A stretch of DNA of 64,000 bases from Aliikangiella coralliicola (GTDB lineage: Bacteria; Pseudomonadota; Gammaproteobacteria; Enterobacterales; Kangiellaceae), in NCBI RefSeq assembly GCF_007004725.1, contig NZ_ML660163.1, positions 514,915 through 578,914 on the forward strand, given 5' to 3'. Numbering within the stretch: the first letter of the stretch is position 1; each line of letters opens with the position of its first letter. Positions 1 through 64,000 of the stretch are shown one piece after another. Position numbers and translations under genes: made by a program. The notes under the pieces were generated by a model, which saw only the letters and a list, made by a program, of their open reading frames with translations, was not told the origin of the DNA and searched no databases.

Positions 1-131
1 ACAGCTTCACCCAGACCCATATTTAATGTGATCTTGGTAATCTTAGGGACTTGCATGACAGACTTGTAGTCAAACTTTTCAGTTAAAGCGCTGACTACCT
101 TTTCTTTATAGTGGTCTTGCAGTTTCGCCAT
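1..131 (-). CDS. rplE: 50S ribosomal protein L5 (5' part only)
   Basis: This is the start of the large-subunit protein L5, which binds 5S rRNA in the central protuberance. The first 43 residues are in the window and begin [12 protein letters not shown]; the motif [12 protein letters not shown] that follows is characteristic of bacterial L5. The ATG is at 131 and the gene continues beyond position 1. It is the third gene of the spc operon, 28 bases after rplX, in the order rplN-rplX-rplE seen in E. coli. Identification rests on the N-terminus and on synteny. Confidence 0.95.
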
Positions 132-159
132 TTCTTACACCAATTAATGAAAAACTAGA

Positions 160-477
160 TTAATCGATCAATTCGCCGTTCGATTTAAAAATACGAACGC
201 GCTTACCGTCTTCTTCAACTTTAATTCCAACACGATCAGCTTTGCCGGTCTTGGAATTAAAAATTGCAACATTGGAAATATCCATTGCAGCTTCTTTTTC
301 AACGATGCCGCCTTGAATACCTGCCTGTGGGTTAGGTCGAACATGTTTTTTCATCATGTTAACACCTTCCACAACTACACGGTTCTTGTCAGTAATGATT
401 TTAGAAATCTTACCGCGTTGGCCGTTACTCTTACCTGTAAGAACGATGACTTCATCGCCAGTTTTTAACTTTTGCAT
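160..477 (-). CDS. rplX: 50S ribosomal protein L24
   Basis: L24 is one of the two assembly initiators of the large subunit and binds the 5' end of 23S rRNA. The 105-residue product has the usual family length and begins [16 protein letters not shown], a KOW motif. The conserved [10 protein letters not shown] and QGGIVEKEA stretches follow. It is the second gene of the spc operon, 11 bases downstream of rplN, and is expected to be co-transcribed and translationally regulated with it. Nothing is unusual. Confidence 0.98.
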
Positions 478-488
478 GTCAATCTCTC

Positions 489-857
489 CTACAGTACTTC
501 CGGAGCCAAAGATACGATCTTCATGAACTTATCACCGCGAAGTTCGCGAGTAACAGGTCCAAAAATACGAGTACCGATAGGCTGTAAGTTAGTATTAAGA
601 AGAACCGCAGCATTGCCATCAAAACGAATCAAAGACCCATCAGGACGACGAACACCTTTTCTGGTTCGAACAACAACCGCGTTAAGAACATCACCCTTCT
701 TCGCTTTACCACGAGGAATAGCTTCTTTAACACTGACTTTGATCACATCACCGATTCTTGCGTAACGGCGGTGTGAACCTCCAAGAACCTTAATACACTG
801 AACTCGACGCGCACCGCTGTTATCAGCAACGTCAAGCGTAGTTTGCATCTGGATCAT
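489..857 (-). CDS. rplN: 50S ribosomal protein L14
   Basis: L14 sits at the subunit interface of the 50S particle. The 122-residue product matches family length and shows the signature stretches [16 protein letters not shown] and [15 protein letters not shown]. As in E. coli it is the first gene of the spc operon. It is separated from rpsQ, the last S10-operon gene, by 124 bases, while the other junctions from rplV onward in this cluster are under 20 bases. A putative promoter lies in that gap. Confidence 0.98.
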
Positions 858-927
858 TGGTTTTCTCCAATAGTTCCCGCACTAAATATACGCACACTTT
901 ATAGTAGTGCCGCGCAAAAGGAGCGGG

Positions 928-957
928 AGTATACCATCATTCAATTGATTCAGCTAA
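928..957 (-). promoter_or_regulatory. Putative spc operon promoter
   Basis: In the gap between rpsQ and rplN the minus strand carries TATACT (complement of 928-933), one base from the sigma70 -10 consensus. It is followed by the GC-rich run CCCGCTCC, resembling the discriminator of stringently controlled ribosomal promoters. A weak -35, TTAGCT (952-957), lies 18 bases upstream. The position matches the E. coli spc promoter. An inverted repeat (AGCTAAC 953-959 with GTTAGCT 985-991) overlaps the rpsQ end and might limit read-through; it lacks a U-tract. Confidence 0.4.
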
Positions 958-981
958 CGAAAATATACTAATTCCGTATCT

Positions 982-1242
982 TTAGTTAGCTTTTTCAACT
1001 ACCTCAACTAACTGCCAGGATTTGCTCTTTGAAAGCGGTCTGCTTTCAACAACAGTGACAGTATCGCCTATTTTGCACTCGTTAGCTTCATCATGAGCAT
1101 GAACCTTAGTAGAACGCTTAATAAATTTCCCATAAATAGGATGCTTTACTTGGCGCTCAACTTTGACGGTAATGGTTTTATCCATTTTGTCGCTGATGAC
1201 TTTACCAGTCAGAGTACGCTTAATTACTTTCTGCTCACTCAT
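982..1242 (-). CDS. rpsQ: 30S ribosomal protein S17
   Basis: S17 is a primary 16S rRNA-binding protein of the small subunit. The 86-residue product has the OB-fold signature [18 protein letters not shown] followed by [19 protein letters not shown], and normal length. Its ATG overlaps the rpmC stop by one base (TAATG), so translation is probably coupled. It is the last gene of the S10 operon; the 124-base gap after it marks the operon boundary. Confidence 0.98.
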
Positions 1243-1469
1243 TAGTTCTGCTCTCCATTAGAAGGCGCTTCATTTGCTGAAGTACCAGCCTTCTGATTTA
1301 GTACAGTTTTAACGCGTGCAATATCACGACGCACATTTTTTAATGTGTGAGTCTGGTTCGACTGACCAGTCGCTTTCTGCATACGTAAGTTAAACTGCTC
1401 TTTACGTAGTTCAAGCAGCTCATTTTGGAGCTCCTCAACACTTTTATCTCTCAACTCAGAAGCATTCAT
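1242..1469 (-). CDS. rpmC: 50S ribosomal protein L29
   Basis: L29 lies near the peptide exit tunnel and helps dock SRP and trigger factor. The product begins [19 protein letters not shown] and contains the conserved [16 protein letters not shown] helix. At 75 residues it is about a dozen longer than the E. coli protein (63); the extra part is a low-complexity acidic/Asn-rich C-terminus after KTVLNQKAG. It overlaps both neighbours by one base (TAATG at each end), which points to tight translational coupling. Confidence 0.97.
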
Positions 1470-1876
1470 TACAATACCGTCCGCTTAACAAAAGTTGTTT
1501 TAAAAGGAAGTTTAGCTGCAGCTAATGCAAATGCTTCGCGCGCTAAATCTTCAGCAATACCTTCAACTTCGAACAACATACGTCCTGGTTGAATTTGTGC
1601 AACCCAGTATTCCACACTACCTTTACCTTTACCCATACGAACTTCTAATGGCTTTTTAGTAATAGGCTTATCAGGGAATACGCGGATGTAAACCTTACCT
1701 TGACGACGCATATGACGAGTCATAGCACGACGTGCGGCTTCGATTTGTCTAGCAGTCATTCGTCCGCGAGCCGCAGACTTAAGACCAAACTCACCAAAGC
1801 TAACATTGTGGTTTACAACACCACGGTTACGGCCGGTGTGCTGTTTACGAAATTTCGTTCTTTTTGGTTGTAACAT
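1469..1876 (-). CDS. rplP: 50S ribosomal protein L16
   Basis: L16 organises the A-site region of the 50S subunit. The 135-residue product begins [19 protein letters not shown] and includes the universally conserved [18 protein letters not shown], at normal length. It sits between rpsC (11-base gap) and rpmC (one-base overlap) in the standard S10 order. Long open frames on other strands across this area are shadows of the ribosomal genes. Confidence 0.98.
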
Positions 1877-1887
1877 GGTCTATTCCC

Positions 1888-2580
1888 CTACTGTTTCTTA
1901 GCTCGGGAAGGCTTCTTTTTTGGTTTTTCTTCAGCAATAGCTTGCGGTTGATCACCAAATACCTCACCTTTGAAAATCCAGACCTTAACACCAATAATTC
2001 CGTAGGTGGTCGCAGCTTCCGCAGTCGCATAATCGATGTCTGCACGAAGTGTGTGCAAAGGTACACGACCTTCACGATACCATTCAGCACGAGCAATATC
2101 TGCACCGCCTAAACGACCACTTACTTGAACTTTGATACCTTCGGCGCCTACACGCATAGTGTTTTGTACCGCTCGCTTCATAGCACGACGGAACATAACA
2201 CGACGCTCTAATTGCTGTGCAATACTGTCAGCAACTAATTGCGCGTCCAATTCTGGCTTACGAACTTGCTCAATATTAATTTGAGTTTGTACGCCAGTCA
2301 TTTGTGATACTTTTTTACGTAACTTTTCGATGTCTTCGCCTTTTTTACCGATCACAATACCCGGACGGGCAGTGTGGATGGTTACGCGAAGTGCTTTCGT
2401 AGGGCGTTCAATATCAATTTTTGATACTGAAGCACGCGAAAGAGTCTTCATCAGCCATTCACGAATTTGAATATCGCTTGCCAGGAAATCCGCATATTCA
2501 CCGCGTTCCGCATACCAAATAGAACTATGCTTTTTTACGATGCCAAGACGGATACCATTTGGATGTACTTTTTGACCCAT
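1888..2580 (-). CDS. rpsC: 30S ribosomal protein S3
   Basis: S3 lines the mRNA entry tunnel and has helicase-related KH RNA-binding function. The 230-residue product begins [14 protein letters not shown], has the KH signature around residues 60-85 ([16 protein letters not shown]) and the C-terminal S3 domain ([19 protein letters not shown]). A lysine-rich tail ([13 protein letters not shown]) ends the protein. It lies 11 bases after rplV in canonical S10 order. Confidence 0.98.
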
Positions 2581-2591
2581 GGATCTATCTC

Positions 2592-2924
2592 CTAGTTATC
2601 CGAAACTTTAACGGTGATATGACAAGACCGCTTAAAAATGCGATCTGCTCGACCTTTCGCACGCGTTTTGATCCGCTTTAACGTAGGGCCTTCATCTACA
2701 AAAATTGTAGAAACAGTTAGCTCGTCGATATCTGCGCCATCGTTATGCTCAGCATTTGCGATTGCAGAATCTAGAACTTTCTTAATCAAATCGGCTGCTT
2801 TTTTGTTACTGAATTTCAGTATGTTTAAAGCTTTTTCTACCGAAAGACCGCGAACCTGATTTGCCACTAAGCGAGCTTTTTGTGGGGAGATACGCGCATG
2901 GCGTAAAACAGCTTGAGTTTCCAT
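2592..2924 (-). CDS. rplV: 50S ribosomal protein L22
   Basis: L22 spans the large subunit with a loop in the exit tunnel. Conserved stretches are [20 protein letters not shown] and [19 protein letters not shown]. Two in-frame ATGs exist. The upstream one (2930) touches the Shine-Dalgarno AGGAG with no spacing, whereas the ATG at 2924 (METQAVLRH) has a 6-base spacer. I therefore start there, giving 110 residues, the same as E. coli. Confidence 0.97.
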
Positions 2925-2933
2925 CGTCATCTC

Positions 2934-3209
2934 CTATCGCTTCGCTTTCTTGTCAGCAACATGGCCTTTGTAGGTACGAGTTGGTGCGAATTCGCCCAAC
3001 TTGTGACCAACCATGTCTTCATTAACCAATACAGGTACATGCTGACGACCATTATGAACTGCAATGGTCAATCCAACCATCTCCGGAGAGACCATTGAAC
3101 GACGTGACCAGGTTTTAATCGGCTTTCTGTTATTTGAGGCCACAGCATCTTCAACTTTCTTTAAAAGATGAAGATCAATAAATGGGCCTTTTTTAAGTGA
3201 ACGTGGCAC
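2934..3209 (-). CDS. rpsS: 30S ribosomal protein S19
   Basis: S19 binds the head of the 30S subunit with S13 and contacts the A-site tRNA. The 91-residue product begins [20 protein letters not shown] and includes [19 protein letters not shown] and [15 protein letters not shown], all diagnostic. It lies between rplB (14-base gap) and rplV (9-base gap from the chosen start) in the normal order. Confidence 0.98.
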
Positions 3210-3223
3210 GATTGCTTCCTCTA

Positions 3224-4051
3224 TTACTTACGGTTACGGCGACGGACAATTAACTTGTCTGTACGCTTGTTACTACGAGTCTTCTTGCCCTTAGTTGGTA
3301 CACCCCATGGAGTTACAGGATGTCTACCACCTGAGGTACGTCCCTCACCACCACCATGTGGATGGTCGACTGGGTTCATAGCAACGCCTCGAACAGTAGG
3401 TCGTACACCACGCCATCTTGTTGCACCCGCTTTACCGAGTGAACGTAGCATATGTTCAGCGTTACCAACTTCCCCAATGGTCGCACGACAATCAGCTAGA
3501 ACTTTACGCATTTCGCCACTTCTTAAACGTAGTGTTGCATAAGAACCTTCTCGTGCTACCAATTGGACGTAAGCACCAGCACTACGAGCGATTTGAGCAC
3601 CTTTACCAGGCTTCATCTCGATACAGTGGATTGTGGTACCTACTGGAATGTTTCTCATCGGAAGAGTATTACCCGGTTTAATAGGTGCATCTTGTCCCGA
3701 TTGAATTTGATCGCCAGCTTTTAAGCCTTTAGGAGCGATAATATAACGACGCTCACCGTCAGCGTATAAAACTAACGCAATATTTGCACTACGGTTAGGA
3801 TCATATTCTAAGCGCTCAATAGTGGCTGGAATGCCATCTTTGTTACGCTTGAAATCGATAATACGGTAGTGTTGCTTATGGCCACCACCAACATGGCGAA
3901 CTGTAATTCGACCATTGTTGTTACGACCACCACTTTTTGATTTCTTGTCTAACAAAGGCGCATGTGGAGCACCTTTATGCAGGTCTGGATTCACAACTTT
4001 GACTACAAAGCGACGACCCGGCGACGTTGGTTTAGCTTTCATTAGAGCCAT
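3224..4051 (-). CDS. rplB: 50S ribosomal protein L2
   Basis: L2 is required for subunit association and peptidyl-transferase activity. The 275-residue product begins [20 protein letters not shown] and carries the hallmark C-terminal [16 protein letters not shown], whose histidine lies close to the peptidyl-transferase centre. Length is normal (E. coli 273). It lies 16 bases downstream of rplW in the S10 operon. Confidence 0.98.
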
Positions 4052-4067
4052 TATCTTACCCCTTCGC

Positions 4068-4361
4068 TTACTCGGCGCCTACAAAGTCAATGTCCTGCCC
4101 TTCTTGCAGAGACACGTAGGCTTTTTTCCAATTCGAACGACGACCTGAAACTGCTCCGGTACGTTTTGTCTTACCTTTCACAACTGAAGTTCTTACGTCG
4201 TCAACTTTTACGTCAAACATAAGTTCTACAGCTTTTTTCACTTCAAGTTTTGTCGCGTTAATTGCTACCTTAAAAACAAACTCACCGCGTTCGGCTGCTA
4301 AGCTTGCTTTTTCAGACACATGTGGAGCTAACAAGATGCTCATGATTCTTTCTTGGTTCAT
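4068..4361 (-). CDS. rplW: 50S ribosomal protein L23
   Basis: L23 surrounds the exit tunnel and is the main docking site for trigger factor and SRP. The conserved [10 protein letters not shown] and [20 protein letters not shown] are present. The longest frame starts at 4367, but there the ATG abuts the GAGGAG Shine-Dalgarno. The next ATG at 4361 ([10 protein letters not shown]) has an 8-base spacer and overlaps the rplD stop as ATGA, so I prefer it (97 residues). Confidence 0.96.
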
Positions 4362-4975
4362 CCCCACATCTCCTCAAATTTTTTCACGGCGTCTACAGTC
4401 ATAATTACTTTATCGAAAGCAATAAGACTTACCGGATCGCAGGCTTGAACATCACGAACATCAACTTTGTGAAGGTTTCTTGCCGCAAGATATAGATTCT
4501 CTTCGACATCGTTAGTAACGATAAGCGCGTCAGCTACACCATAATCTGAAAGTTTATTTACTAAGATTTTAGTTTTCGGAGACTCAACACCGAAAGACTC
4601 AACCACAAGCAATCTATCTTGACGAATCAACTCGGACAAAATGCACTGCATTGCTCCGCGATACATCTTACGATTAACTTTTTGCGAGTGATCTTGTGGA
4701 CGTGCAGCAAATGTCACTCCACCAGTTCTCCAGATCGGGCTACGAATAGTACCAGCACGTGCTCGGCCAGTACCTTTTTGACGCCAAGGTTTAGCACCAC
4801 CACCGCTAACATCACTACGGTTCTTTTGAGCTCGGCTACCTGAACGTGCTCCAGCCATGTAGGCAACAACTACCTGATGAACCAACGCTTCGTTGAATTC
4901 ACGACCGAAAGTCGTTTCAGATACTTGTAGAGCAGGTGCTTTTTCACCACCAGTTACAGCTAAATTAATTTCCAT
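4358..4975 (-). CDS. rplD: 50S ribosomal protein L4
   Basis: L4 contributes a loop to the exit tunnel. In enterobacteria and relatives it also autoregulates the S10 operon by binding the S10 leader mRNA. The 205-residue product shows the tunnel-loop signature [18 protein letters not shown], which is diagnostic. It overlaps rplW by 4 bases. A leader with attenuator-like hairpins upstream of rpsJ in this window is compatible with L4 control here, though this is inferred from structure only. Confidence 0.98.
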
Positions 4976-4989
4976 TCTCTAATCTCCCC

Positions 4990-5622
4990 CTAAACCTTAA
5001 CCGCTGGACGAACGATAACGTCGCCGCCAGTGGCCCCAGGTACGGCGCCTTTAATTAGAAGAATATTTCGCTCAACGTCGACACGAACAACAGAAAGATT
5101 CTGTGTTGTGACACGCTCAGCACCCATATGACCAGACATTTTCTTACCCTTGAAAACTTTACCAGGCGATTGGTTTTGACCAATCGAACCATTAGCTCTG
5201 TGAGCTAGCGAGTTACCATGAGTAGCATCTTGAGTTTGGAAGTTCCAACGCTTAACACCGCCTTGAAAACCTTTACCTTTTGATGTGCCAGTTACGTCAA
5301 CAACCTGACCAGCTTCAAAGATATCAACTTTGATTTCACCACCAGTTTCAAAACCATCTAATGAATCTGAGGTAAATTCCCAAAGTCCACGACCTGCCTC
5401 TACACCAGCTTTTTTGAAATGACCAGCTTCAGGGCGGTTAACACGGTTGGCTTTGCGCTCACCGGTTGTCACCTGGATCGCTTGGTAGCCGTCGTTTTCT
5501 TGTGTTTTAACCTGAGTAATTCGATTTGGTGCTACTTCAATTACAGTAACCGGTGTTGAAACACCATTTTCATCAAACACTCGGGTCATGCCGCATTTGC
5601 GACCAACGATTCCGATTGCCAT
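4990..5622 (-). CDS. rplC: 50S ribosomal protein L3
   Basis: L3 is an early assembly protein near the peptidyl-transferase centre. The 210-residue product begins [20 protein letters not shown]. It carries [17 protein letters not shown] and the conserved [20 protein letters not shown]; the Gln in that last region is the one methylated by PrmB in E. coli. It lies 14 bases upstream of rplD and 114 bases after rpsJ. Confidence 0.98.
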
Positions 5623-5736
5623 TTTAAAAACCCTCTAAATACATTGCACACTAAGACCTGTGCAACCAACATGTTTGTCAACTTAAAAACGCTAAACGCG
5701 ACTTAAATCGACTTACAAACATTCCTCAAACAACCC

Positions 5737-6048
5737 TTAAGAAAGGCTGATTTGAACATCTACACCCGCCGCCAAATCAAGCTTCATCAAAGCATCGACT
5801 GTTTTTTCGGTAGGTTCGACAATATCAACCATTCGCTTGTGAGTTCTAATTTCATACTGATCTCGCGCGTCTTTATTAACGTGCGGAGAGATCAAAACCG
5901 TATAACGCTCTTTGCGTGTCGGTAATGGAATAGGACCACGAACTTGTGCACCGGTGCGCTTTGCAGTATTAACAATCTCAACTGTTGATAAATCAATCAG
6001 CTTATGATCAAACGACTTTAAGCGTATTCGGATTCGCTGCTTAGCCAT
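5737..6048 (-). CDS. rpsJ: 30S ribosomal protein S10
   Basis: S10 is a head protein of the 30S subunit and, as NusE, a component of transcription antitermination complexes. The frame extends to 6063, but homology begins at the ATG at 6048 ([19 protein letters not shown]), giving 103 residues, the same as E. coli. [20 protein letters not shown] and [14 protein letters not shown] are diagnostic. It is the first gene of the S10 operon and is preceded by a roughly 200-base leader. Confidence 0.98.
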
Positions 6049-6080
6049 GCAAAGAATCTCCAAAGTTAAAAATTAAACAT

Positions 6081-6146
6081 ATAAAAGCCGCCTCTCCTAG
6101 CTTTCAAGGAGTGCGGTTAAAATTCTTTTCGACCAAAATTAGGTCG
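6081..6146 (-). promoter_or_regulatory. S10 operon leader hairpins (attenuator-like)
   Basis: The untranslated leader upstream of rpsJ contains two hairpins on the minus strand. The first pairs CGACC/GGTCG (6130-6134 with 6142-6146). The second is a long GC-rich hairpin (6087-6116; arms CCGC.CTCCT and AGGAG.GGCGG, short loop) followed directly by CTTTTAT. That second hairpin looks like an intrinsic attenuator shortly before the rpsJ start. Position and form resemble the E. coli S10 leader, where L4 promotes termination; action of L4 here is inference. Confidence 0.5.
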
Positions 6147-6254
6147 GTTGTCGAGCCGCAAATATCACTATTTACTTTTGGTTCCAGTCATCTTTTACAA
6201 TCACTGTTATTGAAATGAACCACCCTAATTGGACTTATCCAAATTGGGAGCGGC

Positions 6255-6283
6255 ATTATAGAGAAAAGAAAGGTCGATTACAA
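6255..6283 (-). promoter_or_regulatory. S10 operon sigma70 promoter
   Basis: On the minus strand there is a perfect -10 TATAAT (complement of 6255-6260), a -35 TTGTAA (6278-6283) and an ideal 17-base spacer. The discriminator just downstream is GCCGCTCCC, GC-rich as in stringently controlled ribosomal promoters. Predicted transcription starts near 6248, giving a leader of about 200 nucleotides before rpsJ. The rest of the 6284-6504 stretch shows nothing recognisable. Confidence 0.75.
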
Positions 6284-6504
6284 CCCAAATATAGAATGAC
6301 TGAAAATATATTTTTTTGCGCTTTACCTGACACGCAAAAGTTGAATATTTATTCTTTAAAATCAAAAGGATAGGAGAAAGGGCTTTGGTGTTGATTAATT
6401 TTGTTTAGCTCAACCTATCCGCTGTTGATGGCATTATTTTTACAAACACAGGGAAATCCCCTCTACAATACCCTGCTGCATAGCTCGAACTACTCAGGTC
6501 CTGA

Positions 6505-7818
6505 CTAATTAAATATACCGCTCAGCCCGGAAAAGGCTTGTGCAAACCTGCTTCGTTGGTAGTTTCTTATTTCCTGGTTAATTCTTTGCAAGTCATCTTC
6601 TGTCACCTTATGCATACTGCCCTCCTGTCTGATGATTACATCTTTGTAATCTCCTTCGCCTAACCTGATGATTTTATAACTTAATAGCCGGTAGCCCTCG
6701 GGATCATGGGTCAAGGCTACCGTCGCTCGAATTCTTCTATCTTTTGACTGTTCGACCACAATTCCGGAACATCCGCTTGAGAGTAAAACCTGTGTTCCTG
6801 GCGGATAAAGGCCTGTTGCTTGAATTAGCTCCTCGATTAACTCTCCGTCAAACGCCGAGTCTCGATAGCAGTATAAACGCGAAAGCACTTGCCCTACAGT
6901 TCTTCTCTTGCGGGTCAACATGGGGTGCAAAATTAAATCAAACGCCTCAGCAAGACCTGCAACCTGGGATAAATAAGGAATCGCTTTTCCCGATTTTTGC
7001 TGCGGGAAACCGCTCCCGTCGAAGCGCTCAGTCATGTTGGCGATAATGGTTAAAACTCTCGGCTCGATACGGCAATGACTTAGCTTTTCTAGTGTCAACT
7101 GCGACCACTTTGCAAAGTCAGGATGGAGCTCAGCGCCCTGAAAAGCTAGCCAGTCATTCTTTCTCAAGTAAGACTTCCCAACACTGGAGAGCAAAATCGC
7201 TTGATTCATGACACTTAGAGACGACCGTTGAACTCCCATAGAGCGCCCCATTAAGGTCGCCCAAATAGAAGTTCGTACCACATGATCATAGACTTTGCCT
7301 GCACGGACTTTCACTTTAGTAAGCCAAAGCAAGGCATCAGGACTTTCAATTAATGAAGCAACAATTTCATCGCTGACGGTACTTATTTGACTAACGAATT
7401 TAGCATTAATGTTTTTTAAGCCGGGCTTCAGCTCATTCAATAGCTGATCGGCTCGCTGCAACAGTTTGTAGGCGTGTGCTATTTCTTTTGAAATGGGTCT
7501 TTGATCAGAATAACTTTGAGTGCAAAATTTTCGCCATGGCCGCACTTGGCCAACTTGCTGATTTCTTTTTTTGGAACTGTCTCGACTGCCAGCAATCTGA
7601 GATATCAGGTTTAGCTGCCCGCCAGACAGACTTTTAGCCTGGTCAATCTCTACTTGTTTTCCATAACGAGATATTTTTAATATGTCTTCTCGGGACTTGA
7701 TCAAAACACCTTCGAGTGGAAACTCCGTCGCACTCCACGGCGTTTCCAGTCGAGTGACATACATGCCAATTCTCAATTCGGCGACGTTTAGTCTTCTTGT
7801 TTCAATATGTTTCGACAT
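6505..7818 (-). CDS. Degenerate HD-GYP domain protein (DUF3391 N-terminus)
   Basis: HD-GYP proteins are c-di-GMP phosphodiesterases. This 437-residue protein has the N-terminal DUF3391-like region (residues 8-60, VAELRIGMYVTRLETPW) and a C-terminal HD-GYP fold (about 165-345). The metal-ligand motifs are broken: the expected LLHDIGK is LLSSVGK (209-215), and the HHERxDGSGYP motif is NMTERFDGSGFP (261-272), so both metal-binding histidine motifs and the HD aspartate are lost. It is probably inactive as an enzyme and may act as a c-di-GMP sensor or scaffold. No clear Shine-Dalgarno precedes the ATG at 7818. A c-di-GMP-I riboswitch with promoter and terminator lies upstream on the same strand, so its transcription likely responds to the same signal. 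Confidence 0.85.
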   Translation of the reverse strand: MSKHIETRRLNVAELRIGMYVTRLETPWSATEFPLEGVLIKSREDILKISRYGKQVEIDQAKSLSGGQLNLISQIAGSRDSSKKRNQQVGQVRPWRKFCTQSYSDQRPISKEIAHAYKLLQRADQLLNELKPGLKNINAKFVSQISTVSDEIVASLIESPDALLWLTKVKVRAGKVYDHVVRTSIWATLMGRSMGVQRSSLSVMNQAILLSSVGKSYLRKNDWLAFQGAELHPDFAKWSQLTLEKLSHCRIEPRVLTIIANMTERFDGSGFPQQKSGKAIPYLSQVAGLAEAFDLILHPMLTRKRRTVGQVLSRLYCYRDSAFDGELIEELIQATGLYPPGTQVLLSSGCSGIVVEQSKDRRIRATVALTHDPEGYRLLSYKIIRLGEGDYKDVIIRQEGSMHKVTEDDLQRINQEIRNYQRSRFAQAFSGLSGIFN

Positions 7819-7966
7819 TTTTATAAGTCAATGATCGCATCAATTATTCAGTTACAAACCTCCATGTGCGCAACGCTCGGCATTTTTCTTTGCTGCACCA
7901 CTAAAAAGCGGCTTAGCCATGAATGCAAGCAACATTTGGTCGTTCAAATCGGTACTGAGTAGAAAC

Positions 7967-8012
7967 AAAAAACGGAGAGGTTTGGGGAGAGTCTGTCTCG
8001 GTAACCCCGCCG
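7967..8012 (-). terminator. Intrinsic terminator (riboswitch expression platform)
   Basis: On the minus strand CGGCGGGGTT (8003-8012) pairs with AACCTCTCCG (7973-7982), a 10-base stem with one mismatch and one wobble. A GAGA/TCTC inner stem lies in the loop, and six T residues (7967-7972) follow. The 5' arm is part of the 3' strand of the c-di-GMP aptamer (GGGGTTACCGA), so terminator and folded aptamer are mutually exclusive. This predicts that ligand binding prevents termination (an ON switch); the sign is inferred from base pairing only. Confidence 0.65.
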
Positions 8013-8080
8013 CCATAGGGTTCCCCTTAGACCGGTGGTTTTGCGTACAAGAACTTTCGTTCAAGCTTGCCTTTTTCAAC
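7993..8080 (-). promoter_or_regulatory. c-di-GMP-I (GEMM) riboswitch aptamer
   Basis: The minus strand reads, in order, AAAAGGCAAGC, a TTGAAC-GAAA-GTTCTTG hairpin with a GAAA tetraloop, ACGCAAAACCACCGGTCTAA, a second hairpin arm, and GGGGTTACCGAGA. These match the GEMM consensus elements (GGCAAAC, GAAA tetraloop, ACGCAAAGCC.CCGG.CTA and GGGTTACCGA) in correct order and spacing. It lies about 175 bases upstream of the HD-GYP-type gene, directly behind a sigma70-like promoter and overlapping an intrinsic terminator. An open frame across it (7852-8082) is a shadow. Binding to c-di-GMP rather than cGAMP is assumed from the family; the discriminating base was not resolved here. Confidence 0.85.
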
Positions 8081-8088
8081 ACAATTTA

Positions 8089-8117
8089 AGCATACATCGA
8101 GACCGCGATTTTGTCTA
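8089..8117 (-). promoter_or_regulatory. Promoter for the riboswitch/HD-GYP transcript
   Basis: The minus strand has -35 TAGACA (complement of 8112-8117, 5 of 6 consensus), a 17-base spacer and -10 TATGCT (8089-8094, 4 of 6). The predicted start lies near 8082, exactly at the 5' edge of the GEMM aptamer, which supports the assignment. Confidence 0.55.
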
Positions 8118-8290
8118 TGCTTCAATGACTAACGGCCAGGAATTGAATATAAAAATTTAATTTTAGATAAGAACAAATAAGGGGAATCTCAAATCACTCT
8201 AACTGCAAGTCAATTATTTTAGGTAATTCACTTATTCAAGACTTTTCGAATGACCGAGACTTTTCAAATGACAAAACATCAAGCCGTCGA

Positions 8291-8914
8291 TTACAACCAG
8301 CCATTCTGATGGGCGATACGCGCCGCTTCAACCCGGTTTTTTGCATCTAATTTGTTAGCAGCGCTCGATAAATAATTTCGAACGGTCCCTGCTGAGAGGT
8401 GGAGCCTTTCAGCAATTTGCTCAGTCGTATCACCTTCTTTGGCGAGCCTTAGCGCTTGCCTCTCTTTGTCGGTTAACGGATCTTTTTCAATCCAGGCTTC
8501 CTGAAGTAGCTCAGGTGCTATCACCTTGCCGCCTGCTGCTATTTTTCTGATGGCCAATATCAGCTCATCGGAAGGAGAATCTTTCAACAGATATCCTTTT
8601 ACGCCCAAGTCCATCGCGCGTCTTAAATACCCGGCACGGGAAAATGTCGTTAATATAATAGTATTTACTGACAATTGTTTGCGCTTTATCTGCTCGGCAA
8701 GCTCTAACCCGGTCATTTCCGGCATTTCAATATCGGTCACTAATATATCGACATTATCTTTCGACTCATCGGCTAAAAAATTCAGTGCCTGTTCGCCATT
8801 GCTTGCCTGGTATACCACTGAAATATCCTCTTCCAAATCCAATAGCGCCGCTAAAGCGCCCAAGAGCATAGTTTGATCTTCCGCAATCATCACACGAATG
8901 GTTTTACCAATCAT
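8291..8914 (-). CDS. NarL/DesR-family response regulator
   Basis: This 207-residue protein is a two-component response regulator. The receiver domain (residues 5-122) has the acidic pair E12-D13, the phosphoacceptor D61 (VTDIEMP) and the conserved K (LLKD) near 116. The C-terminal LuxR-type HTH (about 145-205) shows LTDKERQALRLAKEG and SAGTVRNYLSSAANKL. Its ATG overlaps the stop of the upstream kinase gene by 4 bases, so the pair is translationally coupled. It ends the operon that begins with an ABC transporter; a NarL-type inverted repeat upstream of that operon (13896-13909) is a plausible autoregulatory target. Confidence 0.93.
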   Translation of the reverse strand: MIGKTIRVMIAEDQTMLLGALAALLDLEEDISVVYQASNGEQALNFLADESKDNVDILVTDIEMPEMTGLELAEQIKRKQLSVNTIILTTFSRAGYLRRAMDLGVKGYLLKDSPSDELILAIRKIAAGGKVIAPELLQEAWIEKDPLTDKERQALRLAKEGDTTEQIAERLHLSAGTVRNYLSSAANKLDAKNRVEAARIAHQNGWL

Positions 8915-10017
8915 ACGGCTGATCCCTGTGGAATACTTATGGTGAAACAGGCACCATTAACAGACTCTATCACCAATTTACCCTGAAATTTATCAACTCT
9001 TTCCTGGATCCCTTGCAATCCGAAGCCTTCAAATTGATCGCAATGAATACCTTTACCGTCATCCGCTAACTTAAGCGTAATGCTTTCATTATCTCCAATG
9101 ACAGAAGCATTTACTCGACTAGCCTGTGAATGTTTAAGCACGTTAGTAACCAACTCTTTAATGATAATAGCGAGCTCTTTGTTGATTTCATCACTCATAT
9201 CAACATCTTGTAAAGTGTAGTCGAAGTTAATTTCATTACTTTCCAGTACGTATTTAGCGTGAGCTAACTCGGTGTTCAAATCGCTACTGCGAAAGCCGGT
9301 AACCACTTCTCTCACCTGCTTTAGTGCATCGCGAGAAATACCTTCAAGCTCTTTAATTTCGGTTTTCGCTCTAACGGGCTCATTATCAATTAACTTTCCG
9401 GCTAACTCCGCTTTCAATGTAATAACAGAAAAGGTATGCCCGATTAAATCATGAAGGTCTCTTGCAATCCTCTCTCTTTCCGCGGTTTTTGCCAAGGCCT
9501 TTACTTCCTCTCTGGACAATATCAACTCTTTCCGCTTTTTATCCATTTCAAACTGGTAAATGTTGACACCACCAATCAATAGCGTAAATAACGCAGCAGG
9601 TATATAGAAGTAAGGAATCAAATCAAAGGACAAACTAACAATGGCAATCCAGATTATAATGACTAGCAGTCCCAAGAACCCATTTTTCGGCGTGCCTAGC
9701 CGACAACAAAAAGCGCCCGCATAAACAAAAAAAACGCTCGCGCCAGGTGTAATCAACGCAAGCAGAGTGCCAAGAACCAAAATGCCCGCAATGTTGAAAA
9801 TTATTTTCTTAGATATTATCCAATACCCCGAAAAATAGAGCGGTAGGAAAACGAGAGTCCCGACTACGCCATAAATGTAATTCTCAGGTGAGCGATTAAA
9901 CGACAACAGACTGACATAAAAAATAGACAAGTAGACCAGCCAAACGTATGCTGCTAAACGATACTCCTCAGTTGGAGGCAGCAGGAACCGGTCTATCTTT
10001 TTGAAGAATGCTCGCAT
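8911..10017 (-). CDS. DesK-like sensor histidine kinase (HisKA_3)
   Basis: This is a 368-residue membrane sensor kinase. Five to six hydrophobic segments fill residues 22-152. A short coiled linker and the HisKA_3 dimerisation helix follow, with phosphorylatable H189 in RIARDLHDLIGHT, then a HATPase domain with IIKELVTNVLKHSQ (N box) and DDGKGI (G1 box). There is no large extracytoplasmic domain, as in DesK-type kinases that sense membrane state, so a membrane or transporter-linked signal is likely. It follows the amidohydrolase gene after 5 bases with no clear Shine-Dalgarno, suggesting coupled translation, and overlaps its cognate regulator. Confidence 0.92.
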   Translation of the reverse strand: MRAFFKKIDRFLLPPTEEYRLAAYVWLVYLSIFYVSLLSFNRSPENYIYGVVGTLVFLPLYFSGYWIISKKIIFNIAGILVLGTLLALITPGASVFFVYAGAFCCRLGTPKNGFLGLLVIIIWIAIVSLSFDLIPYFYIPAALFTLLIGGVNIYQFEMDKKRKELILSREEVKALAKTAERERIARDLHDLIGHTFSVITLKAELAGKLIDNEPVRAKTEIKELEGISRDALKQVREVVTGFRSSDLNTELAHAKYVLESNEINFDYTLQDVDMSDEINKELAIIIKELVTNVLKHSQASRVNASVIGDNESITLKLADDGKGIHCDQFEGFGLQGIQERVDKFQGKLVIESVNGACFTISIPQGSAV

Positions 10018-10022
10018 ATTTA

Positions 10023-11873
10023 TTAATCAAAGCGTAAGTTATCGATCATAAATTCAAACTCGCCAACTTTGCCTGATTCAACCAGGGAAATATTAGTAAT
10101 GGATGAAAGATCGATGCCTTGGAGTTGAGAGAATTCGATTGTAAAAGTTTTCCACTCCTTTTCCAAAGGAATATTCAAAGAACTCGGCTGAAAACTTCCT
10201 TCCTGAAAAACAAGCACCGACAAGGTTTGCATATCTTTAACGCCTTTTGCTTCAAAGGAAAGCGACTCTATTTGGGATAAATTGGCTCCCGAACTAAAAT
10301 CTTCGCCGGGAATAAAAGAAAAACCGCTCCAGGGAAAAGCAAATCCAGCCTTAACCTCCCCAACAACTCGTAAATATTTGTCTTTAGGTTGATCGGCTTT
10401 TCTTTCCCAATTAAGAGCAACAATCGATTTACCACCTGCAAACTGATCGGTCGTAGGAGTAATACCGGCGCCAAACGCAGTGTTTTTTTCGTCAGAGTTA
10501 AAGTCACTAATCATTTGCGGCTTTATCGCTGGAGACAAATCTTGTTCCGATAAGTATTTTTTTCTCGCATAAAATTTTCCATTTTTCCAGACAGCCCGAA
10601 TATTTCGAGTTTGCTCAATATTCTCTAACGGGTTGCCCTCTAGCAAAACCATCGAAGCAGGCGCGCCAACTTTTAGCGTTCCCCGCAAGCCAATATTAAA
10701 TGTCTGACTAACGGCCCCCGTGGCGCTATGCAGAGCCTGCTCGGGCGTAAGCCCTGCATCGACTAACATCATCATTTCTGCATGAATACTCGCGCCATGT
10801 GTTGTGCCGGGGTTGGGCGCATCTGAGCCGCTTAAAATGGTAACGCCCGCTTTCGATAATTTGGCGACACTTGCTAACGCTCGCTGAAAGGCATTTTCCT
10901 CGATTCCAAAATCCATAAAACTTGCGGAAATCTGTTGACGCTGCATCCTACTCAAATAATCAGCTGACTCACTATCATTTAGAATAAATTCGCCAGGCTT
11001 AAGACCAACCATCGATGCTTCCACCAATAAAGTGGGAATAATAAAAGCATTACGTCTCTTCATTAGTTTAACGAAAGCATCATCTGCCACTTTATCCATA
11101 AAACTATGAATGATCCCATCAGCACCAGCATCAATGGCTTGATGAGCCGATACCAGGTTATCAACATGAACCACTAACATTTTATTTTTATTGTGGGTGG
11201 TCCGTATTAACTCCTTTAAAATATCCCGGCTAATCGAAGGAAAATGCTTTCGTGGGTTTTCAGGGGCATCATAAACCGCTTTTATATAATCAGCGCCATC
11301 TGCTATTCGTGCAGTAACAAAATCTTCAACTTGCTCAACACTTTCAATTACAGGAATATTGAATCCATATTCAGTTCCGTGTCCACCAGGTGCAGTCGCT
11401 AAAATTGTTGCAGAAAATAGATCAGCTTGCTGATCATTGTCTAACCGTTCTCTTAGTTTTTGATGCTGCCGGCTAAAGTCAGGCATGGTGAACATATCCA
11501 ACTCAGTTGTCACCCCAAAATTGAGTGCCAGCTCTAGTGCATTCCCCCAAGTATGCGTGTGAGAGTCAATTAAGCCAGGAATGACGGTTCTGCCCGCCCC
11601 GTCAACCTCAAATAAGTTGTTTTCATTCGATACATTGATTCCCACTATCACAACTCTACTTTTCTCTATTCGAATATCGACTTGATGATGTAACTTTTCA
11701 CCGTCGTAAAGGTTTATGTTTCGAAGAATAAAATCACTATTGAGTTCGCTTAGTGATTGATGAAAAGTATCATTTGAAGTCGTTTTTTTTGAAACAGATA
11801 TATGCTCAGGCTCAGGCAATAAAAAGAAAAAACACACAACAATCAGAATACCAACACCGATTTTAATTTTCAT
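10023..11873 (-). CDS. Exported amidohydrolase with C-terminal CIA30-like domain
   Basis: This 616-residue protein has an N-terminal hydrophobic export or anchor segment (residues 4-20). An amidohydrolase-superfamily TIM barrel with composite beta-sandwich follows, with metal-ligand motif DSHTHTW (H105, H107), later VVHVDN and IIHSF histidines, and the catalytic Asp region LSGSDAPNPGTTHG. The barrel ends with the usual LRGTLKVGAPASMVLLEGNP. Residues from about 460 form a beta-rich CIA30/NADH-ubiquinone-type domain ending EFEFMIDNLRFD. The substrate is unknown; imidazolonepropionase/prolidase-like relatives act on peptides or amides. It overlaps the ABC permease stop by one base (TAATG), so it belongs to a transporter/two-component operon, an unusual setting. 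Confidence 0.88.
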   Translation of the reverse strand: MKIKIGVGILIVVCFFFLLPEPEHISVSKKTTSNDTFHQSLSELNSDFILRNINLYDGEKLHHQVDIRIEKSRVVIVGINVSNENNLFEVDGAGRTVIPGLIDSHTHTWGNALELALNFGVTTELDMFTMPDFSRQHQKLRERLDNDQQADLFSATILATAPGGHGTEYGFNIPVIESVEQVEDFVTARIADGADYIKAVYDAPENPRKHFPSISRDILKELIRTTHNKNKMLVVHVDNLVSAHQAIDAGADGIIHSFMDKVADDAFVKLMKRRNAFIIPTLLVEASMVGLKPGEFILNDSESADYLSRMQRQQISASFMDFGIEENAFQRALASVAKLSKAGVTILSGSDAPNPGTTHGASIHAEMMMLVDAGLTPEQALHSATGAVSQTFNIGLRGTLKVGAPASMVLLEGNPLENIEQTRNIRAVWKNGKFYARKKYLSEQDLSPAIKPQMISDFNSDEKNTAFGAGITPTTDQFAGGKSIVALNWERKADQPKDKYLRVVGEVKAGFAFPWSGFSFIPGEDFSSGANLSQIESLSFEAKGVKDMQTLSVLVFQEGSFQPSSLNIPLEKEWKTFTIEFSQLQGIDLSSITNISLVESGKVGEFEFMIDNLRFD

Positions 11874-12643
11874 TATTGTTTGTCCTTTTTGGTGTAAGCT
11901 TTCAATGCAAGTATTGAAAATACCACAAGGTATAAACTCAATATGCCTATGTGTAACCAGACACTTTGGCCCGAGTCCATACTAACCACCTTTAGTCCAA
12001 GTTGAGCTAGATGATAAGCGGGTAAAAAGTTTGCCACAGACTGCATTAACTCGGGGAAAAAGTTAATCGGAACCCAAAGGCCAGATAAAAAAGCCATCGG
12101 TAAATACAATAAGTTGACCACTGCCGGAGCACTATTAGATTTCAGATACAACCCTAAAGCCATTCCAATTGCGCAAAAAGGAATGCTACCAAATGTCAAA
12201 ATTACAGCTAACAGCAGCCATTGTTCTCTTTGCAGTCGAACTTCGCCAAATATTGCCCCTATTGTAAATAACAAAATAATTGTGAATACCGAAAAAAGAA
12301 AAGTCACCGCAACTCTTCCCAAAATGTAAGCCGAAGCAGGCATCGGAGAAACTTCTTTTAGTTCAAACCACCCTTGACCTCTTTCAATAGCGATCCCCAC
12401 TCCAAAAGAAAATAACGCTGGCCCTATCACGCCAAAAGTTCCATACGTTGCTAAAAGGTAGGTCGGCATTGATGCGGCATTCATGGTAAAAATAACACCA
12501 AAGAATAAATAAAACATAACTGGAAATAATAGCGACGGTAAAGTAAATCCAGGAGAACGAATCACCTTTAAAATTTCCGCTTTTGATTCCAGAAGATATA
12601 TTTTTATTAAGTCAGGCTGTGACTCTGTAGCAACTATATTCAT
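11873..12643 (-). CDS. ABC-2 type transporter permease
   Basis: The 256-residue integral membrane protein has six hydrophobic segments and the ABC-2 pattern: an N-terminal LKVIRSPGFTLPSLLFPVMF entry helix, a central ERGQGWFELKEVSPMPASAY intracellular loop, and a late LYLPMAFLSGLWVPI segment as in NodJ/DrrB-type exporters. It pairs with the ATPase gene 63 bases upstream to form a likely exporter of a drug, lipid or peptide. The downstream amidohydrolase start overlaps its stop, so the genes are co-translated. Confidence 0.9.
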   Translation of the reverse strand: MNIVATESQPDLIKIYLLESKAEILKVIRSPGFTLPSLLFPVMFYLFFGVIFTMNAASMPTYLLATYGTFGVIGPALFSFGVGIAIERGQGWFELKEVSPMPASAYILGRVAVTFLFSVFTIILLFTIGAIFGEVRLQREQWLLLAVILTFGSIPFCAIGMALGLYLKSNSAPAVVNLLYLPMAFLSGLWVPINFFPELMQSVANFLPAYHLAQLGLKVVSMDSGQSVWLHIGILSLYLVVFSILALKAYTKKDKQ

Positions 12644-12706
12644 TGTTAGATCTCTCTCATAATTCAGTAATGATGTTAGAAAAGCTTTTCGCTATCAGGC
12701 CTAAAA

Positions 12707-13753
12707 TTAGTTTGCAACTTCAGAGGTATCACTTGATTCTTCAGATTTTGTTTCATGTGAGCGGTTAAGTTGAATGAATGCGTCTTCAAGCGCGGCACCG
12801 GTAACGGTCAAATTAGAAATATCATCAGTCATCTCAAACAGTTGCTTGAGCGCTTTTACCGGCTTGTCCGTTTGGATTTCGTAAAGATTGCCCGCAAGCT
12901 CAACTCTTTCAATCGCGCTCAGTGATAACAGTTTCTGAATTGGCACTTCGCTGGTGAAGGAAATTTTCTTAAAACGCATTCGTGACTTAATTTCTTCCGG
13001 CGTTCCCTGTTGAATAATGCTTCCTTTATTTAACATCATAACTCGGTCAGAAAGTTGGTCTGCTTCTTCAAGATAATGTGTGGTTAAAATAATACTCGTT
13101 CCCTGATTCTTGAGTTGTGCAATCGCGCTCCATAAGGACTTCCTGGCTGTGATATCCATACCAACACTGGGTTCGTCAAGAAACAATAGATCGGGATTTC
13201 CACAAATAGCCAAAGCAAACAAAAGTCGCTGTTTTTGCCCGCCAGATAAATTCTTGCTATAGCGATTTTGAATCTCTTCTAACCCGGCTAAGTCAATAAC
13301 TTTGGTATAAGCAATCGGACTCACATAGTAACTTTGAAACAATTCAATGTGCTCCTTCACTGTCAGCATATCCGGCAATCCCGACACTTGAAGCATCGCC
13401 CCACAACGGCGTTTTGTGCGCAGTTCACCTGGTAAATTCCCCATCACACTAACAGTACCATGCTCCGCGCTCAGGCGACCCAGCAGTATGTTAATGAGGG
13501 TTGTTTTTCCGGCACCATTGGGTCCAAGTACTGATAAAACTTCACCACAATGAACATTGAGAGAAACCTTATCGAGCGCTTTATTTTTTCCATAATGCTT
13601 ACTCACATCGACCACACTGGCCACGATTTGATTCTCCCGTACATCGATGCTCTGATTACTTTCGCCAGGCTTAATCGAGTTAGCCGAACTCAATTGCAAA
13701 TCACTCCAACCAGGCCTTTCCGTACCCACTTTATCCATGTTTAAATTATTCAT
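12707..13753 (-). CDS. ABC transporter ATP-binding protein
   Basis: This is the ATPase of a DrrA/NatA-type exporter. With the ATG at 13753 (MNNLNMDKVG) it has 348 residues. Walker A GPNGAGKT is at 77-84, signature LSGGQKQR at 169-176 and Walker B LLFLDEPSVGMD around 189-200, followed by the H-loop in ILTTHYLEEAD. A longer frame begins at a TTG (13804), which I reject because an ATG with a purine-rich leader lies downstream. About 45 residues precede the nucleotide-binding domain, which is unusual. It is the first gene of the operon ATPase-permease-amidohydrolase-kinase-regulator. Confidence 0.9.
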   Translation of the reverse strand: MNNLNMDKVGTERPGWSDLQLSSANSIKPGESNQSIDVRENQIVASVVDVSKHYGKNKALDKVSLNVHCGEVLSVLGPNGAGKTTLINILLGRLSAEHGTVSVMGNLPGELRTKRRCGAMLQVSGLPDMLTVKEHIELFQSYYVSPIAYTKVIDLAGLEEIQNRYSKNLSGGQKQRLLFALAICGNPDLLFLDEPSVGMDITARKSLWSAIAQLKNQGTSIILTTHYLEEADQLSDRVMMLNKGSIIQQGTPEEIKSRMRFKKISFTSEVPIQKLLSLSAIERVELAGNLYEIQTDKPVKALKQLFEMTDDISNLTVTGAALEDAFIQLNRSHETKSEESSDTSEVAN

Positions 13754-13880
13754 AACCGTCTCTTTCGGTGAGGGCACCTTTGAAATCTGTTCTACTCTGA
13801 ACAATGATAATTTCGAAGAAGCAATGTTATTTAACGTGAACCTATTGTGAGCGAAATCCTTAAAGCGCGTAATAGAGGAA

Positions 13881-13909
13881 TGTCATCAATTCCATATGAC
13901 ATTTGTCAT
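13881..13909 (-). promoter_or_regulatory. NarL-type inverted-repeat operator candidate
   Basis: Upstream of the ABC operon lies a perfect dyad ATGACA-TT-TGTCAT (13896-13909), preceded by another TGTCAT half-site (13881-13886). Two half-sites in inverted repeat with a 2-base centre is the arrangement bound by NarL-family regulators, and the operon's last gene encodes one. The site lies 128-156 bases upstream of the ATPase start. The rest of the 305-base divergent gap (13754-14058) shows no other clear feature. Binding is inferred. Confidence 0.45.
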
Positions 13910-14058
13910 CAGATGCAGTATTTAAGAACAGGGTGCGAATTTTGATGGTATTAAACGGATAATTATTGATAGCCCTTAGATAAACAGGCAGAATTAGCTG
14001 GCATACATGGCCTATGTTGAATTAGAATCAAGAAAGAACTAACCGAAAGAGGTTGGCT

Positions 14059-14676
14059 GTGACAGAAAAAATTTATGATCATTACAATGTCATTTTGACA
14101 GGTAGTATTAAACAAGGTTTTGACATTGAAGATGTCAAAACCGGGGTGGCGAACCTGTTTAAAACGTCACCGCAAAAGATATCTCCACTGCTCAATGGCA
14201 ATCCGACGGTTATTAAACGCGATATCCCCCATAAAAAAGCGTACCATTACCAACAGCTACTCGAAAAAAACGGTGCCGAAACGCAAATTCATCGCATTGT
14301 AGTTCAAGAGAAAGAAACCACATTCACATTAGTTCCTGAGGGCGAAGAAACCACTCCTTATGAAGAGCTTGCTGAAAAACAGGGGCACGGAGAAATTGTT
14401 ACTTGCGGCAATTGTCACACAGAACAACTGTTAGCCCCTTATTGTACCAATTGTGGCACGCCACTCAATGAATCTAATATTCTTCCGTCAGGTCAATCAG
14501 CAGGAATGCCGATTTTTATTGCAATTGGTTTTTTACTAATCGTATTTGGGCTGGCGGATTATGGACTCTATTATTTAGAAATAATAGATCTGACGGGGAT
14601 TCGCTGGCTCCCCATACCATCGGCATTTTTAGGATTTATTTTTATATTGTTAGGAAAATCTGATCCGCCGGAATAA
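14059..14676 (+). CDS. Zinc-ribbon membrane protein of unknown function
   Basis: The product (205 residues from the GTG at 14059) has an N-terminal alpha/beta region (about 5-85) of a kind found in many gammaproteobacterial hypothetical proteins (YNVILTGSIKQGFD...TVIKRDIP). A zinc ribbon follows with two CxxC knuckles (CGNC and CTNC, about 114-133), then two C-terminal hydrophobic helices. A TTG at 14053 is the longest start, but AGAGG at 14048-14052 is correctly spaced (6 bases) for the GTG. It is divergent from the ABC operon and convergent with the sensor kinase gene. Function unknown. Confidence 0.75.
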   Translation: MTEKIYDHYNVILTGSIKQGFDIEDVKTGVANLFKTSPQKISPLLNGNPTVIKRDIPHKKAYHYQQLLEKNGAETQIHRIVVQEKETTFTLVPEGEETTPYEELAEKQGHGEIVTCGNCHTEQLLAPYCTNCGTPLNESNILPSGQSAGMPIFIAIGFLLIVFGLADYGLYYLEIIDLTGIRWLPIPSAFLGFIFILLGKSDPPE

Positions 14677-14736
14677 AGCTTGAATAACAGAAAAAAAATT
14701 AGCCTGAAAAATCTTTTGTGTTTTGGGAAATAATCA

Positions 14737-16038
14737 CTAATGAGGAAGTCGAATGGTAAAACATGCGCCACCTAATTTATCAGATTTCGACACACTAATT
14801 TCGCCATTATGCCAACCGACAACTCGAGCGACAATTGCCAGCCCCAAACCATAACGATTGCTCTTAGTTCGGCTTTTATCCAACTTTACAAATGCCTTAA
14901 AAATGTTTTCAATTTCACTTTCCGGGATCCCGGCACCATCATCCTCAACTGAAATATCAACGCCACGAGCGTTAACTTCGCAATTCACAAAAATAATGTT
15001 ATTACCGTGATAAATCGCGTTGGTTATTAAATTAGATAAAGCCCTGGCAATCCAGTTGGTATCAAGCTCAACCATCAACTTATCAGACTCAAAATCAAAA
15101 TTGGTCTCCACCTGCACGTTAGCATTTTGAAGTAGTGGGTAACAGGCATTCACCACAGAGTTAATCATCATGACAATATCGGTAGAGCGCTTCGTTAATT
15201 GAAATCTTTTACGCTCCAGACTGGCATAATCAAGAAATGCTTCAAGCATGGTTTCCATCCGAGTGAGATCGCCATCCATTCTTTCCAGGTAGTAGTCTTT
15301 TTTGGTGGCCTCTCCCGTTTCTAACGCGGCGTCAACACCAAATCTTAAGCAAGATAATGGCGAGCGCAAATCATGGGACAGGCTACCCGCCAATAATTTA
15401 TTTTCAGCTAATAGTTCTTCAATTTGGCTAGCCATTCGGTTAAAACTAACTTCGAGTTCTTTGATGTAAGAGAATCGACTAACAACAGCACGGCTGCTCA
15501 GATCACCTTCACCAAAATCAGAAGCCAACCGATTTAGCTTGGAAAGCCGGCGCGTTAAAGGCAATGCCCACAGCAGCAAAATAATACAAAAACCGGAATA
15601 AAATAAAATGGTTAGCCAAACTTCGAACCTGGCATCATTATCTATTGGTTGCTCATGTTCAATGGGATAACTGATCAACCACTCTGGATGATTTTCAATA
15701 CCACCAATTAACTGCACACCAGGATCTAAATCGATCAGCAATCCCTCTTTAGAATTGACGCTTTTTTCTAATTCAGTGGAAAGCGACAGGTTGCTTTTTT
15801 TCTCCAACGACAGATTGATTTGAAATTGCCTGGAATAATGTTCCACCTGCGCTTGAAGATCACTTTCCGCATGTTGACTTAAGGCATTACGAATACCATT
15901 CGCTAAATGCCGCTCGGTGACAAACTCACTACGAGGAATATTTTCATCATTGGAATCAAATAAGAGATCGATGAACTTTCCAAGAAGGAAAAGTGAAATT
16001 AGCGCAGTGACTAAAATACTGAAATAAATACGTTTCAA
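14737..16038 (-). CDS. RstB-like sensor histidine kinase
   Basis: This 433-residue kinase has TM1 (3-24), a periplasmic domain of about 110 residues, TM2 (142-161), HAMP (160-212), HisKA with H222 (SLSHDLRSPLS) and a HATPase domain (ALSNLITNAIYHG; EDDGAGIPESE; RYGLGLAIVARV). The architecture is that of RstB/OmpR-partner kinases. The start is a TTG (16038), 4 bases after the regulator stop; no nearer ATG is plausible. It is the second gene of a regulator-kinase pair upstream of which lie DUF3019 and MipA genes, an association known from Shewanella-like bacteria. Confidence 0.92.
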   Translation of the reverse strand: MKRIYFSILVTALISLFLLGKFIDLLFDSNDENIPRSEFVTERHLANGIRNALSQHAESDLQAQVEHYSRQFQINLSLEKKSNLSLSTELEKSVNSKEGLLIDLDPGVQLIGGIENHPEWLISYPIEHEQPIDNDARFEVWLTILFYSGFCIILLLWALPLTRRLSKLNRLASDFGEGDLSSRAVVSRFSYIKELEVSFNRMASQIEELLAENKLLAGSLSHDLRSPLSCLRFGVDAALETGEATKKDYYLERMDGDLTRMETMLEAFLDYASLERKRFQLTKRSTDIVMMINSVVNACYPLLQNANVQVETNFDFESDKLMVELDTNWIARALSNLITNAIYHGNNIIFVNCEVNARGVDISVEDDGAGIPESEIENIFKAFVKLDKSRTKSNRYGLGLAIVARVVGWHNGEISVSKSDKLGGACFTIRLPH

Positions 16039-16041
16039 ATC

Positions 16042-16749
16042 TTAATCCCACGCGTCTGCTACAAATAGATAGCCCTTTCCCCAGATGGTTTTTATTTTTT
16101 GTGGATGTTGGGGGTTATCATCAAACTTTTTTCGAATACCTGAAATCATTAAGTCAAAACGTCGGTCCTGACCATCATATTCTCTACCTTTTAGCGCAAC
16201 AAAAACTTGATCCCGGCTGACAGCCTTTCCCGCATTTCTTGCTAAAAACCACAGAAAGTCAAACTCTCCCGAGGACAGATTAATTTCATTTTCCATATAA
16301 ATAACTCTTTTGGCTTCGGAGTCCAAACTCAGTTGACCAAAAGATAAAACTAAAGAGTCAGTATTTTTTTCGAGTGTATCTTTCTGATTTCGAATTAGCG
16401 TTTTAATTCTCGCTAACAACGCACGTGGTCTAACAGGCTTTACAACATAATCATTGGCGCCGACTTCAAGACCTATGACTTCATCCAGCTCATCGCCTCG
16501 CGCCGTTAACATCACGATAGGAATATTGGTCAGCGTCCGCAGCTCGCGACAAACTTGAATACCATCCATTCCCGGTAACATCACATCAAGCAACACGAGA
16601 TCAGGCATCACTTTATTAAACTGATAGACAGCATTGTCTCCGCGCTCAGTGTGGGTAACCTGGTATCCATGCTCTTGTAGATATTCTTTTATCCACTGAG
16701 CTAACGACAGATCATCTTCTACCAGTAAAACTTTGCCATAACTTTCCAT
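16042..16749 (-). CDS. RstA-like OmpR-family response regulator
   Basis: The 235-residue regulator has a receiver domain with E11-D12-D13, phosphoacceptor D55 (LVLLDVMLPG) and K in VVKPVRP. A winged-helix OmpR/PhoB output domain (about 135-232) ends KTIWGKGYLFV. A good Shine-Dalgarno (AGAGG, 7-base spacer) precedes the ATG. It is co-transcribed with the kinase downstream. Direct repeats of TGTCA at 10-11 base intervals upstream of the MipA gene (18340-18364) are a candidate binding site, and a single TTGTCAGA occurs upstream of this gene too. Confidence 0.94.
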   Translation of the reverse strand: MESYGKVLLVEDDLSLAQWIKEYLQEHGYQVTHTERGDNAVYQFNKVMPDLVLLDVMLPGMDGIQVCRELRTLTNIPIVMLTARGDELDEVIGLEVGANDYVVKPVRPRALLARIKTLIRNQKDTLEKNTDSLVLSFGQLSLDSEAKRVIYMENEINLSSGEFDFLWFLARNAGKAVSRDQVFVALKGREYDGQDRRFDLMISGIRKKFDDNPQHPQKIKTIWGKGYLFVADAWD

Positions 16750-16901
16750 CGTGGTACCTCTTTATTACTCTTTATCACTTTATTGCCTGTGTCGCACTTA
16801 TCGTTCATCTTGTCAGATTTTAAAGCGGGTCTTTCTCAAACTTTTAAGGCAAGTTTCAATTTACCTTCAACCGATTCAACTTAAAAAACATTAAGTCGGT
16901 A

Positions 16902-17306
16902 TTAAAACATACGCCAACGCCCTTTACGTCGCTTAGACTTATAAACCCAACTAACATTAATAGTTGCCGAAGCCAACGTCTCACCAGAATTTTCTGATAC
17001 TAAATTCAACACTTCCTTATCATGAGAACGGAAGACATACAAAAATTCTCCCTGAGCTTGGCCTCTCCAACAAGTAATCTGAAGCTTATCGGACTGCCTC
17101 CGTAAACAATAGTTACCGACATCTGGAACTTGCCATTTGACCTCTACCGTCGCAAAACACTCTCGCCCCTTTCTTAACGCAACACATTTGTTGGGGGTTA
17201 ATCCAAGTCGAAAGTTCAAACTATTTTTCACTTGAGCATCAGCCGACTGCAGCCAGCCAACATTGAGTAAAATACCTAGTAACGGAATAAGGCGCTTAAA
17301 AGACAT
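16902..17306 (-). CDS. DUF3019 periplasmic protein
   Basis: The 134-residue product begins MSFKRLIPLLGILLNV, a signal peptide cleaved near SADAQ. A compact beta-rich domain follows, with four cysteines (in NKCVALRKGRECF, GNYCLR and ITCWRG) likely forming disulfides. This matches DUF3019, which often accompanies MipA and RstA/RstB genes. Function is unknown. The longer frame to 17345 is rejected because ATG 17306 starts a proper signal peptide; it overlaps the end of the MipA gene by 11 bases, implying coupled translation. Confidence 0.82.
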   Translation of the reverse strand: MSFKRLIPLLGILLNVGWLQSADAQVKNSLNFRLGLTPNKCVALRKGRECFATVEVKWQVPDVGNYCLRRQSDKLQITCWRGQAQGEFLYVFRSHDKEVLNLVSENSGETLASATINVSWVYKSKRRKGRWRMF

Positions 17307-18267
17307 ATTCCAACCCCAAATATGCCACAACCATGTGATCCGCAATAATCAGGGGGCTATCTTTGATATTACTTGAAAAGTGGTTGTAATTAATGCCGGT
17401 TTCAAATACCCAACTTTCACTTACCGGATACTGGGCTGAAAACTCAAAATTAGTCGTGTATGACGATCCGGTGTGATAACTGCTAATTCCTGGCGCAACT
17501 TCTTCCGGCGTAACCCCAGCGTGATAATTGGTGACCTTACTTGAGTATAAAATTAAACTCGCGCCAACGGTTATATCCCAATTGCCTTGCGTTAAAACTT
17601 TTCCAACATAGGTATCGGCAATCCAGCTTTCATGACTGGTAGCAAATACATCGTAAACAAGCTCTGTCGAAAAATATAAATCATCTTTAAATCTGCTATA
17701 ACGAACACCAAAATTGTAATCATCTTTGCGTTTTTTAAGATTAACTAACTCTGGTATCGGTTGGCTGTCTTTATCTTGCGTTTCAATACCCGTAATGTAA
17801 TTGCCGCTTATCAGGTCGATACTTGAATCTTCATCTGCCCATATGTGATAGCCTGCGTAAGCCCTGCCTAAGACAGCATTAATCCGATTTTTACGGTTAG
17901 CCTCAAAGAAAAAATTACGATATTCAAGGTCGAAAACCACTGCAACAATTGGCACGGATTCATTCGTATCATCCCCCAGAAAGTAACGATTTCTTACACC
18001 TGCTCCCAACAACACACTAAAATCATACAGCAGCGTATTGGACGATTCCGCCTCATCACTTTCTATCCCCGGCTCTATATCCGATTCTATGTTACTAGCG
18101 ACAACGTCATTTTCACCCGAGATGATCCCATCATTCTCTGGTTGAAAGTTATAACCAATTATTGGCTCAGGTACGCTATACGGAATCTCGGCAGCCTCAA
18201 CTGGTGCAAGTCCCCCCCACACTGAGCCAATCAGCCACCCCCCAATAAAAACTACTTTTAATTTCAT
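17296..18267 (-). CDS. MipA/OmpV family outer-membrane protein
   Basis: MipA/OmpV proteins are outer-membrane beta-barrels, some scaffolding murein enzymes. The 323-residue product has a signal peptide (1-26, ending VEAAEIP) and an acidic linker (about 40-75, rich in Glu/Asp/Ser). The barrel begins YDFSVLLGAGVRNRYF and ends in the aromatic strand VVAYLGLEYVF, with the C-terminal Phe expected for BAM insertion. It overlaps the DUF3019 start, and the RstA/RstB pair follows, so it is probably regulated by that pair. Confidence 0.88.
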   Translation of the reverse strand: MKLKVVFIGGWLIGSVWGGLAPVEAAEIPYSVPEPIIGYNFQPENDGIISGENDVVASNIESDIEPGIESDEAESSNTLLYDFSVLLGAGVRNRYFLGDDTNESVPIVAVVFDLEYRNFFFEANRKNRINAVLGRAYAGYHIWADEDSSIDLISGNYITGIETQDKDSQPIPELVNLKKRKDDYNFGVRYSRFKDDLYFSTELVYDVFATSHESWIADTYVGKVLTQGNWDITVGASLILYSSKVTNYHAGVTPEEVAPGISSYHTGSSYTTNFEFSAQYPVSESWVFETGINYNHFSSNIKDSPLIIADHMVVAYLGLEYVF

Positions 18268-18339
18268 TCCAGCCTATATCGATTTTTATTGTTCACTCGG
18301 TAATCATACCAAATTGCGCAAAACGATAACCGTCCAGAA

Positions 18340-18364
18340 TGTCATTAATTTGTCAGAAAATGTA
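18340..18364 (-). promoter_or_regulatory. Candidate OmpR/RstA-type operator upstream of mipA
   Basis: On the plus strand TGTCA (18340-18344), TGTCA (18351-18355) and TGTA (18361-18364) recur at 11- and 10-base steps. The reverse complement of the last two, TACATTTTCTGACA, differs in only two defined positions from the enterobacterial RstA box TACATNTNGTTACA. Tandem direct repeats with about one-turn spacing are typical for OmpR-family regulators. It lies 70-100 bases upstream of the MipA start. Confidence 0.35.
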
Positions 18365-18470
18365 GCACCCTCCGCCGTATTAAATCTGTAATATTTAAAT
18401 TCAATTCCAGAAAGCGAATGATCTCTCAAATATTATTCGCTTTCCTGACCGCCAACTATTTGATTTCGCA

Positions 18471-20537
18471 TTAGAAATGCAATTTAAAACCGATGGCTGG
18501 AAACATACCGATTCCCTCTTCCTTAGCGATTTTGAAGTTATCAATGGTTTCATTACCATCCGGCGCGTAATAATATCCTTCTACGTTTTCGTGATTTAGC
18601 GCATTAATAATCGCAAATGTCCAGGCCGCTTCCATCTTCCAAAGTAAAAATTTGTATTCCGCCTGAAGATCCAATCTTTGATAATTAGGTAGCGTTTTTG
18701 AGTTCAAATCACCGTAAACAGGCAAGTAATGCCCTTCAAAATTTTCATTATCCCTCAAACCAATAATTGGGGTGTATTTCTGGCCGCTTCGAATAGTTAA
18801 TCTGGCACCAAATTCCCAATGAGAGTTAAGTTCGTAGTTAGCCACCAAGTTGAACATTAAAGGTGTATCCAGGTAATACTCTTTGGTTTCGTTGGTTCGA
18901 TCGTTGGTTCGTTCTGACTTAGACCAACTCAGTGAAGCCCAACCATACCAACCATCCGCTTTGTCTCGCTCGACCAAAAACTCGACACCATGTGCTCGCC
19001 CAGACATATCATTGCTGTAGTGCTTGGCAAAATCCGGGTCGTCCTCTGTTAGGGCCAAGGGTAAATTAGTCATTTTCTTCAGATACAAATCAACCGAGGA
19101 TTGCCACAATGGTGAAAACTCATATTTCCCACCGATAGAGAAATGGTCAGCCCGAGGCGACTTGATATCAGGATTCCCTAACTTTCGAATTGCCGTATCA
19201 GCATTTGGAAAACGGCTATATTTACCGGCCTTAGTATTTAACGATAACGCATCTGTCGCCTGCCAGGTCACCGCTGCGCGAGGCATCCAGATTTTTTCTT
19301 CTGTGTAGTCGTTATATTCTCCACGTACGCCCAACTCGAGCGTCAGGTCAGAATCAACTTGCCACATATTGGTTACATAAACGGCATTAGTCGTCTGATT
19401 TAATACCGCGGAATCTTGAATTCTATCGCCGCGCTGCTCATTACAATCTTGCTGATGATCGGTACAAAAGTAAGGAATAATATCGAATCGGTAATCGAAA
19501 TCGAATTTTCGAATCTCCGCACCAATCGTTAACTTGTGATCTTTAAACCAATTTCTCTGATAATAACCACGAAAAAAATCTTCTTCATAGCTGGAATCGA
19601 TAAACTGTCCATCACCATATGACACAACTTCACTATCATTCAGCCGTGAAACCGCGAGGCTCAAATAACCGCCGTTTTCTGCGAAAAGCTCCCATCTCGC
19701 ACCGATGCTGTCAAAATCCTGTTTGATACGAATGTCCCCTATTATTTCTGGGTCAGCACGGCCCTCCTCGGACTCTCTGGAAATATTAGCGCGCGCATTA
19801 TCGCTTGCACCTAGCGCACCAAAAGTGAACTTCTGGTTATCACCGATCAGCCACTGATATTTCAGCTGGTAGTCGTCAGATTGCGGCGCTTCATAAACAG
19901 TGATCCCTTCGTCTTCTTCGCCTTCATCATAATAGAGGTGAAGTAAACTTTTTCGCGCGGAAAAATAAAACGCCTGGTTTTCAGTTATCCCAGATTCCAA
20001 CATGACGCCAGTTTGTAGAAAGCTCCAGTCAAATGTACCAGCGAAATCCTGATTGCGGGGATCTCTTAAAGTTACATCAATAACTCCACCGGTCGCCTCA
20101 CCGAACTGCGCGCCGAATGCCGCAGGCAATAACTCGAATTTATGCACCAGGTTTTCATTAAAGATACTCGGACCAAATGCATGAAAAATATAGCCTGCGG
20201 GCATAAAATCGATATAGTAAGCGTTATCGTCAGGAGAAGACCCTCTTATTGCAGGTTCTCCGCCGACATCACCACCAGCAATCACAACACCCGGCATACT
20301 ATAGACAGCGGCTAATGGATCGCCGGCGATACCTGGAATTTTAAGTAGTTTCTGAGTGTCCTCATCAACCTCTGTGTTAGCCAAGTTTCGCCTGCCAATC
20401 ACTTTTATTTTTTTTTCGTCTGGCGCCGTTTCCTTAGCTGCTTGACTGCCCTCTTTCTCTGCAGATTCAGACCAACAGTTTCCCGAAAAGATGACAACTC
20501 CCAAAACACATAAATTGGACAATAAACTCTGTTTCAT
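18471..20537 (-). CDS. TonB-dependent outer-membrane receptor
   Basis: This 688-residue outer-membrane transporter has a signal peptide (1-22) and a TonB-box-like segment EKKIKVIGRR (about 41-50). The plug domain follows (PGIAGDPLAAVYSMPGVV; EPAIRGSSPDDNAYYID), then a 22-strand-type barrel ending in MFPAIGFKLHF with terminal Phe. There is no carboxypeptidase-like domain before the plug. The substrate is not evident from sequence. It is monocistronic with a good Shine-Dalgarno (AAGG); the upstream region contains TGTGACAAAA and TGTAACTGTA stretches reminiscent of the mipA operator candidate, so shared control is possible. Confidence 0.93.
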   Translation of the reverse strand: MKQSLLSNLCVLGVVIFSGNCWSESAEKEGSQAAKETAPDEKKIKVIGRRNLANTEVDEDTQKLLKIPGIAGDPLAAVYSMPGVVIAGGDVGGEPAIRGSSPDDNAYYIDFMPAGYIFHAFGPSIFNENLVHKFELLPAAFGAQFGEATGGVIDVTLRDPRNQDFAGTFDWSFLQTGVMLESGITENQAFYFSARKSLLHLYYDEGEEDEGITVYEAPQSDDYQLKYQWLIGDNQKFTFGALGASDNARANISRESEEGRADPEIIGDIRIKQDFDSIGARWELFAENGGYLSLAVSRLNDSEVVSYGDGQFIDSSYEEDFFRGYYQRNWFKDHKLTIGAEIRKFDFDYRFDIIPYFCTDHQQDCNEQRGDRIQDSAVLNQTTNAVYVTNMWQVDSDLTLELGVRGEYNDYTEEKIWMPRAAVTWQATDALSLNTKAGKYSRFPNADTAIRKLGNPDIKSPRADHFSIGGKYEFSPLWQSSVDLYLKKMTNLPLALTEDDPDFAKHYSNDMSGRAHGVEFLVERDKADGWYGWASLSWSKSERTNDRTNETKEYYLDTPLMFNLVANYELNSHWEFGARLTIRSGQKYTPIIGLRDNENFEGHYLPVYGDLNSKTLPNYQRLDLQAEYKFLLWKMEAAWTFAIINALNHENVEGYYYAPDGNETIDNFKIAKEEGIGMFPAIGFKLHF

Positions 20538-20734
20538 CGTGATACCTTGTTATTCATTATTAACGATATTTTGAATTATCAAGGCAGTGAGATCTGTGAC
20601 AAAATTGTAGTGTAACTGTAGGTGAGAGTATTAAAATGTACAAACAACGGAATAAATGTAAGTATTCAAAGAGAAATAAATAATAAAATAGTAGTTACGC
20701 GAATTCATTAACCAGGCAAAGAAGCGGGCTTATT

Positions 20735-21721
20735 ATGATTGAAAAACAATATGGCATTACATTATCAGATATTTTAAAAGCCCATCAAAAGATCTCAGGA
20801 ATAGCGTTTAATACACCACTGAAACAGTCATTCGAGTTATCAGCAAAACTCAATAGAAATATCTGGCTAAAACTAGAAAACATGCAACCCACAGGCGCTT
20901 TCAAAATCCGAGGCGCAGCCAATAAAATTCTTAGTCTGGATGAGAAATTTCGTTCTAACGGTGTGATTACAACATCGAGTGGAAATCATGGGCGCGCCGT
21001 AGCTTATCTTGCCGCAAAGCTCAATATACCGGCCACAGTTTGTATGACTGAAATTGTTCCGCAAGAAAAAGTCGAGAAGATAAAGATGCTCGGCGCTAAC
21101 GTCATCATACACGGAACCAATCAAGATCAAGCCAGTGAAAAAGCGCTAACCCTGGCGCAGAAAGAAGGACTTACATTTGTCCCACCATTTGATGATCCAC
21201 ATATCATTGCCGGTCAAGGAACTATTGGCTTGGAAATAATCGAGGAAAACCAGGACATCGACACACTCGTTGTACAGGTGAGTGGAGGTGGCTTAATGAG
21301 CGGCATCGCGATTGCGGCTAAAAGTATCAACCCGAAAATTAAAATTATTGGTGTAACTAGTGAAAAAGGTGCTGCGATTTATGAGAGCATTAAAGCCGGA
21401 AAAATAGTAACTGTGGATGAACCTGTCAGCTTAGCTGACGCGCTTCCAGGTCCTATTCCGAAAGATAATCAATATACATTTCAAATTTGTCGAGACTTAG
21501 TCGACGAAATAATTCCTGTCTCTGATGATCTGATAGCCAAAGCAATGGTGCACGCTTTTAAAAAAGAGAAGCTGGTTCTTGAAGGCGGCGGCGCGGCAAG
21601 TATTGCTTTATTGATGACAATCCCCCCAGAAAAGCTCGGTAAAAATGTTGCAGCGATTTGTTCAGGGGATAATGTCAATCCCGAAAAAATACTAGAATTG
21701 ACAAAAACGGTGGAAATTTAA
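20735..21721 (+). CDS. Threonine/serine dehydratase-like PLP enzyme
   Basis: The 328-residue product is a fold-type II PLP enzyme. Its signature is TGAFKIRGA with Schiff-base K57, then the SSGNH phosphate/substrate loop, the SGGGLMSG glycine-rich PLP-phosphate loop, and a C-terminal CSGDNVNP. It lacks a C-terminal ACT regulatory domain, so it resembles catabolic threonine dehydratase (TdcB) or the hydroxyectoine-pathway EutB rather than biosynthetic IlvA. No pathway neighbours help choose; reaction most likely deamination of L-threonine or L-serine to the 2-oxoacid. Confidence 0.88.
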   Translation: MIEKQYGITLSDILKAHQKISGIAFNTPLKQSFELSAKLNRNIWLKLENMQPTGAFKIRGAANKILSLDEKFRSNGVITTSSGNHGRAVAYLAAKLNIPATVCMTEIVPQEKVEKIKMLGANVIIHGTNQDQASEKALTLAQKEGLTFVPPFDDPHIIAGQGTIGLEIIEENQDIDTLVVQVSGGGLMSGIAIAAKSINPKIKIIGVTSEKGAAIYESIKAGKIVTVDEPVSLADALPGPIPKDNQYTFQICRDLVDEIIPVSDDLIAKAMVHAFKKEKLVLEGGGAASIALLMTIPPEKLGKNVAAICSGDNVNPEKILELTKTVEI

Positions 21722-21766
21722 TTCGCGGAAATAGCGCCAAAAATCTCTTTTAAAATTAACTCGTCC

Positions 21767-21845
21767 GAAATAGTCAATTCTGAATAATCAGTTTTGAATA
21801 ACCAGTTCAGAATAATCAGTTTGAAATAGCTAATTCGGAATAAAA
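21767..21845. repeat. Degenerate 14-bp tandem repeat
   Basis: Five to six consecutive units of 13-15 bases follow GAAATAGTCAATTCT, GAATAATCAGTTTT, GAATAACCAGTTCA, GAATAATCAGTTT, GAAATAGCTAATTCG. The last units run into the 3' end of the acetyltransferase gene. The period is not a multiple of three, so it is not a coding repeat there. It lies in the short convergent gap between the dehydratase and acetyltransferase genes. Confidence 0.7.
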
Positions 21846-22336
21846 AGTCGGCTGGGCTCGCTATATCCGGGAAGGCTGATCATCTTATCAAACTTCAACC
21901 CGGCTTTTTCAAGCACTCGCATAGAACTCGAGTTTTCTAACGAAGTGATACCCAGTACACGCTCAATCTTTTGCGTTTCTTTGGCGTGCACCAGAACAGC
22001 TCTCGCGGCTTCTGAAGCTAACCCCATTCCCCAAAATTCAGGCATCATTGCAAATCCGATATCGGGGTTTTCCAGTCCATCGCGCTTCACCAGGCCGCAC
22101 ATTCCCACAGGTGTTCCTTTCAATTTAAGTTCAGCCATATAAAGGCCAAAGCCGTTATCCTGATAACTTTTTATCGGGCCTTGTAAAAGATAATTTTGTG
22201 CGTCAGCTATCGTATGAACATTCTTATCGCCGATATTTTTAATCCAGGACGGCTCATTCACTAACTTGAGGATAAAGTCTGCATCGTCTAAATTGAACTC
22301 GCGCAGAGCAAGCCTATCAGTTTCAATCAATGCCAT
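21830..22336 (-). CDS. GNAT acetyltransferase (RimJ/RimL-like)
   Basis: The 168-residue product belongs to the GNAT acyltransferases. It starts IETDRLALREF, typical of the RimJ/RimL branch, and contains the acetyl-CoA binding region PEFWGMGLASEAARAVL (motif A) and VLGITSLENSSSMRVLEKAGL (motif B). This branch acetylates N-termini of ribosomal proteins or small amines; the substrate is not predictable here. An AGGAGG lies about 10 bases before the ATG. Its 3' end overlaps the 14-bp tandem repeat. Monocistronic. Confidence 0.9.
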   Translation of the reverse strand: MALIETDRLALREFNLDDADFILKLVNEPSWIKNIGDKNVHTIADAQNYLLQGPIKSYQDNGFGLYMAELKLKGTPVGMCGLVKRDGLENPDIGFAMMPEFWGMGLASEAARAVLVHAKETQKIERVLGITSLENSSSMRVLEKAGLKFDKMISLPGYSEPSRLFIPN

Positions 22337-22594
22337 ATTGATTAGTCCTCCTGCAAAGTTTCTCGATCTTAATTTATTTTCTTTTTAGCACAGATATCTC
22401 ATGTGCCTAGTCTCCAGAAATTAGTATTGAGAACCGGAAACATCAATACAGCTTACCAGAAGTTTTGTTCAAAAAAAGACAGAATTGTCAATCATCACCC
22501 AATTTTCACTTTAATTAATCAATATTTATCTCAAATTATCCCTTATCCTTGCTATATTTTGCTGATATTGGTTCAGCTGTAAGCCTGCACACCT

Positions 22595-23056
22595 TTAATT
22601 TCGGTGCTTGGGCTTTTTCCTGATATACAGCACCTTATCAACCCTTGCGATAATGTTCTGCTCTTTATCTTTGATCAAAACCTCAAATGTTGGTAAATAC
22701 TTCTCACCGTTATGAGTTTCCTCCTTTATCAGCGCCAACATATCGTCTTCGATTAGTATTTCCGCCGTTACCTCCGATGTGGCCGGTTGCAGATAATCAA
22801 TCGTCGCACTTTTATCCCAAACAAAATATTCAGGCCCCAGAATTTGCATTAACATCAGCATTATTTGCGGATCGACCATTGAGTACAAACTGCCGCCAAA
22901 GTGGCTTCCAACCGCATTGCGGTTGTACCATCTTAACTTCATTCTGACTCCCATCTGTTTCCAATCATCGCTAATGTGGGTGATCTTTACTCCCGCTCCA
23001 AGGTAAGGGGGGTAAATGTTAAGTAGGCGCTTAAGCCCTTTCGGCGTAAATTTCAT
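22595..23056 (-). CDS. DUF4442 hotdog-fold protein
   Basis: The 153-residue product has the hotdog thioesterase-like architecture of DUF4442. It starts with PPYLGAGVKI, and the central NRNAVGSHFGGSLYSMVDP helix region is the conserved core, followed by DKSATIDYLQPAT. Members are related to acyl-CoA thioesterases but mostly uncharacterised. A GAGGA Shine-Dalgarno is present 7 bases before the ATG. It is divergent from rapA. No pathway partner lies beside it. Confidence 0.85.
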   Translation of the reverse strand: MKFTPKGLKRLLNIYPPYLGAGVKITHISDDWKQMGVRMKLRWYNRNAVGSHFGGSLYSMVDPQIMLMLMQILGPEYFVWDKSATIDYLQPATSEVTAEILIEDDMLALIKEETHNGEKYLPTFEVLIKDKEQNIIARVDKVLYIRKKPKHRN

Positions 23057-23201
23057 CTCTCATCCTCGCTATCAGGCATTGATTGCGCTAGTACGATCCT
23101 CTTTCTCACTCGCTAATAAAACGAACAGGAAAAAACGATACAAGTGGTCTTACCAGATAATAACATAAAATATCAAATCGCCAATAAACCGCAAAAAGCA
23201 C

Positions 23202-23230
23202 TTATTTACCCAGAATAGTGGTGCTATAAT
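23202..23230 (+). promoter_or_regulatory. rapA promoter
   Basis: A perfect -10 TATAAT (23225-23230) sits 17 bases after a weak -35 TTATTT (23202-23207) and is followed by the GC-rich CCGCGCC. The predicted start lies about 65 bases before the RapA ATG at 23301. Confidence 0.5.
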
Positions 23231-23300
23231 CCGCGCCTTTAGAAAACCCACCTATACTTATTAATTAAGTAGCTAAGTTCGGATTACACCCACATACACT

Positions 23301-26168
23301 ATGACTGATTTTACCATTGGCCAGCGTTGGCTCAGTGAAAACGAAACGGAATTAGGATTAGGACTTGTCCAAAATGTTGATCATCGTCTGGTCACTGTTT
23401 ATTTCCCAGCTTGTGACGATCAAAGAACCTACGCAAAAAATAATGCTCCGTTGTCTCGAGTAGCCTTTGAAGTCGGCGAACAAATTGAAACCATGCATGG
23501 CGAAATGTTGAAAGTGGAAAGAATTGAACCACTCAACGGTATTCTCGTTTATATGGGTAAACAAACCGGCGGTGGCGATGAATTGATTCCTGTTCCTGAA
23601 ACTCAGCTCAGTCATCATCTAGAATTGAATAAAGCTTCTGATCGTTTGTTTTCCGGTCAAATAGATTCGCTGCGCTGGTTTGAGCTTCGATACGCCGCCA
23701 TGAAAGCGAAAGAGCAACAACAGCTGTGTAAAGTGAATGGGTTACAAGGGCCACGAGTGGACCTCATCGGCCATCAACTTTATATTGCTTCCGAAGTTGG
23801 AAACCGTTTCGCCCCGCGCGTTTTGCTCGCAGATGAAGTCGGTTTAGGAAAAACGATTGAAGCCGGTATGATTATTCATCAACAATTGCTTAATCATCGA
23901 GCCCAGCGAGTCTTAATTGTTGTTCCTCAAGCGCTAGTGAATCAGTGGTTCGTTGAAATGATTCGTCGATTCAACTTACATTTTAGTATTTTCGATCAAG
24001 CGCGAATTGATTCGTTAATTAGTTTAGATGATCTGGAATTAGGCGAGAACGTTGATATTGATCTGAACAATATTGAAGTTGAAAATCCCTACTTATCAGA
24101 GCAACTGGTTTTATGTAGTAGTGAGTTTTTGGCCGAGTGTGACTTAAATCTAATTAAAGATGGCGAATGGGAATTACTCGTTGTTGACGAAGCACATCAT
24201 CTTGAATGGTCACCGGAACAACCCAGTAAGGAATACCTGCGCATAGAAACCATTGCTCGCGACACCGCCGGATTATTACTACTTTCTGCCACTCCTGAAC
24301 AATTGGGTCAGGAAAGTCATTTCGCTCGATTGAGGCTCTTAGATCCAGACCGCTTCCACAGCCTGGAAGCATTTGTTGAAGAACAGCAAGCTTATCAACC
24401 AATTGCAGAATTGGTCTCGCAAATTGTCGAGCAAGAGACCTGGACTTCTTCACTAAAACAACAAATTAGTCAATACCTGGACGATGTAGAAATTTGCGAA
24501 GACAACCGAGACCGCATTTTGAGTGAGTTGCTGGATCGCAATGGCACTGGCCGTGTACTTTATCGGAATACCCGTAAAAACATCAAAGGCTTCCCGAAGC
24601 GAAAGGTTATTGCTCATCCAGTCGATAACTGTGAAAAATATTTTGATGATGTAGGCAATGATCTCAACGAAACAATTGCGTATCTACTGCACCCTGAAAC
24701 CCAATATGCCGATGAATCCTGGACTCAGTTTGACCCGCGTATTGGTTGGTTAAAAAATTTCCTGAAAGAAAATCGCAGCGAAAAAATCCTGATTATTTGT
24801 GCACACAAAGATACTGCGATAGCGTTAGATTTACATTGTCGATTCAAGCAAGGCATTAACTGTTGCACATTCCACGAGGATATGGACATTATTAGCCGTG
24901 ACCGAGCAGCCGCGCATTTTGCCGATCAGGAAGACGGCGCTCAAGCGATGTTTTGTTCGGAAATTGGAAGTGAAGGCCGAAACTTTCAGTTTAGTCATAA
25001 GCTAGTGTTGATGGACCTGCCCCTAAACCCCGACTTGCTAGAGCAACGAATTGGGCGACTGGATAGAATTGGGCAAAATCAGGATATTGAAATACATGTC
25101 CCGTTTATGCAACAAAGCGCGCAAGAAGTCATTTTCAACTGGTATCACCTGGGAATGAATGCCTTCGAAAAAACCAATTCAGCCGGGTCTGCAATTTTTA
25201 AGCGAACCAAAGCCCAATTATTCGATGCTTTAGTGAATCACAGTGATCAATCCCAACAAGAAGCTTTGATCAAAGAAACCCAGGAAATTACTGCAGAAAT
25301 TAATCAAGCAATGGAGTCCGGTCGCGATAAACTTTTAGAGCTGGCTTCTTTTAACCAAAAAGCTGCAGACCAATTAGTCGAATATGTAGCAGAAAGAGAC
25401 AGTCTCGCACCACGTGCCTTTATGGAATCTTGCTGGGATCGATTCGGCGTTCAAGTTGAAGATCATTCAGAAAAAACCTATGTCATCAGGCCTGGCGATC
25501 ACATGTTTATCGGATCATTCCCAGCCTTGCCCGAAGACGGCATTACCGCTACTTATGACCGTAAAACAGCCTTATCAAGAGACGATATTCAATTTATCAG
25601 TTGGGAACATCCAATGGTGAGTGGCGCTGTCGATATGGTTTTATCTGAAGATAAAGGGAACGCCAGCGTTTGTATCCTGAAAAACAAAGCCATTAAAGCA
25701 GGCACAATTTTGATGGAAGTTTTATATCACATTGACTGTGTTGCTCCCAAATACCTTCAGGCACAACGCTTTCTGCCTTACACAGCAATCAGGGTACTCA
25801 CTGATGTTAATGGCAATGACCTGGCTGAAAAAGTAAACCATACCAATTTGAGTAAACAGTGCCAGAAGATCCCTAAAAACACTTCTCGTCAGGTACTCAA
25901 AAGCGAAGAAAAAATTCTACGCAAAATGCTGGCCTCTGCCGATAAAAAAGCCGATGTGAAGGCGGCAAAAGTTTTAGATTCTGTGCTGACTAATATGCAG
26001 GTTTCACAGTCTGATGAGTTGAATCGTTTAATTTCATTGCAGAAGAAAAATCCAAACATTCGAAACGATGAAATCGAGTTCATAAAAACCCAAACACAGT
26101 TGCTTGAAAAGTATTTGAAAGATACTCAACTGCAACTGGAGGCGGTTCGGGTGATAGTCGCCGTTTAG
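23301..26168 (+). CDS. rapA: RNA polymerase-associated Swi2/Snf2 ATPase RapA
   Basis: RapA recycles RNA polymerase by binding the core enzyme and remodelling stalled complexes. The 955-residue product has the N-terminal Tudor-like region (MTDFTIGQRWLSENETELGL), Walker A ADEVGLGKT at 177-185, DEAH at 296-299, and the C-terminal helicase lobe with IGSEGRNFQFSHKLVLMDLP and QRIGRLDRIGQ. The RapA-specific C-terminal domain follows. Length is close to the E. coli protein (968). It is monocistronic with its own promoter, and its presence supports a gammaproteobacterial host. Confidence 0.96.
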   Translation: MTDFTIGQRWLSENETELGLGLVQNVDHRLVTVYFPACDDQRTYAKNNAPLSRVAFEVGEQIETMHGEMLKVERIEPLNGILVYMGKQTGGGDELIPVPETQLSHHLELNKASDRLFSGQIDSLRWFELRYAAMKAKEQQQLCKVNGLQGPRVDLIGHQLYIASEVGNRFAPRVLLADEVGLGKTIEAGMIIHQQLLNHRAQRVLIVVPQALVNQWFVEMIRRFNLHFSIFDQARIDSLISLDDLELGENVDIDLNNIEVENPYLSEQLVLCSSEFLAECDLNLIKDGEWELLVVDEAHHLEWSPEQPSKEYLRIETIARDTAGLLLLSATPEQLGQESHFARLRLLDPDRFHSLEAFVEEQQAYQPIAELVSQIVEQETWTSSLKQQISQYLDDVEICEDNRDRILSELLDRNGTGRVLYRNTRKNIKGFPKRKVIAHPVDNCEKYFDDVGNDLNETIAYLLHPETQYADESWTQFDPRIGWLKNFLKENRSEKILIICAHKDTAIALDLHCRFKQGINCCTFHEDMDIISRDRAAAHFADQEDGAQAMFCSEIGSEGRNFQFSHKLVLMDLPLNPDLLEQRIGRLDRIGQNQDIEIHVPFMQQSAQEVIFNWYHLGMNAFEKTNSAGSAIFKRTKAQLFDALVNHSDQSQQEALIKETQEITAEINQAMESGRDKLLELASFNQKAADQLVEYVAERDSLAPRAFMESCWDRFGVQVEDHSEKTYVIRPGDHMFIGSFPALPEDGITATYDRKTALSRDDIQFISWEHPMVSGAVDMVLSEDKGNASVCILKNKAIKAGTILMEVLYHIDCVAPKYLQAQRFLPYTAIRVLTDVNGNDLAEKVNHTNLSKQCQKIPKNTSRQVLKSEEKILRKMLASADKKADVKAAKVLDSVLTNMQVSQSDELNRLISLQKKNPNIRNDEIEFIKTQTQLLEKYLKDTQLQLEAVRVIVAV

Positions 26169-26187
26169 TTTAAAACTTGTTTCAGTA

Positions 26188-26241
26188 AAAAAGTACCTGT
26201 AAAAAGCACCTGTTAGTCAGAAACCTTAATTATAATTAAGG
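26188..26241. repeat. 13-bp direct repeat and 18-bp perfect palindrome
   Basis: Just after rapA, AAAAAGTACCTGT (26188-26200) is followed immediately by AAAAAGCACCTGT (26201-26213), 12 of 13 identical. Ten bases later comes a perfect palindrome, CCTTAATTATAATTAAGG (26224-26241). There is no U-tract, so this is not a typical terminator. The palindrome is 58 bases before the cyclotransferase-like gene and could be an operator for it. Confidence 0.5.
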
Positions 26242-26298
26242 AATACTTTACGATTGACAGAATAACTCCGAGTAATCTGCAAGGAAATTTGGTAGCAC

Positions 26299-26712
26299 AT
26301 GACTGAACGACGAATCGACGGATTTTTTTACGGGCTGTTTATGGACAGCAACATTCTCAAAAAAAATCATATCGCGGCAGTGGCTCCTCGCCGAGCATAT
26401 GTTGATGACTATGGGTTACGCATTGGTCAACGGGCGACACTGGTTCCTACTCCTGGGGAGCGAGCTTACGGTATGCTCTTTGCGCTGACCCACGACGAGC
26501 TTGATAAACTCTATAATGCGCCAGGCTTAGAGCAATATCGGCCAGAAGCCATACTCGCCCAATCATTGGAAGGCGAAAACTTCCCTGCATTATGTTACAA
26601 CCTACGCGAAGCTCCGGGCGCAAACGAAGCCAATGCAGAATATGCAGCGAGCCTCAGGACAGTTCTCAGTAGATTAAATTTTCCATCGGAATACATTACC
26701 TCTATTTCTTAG
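26299..26712 (+). CDS. Gamma-glutamylcyclotransferase-like protein
   Basis: The 137-residue product has the AIG2/GGCT fold pattern. The N-terminal motif FFYGLFMDSNIL stands for the usual YGSLxxG substrate loop, a strand follows (RATLVPTPGERAYGMLFALT), and the ...YRPEAILAQ segment completes the core. Family enzymes cleave gamma-glutamyl amines or amino acids to 5-oxoproline; the variant substrate loop makes the exact substrate uncertain. It follows rapA by 130 bases and faces the cupin gene convergently. Confidence 0.75.
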   Translation: MTERRIDGFFYGLFMDSNILKKNHIAAVAPRRAYVDDYGLRIGQRATLVPTPGERAYGMLFALTHDELDKLYNAPGLEQYRPEAILAQSLEGENFPALCYNLREAPGANEANAEYAASLRTVLSRLNFPSEYITSIS

Positions 26713-26726
26713 TATTCGAACAGAAC

Positions 26727-27092
26727 TCAAATCCAGTCTTGCTTCTCCACCGCAACTGTCAATTCACTTTCGGTCGTGCCAGTGTGCGCAGTTTCTTTAG
26801 GTTCAAAAAGCAGAACATGCGCTTCTTCTTTAGCTTCCGGTAAATGCTCTACACCTTTGGGAACAATAAAACATTCACCCTCATTGAGTGTAATACTCCT
26901 GTCTCTTAAATGAATAATGATACTTCCTTTAACAACCTGAAAATACTCATCTTCATTGGCATGAGAATGCCACACCATCTCTCCCTTAAGTTTAGCTAAT
27001 TTGACATATTGCCCGTTAAGCTCGCCGATAATTCTTGGAGACCAATAGTTATCAAACAGTTGAAACTTATCCTTTAAGTTTATCTTCTCCAC
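26727..27092 (-). CDS. Small cupin protein
   Basis: This is a single-domain cupin_2 protein. Motif 1 is WHSHANEDEYFQVVKG, supplying two His and a Glu ligand, and motif 2 is ECFIVPKGVEHLP with the third His. Longest frame starts at GTG 27098, but that codon lies inside the GGAGG Shine-Dalgarno. The GTG at 27092 (product MEKINLKDKFQLF, 121 residues) is spaced 5 bases from it and is my choice. Probably a metal-dependent sugar-binding or dioxygenase-like protein; function unknown. Confidence 0.82.
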   Translation of the reverse strand: MEKINLKDKFQLFDNYWSPRIIGELNGQYVKLAKLKGEMVWHSHANEDEYFQVVKGSIIIHLRDRSITLNEGECFIVPKGVEHLPEAKEEAHVLLFEPKETAHTGTTESELTVAVEKQDWI

Positions 27093-27281
27093 ATTCACCT
27101 CCGAAAGTTAAATATTGAACGCGAATAAACCAGTTACTCGATACCTTTAAATTATAAACACGATATCGCAGGCAAACTACCCCCAAAGAAAGAACCATAC
27201 GAATGAGTTATTTGTCAGGTTCGTTCTTAGTGATAATACTGTCAGGTACCCAATTTACTTCGAAAGAGCCACACAAAATCG

Positions 27282-27605
27282 ATGAAACGACTTACAGTTA
27301 ATAATGCTTTGACCGCTTTAGATAAACAAGAAAAGCCATTTTTAGAGCTATTTAAACACGGCTCTCTCATGGTGGAGATTTACAAGCCAGAAAAAATTGA
27401 CCGACAACAGCCACATAGCCGAGACGAAATCTATGTTATTGCCAGTGGGAGTGGTTACTTTATTAATGGTGATTCAAGAGAAAAGTTCGAAACCGGTGAA
27501 GTGCTATTTGTACCCGCGGGTATAGAGCATCGATTTGAAGACTTCACCGATGATTTTTCTACCTGGGTATTCTTCTATGGACCTGAGGGTGGGGAAAGTA
27601 ATTAA
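27282..27605 (+). CDS. Small cupin protein
   Basis: The 107-residue product is a second single-domain cupin. Motif 1 is PHSRDEIYVIASGSG and motif 2 is EVLFVPAGIEHRFEDF, retaining the metal ligands His, Glu and His. It is not a close paralogue of the neighbouring minus-strand cupin. Its stop overlaps the 3' end of the convergent nucleotidyltransferase-like gene by 4 bases. Function unknown; such proteins often bind small metabolites. Confidence 0.82.
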   Translation: MKRLTVNNALTALDKQEKPFLELFKHGSLMVEIYKPEKIDRQQPHSRDEIYVIASGSGYFINGDSREKFETGEVLFVPAGIEHRFEDFTDDFSTWVFFYGPEGGESN

Positions 27606-28150
27606 TCCTCAATAACCAAATCAGGCCATGTTTTTAGCCAGGTTTTTCGAGAGATTCTATTTCGAAAAACCTGGATATTTCGTTTTGGATTAAAAGTAAT
27701 CTTACCGTTAAATTGTTCTGACAAGCTAAAACAATGGGCCAGAATCAGTTCATCATTATGATTTAACCGAACTCCGATACATGTCTGCTTTTCCGGCCAG
27801 TAACTCATTGCGTCAAGCGAGTTTTTATAGGGTCTGTCACCATTTTTGATATGCATTCTAGCTTGATTTTTAACCGACCAGGGGAGCGATGGTTCTATTT
27901 CTGATAGTTGTTCTTCGAGTTTTTTATCGCGTTGTTCCGAAATGTCTCGAGGACAAAAATAAATGACATCAATATCGTTCAATGAACTTTTAACACTAAA
28001 TAAATAATCCCAGATAAGATTTCGAACAAAACCGGCCGCAATATAACAGTCAGGAAGGTTGAGCGTTCTCAGAGAAGTCAAAGCATCCATTCTCTGAGAA
28101 TCTGACTTAATTAGACTTAAGATTTTTTCTTTGTAAAATTCAGAAGTCAC
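27602..28150 (-). CDS. Nucleotidyltransferase-like protein (NTP_transf_6/DUF925)
   Basis: The 182-residue product matches the NTP_transf_6 family. CYIAAGFVRNLIWDYLF corresponds to the GxVRN-type nucleotide-binding turn, LNDIDVIYF supplies the two catalytic aspartates, and a conserved W(S/R)VKNQARMH segment follows. The C-terminus FNPKRNIQVFRNRI...KTWPDL is also conserved. The start is a GTG preceded by GGAG. The family is widespread but of unknown substrate; adenylation of small molecules or RNA is possible by fold only. Confidence 0.85.
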   Translation of the reverse strand: MTSEFYKEKILSLIKSDSQRMDALTSLRTLNLPDCYIAAGFVRNLIWDYLFSVKSSLNDIDVIYFCPRDISEQRDKKLEEQLSEIEPSLPWSVKNQARMHIKNGDRPYKNSLDAMSYWPEKQTCIGVRLNHNDELILAHCFSLSEQFNGKITFNPKRNIQVFRNRISRKTWLKTWPDLVIED

Positions 28151-28236
28151 TTAGCTCCAACCCTCTTTTGAGTTATAGCCGAAATTGAAACTTGCTGAAT
28201 TACTCATAGATGAATGATCAGTTACAACATACAGGA

Positions 28237-28533
28237 TCATGCTTGTTCAGTTTCATAATGCTCAACCCAGCATTGCTGTACGTATTTCTCCATACCGCTT
28301 GGTATCAAAGCTTTTTGCCATGACTCGCCAACAAATGCTTTTAACATGTCAATATCCTGCCAGCGGCTAATCATAATGTACTCATCAATGCCTTCACTTA
28401 AAGTCTTTCCAGTTTCAACTGACAGTAGTCCTCTTTGAGACTTTACTAACGGTACAGATATATTTTTATAGTCATGTTCAAACTCATTGACATACTCCTT
28501 GTGCACTTGAATTCGAAATACTCTTGTTATCAT
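28237..28533 (-). CDS. ABM-family monooxygenase-like protein
   Basis: This 98-residue protein has the ferredoxin-like fold of the antibiotic biosynthesis monooxygenase (ABM) family. It starts ITRVFRIQVHKEYVNEFE, and the core EYIMISRWQDIDMLKAFVGE shows the conserved W and strand pattern. Members are cofactor-free oxygenases or heme-degrading enzymes; the role here cannot be assigned. AGAGG lies 8 bases before the ATG. Single-gene unit. Confidence 0.8.
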   Translation of the reverse strand: MITRVFRIQVHKEYVNEFEHDYKNISVPLVKSQRGLLSVETGKTLSEGIDEYIMISRWQDIDMLKAFVGESWQKALIPSGMEKYVQQCWVEHYETEQA

Positions 28534-28899
28534 AAAAACTACCTCTTTATTCCAACGACCAGATATTGGGTAAATGACTTTTTGAAAAGCATATTATTGT
28601 TTACCTGGTTTGTTTTATGCCTCTAACATGAAGCAAGGCTTTAAGCACACAGTCAATCTTGAAAAAGTACCGAGTAAAATATTCTATATCACTAGTAAAA
28701 ACTATTTCGCAATAAACCAGTAAAGCAATGTTGTAATTTATTTTATATTGAGGAGGCTTTGACATAGGTTTGACTCTATGGCACAGCAATAAACCTGAAT
28801 TTTTTAGTGTTTTATATATTTATCTACAACGTGGATTACCTTTATTAGTTTAGACATCATTCTTCGACAGTAGCATTTTATCTGAAATTGCAACGGATT
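28534..28899. other. Intergenic region, nothing recognised
   Basis: This AT-rich stretch lies between the RHS1-associated lipoprotein end and the ABM gene. A 62-residue frame on the minus strand (28601-28789) has no Shine-Dalgarno or domain resemblance and is discounted. No terminator hairpin with a U-tract is visible. Confidence 0.5.
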
Positions 28900-29586
28900 T
28901 TATTTTCTCCAACTTCGCATTTCAATAAATAAATCATTTTTAGTCGCACTCCTAAATTCCTTTAACTCTGAATCTGTCGGTAATGGCAAAACTTCCTCTT
29001 CCCCTGTTTTATAAGCATTCTTTATATAATTATTTGCCAGCGCGTTAAATTCTTTAATAAAATCAGCGTACAGCTCCTGCTTTTGTATACCAACCATGAA
29101 TAAATTTGTCTCTTCAGAGTTATATTTCGCCATAAATAGCTCACAAGGAACATGGCTAATATTCGCCACTTCTCCTCGAACTATTAATGACTTTGAATTA
29201 GTAATATTTTGAAAACGCTTAATCCAGTCACGTACAGTGCTAACGGAAATATCTTTAATGACAACCTGTTTCAAATTGGATCCATTAATAATAATAATAC
29301 CGCTTTCATCAGAACTACCTAAAGCGATAAAACTATATCTCGCTTGAGATTCTGCCCCCGACTTTAAAACAATAAAATTTTCTATAGCCATATCAACTGA
29401 GCTAACTGCATCGGCTGTTTTTTGTAAAGAGGGATAATTAATATCCCATCCAGCAGCACAACGGTTAAGAATAGGAATATCACTGTGATCTTTTAGCTCT
29501 TGAATAGATGACTCATTCGAACAAGAAGACAGTATCATTCCAACAAATAAGCTAACAACAAAACTGAAGAAATATTTGTTCCACAT
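28900..29586 (-). CDS. Lipoprotein, candidate immunity partner of RHS1
   Basis: The product (228 residues from ATG 29586) begins MWNKYFFSFVVSLFVGMI and has a lipobox LSSC at about residues 20-23, so it is probably a membrane-anchored lipoprotein. No domain is recognised. The ATG shares a base with the RHS1 stop (TGATG), a tight translational coupling. A longer frame to 29610 would place arginines upstream of a good signal peptide and is less likely. Immunity proteins to exported toxins often follow their toxin gene directly and face the periplasm; immunity against the M91-like tip is a hypothesis based on position and localisation only. Confidence 0.75.
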   Translation of the reverse strand: MWNKYFFSFVVSLFVGMILSSCSNESSIQELKDHSDIPILNRCAAGWDINYPSLQKTADAVSSVDMAIENFIVLKSGAESQARYSFIALGSSDESGIIIINGSNLKQVVIKDISVSTVRDWIKRFQNITNSKSLIVRGEVANISHVPCELFMAKYNSEETNLFMVGIQKQELYADFIKEFNALANNYIKNAYKTGEEEVLPLPTDSELKEFRSATKNDLFIEMRSWRK

Positions 29587-32500
29587 CAGCAACCATCTCC
29601 GTCTACACAAACTTGTCCACGCTTGGTGTTATAATGGGTTCTAATATAATTTAATCCTGCTTGTGTTCGAATGAGATTGGTGAATCTAGTCGCATAAACT
29701 TCCTGCATATTAATCCCAATAACACGCCCTCCAATCTTTCTAGCGTCACTCCCTCCGAACCAACTTGCTGTCGAGTTATTCCACGCATGATACAGTTCAT
29801 GTGCCAACGCAAAAGTTGAATTTTCATAAGCGGTGTATCCAGCAGAGGCTGTTGAGTAGAAAGGTACTGAATAATTTGGGTCAAAATGGATCGTAATATC
29901 ATTTCCAAAAAATGGTGTTTCTACGGCAAATGTATTAGCTCTATATTTGAACGTAAACTCTCCTTCACTAACTGCTAAACCAGTCAGTAATTCTCGTCCT
30001 GCTTCAGTGGTCGAAATTGAGGATAATTGCTGAGAAATCGAATCAGCATACCCTTCAGGACCTTCGGTTGTATAAGAAAAAGTATTTTCTCCAACTTTAA
30101 TCGAACCACTCGTTTTCTCTCCACCACTTGGGCCTGCTTTTTGATTTCCATCGAAACCATTCTTCGTTGACCAATCAGCAGTCAAGGCTGTGGCAAAGGC
30201 AGCGCTGTAGGCACCATTTGCGAATTTTCCACCGGAAATTCTAGAAACCGTTCCACCTACAACTGCGGACGCAATCACTTTTCCCCAAGCAGATTTTACG
30301 CCTTTAACGGCTCCCCCAAGTGCACTACCAACTCCAGCAGACATAAACCCTCGGCCGAAGTTACCGCCTTGGGCTTTACTAATTACTCCACCAACAATTC
30401 CATTTGCCACAAACCCTCCAAAGTCAACGCCTCCAATCATACTTGTTAGACCACCGATAATTGCGCCTCGCAATGACCCTGTCGTCAAATAATTTCCAAT
30501 GAACGCGCCAAGAGGCCCTAGGTAAACAGTTAAAACAATAGAGACAATCTGTTTCCAATACTTCTTAATCGCCTTAAACAATTTCTTAAAGAAGAATCCA
30601 CTTGGGTCCGTCATACTCAGTGGATTATTCAGCACATAACTATACCGATTATAATTCTGGAAGTTCCCTGGGCTTTGCACGTGAGGATCGGCCTGCATAA
30701 ACCGTCCGATATTCGCATCATAAATCCGTCCATTCATATGAATGATATTTAAGTCTCGAATATGCTCATGGCCAGTATATCCACGATTAGTCGGTTGACT
30801 ATAAACCAAACTTGCAAAATCGCTTGCCTGATAAATTTTGGTCTGTTTCCCCCAGGGGTCATAAACAAATTGCTGTGCCACACTCGCGCTTTTATCGGTA
30901 ATCGAAATGGGGCTGCCTAGATGATCTTTATGCAAATAATGCTCGTCATCCGTTCCATTACTACGCTCTGTAATGACAATATTACCTAAACTCACTTTAT
31001 GTTCAGTAATGGCAGATTTCCCACCACCAATACGATGTATTTTTTCGTACGCACCAATATAAGTCGTATAATAGTCAGTGGTTTGACTATTCTCAGTTCT
31101 GCGATCATGTTTGAAATAACGCGAACGATCAGTCCCATATAAAAACTCAGAGTACTGGTTGCTTTGACTGATTCGATTAACCTTGTCAAAGGAAAAGTAG
31201 CTGAAGGTTCGACCGGCACCATCATTGACAATATTTCCATTGCCGTCATAACTCATGCCGTAATATTGCGTACCACCAAAACCGCTGGTTTGATGAATAC
31301 TGAGTAATCGATTTTTCTTGGTTCCGTCGTATTTGTAGTAACCGGTTCCATATCGATATGTCAGGTTCCCCCAATCATCATAATCATAATTTTGATCGGT
31401 CTGAAACTCGCTGGTTAAATCACTGTTGTCATAAACCGTTGCATCACGGAAATCTAGGCGGTTTAAGTTGTCATACGTTAAATTTTCTTTCCAATGGGTA
31501 AACCCACGATCATAGAAGTGATGCTCTCTTAAATTGATATTATGATTATTGTCATAACCATAATTGAGATAATGCTTAACAGTGGAGCCGATGTTTAGTT
31601 GATGATTCATCACTTTACCGTCTTCACTTCTATAACCGATAGTTTCCTTAGCGCCATTAGCGTAAGTGACCTGTGTTACCTGTCCATAGACATTCATTGC
31701 ATCAACATTTTGATACAGTCGTCCAGTTTGCGTATTTTTCAGTTGGTCCAGGTAACCGTTTTGGTAAACATTCGTAATCGATAAATTATTGGGGTAGGTA
31801 ACGGAACTGACCCGACCATAACTATCAAAACTGGTTGAGGTCGTATAAGTATCATTAACATGGCTGTTAACACTACTGATGATTGTGTCAGTTTTGTTTA
31901 TCCGTCCATCATTGTCATAGATATAATTTTTCTGAAAGTTAGCGGTAGAGTCAGTGCCACATTCACTTAAGCTTTTATTGCTTCCATCAAACATTTTTTC
32001 GTTTAGCAAACGGCCGGTTGAATTACTATAATTCCAACAGCTCGTTCCTTCATTTTCATAGCGTCGAATTAAACGACCTGCAACATCATAGTCCAGATAG
32101 CTTTGATCGCCTTTTGCTGTTGTTTGTACAACGAGTTCGCCAAACGCGTTATGTGCATAATTCCAGGTGCCCTTATCTTGATCGACTGATTGAGTTTTGT
32201 TGCCGTAAGCATCAAAAATATTCGAAGCTCTGGTGGTTACACTACCTGAGCTATTCGTGGCAACAACCATCTTTAAATTGCCGTAAGCTTCATAGGTATA
32301 ATCAAGCTTATTCCCCCTAACATCCTCGACTCTATCAAGCTCTCCCTGCTCATTTTTCCAGGATTTAGTACGATAACCTTTCGCGTCAATTGTTTCAGTT
32401 CTTAAGCCGTAATACTCTGTTTTAACCAACTCACCTTTCGGCTGTTTAATTTGAATGACTCTGTCAAACAAGTCATAAGTTGATTGAGAATAAAAACTAC

Positions 32501-35500
32501 CAATCGTGCCAATAAATGGTTCGTAAACTTTATCTTCTCTTCCTCGGCTATCGTAACTTCTAGTAATTTTTGTCCAACCACCGGAAAAGTTTTTAGTGCG
32601 AGTTTCTATTTCTCTTCCCAGAAAATCAAAGTAAGCTTGCTTTTCAGGTGCGCCAGACTGAACGGCTCTAATTCGGTAATGCGCTCCACCATTGCCACAA
32701 CTCACACTAGTACAAAATTCTCGGTGAGTGTTAACACTAGCGCTACCCGGTGCAGACTCTACGGTAGCCTGACCAAAACTATTATATTGTTTTGTAAAAG
32801 CTAACCCGTTAACCATGCTTGAGGTGCTTGAAATTCGGCCATTCAAGCTATTCGCTTTAACCCCGTTATAGCGATAATCGGTTCTAACCCCAGCAGCATC
32901 AATCGAATAATCTAACAACCGTCCATTGCTACTATAAGAGCTACTCGCTATACGCGCTTGTGTGTTACTACCATCGCTATTTTCTGCACCAGTTTTGGTG
33001 ACTTTATTCTTATTACCAAAACTGTCATATTCATATTCAGTAGTTAGGGATTTGGTCGAACTATCCGGCCAAACTGTACTCCACTTAAGTAATCCGGGAA
33101 CCGAAGTATGAGTTTGAGGATAATAACCAAAAGTGGTTTTACGGGACTGTGTACTCCCCGATCTTGATTTGGTTACAGTCGTTTGTGATAAGCGGCCTTT
33201 TTCTTTTTCCCAGGTGCTTGTGCCGTAAATATTATTTGTGCTGGTGGTTAACGCATTATTGGCATTATGATCACTGACAATAACCGTTGAGCTGGTTAAA
33301 TTACCGTGTGGATCATAACCAAAACTGCTGTCGGTTCGGTTAATTTGATATCGAGTGTTGTCGGTACCAATTGAGTACGCATATTCAGAACTCGAGGCAA
33401 TATATGGAAACACACCACCGTTACTTGTTGGCCCGGTATGTAAAACATTAGTGGCGTTATTCAGCTCGACATTAGTGGCAGTATATTGCCTGGTTGTCAA
33501 TGGCATTCCAATAAAAGGAAAAGATTGATCATAAGTGGTTTCCGTTTTAATCCCCGTTGTCGCATCAATCGTCCGCGCCAATTCGAAACCGAGCATTCCG
33601 CGTCCCTGTCGGTGAACTAAGAAGCCACCATATTGATACTTCACTTCAACTTTAGTGGTTGCAGAAGTATCACTTTGCACACTACTAACCAATGCCATCC
33701 CGGACATTGGTGAGAAGGTTTTATGATCAACATCATCGGCTGCGCTATTGGAAATATAGACATTCGAGTCGGTCATCGGCCGATAGTTAATGTAGGTATT
33801 CGCCCCAAAACCATTGGTAATTTTTTTAATCACAAAGTCAGGTTTACTGCTTTTAGGCGCATAACTAATCCGCCAGCCATGTGAGCCATTTTTGCCTTCA
33901 AATAAATCAAGTTTACCATCACCGTCTGCATCACCGAATTGAGCAACCGCATCGGCTTCACGAGTTAAGGTTCCACGCGAAATATACTGAACTTCCTCAG
34001 CATTTTTATATTCACTCAAATAAACGGCCCAGTGAGTATTGGTCGTCGCCTTAAGAAAATCAGCTGCACCATCTTTGTTCAGGTCAATAAAATAGCTGTT
34101 GTCTTTAAATGTGTCGGTAGTGGCTCCTATAGGCAAGCTTTTACTACCCAAAAAAGTCTGACCATTCGATAATCGATAACTCCAGTTGCTTGAACTACTG
34201 TACTGAAGAAGATCTGTCAGACCATCGCCATTCAGATCTGCAACCCGCACATCTTCATAATTACCGAGGCTCTGTTTTTCAACCAAGCTGGTGCCAGTGG
34301 AAGTGTAGAGTTTCCAGTTTGTCGTCGTATAACTAGACCATGTGCCGCCAATATCATTTTCACATTCGTTTCGGCTTCCCGCAGGCACCGAGTTACCATT
34401 AACATAGCAAGTGGACGTTGTATCGGTAACTTTAAAAATCAGATCACTGCGGCCATCACCATTGATATCAACACCAGCCGCATTTTTCATATTTGCGGTA
34501 TGTTTTTCTGTCCTGCCATTTAGGAAAGCGTTGCTACTGCTCGAAGAAAAATTGGAAAGAACAACCCCATTGGCAAAACTCCCGCCATTATTTTTATACC
34601 AGTAGAGCGCATTACCATTCTGGTAAACAATATCTTCCAAACCGTCGCCGTCGATATCCAGAACCTGAGACTTGCCATCAAATCCAATGGCTGTTTTTCC
34701 AATGCTGGCGACCTTCAAATCTTTAGGAACATCGTGTGTTTCACAGAACTGCCCACCATTAGGCATCGGCTCACAGCTTTGAACCTGATCGATCCAATTT
34801 TCAAACGACACGACATGCCAGCTTGATGATGCCGAATTGGCCACCAATAAATCGCGTCTTCCGTCACCGTTATAGTCAAGTGTTAACAGATATTGACTAT
34901 TGCTATTACCAATATTGGTTAAAGTGCGTGTGGAAGTAAATGACGGCCCCAGCGCAACTTTCCAATAACTATTTTCCAGATAAACGATATCGCTAAATCC
35001 ATCACCATTTAAATCAAGCACTCGACTGGAATAATGATTGGGTGCATTGCGTAATTTGTTACTTTTATTGCCAAACGGATTAAATCCTGTGGTGACAGTG
35101 ACATCCCAGCAAGTTGTCGGCGTACCTGGTTCGTACTCACAATATTCCTGAGTGCTTTGACTAGCCGGAACCGGTCTTTCCCACTCAAACGCTGTCGCGG
35201 GATAACAATCAGTGCCGACACATTCCTGAACACTTTGCAGCATATAGTTATCCTCAGCGTAAGCAGGTGTGTCATAAGCAAACAGGTATTTCCGATATTC
35301 CTGACCGTGAAGCTTGACAGTAATATTGTTAAGCAATTGATCATTTAAAAATGAAGTGCCATTAATAAAACCTGCTTTAATGGCTGCATTTACTTTCGTC
35401 GAATAATTGGCTTCAACATACGCGTAAGGCGTTTGACTAAGTGTTCCATTACCGCCATAACTCACTCGCGCCAGATTACTATCGCCATTATTTTCGTTAT

Positions 35501-36875
35501 ATTCGAAAAGAATACTATTACCGCTAACATCAACAACCGCTTTCAGTAAATAAGCTTTAGCAACCGACTTGGTCGCCGAACCACTCGGCTCATTAAACGC
35601 ATCGGCACCAGTTTCCGCGTTACTCCAATAATCCTTTAAGGTAATCGCCTGAGTACCTGTAACCGCATCGACATAGCCATAATAATGTACTTCACCAGAC
35701 TTGGTCTCAACGGTAAATCCTAACGGCCCTGCAGTGTTTGCATTTCCATAAGCGGCTATTTTCGAAAAACCTTCAATTTCGGTGTGATACGTTGCACCAC
35801 CCTGACCATGTGTACCGGATTTCAGCACCAGACGCTGGCCATTCAGACAGAAAGGATCGCTATTAGTTAAACTAATCCCGCTAATTTCATTATCCTGGGC
35901 CAGCGTTTTCGGGCAACGAGTAATCGCACCACCGGCAGATAACGACCAACCAATTCCAAGTACACCATCACCTCCTTGGCTGGAGTAATTCAATGAAATT
36001 TGCGGAGAAACGCCAGCAGTGCCTGTTGGTACCGAAATAGGAATAGAATAAGTTGCAGCCCCCTGTTCGTTGACCCGGAATTCACCGGCAGTCGTCCCCA
36101 GCGGTGTGCCTGTAGGTTGATTATTTAAATTGACTGAGTCGACATAATCAACATTTGATCCTGACATATAGGCATATTCATCAGCCTGGCCAGAAATATT
36201 ACTGGTCGCCTGAATGTCATCGACGCCATCGTTATTCAAATCTGCAATTGTCAGACTATAGGCCGCCGCGGACCAGTCCATGCCGTGATCACCATCATTG
36301 AGCGTTTGACTGACGGTACCGTTGCTTTCAAGAATATAAGTGGTATCTCCCGTGTTTTTACCCTGCAATAAGATTTCTTGATAACCATCACCATCAAAAT
36401 CACCAAAGTGAACAACAAAATTGTCAGGATCAGCATCCAGTTCGAAACTGGTATAGGAAGCAACCCCACTTGCATTCCAGGAAACAATAACATTAGGTAG
36501 GGTAGGCGAAATGACTATTGGGATAATGATTTCGCCATGCAGAAGAACGATATTTTTTTTACCCAACAATAAAAGCTCATCGCCGGGATTGGAATTGAGA
36601 TCAGCACTAAAAGCACCATAAGCGCCGGCACTCCAATCAAGAATATCAGGCACGTCAGGATGAGTGCTTACCCAACTTCGGTGAAAGCCAGAAATACTGC
36701 CACCAACTTTGGGCGTTAAGCTAGAGGTTTCGCCAGAGTTAAGTGCTTGATTGAAGGCATCTTGATCACCATCGCCGTTAAAGTCACCAAGGATTTCATT
36801 AGTCGCGCCAGCGACGCCTGAAAAAATGGTGAATAACATTATACATAAGACAATGAGCCCCTTAAGGTTTTTCAT
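29586..36875 (-). CDS. Secreted SpvB/RHS polymorphic toxin with M91-like metallopeptidase tip
   Basis: This 2429-residue protein starts with a Sec signal peptide (1-24). FG-GAP/VCBS-type Ca-binding repeats follow (GDFNGDGDQD, ADLNNDGVDD), then an SpvB domain (about 245-430; GWSLSAGGAITRCP), a second FG-GAP block (about 620-1000), a TcdB-middle-like region and many YD/RHS repeats. The RHS core YDANIGRFMQADPHVQ...NRYSYVLNNPLSMTDPSG ends near 2093. The variable 336-residue tail has a Gly/Ala-rich hydrophobic stretch, then HELYH (H2359-E2360-H2363) with a downstream Glu (E2392 in MQEVYATRFTNLIR). This resembles M91/NleD zinc metallopeptidases. Upstream spacing is 615 bases, with AGAGG before the ATG. 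It lacks the operator shared by RHS2. An inter-bacterial or anti-eukaryote toxin is likely; the target is unknown. Confidence 0.88.
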   Translation of the reverse strand: MKNLKGLIVLCIMLFTIFSGVAGATNEILGDFNGDGDQDAFNQALNSGETSSLTPKVGGSISGFHRSWVSTHPDVPDILDWSAGAYGAFSADLNSNPGDELLLLGKKNIVLLHGEIIIPIVISPTLPNVIVSWNASGVASYTSFELDADPDNFVVHFGDFDGDGYQEILLQGKNTGDTTYILESNGTVSQTLNDGDHGMDWSAAAYSLTIADLNNDGVDDIQATSNISGQADEYAYMSGSNVDYVDSVNLNNQPTGTPLGTTAGEFRVNEQGAATYSIPISVPTGTAGVSPQISLNYSSQGGDGVLGIGWSLSAGGAITRCPKTLAQDNEISGISLTNSDPFCLNGQRLVLKSGTHGQGGATYHTEIEGFSKIAAYGNANTAGPLGFTVETKSGEVHYYGYVDAVTGTQAITLKDYWSNAETGADAFNEPSGSATKSVAKAYLLKAVVDVSGNSILFEYNENNGDSNLARVSYGGNGTLSQTPYAYVEANYSTKVNAAIKAGFINGTSFLNDQLLNNITVKLHGQEYRKYLFAYDTPAYAEDNYMLQSVQECVGTDCYPATAFEWERPVPASQSTQEYCEYEPGTPTTCWDVTVTTGFNPFGNKSNKLRNAPNHYSSRVLDLNGDGFSDIVYLENSYWKVALGPSFTSTRTLTNIGNSNSQYLLTLDYNGDGRRDLLVANSASSSWHVVSFENWIDQVQSCEPMPNGGQFCETHDVPKDLKVASIGKTAIGFDGKSQVLDIDGDGLEDIVYQNGNALYWYKNNGGSFANGVVLSNFSSSSSNAFLNGRTEKHTANMKNAAGVDINGDGRSDLIFKVTDTTSTCYVNGNSVPAGSRNECENDIGGTWSSYTTTNWKLYTSTGTSLVEKQSLGNYEDVRVADLNGDGLTDLLQYSSSSNWSYRLSNGQTFLGSKSLPIGATTDTFKDNSYFIDLNKDGAADFLKATTNTHWAVYLSEYKNAEEVQYISRGTLTREADAVAQFGDADGDGKLDLFEGKNGSHGWRISYAPKSSKPDFVIKKITNGFGANTYINYRPMTDSNVYISNSAADDVDHKTFSPMSGMALVSSVQSDTSATTKVEVKYQYGGFLVHRQGRGMLGFELARTIDATTGIKTETTYDQSFPFIGMPLTTRQYTATNVELNNATNVLHTGPTSNGGVFPYIASSSEYAYSIGTDNTRYQINRTDSSFGYDPHGNLTSSTVIVSDHNANNALTTSTNNIYGTSTWEKEKGRLSQTTVTKSRSGSTQSRKTTFGYYPQTHTSVPGLLKWSTVWPDSSTKSLTTEYEYDSFGNKNKVTKTGAENSDGSNTQARIASSSYSSNGRLLDYSIDAAGVRTDYRYNGVKANSLNGRISSTSSMVNGLAFTKQYNSFGQATVESAPGSASVNTHREFCTSVSCGNGGAHYRIRAVQSGAPEKQAYFDFLGREIETRTKNFSGGWTKITRSYDSRGREDKVYEPFIGTIGSFYSQSTYDLFDRVIQIKQPKGELVKTEYYGLRTETIDAKGYRTKSWKNEQGELDRVEDVRGNKLDYTYEAYGNLKMVVATNSSGSVTTRASNIFDAYGNKTQSVDQDKGTWNYAHNAFGELVVQTTAKGDQSYLDYDVAGRLIRRYENEGTSCWNYSNSTGRLLNEKMFDGSNKSLSECGTDSTANFQKNYIYDNDGRINKTDTIISSVNSHVNDTYTTSTSFDSYGRVSSVTYPNNLSITNVYQNGYLDQLKNTQTGRLYQNVDAMNVYGQVTQVTYANGAKETIGYRSEDGKVMNHQLNIGSTVKHYLNYGYDNNHNINLREHHFYDRGFTHWKENLTYDNLNRLDFRDATVYDNSDLTSEFQTDQNYDYDDWGNLTYRYGTGYYKYDGTKKNRLLSIHQTSGFGGTQYYGMSYDGNGNIVNDGAGRTFSYFSFDKVNRISQSNQYSEFLYGTDRSRYFKHDRRTENSQTTDYYTTYIGAYEKIHRIGGGKSAITEHKVSLGNIVITERSNGTDDEHYLHKDHLGSPISITDKSASVAQQFVYDPWGKQTKIYQASDFASLVYSQPTNRGYTGHEHIRDLNIIHMNGRIYDANIGRFMQADPHVQSPGNFQNYNRYSYVLNNPLSMTDPSGFFFKKLFKAIKKYWKQIVSIVLTVYLGPLGAFIGNYLTTGSLRGAIIGGLTSMIGGVDFGGFVANGIVGGVISKAQGGNFGRGFMSAGVGSALGGAVKGVKSAWGKVIASAVVGGTVSRISGGKFANGAYSAAFATALTADWSTKNGFDGNQKAGPSGGEKTSGSIKVGENTFSYTTEGPEGYADSISQQLSSISTTEAGRELLTGLAVSEGEFTFKYRANTFAVETPFFGNDITIHFDPNYSVPFYSTASAGYTAYENSTFALAHELYHAWNNSTASWFGGSDARKIGGRVIGINMQEVYATRFTNLIRTQAGLNYIRTHYNTKRGQVCVDGDGC

Positions 36876-37490
36876 AATTCCTCTGTTCCTGTTTTGTTAT
36901 TTCTATTTTGAATCACTAACTTTTTAAACCAAAAATAAATATTTTAGGTTGTTTTGCTATTAAGCAGAGATAGTCGAGAGCTGTGACAAGCCAACTCATG
37001 CGCTCATTGACGCATACCTAAATTAGTTTTTTCACATTCAGTTTTTTCGACAACATCCCAAGTACTTGCACACTTAGTATCGAAAGTGAGTGCTACTCCA
37101 ACATCATTGTTATCTTCGATTTTAAATACTTAAAATTTAACAATCATGTAAAAACCGAGAGCATAGCTTGACTAACATCTGAATCTAAACCGATACGCTA
37201 GATTGTATATTTTTAATAAAGGACAAGTTGGTTGAACAAATTCTTTAGCTAACAAAAGTGAATTGTTGATGCAGACTTACCGGAGTGCTTATAAAAATCT
37301 CCGTGTCATTTTTACTCTTTGAACTTTTTAACTTTATCCTAGTTTTTTTGCTCCTTGCAAAGTTCATTATCAGAAGGTATGTATAAATACTAAAAGTACG
37401 CCCACAGGGCAAAAATACTATTCAATTAGAAATACTATTGCAACAACTTTATAGCGAATTGAGCGAACAACACGCAAATATCTCACTATG
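36876..37490. other. Long intergenic region upstream of RHS1
   Basis: These 615 bases presumably carry the RHS1 promoter. I see short inverted repeats only: ATGCG/CGCAT with an 8-base spacer (about 36998-37016), CGGAG/CTCCG (about 37281-37304) and GCCC-ACA-GGGC (about 37400-37410). None has a convincing U-tract. There is no copy of the TTCGCCA direct-repeat operator and no plausible small gene. Confidence 0.4.
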
Positions 37491-39755
37491 TTATTTTTCT
37501 AAAGTTTGTCGAATATTTTCCGCAAGCATTCTCTCATACTCATCGCCTCCTAAACCGCTCTGAATAAAGAGTTGCCGCATAGAATAATAGGCAAATGGCT
37601 CTGCGTTCGAATCAGGTAACCAACCATCAGCCATTAATCCGCGCAGCATATCTTTTACTTTTTCTGTTTGTCCACGAAAGACCAACCAGTCAGCGACATA
37701 TAAGTCCTGAGGGTATTCAAGGTTCGCTAATTGGCTATCAATCTGGCTTGCAATTCCTTGCCAGTTTTTATCACTCGACTTAGCCCGTAGTAATTGCACG
37801 TAAAAGATTCCAAGATAAAAATTATTTTTCGTTATTTCGACTTTTTCTAACTTAAATTCAGGAACTGCTCTTAAGAAAAGTCGTTCTGCCTCTTCATACT
37901 GCCCACTAAAAAACAACGACTGTGCATAAGGCATATCGAATTTATTGTTGTCGTGGTGCAATTGACGTCTTTGGTTAAAGACTTTTGCCGCAGCGTCAAA
38001 CTCTCCAAGTGCTACTTTTAATGTTGCCTTCACATACAGCGTGAAAGACGGATTCAGATTTTTTCCCTCAAACTCTTCAACAATCTGACTAACACGATCA
38101 TGCTTACCGAGAGATAAAAGAACCTGCGCCTGAGTCAATCGATAATTGGGTTGCCGTTCTAACATAAGCGGGTTCTCGTCAGCCCAATTTAAAAAAGCCT
38201 TTGCTCGCGAAGTTGTCAATGGAAAAAAATCAAGTTGCTCAACGGGGCGATTATGATAATCAGGCTCAAGAGTCAGTGCTCGCTGATAATAATACTCAGC
38301 TTGAGAGACTTTGCGCAGGTTTAAAAAGGAGTACGCCAGACTTCGATTAATAATCGGTGACATTGGCGATAGTTCATAAGCCTGTTTGGTCATCTCCAAA
38401 GCCTTGTCGTATTGTCCCATATCCCTGATTAGATTGCCGTACCACATGTAAACAAATGGATAATTCGGTGATAGCTGAACAGCGCGATCAAATAGCTTCT
38501 CAGCTTCTTCACGCTGTCCCTCGCTATTCAAAAGAAAGGCTTTGGCGGCAATAGCTTGTCCAAGATCAGGTTGCTTGGACAAAGCACTATCCAGCAGCGG
38601 TTTACATTTCCTTAAAGCCTGTGACAGATTCAAGTCTGAATAAATATATAAAAAATGATAAGTTTCGCAAAGTGCGACAGAAGCGAGTGGAAATAATTTT
38701 TCTTCGAGTTGCAACTGTTCAAGAATTGATTTTGCTTGTTCAAGACTGTTTACCGTTCTTTGCTCCCACAAATGGCGGGCCAACAAATATTGATCGAAAA
38801 CACGCTTTTCTACAGCACTTTCAGAAAAGGTATTGACTGATTGCTGCTTTTGAAACAGGGCAAGCAAATCTTCAACAATCAAATCCTGTAAGCCAAACAA
38901 ATCCCTTTCGCTACCTTCAAATACCTTCGCCCAAACGACTTCTTTATTGTTGACGTTCTCAAGTTGCAGAAATACGCGAACTTTTCCAGCTTGCTGGCTG
39001 ATGCGGCCTCTTAGAATTGTTTGCGACTCAACAACGTCATTTTCCGACTGCAGATTAATGATTTTAAGCCCACCAATATGCATCAGCTGAGTTAACAACA
39101 CGTCGTTCAAAGCGGATAGTCGATCAGATTGACTATGTTGCTCGAAACGTAGTTTGACAAACGCCACCGAGGAAATTTTGTTAATTTTCAAATCAGCGGT
39201 CGGAGTTTGCTGCTCAATCGTTGCATCATCTGGCCCCAATTCATACAAGAACAATAGCCCAACAAGCAAAATAGCTGGCAGTAATACACCTAGCCAACGA
39301 TAGCGGCCGGTCACTTTCGCTTTATTTTCATTAGTTACTTTTGGCTGCGCGTCTGGCGTGGTTGCTGTTGGTGATGGCAGTTCAACCGGCACAATTAACC
39401 GATATCCTTTTCCTGAGACTCTTTCAATAAACTGTTTCTGTTTGCCGGTATCACCAAGCGCTTTACGCAGTTGTGCAACCGCCTGATAAAGCGAGCTGTC
39501 AGAAACAACCTGTCCAGGCCAGATTTTCTCAAATAGTAGTTCCTGACTGACCGGCTCTCCAGCCTTCTCAGCCAGACAAACCAGTAATGTCATCACTTTA
39601 GGAACGAGAACGACTTCTTGCCTGTCTGCTTTAATTTCATCAGCATTAGACTTATCATTTCCGCAACCGCTATCAGCCAGCTCGTTTCGGCTAATGCGAT
39701 TAAGTGCAGGTTCTACTGTCCACTTTCCTAGTTTGAATGTTGATTGAGCGCTCAA
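37491..39755 (-). CDS. CadC-like winged-helix regulator with TM and TPR domains
   Basis: The 754-residue protein has an N-terminal OmpR/CadC-type winged-helix DNA-binding domain (about 45-125; SDSSLYQAVAQLRKALGD...FIERVSGKGYRLIVPVE). A proline/threonine linker, one TM helix (154-171) and a large periplasmic part with TPR-like repeats (about 355-650; KALEMTKQAYELSPMSP) follow. Such proteins are one-component membrane-bound transcription factors that sense outside signals. It is divergent from the amidohydrolase gene (214-base gap), which is a likely target, and lies upstream of RHS1 in the same orientation. Confidence 0.87.
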   Translation of the reverse strand: MSAQSTFKLGKWTVEPALNRISRNELADSGCGNDKSNADEIKADRQEVVLVPKVMTLLVCLAEKAGEPVSQELLFEKIWPGQVVSDSSLYQAVAQLRKALGDTGKQKQFIERVSGKGYRLIVPVELPSPTATTPDAQPKVTNENKAKVTGRYRWLGVLLPAILLVGLLFLYELGPDDATIEQQTPTADLKINKISSVAFVKLRFEQHSQSDRLSALNDVLLTQLMHIGGLKIINLQSENDVVESQTILRGRISQQAGKVRVFLQLENVNNKEVVWAKVFEGSERDLFGLQDLIVEDLLALFQKQQSVNTFSESAVEKRVFDQYLLARHLWEQRTVNSLEQAKSILEQLQLEEKLFPLASVALCETYHFLYIYSDLNLSQALRKCKPLLDSALSKQPDLGQAIAAKAFLLNSEGQREEAEKLFDRAVQLSPNYPFVYMWYGNLIRDMGQYDKALEMTKQAYELSPMSPIINRSLAYSFLNLRKVSQAEYYYQRALTLEPDYHNRPVEQLDFFPLTTSRAKAFLNWADENPLMLERQPNYRLTQAQVLLSLGKHDRVSQIVEEFEGKNLNPSFTLYVKATLKVALGEFDAAAKVFNQRRQLHHDNNKFDMPYAQSLFFSGQYEEAERLFLRAVPEFKLEKVEITKNNFYLGIFYVQLLRAKSSDKNWQGIASQIDSQLANLEYPQDLYVADWLVFRGQTEKVKDMLRGLMADGWLPDSNAEPFAYYSMRQLFIQSGLGGDEYERMLAENIRQTLEK

Positions 39756-39969
39756 ATGTCTTCCTATCTGAAGGTAATGACAAGGGTTATTCTATCAAAA
39801 TACTAGCATCTATCTGATTGATTTTTAAGGATTAAGAAAAATTTTAGAAATTTTCAGACTATTTTTAAGCATTCAATCTCTGGTCAATGGCACAGTCACT
39901 ACTCGACACAATATTAACGGCTAATTTTCAACAATTAAAACACTTTGTTGACGCCTATGAGGACAAATA

Positions 39970-41556
39970 ATGAACCAACCGAGTAAGAGATTTTATTTAA
40001 TATCGCAGATACGAAACTACTTACGTTCGTTAGAACTGGTGCGTACTTTTACCCTGTTTAGCCTTTCAATACTTTCAGGGCTTTCTATTTTCTGCGTTGC
40101 CGCGAATATCCCCCCAAAAAATTTAGCGGCAGATGAGCTAGTAATCAAAAACATTACCTTAATTTCTCCAGAGCGTCACACAGCTTTGGAAAATGCTTAT
40201 GTTCGAATTGTTAACGGGGAAATTAAAGAAGTTTCTACAAAACCAATCATCTCACCGAATAATGCAGCGCAGATTGACGGAACAGGGAAATATCTTACGC
40301 CAGGTTTGATGGATTCCCATGTCCATGTTTCAAGAATGCCCGGAATAGTATTCAAAGGTAAAGATCCGACAAAATTGCTTCAGCTGCAAAACTCATTTTT
40401 AGCTCAACAACCGAGAAGTTATCTTTATTTTGGTGTTACTCAATTACTTGATCCCTCACAATCAAAACAGTCTATCGTTACCTTTAATTCCAGCCTACAA
40501 AAACCCAAGCTTTTTCATTGCGGAGCGGCACCAATATTGGGTGGTTATCCAACAGTCTGGATTGACAAGCACGAAGCGCCGAAGGTTTTTGACTACATCA
40601 TTCTGGATCAGGACACGGCTCAGTCGTTGCCGGAAAACATTGACCTTGCTCAACATACGCCAGAAGCCGTTGTCAGGCGCATGGCTGAAGATGGCGCTAT
40701 CTGCGTTAAAGTATTTATTGAGGATGGTTTCGGCACGGATAAAAACTGGCCGCTAATCAGCGAGGGATTATTGCTCAGAGTAAAGAAAGCCGCCAAAAAA
40801 CACGGATTAATCATGTTGGCTCATGCAAATGCTATAGATATGCAAAAAATTGCTCTGCAGCTTGAAGTGGATGCAATTGCACACGGCATGTGGAATTGGA
40901 ATCAATACGACGGACACAAGGGATTGCCTATTGAAATTCGTGAAATACTGGATGGCGTGATAGAACAAAACATCATTTTTCAACCGACCTTTAATGTAAT
41001 GGATGGATTAAAAGGCGTTACAGTTCCGGGCGTACTCAACGAGCCACTTTACCAAAAAGTCGTTTCGAAAGCTGCGCTGGATTGGTATCACTCGAAGGAA
41101 GGACTGTGGTTTAGAGATGAAATGGTCAACGGGTTTGGAGACCTTCCGCTGGAAAAAATACATCGACGCCAGGATATTGTTATCTCTCAAGGCGAGCGTG
41201 TAGTTCAGTATTTAGACGGACAAAATTATCCATTAGTGCTCGCAAGCGATACACCATCGTCACCCACATTCGCAGCACAGCCAGGCTATTCGACATTTGC
41301 GGAGTTAAAACACTTACATAAAGTAGGTGTTTCGTTGCAACGAATTTTTGAAGCTGCGACTATCAACAATGCGAAAGCATTTAAACTGGATAAAAGTTAT
41401 GGAACTGTAGAACCAGGGAAAGTAGCCAACTTGTTGATTCTTGATGAGAGCCCTTTAAAAACAATTGAAGCTTATAACGCAATTGATAAAGTAATTGTTA
41501 ATGGTGAGGTGATTGAAAGGGAATCTCTGGCTGTTGGTAATAGCAAACATCAATAG
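39970..41556 (+). CDS. Exported amidohydrolase
   Basis: This 528-residue member of the amidohydrolase superfamily has a hydrophobic N-terminal segment (about 27-45), suggesting export. Metal motif GLMDSHVHV (H117, H119) is followed by CVKVFIEDGFG (possible bridging lysine), MLAHAN and AIAHGMW histidines, and LASDTPSSPT (catalytic Asp). The end ...YGTVEPGKVANLLILDESPL is typical of prolidase/imidazolonepropionase relatives. GAGGA precedes the ATG correctly. It is divergent from a CadC-like regulator and ended by a hairpin terminator at 41570. It is related in type, but not closely, to the amidohydrolase at 10023. Confidence 0.87.
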   Translation: MNQPSKRFYLISQIRNYLRSLELVRTFTLFSLSILSGLSIFCVAANIPPKNLAADELVIKNITLISPERHTALENAYVRIVNGEIKEVSTKPIISPNNAAQIDGTGKYLTPGLMDSHVHVSRMPGIVFKGKDPTKLLQLQNSFLAQQPRSYLYFGVTQLLDPSQSKQSIVTFNSSLQKPKLFHCGAAPILGGYPTVWIDKHEAPKVFDYIILDQDTAQSLPENIDLAQHTPEAVVRRMAEDGAICVKVFIEDGFGTDKNWPLISEGLLLRVKKAAKKHGLIMLAHANAIDMQKIALQLEVDAIAHGMWNWNQYDGHKGLPIEIREILDGVIEQNIIFQPTFNVMDGLKGVTVPGVLNEPLYQKVVSKAALDWYHSKEGLWFRDEMVNGFGDLPLEKIHRRQDIVISQGERVVQYLDGQNYPLVLASDTPSSPTFAAQPGYSTFAELKHLHKVGVSLQRIFEAATINNAKAFKLDKSYGTVEPGKVANLLILDESPLKTIEAYNAIDKVIVNGEVIERESLAVGNSKHQ

Positions 41557-41569
41557 AGCACAACTAATA

Positions 41570-41606
41570 AAACCTCGAACAAGCTCATAGAGACTCGTCG
41601 AGGTTT
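41570..41606. terminator. Bidirectional terminator
   Basis: AAACCTCGA (41570-41578) pairs with TCGAGGTTT (41598-41606) around a 19-base loop. Placed between the convergent amidohydrolase and small-secreted-protein genes, it can serve both strands. A similar hairpin follows the paralogous gene (42288-42323), showing that the terminator was copied along with the gene. Confidence 0.65.
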
Positions 41607-41642
41607 CATCAATAATCTATTGCAAGAATATGAGTGCAATTA

Positions 41643-41939
41643 TCACTTCAAATATTTTTTCTCATGAAATAATTGATAGTGAACTGTCTTTTTTACTAAT
41701 TTAGGTATGCCAAACTCATAACTCATCACCCAATCAGTAGTAACCTTGGTCGCAGGACAGCTCACATATCCAGTTGAACTTTCGTGAGTATCCACCAATG
41801 GAATAGTAAAAACATTGACAGGCATATATTCACATTCAGTAACGTAGGTGTTACCACCTGTTTGTACTGCACTAGCATTTATTGAAAGCAAGATGGAACT
41901 GGCCATTGTAATAGATGTTATAGTTTTTAAAAGTTTCAT
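41643..41939 (-). CDS. Small secreted Cys protein (copy 1)
   Basis: The 98-residue product from ATG 41939 (MKLLKTITSITMASSIL) has a signal peptide ending near ASA. A mature part of about 75 residues contains GGNTYVTECEY and CPATK, with two cysteines that could form one disulfide. No family is recognised. An AAGGA Shine-Dalgarno is present. A close paralogue lies at 42353, sharing leader, length and terminator. Upstream at 42053-42080 is the 21-bp-spaced direct-repeat operator also found at the RHS2 promoter, which ties this gene to the RHS2 regulon. Confidence 0.8.
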   Translation of the reverse strand: MKLLKTITSITMASSILLSINASAVQTGGNTYVTECEYMPVNVFTIPLVDTHESSTGYVSCPATKVTTDWVMSYEFGIPKLVKKTVHYQLFHEKKYLK

Positions 41940-42052
41940 ATAAAAATCCTTATTGATTAGTTTAGAAAAAAAATTAATTAGATTTAAATCAAAATTTGTC
42001 ACTAATTAACAAGGTGATTTTTTCAGAAATGACACACAAAAGATTTTAAATA

Positions 42053-42080
42053 TTCGCCAAAAAGTAGTACATATTCGCCA
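42053..42080 (-). promoter_or_regulatory. Direct-repeat operator, AraC-type spacing (site 1)
   Basis: TTCGCCA at 42053-42059 and again at 42074-42080, exactly 21 bases apart, with AAAAGTAGTACATA between. The whole 30-base element matches the RHS2 site (48191-48220) at 27 positions. On the minus strand a TAAAAT -10-like sequence follows 11 bases after the proximal TGGCGAA, and copy 1 of the small secreted gene begins about 113 bases downstream. The rest of the 41940-42352 gap contains only this and the terminator at 42288. Confidence 0.65.
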
Positions 42081-42287
42081 CATGAGTGATAACTGCATAA
42101 TTTTGCTCCCCCCCACAAGAACCTCACTTAGTGGCAAGGCACAATTAGTATCTAAGTCTAAACTTGTTACAGTCATTATTTTTGAGTTTCAGTTCTCAGC
42201 TACTTTGCGATTAATAAAGTAACTGTAGATAAAAGGGGAGCAATTGTCGTTGGCAATAGGAAATACAGGCAAAACTCAATGACTAAA

Positions 42288-42323
42288 AACCTCGAACAAT
42301 CTTAGTGAGATTTGTCGAGGCTT
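42288..42323. terminator. Terminator after copy 2
   Basis: AACCTCGA (42288-42295) pairs with TCGAGG (42315-42320), followed by CTTAATT. It is a diverged duplicate of the hairpin at 41570-41606. It lies about 30 bases beyond the stop of the copy 2 gene on the minus strand, whose transcript would end with a T-rich stretch. Confidence 0.5.
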
Positions 42324-42352
42324 AATTAGTTGTCTGTCGAGAATGATGATTG

Positions 42353-42649
42353 TCACTTCATATATTTTTTCTCATAAAACAAATGATAATGAACTGCTTT
42401 TCTCACGTACTCGACTTCTCCGCTATCAAAATTATGCACGATAGTATTCACAATTTTAGTTGCAGGACAAGACTTGTAACCATTCGTACTTTCAAGGGTA
42501 TCGACCAGAGGAATGGTAAACTCACCGACCGGCATGTATTCGCATTCAGTGACATAGGTTTTTCCTCCAGTTTGCACAGCATTGGTATTAATTGAAAATA
42601 GAATAGAGCCAGCTATCGCAAAAGAAGTTATAGTTTTTAAAAGTTTCAT
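42353..42649 (-). CDS. Small secreted Cys protein (copy 2)
   Basis: The 98-residue product from ATG 42649 (MKLLKTITSFAIAGSIL) is a tandem paralogue of the 41643 protein. It has the same length, signal peptide, GGKTYVTECEYMPVG start of the mature part and CPATK motif, and a Lys-rich YEKKYMK end. It has no operator of its own. It lies 108 bases downstream of the two-TM gene and RHS2 on the same strand with no terminator seen between, so it may be transcribed from the RHS2 promoter. A role beside RHS2 is inferred. Confidence 0.8.
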   Translation of the reverse strand: MKLLKTITSFAIAGSILFSINTNAVQTGGKTYVTECEYMPVGEFTIPLVDTLESTNGYKSCPATKIVNTIVHNFDSGEVEYVRKAVHYHLFYEKKYMK

Positions 42650-42757
42650 ATAGAAATCCTTATTAATTACTTTGGCATTGAACTCATTAACAATTGGTTT
42701 TTGCAAGTGTAATTCTTACAAACTCCAATTTTGTATTACTCGTGAATTGACTAGCAA

Positions 42758-42976
42758 CTAGCTCCTTCCACGTAAATATATAATAAGATCAATAACCACT
42801 GTTACTATTGAAACAAGGAAGCAGGTGATTGTGGTAACTATCAGAAATTCAAAAAAATCAGTTTCCCACTTCCAAATATCAAATACAAAATCAAGTATCC
42901 AAACACTAAGAAAACTCAAGAAAAATAGACTCACAAAGTACTTTGTATAGAGTAATTTTAATTTAGTCTTTTTCAT
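42758..42976 (-). CDS. Small two-TM membrane protein, candidate RHS2 immunity
   Basis: This 72-residue protein has two hydrophobic helices (about residues 13-31 and 44-66) separated by a short acidic/aromatic loop (DIWKWETDFFE). Its ATG lies inside the last 14 bases of RHS2 in another frame, so translation is coupled to that toxin-like gene. No domain is recognised. A small membrane protein directly after an RHS gene with a hydrophobic tip is the classic position for an immunity protein against a membrane-active toxin, but this is inferred from position alone. Confidence 0.6.
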   Translation of the reverse strand: MKKTKLKLLYTKYFVSLFFLSFLSVWILDFVFDIWKWETDFFEFLIVTTITCFLVSIVTVVIDLIIYLRGRS

Positions 42977-45900
42977 CTTTAAAATAATCCATTACAGTAT
43001 TTTTTACGTCACTACCAGCGCCCACAATATCGGCCCCCAAGTCAGTAACAAACTTTCCGAAAGCGTTAGGAGTACCTTTTTTTCCAAATAAAACATTATT
43101 AGCGCCAACTGTCGCATTGCTTAACCCTTCTCCAACCACAGAACCCAAACCTCCAAAAATAGCCCCTTCAGTGGCAGAACTCCCTAATGCATCGAGCGAG
43201 GGGAAACTTCCATCCGAATCACCCTGTAAACCATCAACTAGGCTATTTGTGACAGTTCCTAGAGCACCTAAAGTCGCACCAACAGCTGCATTCCCACCAG
43301 CATTCACAGCCATGCTTTGAGCAGCTGTCAGCCCCATACCTGCGACACTCGCGCCAATTGACTCAGCTAATCCCACTCCAGTAGCACCAACAGCCGCTGC
43401 AACCGCAACTTGCGTATAATCAACATTATCAAAGCCTTTTGTTAAGCCTTGAGCAACGAAATTAACCCCGCCTCCAACGAGTGCACCAAATAAAACCCAT
43501 GGTGCCTCACCATTAGGATCTGTAAATTTATAAGGATTGTTATTAGCATAAGCAAACCTGTTAAAAGTATATACATCACGATAGCCTACTGGATCATTCG
43601 AATAAAACCTTCCAATAACAGGATCATAATATCGAGCCTGCATGTAGTTAAGTCCAAGACTCTTATCAAACTTGTGGCCTGTATACCCAACCTCATCTTT
43701 CGGCGTTTCAATACTTTCACCAAATGGCTGGTAATGCATATTTGCAGTAACCGTTCCAGATGAATTAGATTCCGCAGCCGGACTTCCTAAAAAGTCTGTG
43801 TGCACATAAGTGATTGTTGAACCTTTTTTGCGAGCGACTAACTTTTTACCCAGGTGATAATAATTAACATGAGTTCCGTTGATTTTTCGGTAAACCAACT
43901 GTCCATCACGTGAATACATTGAGTAGCTAGTTCCTTGGTCATCAACAGTTTTAACACGCTTACCATTACCATCATAAACATAAGAACCGGCATCCGATGA
44001 ATACATTTGCTCAGCAGTGTTGTAATTAAAAGTATGAACACCATTGCTAGTCACATTACCTTTATCGTCATACTGGAATGAACGCGATAAATAGCCGGTC
44101 ACTGAAGCAAGCTGTTTATTGCTGTTGTAATGATAATTAAGAGACTTATTACCGATTTTGTAGAAAGTGATATTCCCCATCGAATCATAAGCGACCTCAC
44201 CAGTACCAGAATAACTGTCAGTGATGCGATCTAGTCGATCAAGCCCATCATAAGTCGCTCTAAAATCATAAACATTTTTATTGCTGGAAATTTGATCATC
44301 CCAGAAAGTTAGATTGCTATTCGCGTCATATGTAAATGCTTGTTTAATTGCGTAGACATCGACAGCCCCATCAGGTCGTCTAGCGGCAACCGCTCTACTC
44401 GGCGCTGAGATTGTTGCCGACGTTGTCGCTGTACCGGCAGACTCCAAACTCCGAGTTGCTATAGGCGGATTCTTAATGGGATCGATTCCAATCGGTTTAA
44501 TGCCTATCGGATCAATTGGTGTCAGACCACCGCCACCACCACCTTGTTGAGTGATTTTGTCGTAGGTAGTTGATGGTAACCCTGAAGTGTTTTGGGTCAT
44601 CTTATAGTAATAGTCATTACCGTACAGATGTGATTTTAGTGCGCCATTTGCATGGTAAGTCGCGTGCGTCGCATGAGCTCCTGCAGTGGTTGGCTGTCCT
44701 AGCGCATTAGGCACGAATGCGATTTTAGTACCACTTGGATATCTTAAGTCACTTAAATGGCCATTACTGTTATAGAAATAATCCAAAACAAAATTATTTG
44801 AATCAACCGATAATGTTTCTTTCTCTAATAACTTCTCACTGTTGTATGTGTAAGCGGTAGTAACATTACCCGCAGTTAATGTTTTTAACAGATTATTTTT
44901 GTCATAAACAAAAGTTTTATCCGGGCTATTGTCAGCATAATTAATACTACGCACGTTTCCTAAATTATCGTATGCATAGGTGGCTTTATCGCTTGAACTC
45001 ACTGAATTATCACAAGAACCAGTGCTGCTTGATACTGAACTTCCTTTTGCGCTCCACAACAACTCGTTGAGTGCGTTATAAGAGACCGCAGTATTGCCTA
45101 CATCTGGACGAGTTGTTTTACAGTGTCTTTGATAACCATCATAAACACGACGCTCGGTAATACCTCCTTGAGTTATCGAAGTTAAATTGCCAAAAATATT
45201 ATAGTTAAGAGTGGTATTGGTATTTTCTGGCGCAGCAATATAAGTCGCCAAACTTTGACTCGGCGAACCATAAGCCAAATACGTAGTGGTCGTTTGATGA
45301 CCTTTATTATCATTAACACGAACTCGATTACCTGATAGATAACTGTAGCCGATGGAACCAGAGCTCGTATTGTCATCTACATTGACGACTCTTCCCAAAG
45401 CATCATATTTCGTTTCTCGGCCATAGTTAGTCGTTGAACTCAGCCAGGGATTACTTTGGTAAGTCGGTCGATTAAATGCATCGTAACTTGTTCGCGTATA
45501 GCGAGTCGTTGACGATTTAGCTTTATCCCACTCTTTGATCATTCGAGGACGAAGTAAATTATCAAAGTAGGTTATTTTTTGATAGTTACCGCGCGTAATG
45601 GTTTGTTTTAGCATGCCGCTAAAAACGTAATTTAGACCGTCACTGCCTGACGTTGTCGTGTAACCAATAGTGGTATTTAACCAACGGTTATCACAAGGAT
45701 CAATTAAAGTTAAACGACCAATAGAATTGTAACTATATCTGGTACAGTGGTTTTCAAAATCTGTTACTTTGGTAACCAGGCCATCATTGTTAACTTCCAG
45801 ATAAGCATATTGGCTAGTGGTACTTTTACTTTGAGGCGTACCAATAGTTTGCGCTTTACCCCGCTTGTAATTTGAAAACTCAACCCATCGGCTTGCACTA

Positions 45901-48104
45901 TTATAACTTGCCCCATTGTATTGAACTCTTTTCGGCAAACCGGCTTGCACACCAGAGGTATGATACGATTGATTTCTTTTATACCAACGACCAAATTCAT
46001 AATGATAATTCGGTTGCGACTTATACGACCCTGTTGCACTGTGATAAGTGGTTTTAGAAACTTCCGTATAATTCGAATCACTTGATGAAACTTCTGTGCG
46101 GCTATGACGACCTAAAAGATTGTAGGTTTTATCATGATTGTAATAAGTTTTGGTGTACTTCTTTTTATTACTAAAATCATTATACTCGTATGTTTTCTGC
46201 GGCAAATCATAAACATCAAAATCGCTATAAGTCGTCGTGTATACATCTCCAATTGTGACAAAGTTTTCCACTTTTTTTGAAGTTAATTGCTTTCTTGAGG
46301 CAGCGTGACCTTTAGTGATATCGGCCTCGGTAAACGCATCAGCGGTGAGGGAAATTGCGGTATACATTAGAGGCTTACCATGATACTCACCATCAGTATA
46401 CTGGTACGAACTACGCTTTAATAACGAGCCATGCTCATTGTAAACTTCGCTATATAAAAGGTTTCCTGAAGTCTTGCCATAGCGACGATCAAAATACTGA
46501 ATCGTTTTACTATTATCAGGATTAATCGTGGTCGTCGACTTAAGATGTGCAGTTTCAACGCCAGAAACACCAAGACTGAGTCGGTGGCTAGAATTAATAC
46601 TATCACCTTGATAAACACCGTCATTGTCGGAATAGTCATAATTCCAAATATACTCTTCGCCATCCGACATCGTTAAAGTTTTAGTGGATATAGCAAATAA
46701 GTTCGAAATTCTTGGAATAAAATACGTGTCGTAGTTGCGGCGTAATGGATTAGGACGACGAATTTTAGGCACTTCAGACTGACCCTGGCACACTTCTTCC
46801 AGAACAAACTTTCCTTGCATTCCTTCTGGATGCGTCATTTCGATAAAGTCACGCGTACCACTCTCAATACACTGGATCCCGTGATGAGGCGCCTGTGCAT
46901 GCTCGGCAACGTTATTTAAGATCCATAGACTATTGTTGCTGGTTTTATCGTGACTATAACTCCACTCTTTATTATCCGGACGAACAACCGTTTTCAGTGT
47001 TTTGATTCGATAATCATCATACCGATAATTCCATGTCTTGCCGTTTGCAGAAATCGAACTGACTCGGTTACCGGAATAATTAACCGTTATGGTACGTCCG
47101 TCATTGGATGTTATCTGCTTAAGACGACCATCACTGTGATAACTATATTTAACCCAGTTACCGAAACGATCCTCCACGCGGGTGGCCTGCATAAATACAA
47201 AATATTGTGGATATTGCACAGATTCGTCAGGGTCAGACGGCCCCACAGCTTCCATAGGACAAGGTCGAGAGGATCCATTACATGGGGTTAAACTCATCAC
47301 TGGAGATAAGTTAAACGGCTTTAGTGATTTAACCGTTCGCTGCTTACCCATGGTGTAAACCACACCGTTATCGAGCGTGATCTTAAAACCTTCGGTCCCG
47401 TCGCTGTTAGTGATACAGGTCACCTTCCAGTTACGATTGTTATAGCGCTTATAGCTTCCGGCCTTTTCCGTGAACTTGGCCGAACCCTGCCCAGGAATCG
47501 AAACGGTATCGCCATTCCAATAACTATCTTTGCTCCCCTGATAGGCTTGGGTTTGATTGTCACCGAGCCCATAGGAGACATATTTAGAAAATGTCGGGTT
47601 AGAGTTTAAGCGGCGCGAACAAGCCTTGCCCACAGCCCAATAGGCATTCTTCGCATTGCCTGATTTGTCAGTAATGTAAGTTGAGCGAACATGAGGAATC
47701 GATAAACTCCAGTTCTCGAATTCACGCGTTTCACGAAACCAGGAATCAGGATCGGAAAGTGTTCGAGTTATCGTGACAGGAAGTCCCGAGTTTCCGGGAA
47801 TACTGATATCAGTCTGAGAAAATGAAACACTACCCGATGACGGATCAATTTGATCACCAAACAAATCTGTCGTCAGCGTTGGAATCTCGGGCGTGATGTT
47901 ATTTTGCTCATGGAAGTTATAGCCATAATCTTTCACTTCTTCAGGTGGTGCATTGCCGCCGAAACCACCACCAGGCCCGAAACTATCATTTGCATAAGAT
48001 AGCTGGCCCGCAAATAAAAGACATGAACTTAGTAATAAACGTGGTATTGAAAGTCTTTGTCGCATATCGCGATGTGGACTTTTATTGGAAGGATTTGATC
48101 CCAT
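42963..48104 (-). CDS. Secreted RHS-repeat protein RHS2 with Gly/Ala-rich hydrophobic tip
   Basis: The 1713-residue protein starts at ATG 48104 with AAGGAG well spaced. A late hydrophobic segment (about 20-38, ending LSYAND) looks like a signal peptide with a long n-region. A Gly/Phe-rich linker, an N-terminal RHS-associated region and dozens of YD repeats (GNLTSI, YDNLGNV) follow. The core ARYYDPVIGRFYSNDP...FAYANNNPYKFTDPNG ends near 1535. The 178-residue tail is Gly/Ala/Val-rich with no nuclease or protease motif. A low-complexity insert GGGGGGLTPIDPIGIKPIG sits near residue 1185, inside the repeat region. No SpvB domain is present, unlike RHS1. The promoter carries the 21-bp direct-repeat operator. 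Membrane disruption, adhesion or an orphan tip are all possible. Confidence 0.85.
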   Translation of the reverse strand: MGSNPSNKSPHRDMRQRLSIPRLLLSSCLLFAGQLSYANDSFGPGGGFGGNAPPEEVKDYGYNFHEQNNITPEIPTLTTDLFGDQIDPSSGSVSFSQTDISIPGNSGLPVTITRTLSDPDSWFRETREFENWSLSIPHVRSTYITDKSGNAKNAYWAVGKACSRRLNSNPTFSKYVSYGLGDNQTQAYQGSKDSYWNGDTVSIPGQGSAKFTEKAGSYKRYNNRNWKVTCITNSDGTEGFKITLDNGVVYTMGKQRTVKSLKPFNLSPVMSLTPCNGSSRPCPMEAVGPSDPDESVQYPQYFVFMQATRVEDRFGNWVKYSYHSDGRLKQITSNDGRTITVNYSGNRVSSISANGKTWNYRYDDYRIKTLKTVVRPDNKEWSYSHDKTSNNSLWILNNVAEHAQAPHHGIQCIESGTRDFIEMTHPEGMQGKFVLEEVCQGQSEVPKIRRPNPLRRNYDTYFIPRISNLFAISTKTLTMSDGEEYIWNYDYSDNDGVYQGDSINSSHRLSLGVSGVETAHLKSTTTINPDNSKTIQYFDRRYGKTSGNLLYSEVYNEHGSLLKRSSYQYTDGEYHGKPLMYTAISLTADAFTEADITKGHAASRKQLTSKKVENFVTIGDVYTTTYSDFDVYDLPQKTYEYNDFSNKKKYTKTYYNHDKTYNLLGRHSRTEVSSSDSNYTEVSKTTYHSATGSYKSQPNYHYEFGRWYKRNQSYHTSGVQAGLPKRVQYNGASYNSASRWVEFSNYKRGKAQTIGTPQSKSTTSQYAYLEVNNDGLVTKVTDFENHCTRYSYNSIGRLTLIDPCDNRWLNTTIGYTTTSGSDGLNYVFSGMLKQTITRGNYQKITYFDNLLRPRMIKEWDKAKSSTTRYTRTSYDAFNRPTYQSNPWLSSTTNYGRETKYDALGRVVNVDDNTSSGSIGYSYLSGNRVRVNDNKGHQTTTTYLAYGSPSQSLATYIAAPENTNTTLNYNIFGNLTSITQGGITERRVYDGYQRHCKTTRPDVGNTAVSYNALNELLWSAKGSSVSSSTGSCDNSVSSSDKATYAYDNLGNVRSINYADNSPDKTFVYDKNNLLKTLTAGNVTTAYTYNSEKLLEKETLSVDSNNFVLDYFYNSNGHLSDLRYPSGTKIAFVPNALGQPTTAGAHATHATYHANGALKSHLYGNDYYYKMTQNTSGLPSTTYDKITQQGGGGGGLTPIDPIGIKPIGIDPIKNPPIATRSLESAGTATTSATISAPSRAVAARRPDGAVDVYAIKQAFTYDANSNLTFWDDQISSNKNVYDFRATYDGLDRLDRITDSYSGTGEVAYDSMGNITFYKIGNKSLNYHYNSNKQLASVTGYLSRSFQYDDKGNVTSNGVHTFNYNTAEQMYSSDAGSYVYDGNGKRVKTVDDQGTSYSMYSRDGQLVYRKINGTHVNYYHLGKKLVARKKGSTITYVHTDFLGSPAAESNSSGTVTANMHYQPFGESIETPKDEVGYTGHKFDKSLGLNYMQARYYDPVIGRFYSNDPVGYRDVYTFNRFAYANNNPYKFTDPNGEAPWVLFGALVGGGVNFVAQGLTKGFDNVDYTQVAVAAAVGATGVGLAESIGASVAGMGLTAAQSMAVNAGGNAAVGATLGALGTVTNSLVDGLQGDSDGSFPSLDALGSSATEGAIFGGLGSVVGEGLSNATVGANNVLFGKKGTPNAFGKFVTDLGADIVGAGSDVKNTVMDYFKDEKD

Positions 48105-48179
48105 AAAAAGCTCCTTAATAAATAGAGTAAATAAAACACTGCGCTTATTTTTCTCTATGTTATTAAGAGGCCTTAATTA

Positions 48180-48220
48180 ACTATATTTCATATCCGCCAA
48201 AAACTAGTACAAATTCGCCA
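48180..48220 (-). promoter_or_regulatory. RHS2 promoter with direct-repeat operator (site 2)
   Basis: TCCGCCA (48193-48199) and TTCGCCA (48214-48220) lie 21 bases apart, with AAAACTAGTACAAA between, nearly identical to site 1 at 42053. On the minus strand a -10-like TATAGT (complement of 48180-48185) follows and the -35 region is poor. The proximal box would overlap the -35, as at AraC-activated promoters. RHS2 starts 75-90 bases downstream. A single inverted half-site TGGCGAA occurs at 48276-48282. Confidence 0.65.
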
Positions 48221-48287
48221 TCAAAATTAACCCCTTACAAAACAATAAGTTAGAAAACATGAAGTTCAGTTAAAATGGCGAATACAA

Positions 48288-48980
48288 TCACTTATTTTCT
48301 TCAAAAACGATAATATTGATCATTCTCTCATGGTTACCATCAGCAGATGTTTGAATATTGATTGACTGTAAATGTGGCCAGTCGATATAGTCGGAAGGTT
48401 TAATGTCAGCAGAATTCGGGACTCTAACTCGAATATTGCAAAGTGTGGTTTTGCAGCGGATTGACTCCAATTCACCAATGTCTTTTAGTGGCGAACTCTC
48501 ATAATAGAAATACTCCAGGTCAGCTTGTTTTTGTTGGGCCCAGTCATCATCAACAGACTCAAGTTCGAAAGCATCAACCGGTTTTAACTCGTTGATTTGG
48601 CTAAGTGTCGCTTCAATCATTGCGAGCTGATTTTGGTTTAACCCATACAAAGCCGAGTGAATTTTCTCAATGGTTTCAGTTTTTCCACTATTTGTCGCGG
48701 TCACAGGTTGCTCGCCTGTTTGCTTCTTAGCCGGTTGATTTTTAGACGATTCATTGTCAGCTTTTTGTAACTCCCTGATTCTGTTTTTAACGGCAGGGTT
48801 TTCAACAACTGAGTTTTTAACAGCAGAGCTTGCAACGTCGCTTTTATCATCGATTGAATTATCGACTTGCCCAGGAATCTGATTCTCTGGTGTTAATTCA
48901 ACAACATAATACTGATACACAATTAATACCAGGGCCAGCACTGTCAGTCCGCTAATAAACCCTAAAACAAAATTTCTCAC
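48288..48980 (-). CDS. Membrane-anchored periplasmic protein, unknown
   Basis: The 230-residue product (GTG start, AGGAAG Shine-Dalgarno) has one N-terminal TM helix (about 4-25) and a low-complexity linker rich in Val/Asn/Lys/Ser (about 35-100, with repeated VKN-type units). A C-terminal globular part (about 105-230) contains two close cysteines (CKTTLC). No family is recognised. It lies upstream of RHS2 on the same strand, separated by 183 bases that hold the RHS2 operator, so it is a separate unit. Proteins of this kind are often inner-membrane anchors, but no function is assigned. Confidence 0.65.
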   Translation of the reverse strand: MRNFVLGFISGLTVLALVLIVYQYYVVELTPENQIPGQVDNSIDDKSDVASSAVKNSVVENPAVKNRIRELQKADNESSKNQPAKKQTGEQPVTATNSGKTETIEKIHSALYGLNQNQLAMIEATLSQINELKPVDAFELESVDDDWAQQKQADLEYFYYESSPLKDIGELESIRCKTTLCNIRVRVPNSADIKPSDYIDWPHLQSINIQTSADGNHERMINIIVFEENK

Positions 48981-49231
48981 TCAATTTCTTCCTTTCTCAA
49001 AACTTGTTACTAGTTACCTTTACATACCTCAATAACAAGGCATAATAACGCAACTTAGCAAATTGAGATACTTGTGCTTTTAGCCAGGGTCTATAGGTCA
49101 TAGGTATCAACAAAACACAGATGCCGGCCAATTGCGGATACCACTAACAACTGATAAAAATACGAATGACTCAATTATCCTAAGTACTTATTTAACTAGA
49201 TATAGATTATTTTATCGTAGAGGGAAGTAAT

Positions 49232-49627
49232 ATGAAACTGAACCACTTATACGGAGCAATACTGATATTTTGCTTACTTTCATTTCCGAAAGCTGCGGAA
49301 GCTGGCGGGCCAACTTATACAAAATGTGTCTATACTCATAACTATGTTGGTAATGACCCAGAAATGACATCCCATGCAGTTAACGGAGTTTTTCACGTTC
49401 GTCACGTGGCGCCAGGTAAGAACTGTCCTCTTCCACCGGAAGAGATTATTCACCCCAAAAAAATGGTTGACGGCAGAATAGTGAACACTCAATTACCCCA
49501 CACTTTTAATTATTCTCACTCTCAAGGCAATACAGTGATTTATCGGGGTAATACCGACAAAAAAGAAGAATGTTTAATTGATGCTGCGGGCAAACTCGTC
49601 TATGGCGAGAATGTGAAATTCGAATAA
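49232..49627 (+). CDS. Small secreted Cys protein next to the hybrid sensor
   Basis: The 131-residue product has a signal peptide (1-24, ending AEA). Its mature part begins GGPTYTKCVYTHNY and contains NCPLPPEE and EECLID. The GGxTYxxxCxY...CP pattern recalls the two small secreted proteins at 41643 and 42353, although the overall identity looks low. GAGGGAAG precedes the ATG. The hybrid two-component gene begins 27 bases later, so the two are probably co-transcribed; a signal-related or ligand role for this protein is conceivable but unproven. Confidence 0.72.
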   Translation: MKLNHLYGAILIFCLLSFPKAAEAGGPTYTKCVYTHNYVGNDPEMTSHAVNGVFHVRHVAPGKNCPLPPEEIIHPKKMVDGRIVNTQLPHTFNYSHSQGNTVIYRGNTDKKEECLIDAAGKLVYGENVKFE

Positions 49628-49653
49628 CAAAAGAAGTAAAAAAATAATACGAG

Positions 49654-52600
49654 ATGACAAAAAATACGCTGCGACAGATTGCCTCACTGTTTTTAGTCAT
49701 CTCTTTCTCCGCTACAGCGAATAACCCGCGCTTTCGATCTCTCGATATTAATGACGGTCTTCCTTTTAACTCTGTCAGGTCTTTAGCTACCGACCATCTC
49801 GGTTATATCTGGATTGGAACTGAGCTTGGTTTAGCCAGTTTCGACGGCTACACCTTACAAAAATACCTTGCCGATAAAAATAACCCAAATTCCATCGCCG
49901 ACCCCTACATTCTGGATATTGAACTCGACAGCAATAATAATCTATGGGTAACCAGCGGTGAAAACGGATTAAGTCGCTATAACCGGGCAACCGATAATTT
50001 CACGGTTTTTAGGCATGATCCCCAAAATAGTAACAGTCTGAGTGCGAATACAATTAACGCACTTCAACACGACGATAATGGAATACTGTGGGTCGCGACC
50101 CAAAATGGCCTGGATAGATTTGACACCTTGAATAACCAGTTTACTCACTATTCCCATGATGAATCTAACCTGGAATCATTGCCGAGTAACCGGATAAGAA
50201 CTTTAGCTAAAGCTCAAAGCGGCGAACTCTATATTGGCTCAAGCAAGGGATTGTCGTATTTTCATGCTGAGACAAACAGCTTCAAAACAGTCAAGTTAAA
50301 AGAAGGTAATCAACCTGTCGTCAGAACAATTTCAGAAGATGGAAATGGCAAGCTCTGGTTAGGAACTCATCAAGGCTTATACACTTATGACCCCGCTACA
50401 GCAACCTCAAGTAAGTTTGAAATTGATTCGGTTAAATATGTTTTATCGTCTCTGATTGATTCAGAAAACAATATTTGGATAGGCACTTTTCAAAACGGCA
50501 TATATCGCATTGACGAGTCGAAAAAAATCATTAATTTTCGTTCGGATAAAAGCAACGCCCACTCCCTGACGGACAATGCAATTATTAGTTTATTACAGGA
50601 TCATTCAGGCATGATCTGGGCAGGTTCTTATACTGCAGGCGTTAACTACTTCGACCCGTTAACCATTGAGTTTGGCTCTTTCGATAACTCGATTAACAGC
50701 TTTCACTGCTTGCCTTCAAACGATTTTCGTAGCGTTTACCCTATTAATAATGAGGTTGTCTGGCTAGGTACCGACTCGGGGTTGGTAAAATTAAATTTAA
50801 ATGAAAAAAGCTGCTCGAAGTTACAGCATGATTCAAATGACAACAACACGATTTCACATGACGAAATATATGCCATATCAAAAGGTAGTGACGAAACTTA
50901 CTGGCTCGGCACCTCAGACGGTCTAGATAAACTTCACTCTGAAGACGATAAAATCACCCGGTATGGACACTTATTTGATGAAGCAGCCATCTTTAAAATA
51001 ATCAACCTTCAAGATAGCTTGCTACTCGCCGCCGATAACGGCCTGTACAAGTTCAATAAGTCTAGCGAAACAGCTCGGCGAATAAGTTATCAAGATGGAA
51101 AAATTTTTGACCAAAATATTAACACTGTTTCAATCGACTCCAACGGCACTGTCTGGATCGCCAGTTCCGCCGGTCTGTATTACGCTGACTCACAACTCGA
51201 TTCGGTAGAACAAGCGCCGGTTTCGATCAAAGAGCTGAAAGACAAAGCCATTCGTTCATTGTCAATCGACCAAGAGGAAAATATCTGGCTAACTTATGAC
51301 GGTGAAGGATTGTATCTTTACGAGCGCAACTCAGGAAAGTTACAAGCGGTTGGAAACTCTATGGGGCTATATTTAAACCATGGCTTTTCGGGTTTATTTA
51401 ACGACCAGTCCCATAACATCTGGATGTTAACCAAAACACAAGGGTTATATAAAATTGACCCAGTTGAAAAGAGTTTCATCAATTACAAAGCGGCAGACGG
51501 ACTGCATTCCGAATTATTTAACCTCGGCGCCTTCGGCCAATTTCCAGATGGCAGACTTATCTTTGGCGGCCGGACAGGACTCAATATTTTTCATCCTGAA
51601 AAAATTAGCCTTAATAACACTCTTCCGAAAGTGTCGATTACTCAACTCAAAAAATTTGGCGAACCTGTCACGATTGAAAAGAGTCAGGCCGAAAAAGAAG
51701 CGATCGCAGATGCAGATGAAATCAATTTGTCTTACCTCGACTCAAATTTTGGGTTTGATTTTATTGCCACCCATTACCCCGCCCCTGAAAAAATCCAATA
51801 TGCCTACTTGCTTGAGGGACTTGATAACAACTGGCATTACACCAATGCAACCAACAGAGGCATTACTTACGACGGGCTTAACGCGGGAGAGTATACCTTT
51901 CGGCTAAAAGCCAAAAGTAAAAATGGCATTTGGAGTGACGACAACGTCGCGTTAAGAATATATAAAACACCCGCCCCCTGGGAAACCTGGTGGGCTATTA
52001 GTCTTTACATTATCGCCTTAGTTTTAGCGATTATACTGATCATACGAAAAAGGACTCAAATACTGGCTGAAAGAGCCGTTGCTCTCGAAAAAACAGTGAA
52101 ACAGCGAACACATGAGCTTGTTCTGGAAAAAAACAAAGTTGAACAACTTCTATCAAATAAAAATGAAGAGTTTGCGAATGTTTCACATGAATTTAGAACG
52201 CCGTTGACTTTGATACTTGGGCCAATTGCACAATTACTCAATACCAATAAAAACCCACAAGAACTCGATCGCCTGAATGTTATTCAGAGAAATGGATATC
52301 GACTACTCCGCATGGTTGATCAACTCCTTAACCTGGAAACTTTTCGCGTAAAGTCAATTACAGAACGCATACCACAGGCAATTGGAAAAAATATTCAGCT
52401 TATCGCAGAGGCGTTTATCGACCTGGCCAATGAAAAAAATATCACTATAAAAATAATAAACCGAGAAAAAATAAACTTTGAGTTCACTCAAGATGCGATG
52501 GAAAAAATTGTTCTTAATTTACTTTCTAATGCGCTGAAATATACTAAGCCTGGTGGCGAAATAATCATTGAGACGCTTCGCAAACCAGGTGACGGCTCTC

Positions 52601-53754
52601 AATTAAACGAATACCAGATAAAAGTAACAGATACCGGCATAGGTATCCCTGAAAGTAAACTTGACTCAATATTCGAACGCTATAATCGTGTTCTTAACGA
52701 ATACAGCGAACAAGTCACTGGTGCAGGAATTGGATTGGCATTAGTTAAAGAACTCGTTGAAGCACATCACGGTAGGATAAGCGTTGAGAGCACAGTAGGA
52801 GCAGGGACGACTTTCACCGTTAGCTTGCCAATCATCGGTGAAGTTGACAACTTAAACATTGAAGCCAATAAGAATAACGAAATTCTAGCGATGGAACTAG
52901 AGAGCATTCACAACCAATTCTTACCCCTTTCTGTCAGCCATGAAAAATACCTGTCTCATAACCAGCATTCAACTAACATTTTGATCATCGAAGATAACCC
53001 CGATATGCGTCGATACATCGAAAGTTGCCTATCGGGTATCTACAATATTCTGGTCGCTAAAAATGGAGAAGAAGGGGTTAGCTTAGCAAAACAAGAAGTT
53101 CCTGATTTAATTATTAGTGACATCATGATGCCTAAAATGGACGGCTATCAAGTCACTCGCACAATAAGACAGTGCGAAATAACCAATCACATTCCGATCA
53201 TTTTGCTCACCGCGCGAAGCGACCGAGAAAGCAAACTGAAAGGATGGTACGAGAAAGCTGACGAATATTTGACTAAACCTTTTGACCTTCAAGAACTGAA
53301 ACTCCGTATTAGTAATTTACTGAATATTCGAGACATATTAAAGAAGCGCTTAACCGAAACCGCATTTAAAGAACAGCCGAAGACAGAGATCAAAGACGAA
53401 CAAGATATTGATACTAACAAAGAGATTCAACAACAAGAATTTATTCATCATATTAACTCTTGTTTAGAAGGCATTTTTACCAATAGTGAATTAACCGTTC
53501 CGCAAATGGCAAAAGCAGTTAAGATGAGTGAACGTCAGTTTTTCAGAAAACTGAAAAATATAACGGATATGTCTCCTGTCGAATATTTACGGCGTTACCG
53601 GCTAGAAAAAGCAAAAGATTTGTTACAAGCTGGAAAATCAGCGAATTTCTCAGCTTACGAGGTGGGTTTCTCTTCACAAAGTTATTTTGGACGGTGCTTT
53701 AAGGCACAGTTTGGCATTTCGCCTGGCGAGTTTAAGAAATCGGCAAAGACATAG
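49654..53754 (+). CDS. Hybrid two-component system protein (HTCS) with AraC output
   Basis: This 1366-residue single-chain two-component system has, in order, a signal peptide (1-22) and periplasmic Reg_prop beta-propeller repeats (about 28-650; WIGTELGLASFDGY, WVATQNGLDRFD). A Y_Y_Y domain (about 690-770), a TM helix (777-797), HisKA with H845 (ANVSHEFRTPLT) and HATPase (NLLSNALKYT, TDTGIGIPES) follow. A receiver with D1156 (LIISDIMMPKMDG) and a C-terminal AraC HTH (about 1265-1360; QMAKAVKMSERQFFRKLK) complete it. HTCS proteins are best known from Bacteroidetes, where they sense glycans. Here it lies beside the RHS2 regulon, whose promoters bear AraC-type 21-bp direct repeats, so it is the best candidate regulator. 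Confidence 0.92.
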   Translation: MTKNTLRQIASLFLVISFSATANNPRFRSLDINDGLPFNSVRSLATDHLGYIWIGTELGLASFDGYTLQKYLADKNNPNSIADPYILDIELDSNNNLWVTSGENGLSRYNRATDNFTVFRHDPQNSNSLSANTINALQHDDNGILWVATQNGLDRFDTLNNQFTHYSHDESNLESLPSNRIRTLAKAQSGELYIGSSKGLSYFHAETNSFKTVKLKEGNQPVVRTISEDGNGKLWLGTHQGLYTYDPATATSSKFEIDSVKYVLSSLIDSENNIWIGTFQNGIYRIDESKKIINFRSDKSNAHSLTDNAIISLLQDHSGMIWAGSYTAGVNYFDPLTIEFGSFDNSINSFHCLPSNDFRSVYPINNEVVWLGTDSGLVKLNLNEKSCSKLQHDSNDNNTISHDEIYAISKGSDETYWLGTSDGLDKLHSEDDKITRYGHLFDEAAIFKIINLQDSLLLAADNGLYKFNKSSETARRISYQDGKIFDQNINTVSIDSNGTVWIASSAGLYYADSQLDSVEQAPVSIKELKDKAIRSLSIDQEENIWLTYDGEGLYLYERNSGKLQAVGNSMGLYLNHGFSGLFNDQSHNIWMLTKTQGLYKIDPVEKSFINYKAADGLHSELFNLGAFGQFPDGRLIFGGRTGLNIFHPEKISLNNTLPKVSITQLKKFGEPVTIEKSQAEKEAIADADEINLSYLDSNFGFDFIATHYPAPEKIQYAYLLEGLDNNWHYTNATNRGITYDGLNAGEYTFRLKAKSKNGIWSDDNVALRIYKTPAPWETWWAISLYIIALVLAIILIIRKRTQILAERAVALEKTVKQRTHELVLEKNKVEQLLSNKNEEFANVSHEFRTPLTLILGPIAQLLNTNKNPQELDRLNVIQRNGYRLLRMVDQLLNLETFRVKSITERIPQAIGKNIQLIAEAFIDLANEKNITIKIINREKINFEFTQDAMEKIVLNLLSNALKYTKPGGEIIIETLRKPGDGSQLNEYQIKVTDTGIGIPESKLDSIFERYNRVLNEYSEQVTGAGIGLALVKELVEAHHGRISVESTVGAGTTFTVSLPIIGEVDNLNIEANKNNEILAMELESIHNQFLPLSVSHEKYLSHNQHSTNILIIEDNPDMRRYIESCLSGIYNILVAKNGEEGVSLAKQEVPDLIISDIMMPKMDGYQVTRTIRQCEITNHIPIILLTARSDRESKLKGWYEKADEYLTKPFDLQELKLRISNLLNIRDILKKRLTETAFKEQPKTEIKDEQDIDTNKEIQQQEFIHHINSCLEGIFTNSELTVPQMAKAVKMSERQFFRKLKNITDMSPVEYLRRYRLEKAKDLLQAGKSANFSAYEVGFSSQSYFGRCFKAQFGISPGEFKKSAKT

Positions 53755-54029
53755 TTTACTTAAAACCATTTTAGTAGCTTAACTCAAATCGAATAGCAAC
53801 CAATATAAAAATAACAACATTTGGAAGCAGGCAACTTTAACTATCTGTTTTTTTCGTCTCTCATTTAACTCCATTCATCGCATAAGCATGTGAAACAATG
53901 AATATTTGATAGTTTCGAAATATCTTGAAACAACTACCAGTGAACAAGAGCACTCTCCTTTGTCACAATGTCTGGCGATTAAAAAAGTATCTATTCCAGT
54001 CCAAATTTCAAAGGAAAAATATTGCTGCG

Positions 54030-54806
54030 ATGAATTTAAGAAAAATAATTTTACTGGCAGTTATAAGTATTACTTTATCAGCATGCGATCATCCTGAAGA
54101 GCTTAAACAACGTCACATTTCAAAATCCGGCGTTGCATTGGCTGTAGGGCATATTGATCGACCTCAAGCGGATACCGCCAGAGATAAAGTTCGATTACCA
54201 GAAAAAGTGCTGACGTTTTTTAAAATTCAAAGCGGTGATCGAGTCGCCGAGCTACTGGCCGCCGATGGCTACTACACGGAATTACTCTCCCGATGCGTGG
54301 GTGAAAAAGGCAAAGTGTACATGCAAAACAACCAGAAATTTTACGACTTTCAAACTGACAGAGCAGTCAATGAAAGGCTTGCGGACAACCGATTACCTAA
54401 TGTTGTCCGCTGGGACAAAGAGCTTTCTGACTTAGGCTTTGAAGCACAAAGCCTGGATAAACTGTTAATGGTATTGGTGCTTCACGATTTTTACTGGATG
54501 GAACAGGATGTATCACAGATTATTCAACAAGCTTACATAAGCTTAAAGCCAGGCGGCATTCTCGGCGTTGTCGATCATGCAGCGGTTGAAGGAAGCGGTG
54601 CCTATCACGCCAGTGACATGCATGGTCTCCACCGAATTGACAAAAACTTCGTGATTAAACAAATGCAAGAAGCTGGTTTTATTCTAGATGGCGATAGCGA
54701 CGCGCTAGCTCAGCCCGATGATGATCGCACTCAGGCATTTTTTAGTGCCGATTTAAAAGGTAAGCCGACCGATCGATTCATGCTTCGTTTTAGAAAACCA
54801 GCTTAA
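54030..54806 (+). CDS. Methyltransferase-like lipoprotein (COG4798-type)
   Basis: The product from ATG 54030 (MNLRKIILLAVISITLSAC) is 258 residues with a lipobox LSAC, so it is predicted to be an exported lipoprotein. The mature part resembles COG4798 predicted methyltransferases. RDKVRLPEKVLTFFKIQSGDRVAELLAADGYY corresponds to the SAM motif I region with a changed glycine pattern, and SLKPGGILGVVDH to motif post-III. A SAM enzyme outside the cytoplasm would lack substrate, so a non-catalytic role is likely. The longer frame to 53925 is rejected because it precedes a clear lipoprotein signal. Confidence 0.78.
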   Translation: MNLRKIILLAVISITLSACDHPEELKQRHISKSGVALAVGHIDRPQADTARDKVRLPEKVLTFFKIQSGDRVAELLAADGYYTELLSRCVGEKGKVYMQNNQKFYDFQTDRAVNERLADNRLPNVVRWDKELSDLGFEAQSLDKLLMVLVLHDFYWMEQDVSQIIQQAYISLKPGGILGVVDHAAVEGSGAYHASDMHGLHRIDKNFVIKQMQEAGFILDGDSDALAQPDDDRTQAFFSADLKGKPTDRFMLRFRKPA

Positions 54807-54830
54807 CTCTCAATACCTGTTTGATTACCA

Positions 54831-56285
54831 ATGAAACCCTGTGTAAAAAAACAACAAAGAATTAGCCGTTCACAATGGATGCTAAGCCATCCAGTTGTAG
54901 ACGTACTATCACGACTAACCAGACCAATGCTGCCGGCCATTTTGGCAGTTATGTCACTAGACTTATATGATATTTATCTGGTATCGCAATTGGGCACACA
55001 ATCACTCGCCGCGCTAAGCTTTACTATTCCGATTACCAGTATTCTCTTTGCCGTTGCAATTGGGTTGACGATTGGTACAACAGCAGTTTTATCTCATTCT
55101 CTAGGAAAAGGAGATCATCATGAAACCCAGCGACTGGTGACAGACAGTTTTCTCTTTTCGTCTACTGTTGCTATTCTACTTGGTATTATCGGTATCGTTA
55201 CGATAAAGCCACTTTTTCATTATCTGGGTGCGAACTACGCTTTAATTCCAGATTCTTTTCACCTCGGCCCCAAACCGGATATTATGCCGCTGATTACCGA
55301 GTACATGCAGTTACGTTATCTAGGTTTTGTTTTCATGTTAATTCCTTTATTGGCAAATGGCGTGATGCGAGCCGTCGGTGATGCGCAGTTTGCTGGCCGC
55401 TTAATGCTGAGCTGGGCAATCTTAACCGCGTTACTGGATAGTTTATTAATGTGGCAAGCTGGTGAAAACGCTAGTCTGATCGATATCGGTAAAGGACATT
55501 TGATTGCCGATAGCCTGACTTCCATCGTCTCTATGGTGTTGCTTGTTAAACGAGAAAAGTTATTAATCTTTGAACGTTTTTCTCAGACGGAATTTTGGTG
55601 TAGTCTCCGTCGACTACTTCATATCGGTTTACCAGCAATCTCAATTAGCCTTTTAACCCCCATAGCATTTGCCATTGTAACCAGCTGGGTCGCTTTTTAT
55701 GGCCGGGAAGCTGTCGCTGCTTTTGGCGTATTGTCTCGCATTGAAACCGTCGCGTTGTTTTTACCTATGGCGCTATCCACTTCGTTACCCATATTTATCG
55801 GTCAGAACTATGCGGCAAATTTAATAAACCGTTGTTGTTCGGCCATACGAAAAAGCCTTCTTATCAGTCTCGCAGTTCAACTAGTGGTTTATATTGCCCT
55901 GGTGACTGGTGCTAACCAAATCGCACAGCAATTCAGTGATTCACCACAGGTAACCCATTTAATTGTATACATGTTATGGTTTTTACCCTTAGGTTACCTC
56001 GGTCAGGGTGTTGTCATTCTGGTTGTATCTTCATTGAATGCTATGCACCGCCCTAAAACCGCGTTAGTTTTATCGGTTATTCGCATGTTTGGTTTGCTTG
56101 TCCCTTTTGCTTATCTCGGCGCTTACCTGGGAAGCCTGGACGGGTTGTTTATTAGTATGATGATTTCAAATCTGTTAATTGGGATCATAGCTTATCTCTG
56201 GCTTAACCGTATTTGTTCCCGTGAATACGAGTTAAACATTTCCCCAAAAGTGGAATCGCCTGATCTCGATACTGTTAATTCATAA
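54831..56285 (+). CDS. MATE family efflux transporter
   Basis: The 484-residue protein has about twelve TM helices in two homologous halves. It shows the MATE pattern LTRPMLPAILAVMSLDLYDIYLV, a GTTAVLSHSLGKGD loop between the first helices, and GVMRAVGDAQFAGRLM in the first half. MATE transporters expel cationic drugs or metabolites in exchange for Na+ or H+. The substrate cannot be predicted. It starts 24 bases after the lipoprotein gene and probably shares its transcript; a hairpin terminator follows at 56378. Confidence 0.92.
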   Translation: MKPCVKKQQRISRSQWMLSHPVVDVLSRLTRPMLPAILAVMSLDLYDIYLVSQLGTQSLAALSFTIPITSILFAVAIGLTIGTTAVLSHSLGKGDHHETQRLVTDSFLFSSTVAILLGIIGIVTIKPLFHYLGANYALIPDSFHLGPKPDIMPLITEYMQLRYLGFVFMLIPLLANGVMRAVGDAQFAGRLMLSWAILTALLDSLLMWQAGENASLIDIGKGHLIADSLTSIVSMVLLVKREKLLIFERFSQTEFWCSLRRLLHIGLPAISISLLTPIAFAIVTSWVAFYGREAVAAFGVLSRIETVALFLPMALSTSLPIFIGQNYAANLINRCCSAIRKSLLISLAVQLVVYIALVTGANQIAQQFSDSPQVTHLIVYMLWFLPLGYLGQGVVILVVSSLNAMHRPKTALVLSVIRMFGLLVPFAYLGAYLGSLDGLFISMMISNLLIGIIAYLWLNRICSREYELNISPKVESPDLDTVNS

Positions 56286-56377
56286 AGCAAATAAAAATTA
56301 TTTTGACGGTATCCACTTCCACCGCTTTCGTTTATTTTTATAAGCTTATTTGAAAACCCGATGAAGCCAAACTAAAA

Positions 56378-56402
56378 AGCCACGCCAGTGAATGACGTGG
56401 CT
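56378..56402 (+). terminator. Intrinsic terminator after the MATE gene
   Basis: AGCCACG (56378-56384) pairs with CGTGGCT (56396-56402), with two further pairs inside after one mismatch, followed by CATTATTTTT. The other strand also shows a T run, so it may serve both directions. It lies about 95 bases beyond the MATE stop. Confidence 0.7.
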
Positions 56403-56511
56403 CATTATTTTTCAACGGCAGACATCGGCATGATTGAAAATCATAAACCAGCATATATTCATCATAAAATACACCAGTTCTCTCACTCAAGCTCTCGAAG
56501 ATTAGTCTGAT

Positions 56512-56676
56512 TTATCCACAATATGCACACGGAGGCTGTGCACATTTTCCGCCGCACCGACTGCTGCAACTACAACCTGAGCAGGCCGCATTTTTACTAG
56601 AAATATTCTCCGACAAAGCTTGGTTGATCAGCTCATCTCTTTTTTTATCCGCTAATTCTTCACTCTTCTTATCCAT
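56512..56676 (-). CDS. 54-residue Cys-rich peptide, putative precursor or metal-binding peptide
   Basis: A short frame from ATG 56676 gives 54 residues: a charged helical leader (MDKKSEELADKKRDELINQA) and a C-terminal segment with seven cysteines at 32, 35, 37, 41, 45, 50 and 53 among Gly, Ser and Pro, ending AYCG. AAGGGG lies about 9 bases before the ATG. Leader-plus-Cys-core architecture is like RiPP precursors or small metallothionein-like peptides. The gene lies 171 bases downstream of the GRDP-like gene (56848) on the same strand, which might modify or bind it. Function is inferred from composition only. The remaining 56286-56847 spacer shows nothing else beyond the MATE terminator. Confidence 0.65.
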   Translation of the reverse strand: MDKKSEELADKKRDELINQALSENISSKNAACSGCSCSSRCGGKCAQPPCAYCG

Positions 56677-56847
56677 TGATAGTACCCCTTTTGTTAAAAG
56701 TTACAGTATTATTGATGTAGCCAGAAGCTATCTCGAAAAGCTGTACTCGTGAATTTTGAGATGGCATCTAGTATTCGTGGCAAAAGCATTTGTTACTTAT
56801 GCTAAATCAATTCGATTAAACCCCTGTTCATTTCCTGATAAATTCAA

Positions 56848-57408
56848 CTAATGCTGCCCAATCAGCTGTGTTGTTTCAGGTTTAGTAACCTGTTGATAAC
56901 AAAGCTCTGCTAATTGTTTTTTACTGTATTTTTTTGGGTATTCAAAATACAACTTTTCGAATGCTTTCCGGCCCAACTTATCATATGTACATTCATATTG
57001 AGGGCGTCTCTTATCTTTTAAAACTTCATCCTTTTGTTCTAATGGGACAGATTGAATTTCTTTTTGAAATTTAATCTTCTCAGCATCAGTCGTGGGTTGA
57101 TGATGTAAATAGTAACCGAAATAATGAAAACAAAAATTGGTGTAATCCTTGGTAAAAAGTACGAAATTATGCCACATTTCGTCGATAACAAGGAGCGGTT
57201 CATCGATTTCCATTTTGTTTGTATATGTCTGATCAAGTCTTTGCTCGTGTGCTAACCACAGCCACTTTTTAGTGTGAGTAAATATATCGATTGCCTCTTC
57301 GGAAGTTACACCAAATATATCTACAAACCTGGAAATTACATTTGGGTTTTCATAAGCATCGATTTGTTCCAACGATGGCCTTTTAAAATTAATTTCTTTG
57401 TGTTTCAT
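56848..57408 (-). CDS. GRDP-like protein (WH...HH motif)
   Basis: The 186-residue product resembles the bacterial glycine-rich domain-containing (GRDP/DUF1399-related) family. The core is IDEMWHNFVLFTKDYTNF followed by YFGYYLHHQP, with W79-H80, C93, H95, H102 and H103 forming a likely metal- or cofactor-binding set. The C-terminus is Lys/Tyr-rich. No enzyme activity is established for the family. A small Cys-rich peptide gene follows downstream on the same strand, an association that suggests a peptide-handling role. No strong Shine-Dalgarno is visible. Confidence 0.65.
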   Translation of the reverse strand: MKHKEINFKRPSLEQIDAYENPNVISRFVDIFGVTSEEAIDIFTHTKKWLWLAHEQRLDQTYTNKMEIDEPLLVIDEMWHNFVLFTKDYTNFCFHYFGYYLHHQPTTDAEKIKFQKEIQSVPLEQKDEVLKDKRRPQYECTYDKLGRKAFEKLYFEYPKKYSKKQLAELCYQQVTKPETTQLIGQH

Positions 57409-57937
57409 ATATTATTCTGGCTATTAGTTATTATATCTCTTAGGTAAATACCTTATCTTTAGCTATCTTTAGCTTCGTCATTTTAAGCATAAGCTTCACG
57501 ACGACCACAACATCAATTCCATTCAAATATATCGTAACTTTTTTAATTTTTAACAGGGAAATTTTGGTATTAGTTAATTTTGTCATTGGATTACAGTTAA
57601 TTTGATCTAAGTATCACTGAAAGTATGCTTTGGAATCTCACACTCTGATATTCACAAGCGCAAAGAATCCTCGCAAAAAATCAACTTAAGAATATCTGAT
57701 GGACACCATAAACTTTTTAGTATTGCCCATAATCTCAATGTCAAAAAGTATTCACCAGATTCTCCGTTTATGTCACTTTCCTACCCAAGTTAAACTCAAA
57801 AAAATAAATGAAAAAAAAGCTCAATTCGATCTGACTTCTTAGATATCGTCAAACGCAAAAAAGCCACGCCGCTGATCGGCGTGGCTTTATTTCTTCCATG
57901 AACCTGGGTTTGTTCAACCCTCCATTTGAGATAAAAT
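57409..57937. other. Intergenic region with terminator
   Basis: About 530 bases, AT-rich. It holds the strong terminator at 57860-57888 behind the matrixin gene and presumably the promoter of the GRDP-like gene. A perfect 10-base tandem duplication, TATCTTTAGC twice, occurs near 57451-57475. No gene is apparent. Confidence 0.5.
57860..57888 (-). terminator. Strong intrinsic terminator after the matrixin gene
   Basis: AAAGCCACGCCG (57860-57871) pairs perfectly over 12 bases with CGGCGTGGCTTT (57877-57888) around a 5-base loop. On the minus strand the stem is followed by TTTTTGCG. It lies about 50 bases past the stop of the matrixin gene. Stem sequence is close to that of the MATE terminator at 56378. 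Confidence 0.85.
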
Positions 57938-60556
57938 CTACTTATCCGACTTTGGCATAGTCACCTGATCACCATCGAAGTAGTAAGATGTCACCTGCTC
58001 ACGTTGTCCATAACTTTTTCCACTTTTAAACTGTCCCCGAATTCTCATACGATAACTACCAGCTTCCTTCAGCGGCAATTGCGCCGAGAAAATTCCATCG
58101 CCGGCTTTACGATCGCCGTTCTTACCATTATCGGCAAGCCTGATCTGTACCGTACGTTTTTCTGCAGGAATAATTGGACGAAGTTTTCCGCCTTGTTCCA
58201 CATCATCGTAATAGCTATCATTTGTAGTTCGAACAGGAATAACGACATCAGCAATAAACTCAGCTTCGTTTACCACAACGCCTTCATGCACCAACCTTGT
58301 CTCAACAATCGGTGATTTTTCAAGTAGCTTGAAATCTGAAAACATTTTCGTTTTAGAAGAACTATAAGCCTGGGCAATTAAGCGAGTCTGATTTTCATGA
58401 GTTTTTGCAGCCTTGAAATGTAAACTCCATGTACCTACATGATCATCTTTATTATTGCACCGGTAAGGCATTGGAATTTTGATATGTCGATGGGTTGCTC
58501 CTTTTCGAACTTGAACGCCAGGCATGTTAAACACCGTTCCAATGGTACAGCCTCCGGGAGTCTTCACCGTAACATCGAATTGATTTTGGTTCGGTGTTTC
58601 CCAGTTCATGGTAAAAGTCAGGTCACGTTCTGATTCACTCACAATGGCATCAAGCTGACCAGATTGTCCCGCATGGAGTTCATATAAGGGATCGATAAGC
58701 GTTGTTAAATCGACGGCAGACGCAGCGATAGAAATAAAAAACTTCTGCAACTCGACGTTGGTCAAATCTTGATGCTCTAAATGCTGGCCACCGCTATTCA
58801 GTGCAACCTGGCTGAGTTCAGGACCACTCAACGAAGAACCTAATCCTAAACTGTACAGAGTAAGATCATTATTAACTATCGGTGCATTGATATCCATTAA
58901 GTCAGATCCCGGTGGATCGTTATGCATTCCATCTGAAAACACAAAAACAATTTGTCGATCATGAGGATCTGCAACGCCGGTTAGCTGGCTGACAGCCTCT
59001 TGAACGCCCGCAATAATATTTGTCAAACCACCGGCAACCATCGAATTAATCGCATTCTGTGCATTGGGTCTTGAAGCCGCGGTAAGATCCTGTAAGTTGA
59101 ACGCAGGCACAAAAGGAACAACAGCGGAGTTAAACTGAACCAGGCCCAGTCTGTGACCACCGTCTAGATCGAGAAAGTCGATAAATGAATTAGCCGACAA
59201 TTTCAATACATCTATTTTTACTCCCGAATCCATCATGCCGTTCATCGAACCACTGCGATCCAACACTAAAGCAATATCGGTGTCTCCAGTTCCTGTGACA
59301 AAATTAATTTCCGGCGTAGTTTCACCGGCCACTACCTCAATTTCCCGAATGGTATCAATATTCGAAAAGTCCGGCGCATTAGCTCCCGATGGCGCATCAT
59401 CGTAACATTCCGTTGGAAATCCGGTATGACCGACACCGTTGAATACCGTTAGATTATATCGATTGTCGTCGTCCGCTTGCGTATTAGGAACACCATTATT
59501 CCAGGGAAGAATACAAACGTAGTAAGTGCCTGGCGTCATTCCTTTGATAATATAATCACCAGCAGAGCTAGCTGGGTCCCAATCAAACTGGCTGATCGAA
59601 AATGCCTCATAAACAGGCTGACTGGTATCAGCTGTATTATAGGCCCAGATACGAACGCCCTGCGCGGCCAATCCATTAGATTGTCTTACCCAACCACTAA
59701 TTGCACCAGTGGAATAAGGTGCCGCACCGTCAGGCCAAAAACCTGTAGCGGGATAGCCTCGACCGGAAGAAGCAATATCGTCTTCCTCAAGCGATCTGAT
59801 ATTATTCTGAAACGCGATGTTTGTGTCACTTACCGAAGGAAACATAGTTGCTGCATCAACACCGGCAAAAGCCATACTTGTATGTGACAAACCAAACAAA
59901 TGGCCAAATTCATGGGTTGCCACCGCTCGAATATCGAATACGTTAGGCGTCGCATTTGGCGCAGTAGAATAATCGAACTCATCTGGATTCCAGGTCATAT
60001 CCATGTCAAGAATAGTTCCCTCAGTCAGGTTAGTTCCATTCGGATAAGTTGCCAACGGTAAGTTAACGACATTACTTGCGCCACCGGCTTGTCCACAATC
60101 AACATTGCGATTGCCATTGTTCAAGACGATGGTTGGTCCCACATAAGTGGTGGTTAATCCCATGGCAATAACGCCGGCCGGCCAGGTGACATTATTATCT
60201 GACCAGGTGACAATATTAACCAGATCGCATCCTGAATCGCTCACCGGCGTTTCACCACTATAAACGACCGAAATATCCGAGGTCAGCACGTTTTGCCACT
60301 CTGTAAAAGCATCAGAAATTTCATTAACTGCATCGGGATTACTGACTGCCGGCGTCCCCTGCATGTTGGCGTCGTTATTTACCACACCGTCTTCATGAAG
60401 TCGCCACTCTAATGGCATGGCAGCATCATTCCACAATGTGTGACTAATCACTGACAATCCGTTGGTGGGTGTTTCCAGATTTTCTCCAGCTTGAATATTC
60501 GCAAGACACAAACATGCCACGGCTAAAGCTGAAAGTTTCATTGTTTTCCTATTCAT
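57938..60556 (-). CDS. Secreted matrixin metalloprotease with VWA domain
   Basis: The 872-residue exported protein has a signal peptide (1-24). A matrixin-type zinc protease domain (about 35-265) follows, with HEFGHLFGLSH (H215, E216, H219, H225) and a Met-turn-like AATMFPS (235-241). A carboxypeptidase-regulatory/Ig-like domain (about 285-420) comes next, then a von Willebrand factor A domain starting near 426 with MIDAS DRSGSMNG (D433, S435, S437). The C-terminal beta domains resemble choice-of-anchor type sequences. AAGGAG lies 8 bases before the ATG. It follows the 181-residue gene by 12 bases, so they form an operon. Extracellular proteolysis or adhesion is expected; substrate unknown. 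Confidence 0.85.
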   Translation of the reverse strand: MNRKTMKLSALAVACLCLANIQAGENLETPTNGLSVISHTLWNDAAMPLEWRLHEDGVVNNDANMQGTPAVSNPDAVNEISDAFTEWQNVLTSDISVVYSGETPVSDSGCDLVNIVTWSDNNVTWPAGVIAMGLTTTYVGPTIVLNNGNRNVDCGQAGGASNVVNLPLATYPNGTNLTEGTILDMDMTWNPDEFDYSTAPNATPNVFDIRAVATHEFGHLFGLSHTSMAFAGVDAATMFPSVSDTNIAFQNNIRSLEEDDIASSGRGYPATGFWPDGAAPYSTGAISGWVRQSNGLAAQGVRIWAYNTADTSQPVYEAFSISQFDWDPASSAGDYIIKGMTPGTYYVCILPWNNGVPNTQADDDNRYNLTVFNGVGHTGFPTECYDDAPSGANAPDFSNIDTIREIEVVAGETTPEINFVTGTGDTDIALVLDRSGSMNGMMDSGVKIDVLKLSANSFIDFLDLDGGHRLGLVQFNSAVVPFVPAFNLQDLTAASRPNAQNAINSMVAGGLTNIIAGVQEAVSQLTGVADPHDRQIVFVFSDGMHNDPPGSDLMDINAPIVNNDLTLYSLGLGSSLSGPELSQVALNSGGQHLEHQDLTNVELQKFFISIAASAVDLTTLIDPLYELHAGQSGQLDAIVSESERDLTFTMNWETPNQNQFDVTVKTPGGCTIGTVFNMPGVQVRKGATHRHIKIPMPYRCNNKDDHVGTWSLHFKAAKTHENQTRLIAQAYSSSKTKMFSDFKLLEKSPIVETRLVHEGVVVNEAEFIADVVIPVRTTNDSYYDDVEQGGKLRPIIPAEKRTVQIRLADNGKNGDRKAGDGIFSAQLPLKEAGSYRMRIRGQFKSGKSYGQREQVTSYYFDGDQVTMPKSDK

Positions 60557-60568
60557 TTCTAGCTCTCC

Positions 60569-61114
60569 TTACCTGTTTATCTTGGCTTGTTGGCGAAAAT
60601 TCCCCAATAACTTGGACAAACGGCCATTACTTTGCAATCGAGAAATACTTTCCCCTTTCTTTAACAACTGAATTTTTCCCGATGCGTGTGAAAAAACTTT
60701 ACTTCCTGACAACGCACTTTTTTTAGGCGCGTCAGATAAAAATAAAATTGCAGTTTCCCCTTCTTCTAAAGTGGTTTGGTGGCTGAGTGTTTGACGAATA
60801 ACACCAACAGTTCCACCAACGTAGGAAACCTTCAGCTGGCCTCGTGTTGCCTTTCCTTTAATGGTTTCTAATGGTTCGATATTGGCTGTGGTCACGATAA
60901 TGTTTCCGACCCAGCGAGAAGATAAAGAGCTGACTTTACCCACAACGATTTGCTGACTGGGACTAACCATCGCTTCGATGTTATAGCCCTGATTATTTAG
61001 ATTATTGAGTTTTTTGGTTGCCGCCATAGGGTTGCTGATTAACAAACACTGCGAAAACAAAATCGCACAAAAATAACCGGCTAACCGGCGTTTAATATTC
61101 TGTTCGGAACTCAT
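60569..61114 (-). CDS. Exported partner protein of the matrixin, unknown
   Basis: The 181-residue product has an N-terminal export signal (about 10-31, ending PMAATKK). A beta-rich domain follows (QIVVGKVSSLSSRWVGNIIVTT...KVSYVGGTVGVIRQ...GETAILFLSD), a pattern seen in secreted proteins that precede metalloprotease genes. No named family is assigned. AAAGGAG with a 6-base spacer marks the start. The matrixin gene begins 12 bases downstream. It could be an inhibitor, chaperone or propeptide-like factor; that is inference from neighbourhood. Confidence 0.7.
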   Translation of the reverse strand: MSSEQNIKRRLAGYFCAILFSQCLLISNPMAATKKLNNLNNQGYNIEAMVSPSQQIVVGKVSSLSSRWVGNIIVTTANIEPLETIKGKATRGQLKVSYVGGTVGVIRQTLSHQTTLEEGETAILFLSDAPKKSALSGSKVFSHASGKIQLLKKGESISRLQSNGRLSKLLGNFRQQAKINR

Positions 61115-61461
61115 GCGTTTCTCCTTTCGAAACTAACTTTCGATTTCCATCTGTTAAGCGTATCGATTGTTGCAAATGTCTGCGCCTGTTTATGGCTGAC
61201 AAAAAAGATCCGCCGCAAATGACACTTTCATTTTTTAGACGTGTCAGGGGTATATTCGCGGTTTGTTCCTTTTTCTAACAAAAAAAATTATTTTTTATTT
61301 TTTTAATAATTTCTTGTAAGAAAAGCCTTTTTAGAAGCGAATATATTAAAAATGAAGCCTTAACTTAAAAAGCATCAAGCTTTTAATTTCTGATTGAGAT
61401 ATTTGTGAATCTTCACCCAGCTCAACACGAGTTAAAGTTTGATAGGAGCGTAAAAACTGTT
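61115..61461. other. Divergent promoter region, very AT-rich
   Basis: This gap separates the matrixin operon from the sigma-factor operon. Around 61281-61312 is an A/T-only run with AAATTATT and AATAATTT arms, possibly an UP element or curved DNA. No clear consensus promoter was assigned. Nothing coding is supported. Confidence 0.4.
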
Positions 61462-62238
61462 ATGATAGTTTCGTCACCAAGGAACGAGCGAACAAAAAAC
61501 ATGGAAAGCAAAGCCTGCGCTTCTAAGCAAGGCATATCTTTAATTAGTGATTGCAAAAGCAAAATAGAAGCCTCATCAGTATTGGACATTGTTAGTCAGG
61601 CAATATCAGGAAACCGGCACGCAATTCGAAGGCTAATTCGCCTGTTAACTCCTGTTATTCAATCATCAGTTGCTCATATTCTCACGCGGACTCGTTCCGA
61701 TTCATCTAGTTGTGATATCCACGCAGAAGTCGCCGATTACTGCCAGGATATTTTTATGCTGCTTTTCAAAAATGATTCGAAAATATTGAGAAGTTGGGAT
61801 CCTGATAAAGGGATGAGTCTAAATAGTTTTATTAGCCTGATCACAAAACGCCGCGTCATATCCGCTTTACGACAAGAAAAACTAACTCATCGATTAGATG
61901 ACAAAACCATCGAACAAAAGATTGAATGTCACCGCAATGTGCCGGACATCGAAACCCAATTTATTGAACGACAATTGCTGCTAAATATTATTTCGTCACT
62001 AAAAAAAGACATTAGCGAATTGGGATACGACCTCTTCATACAGTTATTTTTATTTGAACGTACGCCAGAAGAAATATCAGCAAAAACTGGCGTGAGTAAA
62101 AATTCGATTTATGTGTGGAAAAACCGCCTCCGCAAAAAAGCAAAAGATATTTTACAGAAGTTAGAACTTGAAGAAGCCCAAAATAAAACGTCAGCGAAAA
62201 AGCAAACATCACATCAGGAGGCTTACGTCGATGAATGA
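61462..62238 (+). CDS. RNA polymerase sigma factor, sigma70-like/ECF type
   Basis: The 258-residue protein (from ATG 61462) has a region 2 (about 60-165; DYCQDIFMLLFKN, SLNSFISLITKRRVISALRQEK) and a region 4 HTH (about 170-240; FERTPEEISAKTGVSKNSIYVWKNRLRKKAKDIL). Starts at GTG 61405 or ATG 61501 are also possible; the chosen one has AGGAG, though 13 bases away. Its last 8 bases overlap the next gene, a membrane protein of anti-sigma type, so the pair probably forms a signal-transduction unit. The signal and promoter specificity are unknown. Confidence 0.82.
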   Translation: MIVSSPRNERTKNMESKACASKQGISLISDCKSKIEASSVLDIVSQAISGNRHAIRRLIRLLTPVIQSSVAHILTRTRSDSSSCDIHAEVADYCQDIFMLLFKNDSKILRSWDPDKGMSLNSFISLITKRRVISALRQEKLTHRLDDKTIEQKIECHRNVPDIETQFIERQLLLNIISSLKKDISELGYDLFIQLFLFERTPEEISAKTGVSKNSIYVWKNRLRKKAKDILQKLELEEAQNKTSAKKQTSHQEAYVDE

Positions 62239-63124
62239 GAATCAATTATTGGCGCTATTAGCCAACGAAATTGACGATATGGATACCGATAAAGATCTCA
62301 AGGCCTTGGTATACAATCGGCTCAGCCAACAGGAAGTTGAGCAACTAAAATTGGAAACAAATCACAATCCGTCACTCGGTTCAATGCTAGATGCATTTAC
62401 ACCGCTTGAAAATGACACCTTGACTGATATTGAGCATAATATCGTTAGCACTTTTTTCGAGGATACACCTCAAGCAAAAATAGCATCCGATGTTACCAAT
62501 AAAGAAACTCATGGTTATAACCTGATCGAGTATGTTAGTAAATTAAAGGACAAACTAAAATCCTTTACTAGCCTCTCGATTGCAGCGTCAGCACTTGCTA
62601 GCTTCGCCCTCATTTTTATCAGTATCAACTCGACACAGCAGCATACACTTCCTGCTTACTCCATTGAAGTCGGCGGCTATAACAAACAATATAGAAACGA
62701 CAATAAAGTTAACACTGAAAAAAATCCCAGCCTGGAAAATAAGCCAACGTTAGAAACAAACTCTTCAGGTTTTGAAAGACTCGCTTTCTTTCCAGAAAAT
62801 CGCCCGTCAATATTGTTAAGACCGAAACACGCTGTCACAGGAGAAGTTGACGTATTTATTTTGCTTGAATACAAAAACGAGATGACGAGGGTAAAAAGCC
62901 ATATTACCAAAGCCGACTCAGGCTCTTTCAAAGTAAAACCTGAACTCAACGGAGTATTTGTCAATCAGGGAAGCTACCCATCAACTCTGGTCGTGGTTAT
63001 CGCCAAACAAGGACATAGCCCAAAACTCGAAACTATCGCAGGTAAAATCAATCAACAAGTTGAGAGTTACTATTCTGAAGATTGGCTCTATCTCACTCAG
63101 CCCATCGTTATTCACGCGAAATAA
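62231..63124 (+). CDS. Membrane anti-sigma-like protein
   Basis: From ATG 62231 (AGGAGG 9 bases upstream) the product has 297 residues. A cytoplasmic N-terminus (1-110; MNENQLLALLANEIDD) is followed by a single TM helix (about 113-132; SLSIAASALASFALIFISI) and a periplasmic domain with a Ser/Asn-rich linker and beta-rich end. This topology and the overlap with the sigma gene fit an anti-sigma factor. No zinc-binding HxxxCxxC motif is visible, so it is not a classical ZAS type. Assignment rests on context. Confidence 0.65.
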   Translation: MNENQLLALLANEIDDMDTDKDLKALVYNRLSQQEVEQLKLETNHNPSLGSMLDAFTPLENDTLTDIEHNIVSTFFEDTPQAKIASDVTNKETHGYNLIEYVSKLKDKLKSFTSLSIAASALASFALIFISINSTQQHTLPAYSIEVGGYNKQYRNDNKVNTEKNPSLENKPTLETNSSGFERLAFFPENRPSILLRPKHAVTGEVDVFILLEYKNEMTRVKSHITKADSGSFKVKPELNGVFVNQGSYPSTLVVVIAKQGHSPKLETIAGKINQQVESYYSEDWLYLTQPIVIHAK

Positions 63125-63135
63125 AGTTAAGAGCA

Positions 63136-64000
63136 ATGCGCCAATCTAACCTGTCAAAAAATCATTATGGAAGTCAAATAAGTTACATTATTTTTACGCT
63201 AGGTGTTCTATTGATCGCGTCATACCATTGGTATCCGGCGAGCTCTAAAGTGGTCGCATTTAATGTCATTACATCAGGCTGTGATTACTTGAGCCCCCAA
63301 AAAGGTTGTCAATTAATCACTTCCCAATCATTAAGCTTCTGGATACCATCCATAAAAGAAGATCGATTTAAGATATTACTCTCCAGCGAAACAATAAACA
63401 GTGATGTGACAGAAAAAGAAGCGAATATCAGCGAAAGTTTTCTAAATAGCAAAGTCGAACTCATTCCCAGGGCACAAGGGCTATTTTTTGAAATTAAAAT
63501 ACCCATTGGAAAGCATCGGCTAACTATCGAAGACAGAGAGTCTTCTGAAGAATGGTCAATAAACATATCAAAACAAACAGAACCAGACTGGTTGGTAGAA
63601 CATAAAAAGATCACTCAATCGCATCAATTTAAAAGAGCAATAGATAAACTTCATTTGGTACTAAAGGAAAAGAAAAATGTCGATAAGGCGCTAGTTATGC
63701 ATTACCTCGCCCGAGCATACCTGGCGAACAATGAAGTTGACCGCGCCGCGTTTTATCTTGACCGTGCTAATGAATTATTCTCTGTCAATGAAACTTTCAA
63801 CAAGATTATCGATAATTCGACGGTATTAATCTATATCTACCTTATTCTTAAAGATAATCCTATTAGTGCAAAAGCTATTCTTGACTCATTGCCATCGGTC
63901 GACAATGATGCCAAATCAGTTTTTTACCGAACATTTTATACAGCTCACTTAAATAGTTATTTGGGCGAAATTCGCCTGGCAGAATCACGCTATTTTGAAG
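63136..64000 (+). CDS. TM-anchored TPR protein (5' part; possibly CHAT protease)
   Basis: An open frame from ATG 63136 runs through the window end (288 residues seen). It has one N-terminal TM helix (about 15-30; ISYIIFTLGVLLIASY), a beta-rich region to about 155, then TPR-like helices (ALVMHYLARAYLANNEVDRAAFYLDRANELF). It follows the anti-sigma-like gene by 11 bases. In several proteobacteria sigma/anti-sigma pairs are followed by TPR-CHAT caspase-like proteins; a CHAT domain could lie beyond position 64000, but it is not visible here. Confidence 0.7.
   Translation, partial: MRQSNLSKNHYGSQISYIIFTLGVLLIASYHWYPASSKVVAFNVITSGCDYLSPQKGCQLITSQSLSFWIPSIKEDRFKILLSSETINSDVTEKEANISESFLNSKVELIPRAQGLFFEIKIPIGKHRLTIEDRESSEEWSINISKQTEPDWLVEHKKITQSHQFKRAIDKLHLVLKEKKNVDKALVMHYLARAYLANNEVDRAAFYLDRANELFSVNETFNKIIDNSTVLIYIYLILKDNPISAKAILDSLPSVDNDAKSVFYRTFYTAHLNSYLGEIRLAESRYFE

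Follow-up and report, generated by a model that had tools for sequence, protein, structure and literature searches.

Gene content of the RHS2 locus

The window analysed here, a 64,000-nucleotide stretch of the Aliikangiella coralliicola genome (family Kangiellaceae), encodes a giant Rhs-repeat protein, several small secreted proteins and a hybrid two-component sensor (HTCS), arranged as follows.

41643..41939, minus strand: gene A, a 98-aa small secreted protein; homologs occur in genomes G004 and G008, and gene B is its tandem paralog
42353..42649, minus strand: gene B, a 98-aa paralog of A (66% identical), downstream of RHS2
42963..48104, minus strand: RHS2, a 1713-aa secreted Rhs-repeat protein (PF05593, E 2.2e-19)
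49232..49627, plus strand: a 131-aa small secreted protein directly before the HTCS, with residues in common with A
49654..53754, plus strand: HTCS (propeller sensor, histidine kinase, receiver and AraC DNA-binding domain, by domain matches), the proposed regulator

The first-pass annotation had placed an HTCS with AraC output nearby, and the protein at 49654 indeed carries the full series from sensor to output in one chain, as expected of an HTCS (Reg_prop, Y_Y_Y, HisKA, HATPase_c, Response_reg, HTH_18 and HTH_AraC). The N-terminal 400 aa of RHS2 are 82% identical in Pleionea sp. CnH1-48 (G011) and 68% in the Kangiellaceae MAG DC_out97 (G008); the window's own genome is G000. Gene A is without a Pfam match. 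Residues C36 and C61-P62 (A numbering) are common to the 131-aa protein, A, B and the G004 and G008 homologs of A and B, and recur in small proteins preceding HTCS genes in G004, G008 and G011. No SusC or SusD was found among seven window proteins scanned, and a DNA-level search of plasmids with the A-B region gave no match.

Two matching elements upstream of RHS2 and gene A

Direct repeats with 21-bp spacing occupy 42050-42080 and 48190-48220, both on the minus strand, confirming the earlier observation of two matching elements. Their near-identity, put at 27 of 30 positions by the first-pass annotation, is borne out at 28 of 31 in a coding-strand alignment of the two 31-bp elements. The TTCGCCA boxes described for both elements lie exactly 21 bp apart at gene A (42053-42059 and 42074-42080); at RHS2 the second box (48214-48220) reads TTCGCCA and the first (48193-48199) reads TCCGCCA. 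Single TTCGCCA boxes carry little meaning, as the window holds 27 against 9.3 expected, whereas the spaced pair TTCGCCA-N10..18-TTCGCCA matches once against 0.01 expected. In a plain repeat scan of 300 bp upstream of gene A, distance 21 was the best among distances 10-44 and was equalled in 0 of 300 shuffles. Upstream of RHS2 it was outscored by distances 15 and 42 and equalled in a fraction of 0.123 of shuffles, so that the RHS2 copy rests on its resemblance to other sites. The same scan gave no clear 21-bp repeat upstream of RHS1, gene B and the 230-aa and 131-aa genes.

A BLAST comparison of the two upstream regions (E ~2e-6) gave an alignment confined to the 31 bp. Such a sharp end to the likeness, together with the position of two same-orientation copies on either side of RHS2 and gene B, would also fit a non-regulatory origin, as a recombination site or a short duplicated piece of intergenic DNA; we consider this exceedingly improbable, given that the element is conserved across genera, lies upstream of secreted genes and keeps a fixed distance to a -10 hexamer, as described below.

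A class of related sites in the family

Searched with the relaxed pair TGGCGNATNT-N11-TGGCGNATNT, the 7.04-Mb genome gives two perfect matches, namely the two window elements, so that the exact motif does not mark a larger regulon; one further match has 1 mismatch and 12 have 2, and the reversed pattern has none in this genome. Four 1-mismatch matches were found in other species of the genus (2 of 6 species). The random scatter of the motif that would have counted against an operator was thus seen neither in the genome nor in family searches. Among other matches of the relaxed search, G011:C42 is a member of the operator class described next, and G021:C36 and G000:C2:663843 were rejected as lying in long frames. 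G004:C163 precedes a transporter gene, and G002:C1:936818 is followed at ~130 bp by a gene for a 666-aa protein whose start resembles a signal peptide.

Within the family, 9 of 25 genomes carry related sites, 25 matches in all, which lie before giant Rhs/SpvB genes and small secreted genes; 16 genomes outside the family have none. The two-promoter RHS2 regulon of the first-pass annotation therefore stands insofar as both promoters share an operator, but it is not isolated, the two being members of a family-wide class. By a crude hydropathy rule, the downstream genes were signal-peptide-positive for 19 of the 24 matches evaluated (L204 was left unevaluated and a neighbouring site scored instead; for L197 and L210, among the 19, the rule was applied to a 67-aa frame preceding the giant gene), and the rule failed for L209, L190, L192, L193 and L194.

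A weight matrix was built from 25 sites, all outside the window, and left out L193, L194 and L200 (doubtful) and L202 (an identical copy) from the 25 family matches. It places the two window sites first and second, a ranking that is not wholly independent since some training sites were found by their likeness to the window sites, L193, L194 and L200 being excluded. The third window match (8.4 bits) falls inside RHS1, and the reversed window reaches 2.6 bits at best. The regulatory elements predicted in the window are as follows.

42044..42081, minus strand: predicted gene A operator, half-sites 42065-42081 and 42044-42060 (15.9 bits, the window's second matrix match)
48157..48162, minus strand: TAACAT, the putative -10 hexamer of RHS2, 21 bp beyond the operator (in 34 sites taken together, -10 offsets peak at 21-22)
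48184..48221, minus strand: predicted RHS2 operator, two 17-bp half-sites at 48205-48221 and 48184-48200, 21 bp apart (28.5 bits, the window's best matrix match)

Neither the repeat scan nor the matrix gave gene B an operator of its own or found a site before the 131-aa gene and HTCS. Across 474 kb of HTCS, RHS2 and A loci, 14 matrix matches reached at least 10 bits, 3 of which are training sites, while the reversed sequence has 1. Of eight other loci in the same analysis, L079, L080 and L166 had been chosen for a weak pattern match. A model from 8 sites of other genomes recovered the window sites only at E 1.07 and 2.25. The own-genome model search covered 150 of 1724 candidates, missing known sites, and is therefore not a census; it gave 15 matches, 9 intergenic (including all six full-length ones) and 6 coding. 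In intergenic DNA around HTCS genes, repeats at distance 21 number 10 (one of the ten loci having been chosen for its site, and two matches overlapping), against a mean of 1.9 and a maximum of 5 for 32 other distances. At this distance the same scan counted 0 in the window itself, where the gene A site is uncounted; other loci, 21.6 kb in total, gave 2, including a G011 site.

A second module in the same genome groups an HTCS with a giant SpvB gene and three genes for small secreted proteins, one of them an orphan, and carries three TTGGC-N16-TTGGC sites. The matrix missed these (its best L097 match, 7.5 bits, lies elsewhere), so that they represent a diverged form, identified by the TTGGC core and the spacing. 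TTGGC-N16-TTGGC has 43 matches in the genome, where eight other spacings average 29, and the core alone is not specific, as 24 of the 30 loci inspected among the 43 are in coding frames and 6 are intergenic.

Half-site structure and promoter geometry

Alignment of the sites indicates that the recognised unit is a two-part half-site of 17 bp, TGKC-N7-TNNNA, conserved beyond the 7-bp TTCGCCA box that had been taken as the unit. Nine positions are invariant in 14 aligned sites (T2, G3, C5, T13, A17, T23, G24, C26 and A38). TGKC at 2-5 with T13 and A17 is mirrored by 23-26 with T34 (12 of 14) and A38 (14 of 14), the two-box half-site form of AraC-type proteins; none of the search patterns that yielded the 14 sites had covered alignment columns 33-38.

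The E. coli AraC protein at araI1-araI2 has a 21-bp spacing and the half-site TAGC-N7-TCCATA. The present sites resemble that pair in their 21-bp direct repeat, 17-bp two-box half-sites and downstream half-site at -35; AraC differs in that its own N-terminal domain senses arabinose and loops DNA, whereas here there is a membrane sensor with phosphotransfer. Bacteroides HTCS operators are also comparable and share a direct repeat of two conserved parts at an average distance of 21 bp, this motif form being predicted for 16 of 36 HTCS of B. thetaiotaomicron (PMC3878776). The window sites, with two conserved parts ~21 bp apart, are likened to these motifs by form and spacing and not by sequence. 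Also shared are a one-protein sensor-kinase-receiver-AraC regulator beside its targets and paralog groups with related motifs; the loci controlled in Bacteroides serve polysaccharide utilisation and carry SusC/SusD, in place of giant Rhs/SpvB and small secreted proteins (PMC3878776).

Spacing alone would also suit a LytTR response regulator, the sites of which, such as that of YpdB at yhjX, are direct repeats ~21 bp apart, made up of two 9-11 nt repeats separated by 11-13 nt (PMC4847170). Binding by a LytTR protein is nevertheless very unlikely, since in each 21-bp repeat two blocks covering 17 bp are conserved, A38 included, which exceeds the 9-11 nt repeat of these proteins; their DNA-binding fold also differs (PMC4847170).

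A -10 hexamer scoring >3 bits occurs at offset 21 in 11 sites and at offset 22 in 4, together 15 of 34 sites; the other 58 offsets hold 15 such hexamers altogether, with at most 3 at any one offset. With the downstream half-site at -35 and the -10 at a fixed distance, the predicted arrangement is that of an AraC class II activator promoter. RHS2 fits this geometry and gene A fits it weakly. The first-pass annotation had set both elements near -10-like sequences, which holds for RHS2 (TAACAT) and poorly for gene A, where the hexamer at the same offset is AAAAAT. Transcription of RHS2 probably starts near 48150; its start codon at 48104 is 79 bp from the operator, and the likely ATG of gene A at 41939 is 104 bp from the 38-bp element.

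Linkage of the sites to the HTCS

In two other genera the element recurs ahead of RHS2 relatives, in both cases next to the best match of the window HTCS (1288 bits in G008, 1280 bits in G011), and all three HTCS-linked RHS2 genes (G000, G008 and G011, orthology by best match) have a site. In G011 the site lies before a 193-aa gene that precedes RHS2; the window-derived pattern found nothing at this promoter, and the site is weak in the repeat scan and was detected by the matrix. No site was found by the matrix at the Paraglaciecola RHS2 homologs L171 and L172, or by repeat scan and matrix in the upstream region of the A homolog in G004. A 20-position core of the gene A operator is matched exactly upstream of an A homolog in another genus.

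The repeats, half-site structure, fixed -10, conservation and gene linkage are established by sequence comparison. The earlier proposal of an AraC-type protein on 21-bp direct repeats, with an HTCS nearby, is supported by the half-sites, the fixed -10 and the sites beside the best-matching HTCS in two genera, and it agrees with the 21-bp direct-repeat form of the predicted Bacteroides motifs (PMC3878776).

A different AraC-family protein or a paralogous HTCS encoded elsewhere could serve these operators: 12 strong matches to the window HTCS, itself included, are present among the own-genome candidates scored, and the related TGTCCGA sites are dispersed, most having no HTCS next to them. In six stretches around such sites in the same genome no intact HTCS gene lies near (one has a remnant AraC frame), so that another AraC-type protein could serve them. 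For the window elements we judge this unlikely. The TGGCGAAT type occurs as a perfect pair at the RHS2/A locus only, and on the 10.7-kb G008 contig the HTCS directly precedes the operator and RHS2, with three further genes, of which two were scanned (one DUF2167, the other without a match) and the third encodes a 124-aa secreted protein. The 11 paralogs found in the window's genome (15 of 270 candidates scored) reach 1063 bits at best, below the G008 and G011 genes.

A winged-helix (CadC-like) regulator of the type encoded at 37491-39593 is a further candidate, as a Trans_reg_C gene lies near RHS2 in both the window and G011. OmpR-type sites usually repeat at 10-11 bp; moreover, no such gene was found on the G008 contig (two of three further genes scanned), and the C-terminal parts of the two proteins differ (TPR versus PD40), which makes control by this type scarcely credible.

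Proposed mechanism and significance

The two elements probably serve as operators of an AraC-type activator, for which the HTCS at 49654-53754 is the most likely candidate. We infer that this protein binds them, that it activates rather than represses, and that it does so in response to a signal. A signal sensed by the periplasmic propeller would lead to phosphotransfer to the receiver and free the AraC domain. Two AraC domains would then bind head-to-tail, one per 17-bp half-site, in each of which one helix-turn-helix would read TGKC and the other TNNNA one helical turn on. The downstream half-site would overlap the -35 position of a promoter with a -10 and no good -35, which is why we propose that the bound regulator recruits RNA polymerase. 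RHS2 and gene A would be switched on together, with downstream gene B included if transcription reads through.

Similar sites before other giant secreted-protein genes suggest a common way of switching them on. The presence of operators of this kind in a gammaproteobacterial family, where they precede Rhs/SpvB genes and not polysaccharide loci, appears from sequence to be new; among the literature matches listed, in which subscription journals are thinly covered, no paper dealt with HTCS control of Rhs genes or with such operators in Kangiellaceae. More speculatively, the Kangiellaceae HTCS family may be devoted to switching giant Rhs/SpvB proteins, whether surface proteins or toxins, with the adjoining two-cysteine secreted proteins, some with an operator copy, as part of the sensed input. 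We hold this to be doubtful; if true, the arsenal would be turned on by feedback or by kin/non-kin product recognition, not by a nutrient glycan.

To our knowledge, giant Rhs-type proteins are widespread and their activating switch is rarely known. The predicted operator would carry the rule for HTCS operators from Bacteroides over to a gammaproteobacterial family and to targets of another kind. It is readable (TGKC-N7-TNNNA twice at 21 bp, with the -10 at +21) and comes with a candidate sensor for several giant genes, so that further genes under the same control can be predicted from sequence and put to the test.

Operator elements upstream of RHS2 and gene A

Two 31-bp elements lie upstream of RHS2, the secreted Rhs-repeat protein gene (42963..48104, minus strand), and of gene A, which encodes a small secreted protein (41643..41939, minus strand):

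42050-42080, minus strand, gene A element (31 bp), TGGCGAATATGTACTACTTTTTGGCGAATAT
48190-48220, minus strand, RHS2 element (31 bp), TGGCGAATTTGTACTAGTTTTTGGCGGATAT

Counting the spacer, the elements are identical at 28 of 31 positions, and beyond these 31 bp they no longer align. The first-pass annotation had placed TTCGCCA boxes at both promoters; on the plus strand this sequence is present in both gene A boxes and in the second RHS2 box, and the other RHS2 box has TCCGCCA. One such spaced pair was observed in the window versus 0.01 expected, well above chance. The random genomic scatter named as a refuting result was not seen, and the only perfect fits in the genome are the gene A and RHS2 sites. 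A plain repeat scan upstream of RHS2 alone did not single out a distance of 21. A weight matrix of 25 sites, none contributed by the window, ranked RHS2 first in the window (28.5 bits) and gene A second (15.9 bits), followed by a third match at 8.4 bits; the reversed-window maximum was 2.6 bits. Across 474 kb from 26 loci matching HTCS (the hybrid two-component sensor ending in an AraC domain), RHS2 or gene A, window included, the matrix returned 14 matches of at least 10 bits, 3 of them training sites, versus 1 in reversed sequence, and across eight other loci (128 kb) 1 versus 0. Intergenic DNA of HTCS loci held 10 repeats at distance 21 (one locus was fetched for its site and two matches overlap) versus a mean of 1.9 at other distances; the same scan gave 2 at distance 21 in other loci and 0 in the window. 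We conclude that the window pair is a real operator pair.

The motif prediction for the HTCS of Bacteroides thetaiotaomicron is reportedly the work of Ravcheev and colleagues. In that study, motifs are predicted for 16 of 36 HTCS, all of them direct repeats with a mean distance of 21 bp, and dimers on one DNA face, two turns apart, are proposed (PMC3878776). The mechanism proposed for the window sites is therefore known in kind; the literature searched yielded no report of such operators in Kangiellaceae or before Rhs genes.

Linked regulator and conservation in other genera

An HTCS with AraC output had been noted near both promoters, and the protein at 49654..53754 (plus strand) indeed comprises propeller, kinase, receiver and AraC domains, as do the HTCS of Kangiellaceae MAG DC_out97 (G008), Pleionea sp. 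CnH1-48 (G011) and a second module described below. Across 41 genomes it matches best the RHS2-adjoining HTCS of G008 (1288 bits) and G011 (1280 bits), above the best (1063 bits) of the 11 own-genome paralogs found when 15 of 270 candidates were scored. The most probable protein to bind the operator pair is an AraC-type HTCS, which would activate RHS2 and gene A together; we infer the binding, the direction of control and the signal.

Across 61 genomes, with at most 3 mismatches allowed, a pattern of 20 fixed positions from both window sites had three perfect matches: the two window sites and one in G008, 118 bp upstream of a gene A homolog, where distance 21 was the best of 10-44 (shuffle fraction 0.013). 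In G008, the gap that separates the RHS2 relative from the HTCS gene also contains a direct repeat of 21 bp, TTGTCGTGATATTTACAATTATTGGCGTGATTTTTTAA, and in the repeat scan of this gap distance 21 topped distances 10-44, equalled in 0 of 300 shuffles. In G011, the matrix placed a 26.4-bit site ahead of a 193-aa gene and RHS2, again adjoining an HTCS. With the element present in the A. coralliicola genome, G008 and G011, all three examined HTCS-linked RHS2 genes therefore have one; none was found at two Paraglaciecola RHS2 homologs (about 50% identity). In a further genome (G004), a gene A homolog has as neighbours a small secreted gene and, where the contig stops, the initial portion of an HTCS gene. 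A winged-helix regulator occurs close to RHS2 in the window and in G011; on the G008 contig, a scan of two of the three further genes revealed none.

The own genome also holds a second module:

G000:C4:122-140 kb, HTCS, giant SpvB/FG-GAP gene, two small secreted genes and an orphan small secreted gene

Its HTCS is 43% identical to the window HTCS over the matched part; the two small secreted genes precede the HTCS, and the orphan lies beyond the giant gene. Three TTGGC-N16-TTGGC sites, missed by the 25-site matrix, stand before the giant gene, before the small genes and HTCS, and before the orphan. The module repeats the window layout with another half-site, TTGGCACT.

Half-site and promoter geometry

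In a gapless alignment of 14 sites, T2, G3, C5, T13, A17, T23, G24, C26 and A38 (columns of the 38-bp site) are invariant, and T34 is present in 12, being absent from RHS2 and the second-module orphan. The search patterns behind these sites stopped at column 32, so A38 and T34 were unselected. Since they copy A17 and T13, the repeats are 17-bp half-sites, each made up of two blocks, a structure that fits the pair of helix-turn-helices in an AraC domain. A -10 hexamer scoring more than 3 bits follows the last site base by 21 bp in 11 of 34 sites and by 22 bp in 4, versus 15 summed over the remaining 58 offsets (at most 3 at any one); the peak stays when near-identical flanks are collapsed to 32 sites. 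If the spacer is 16-18 bp, the -35 overlaps the last part of the downstream half-site, the arrangement typical of class II activation. What the sequence itself shows is the gene linkage, the half-site and the geometry of the promoter.

A family-wide operator class

The operator pair is one instance of a class that spans the family and goes with giant Rhs/SpvB proteins and with small secreted ones. A variant search recovered TGGCCGAAT sites in G011 and another genome (G012); in the own genome it recovered sites of the TGTCCGA type. The class pattern TGTCCGAWTNNTNNTAN5TGTCCGAWTNNTNNTA (up to 3 mismatches) gave 25 matches, in 9 of 25 family genomes, versus 4 in the reversed control, and was absent from all 16 genomes of other families searched. 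The 24 evaluated matches all lie outside long reading frames (the longest frame between stops across a site has 171 codons), and for 19 of them a rough hydropathy criterion gives the frame downstream a signal-peptide-like start. Among the own-genome genes read behind sites are five giants, four of 1020, 2474, 3915 and 4001 aa and one incomplete at 1896 aa. Ig-like domains occur in the 1020-aa protein, and Rhs, SpvB or TcdB-midN domains in the other four. The 2474-aa giant has a YwqJ-deaminase domain at its end, and the next gene is of the SUKH-3 immunity family; a DUF4279 gene follows the 4001-aa giant.

Neighbouring genes and additional loci

Between the RHS2 stop and gene B, the gene A paralog (42353..42649, minus strand), a 58-aa two-transmembrane frame with a GTG start (42758-42934, minus strand) occupies the position where an immunity gene would be expected. 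RHS1 (29586-36875, minus strand) ends in a Peptidase_M91-like domain and has a winged-helix/TPR regulator gene directly upstream; unlike at RHS2, the matrix found no operator of the RHS2 class at its promoter. All 8 aligned small secreted proteins encoded close to RHS2-type HTCS genes have two cysteines in common, C36 and C61-P62 (gene A numbering); for the window's three there was no Pfam match.

Two-cysteine small secreted proteins
Window: 41643-41939, 42353-42649, 49232-49627
Other loci: L041, L042, L043, L045

Near-identical operators lie close to three own-genome contig ends (L162, C2:745692; L163, C3:688421; L210, C10:360289), and the start of the same giant gene stands behind both of the two that were read; the assembly was therefore probably interrupted there by a repeated SpvB/cadherin gene. 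At L165:8015-8094 (G002:C34), four tandem copies of TGGCCGTAT at 21-bp intervals precede a 164-aa secreted gene and may form a multi-site operator. A motif variant, TGTCCTAAT, common to the species of L193 (G014) and L194 (G010), lies upstream of a 409-aa membrane protein, which would be an unusual target for the class unless the match arose by chance. At L078:5819-5844 (G002:C1), TGGCGTATTTGTACTAATTTCTGTCG, ~130 bp ahead of a 666-aa gene with a signal-peptide-like start, is likely a further member of the class.
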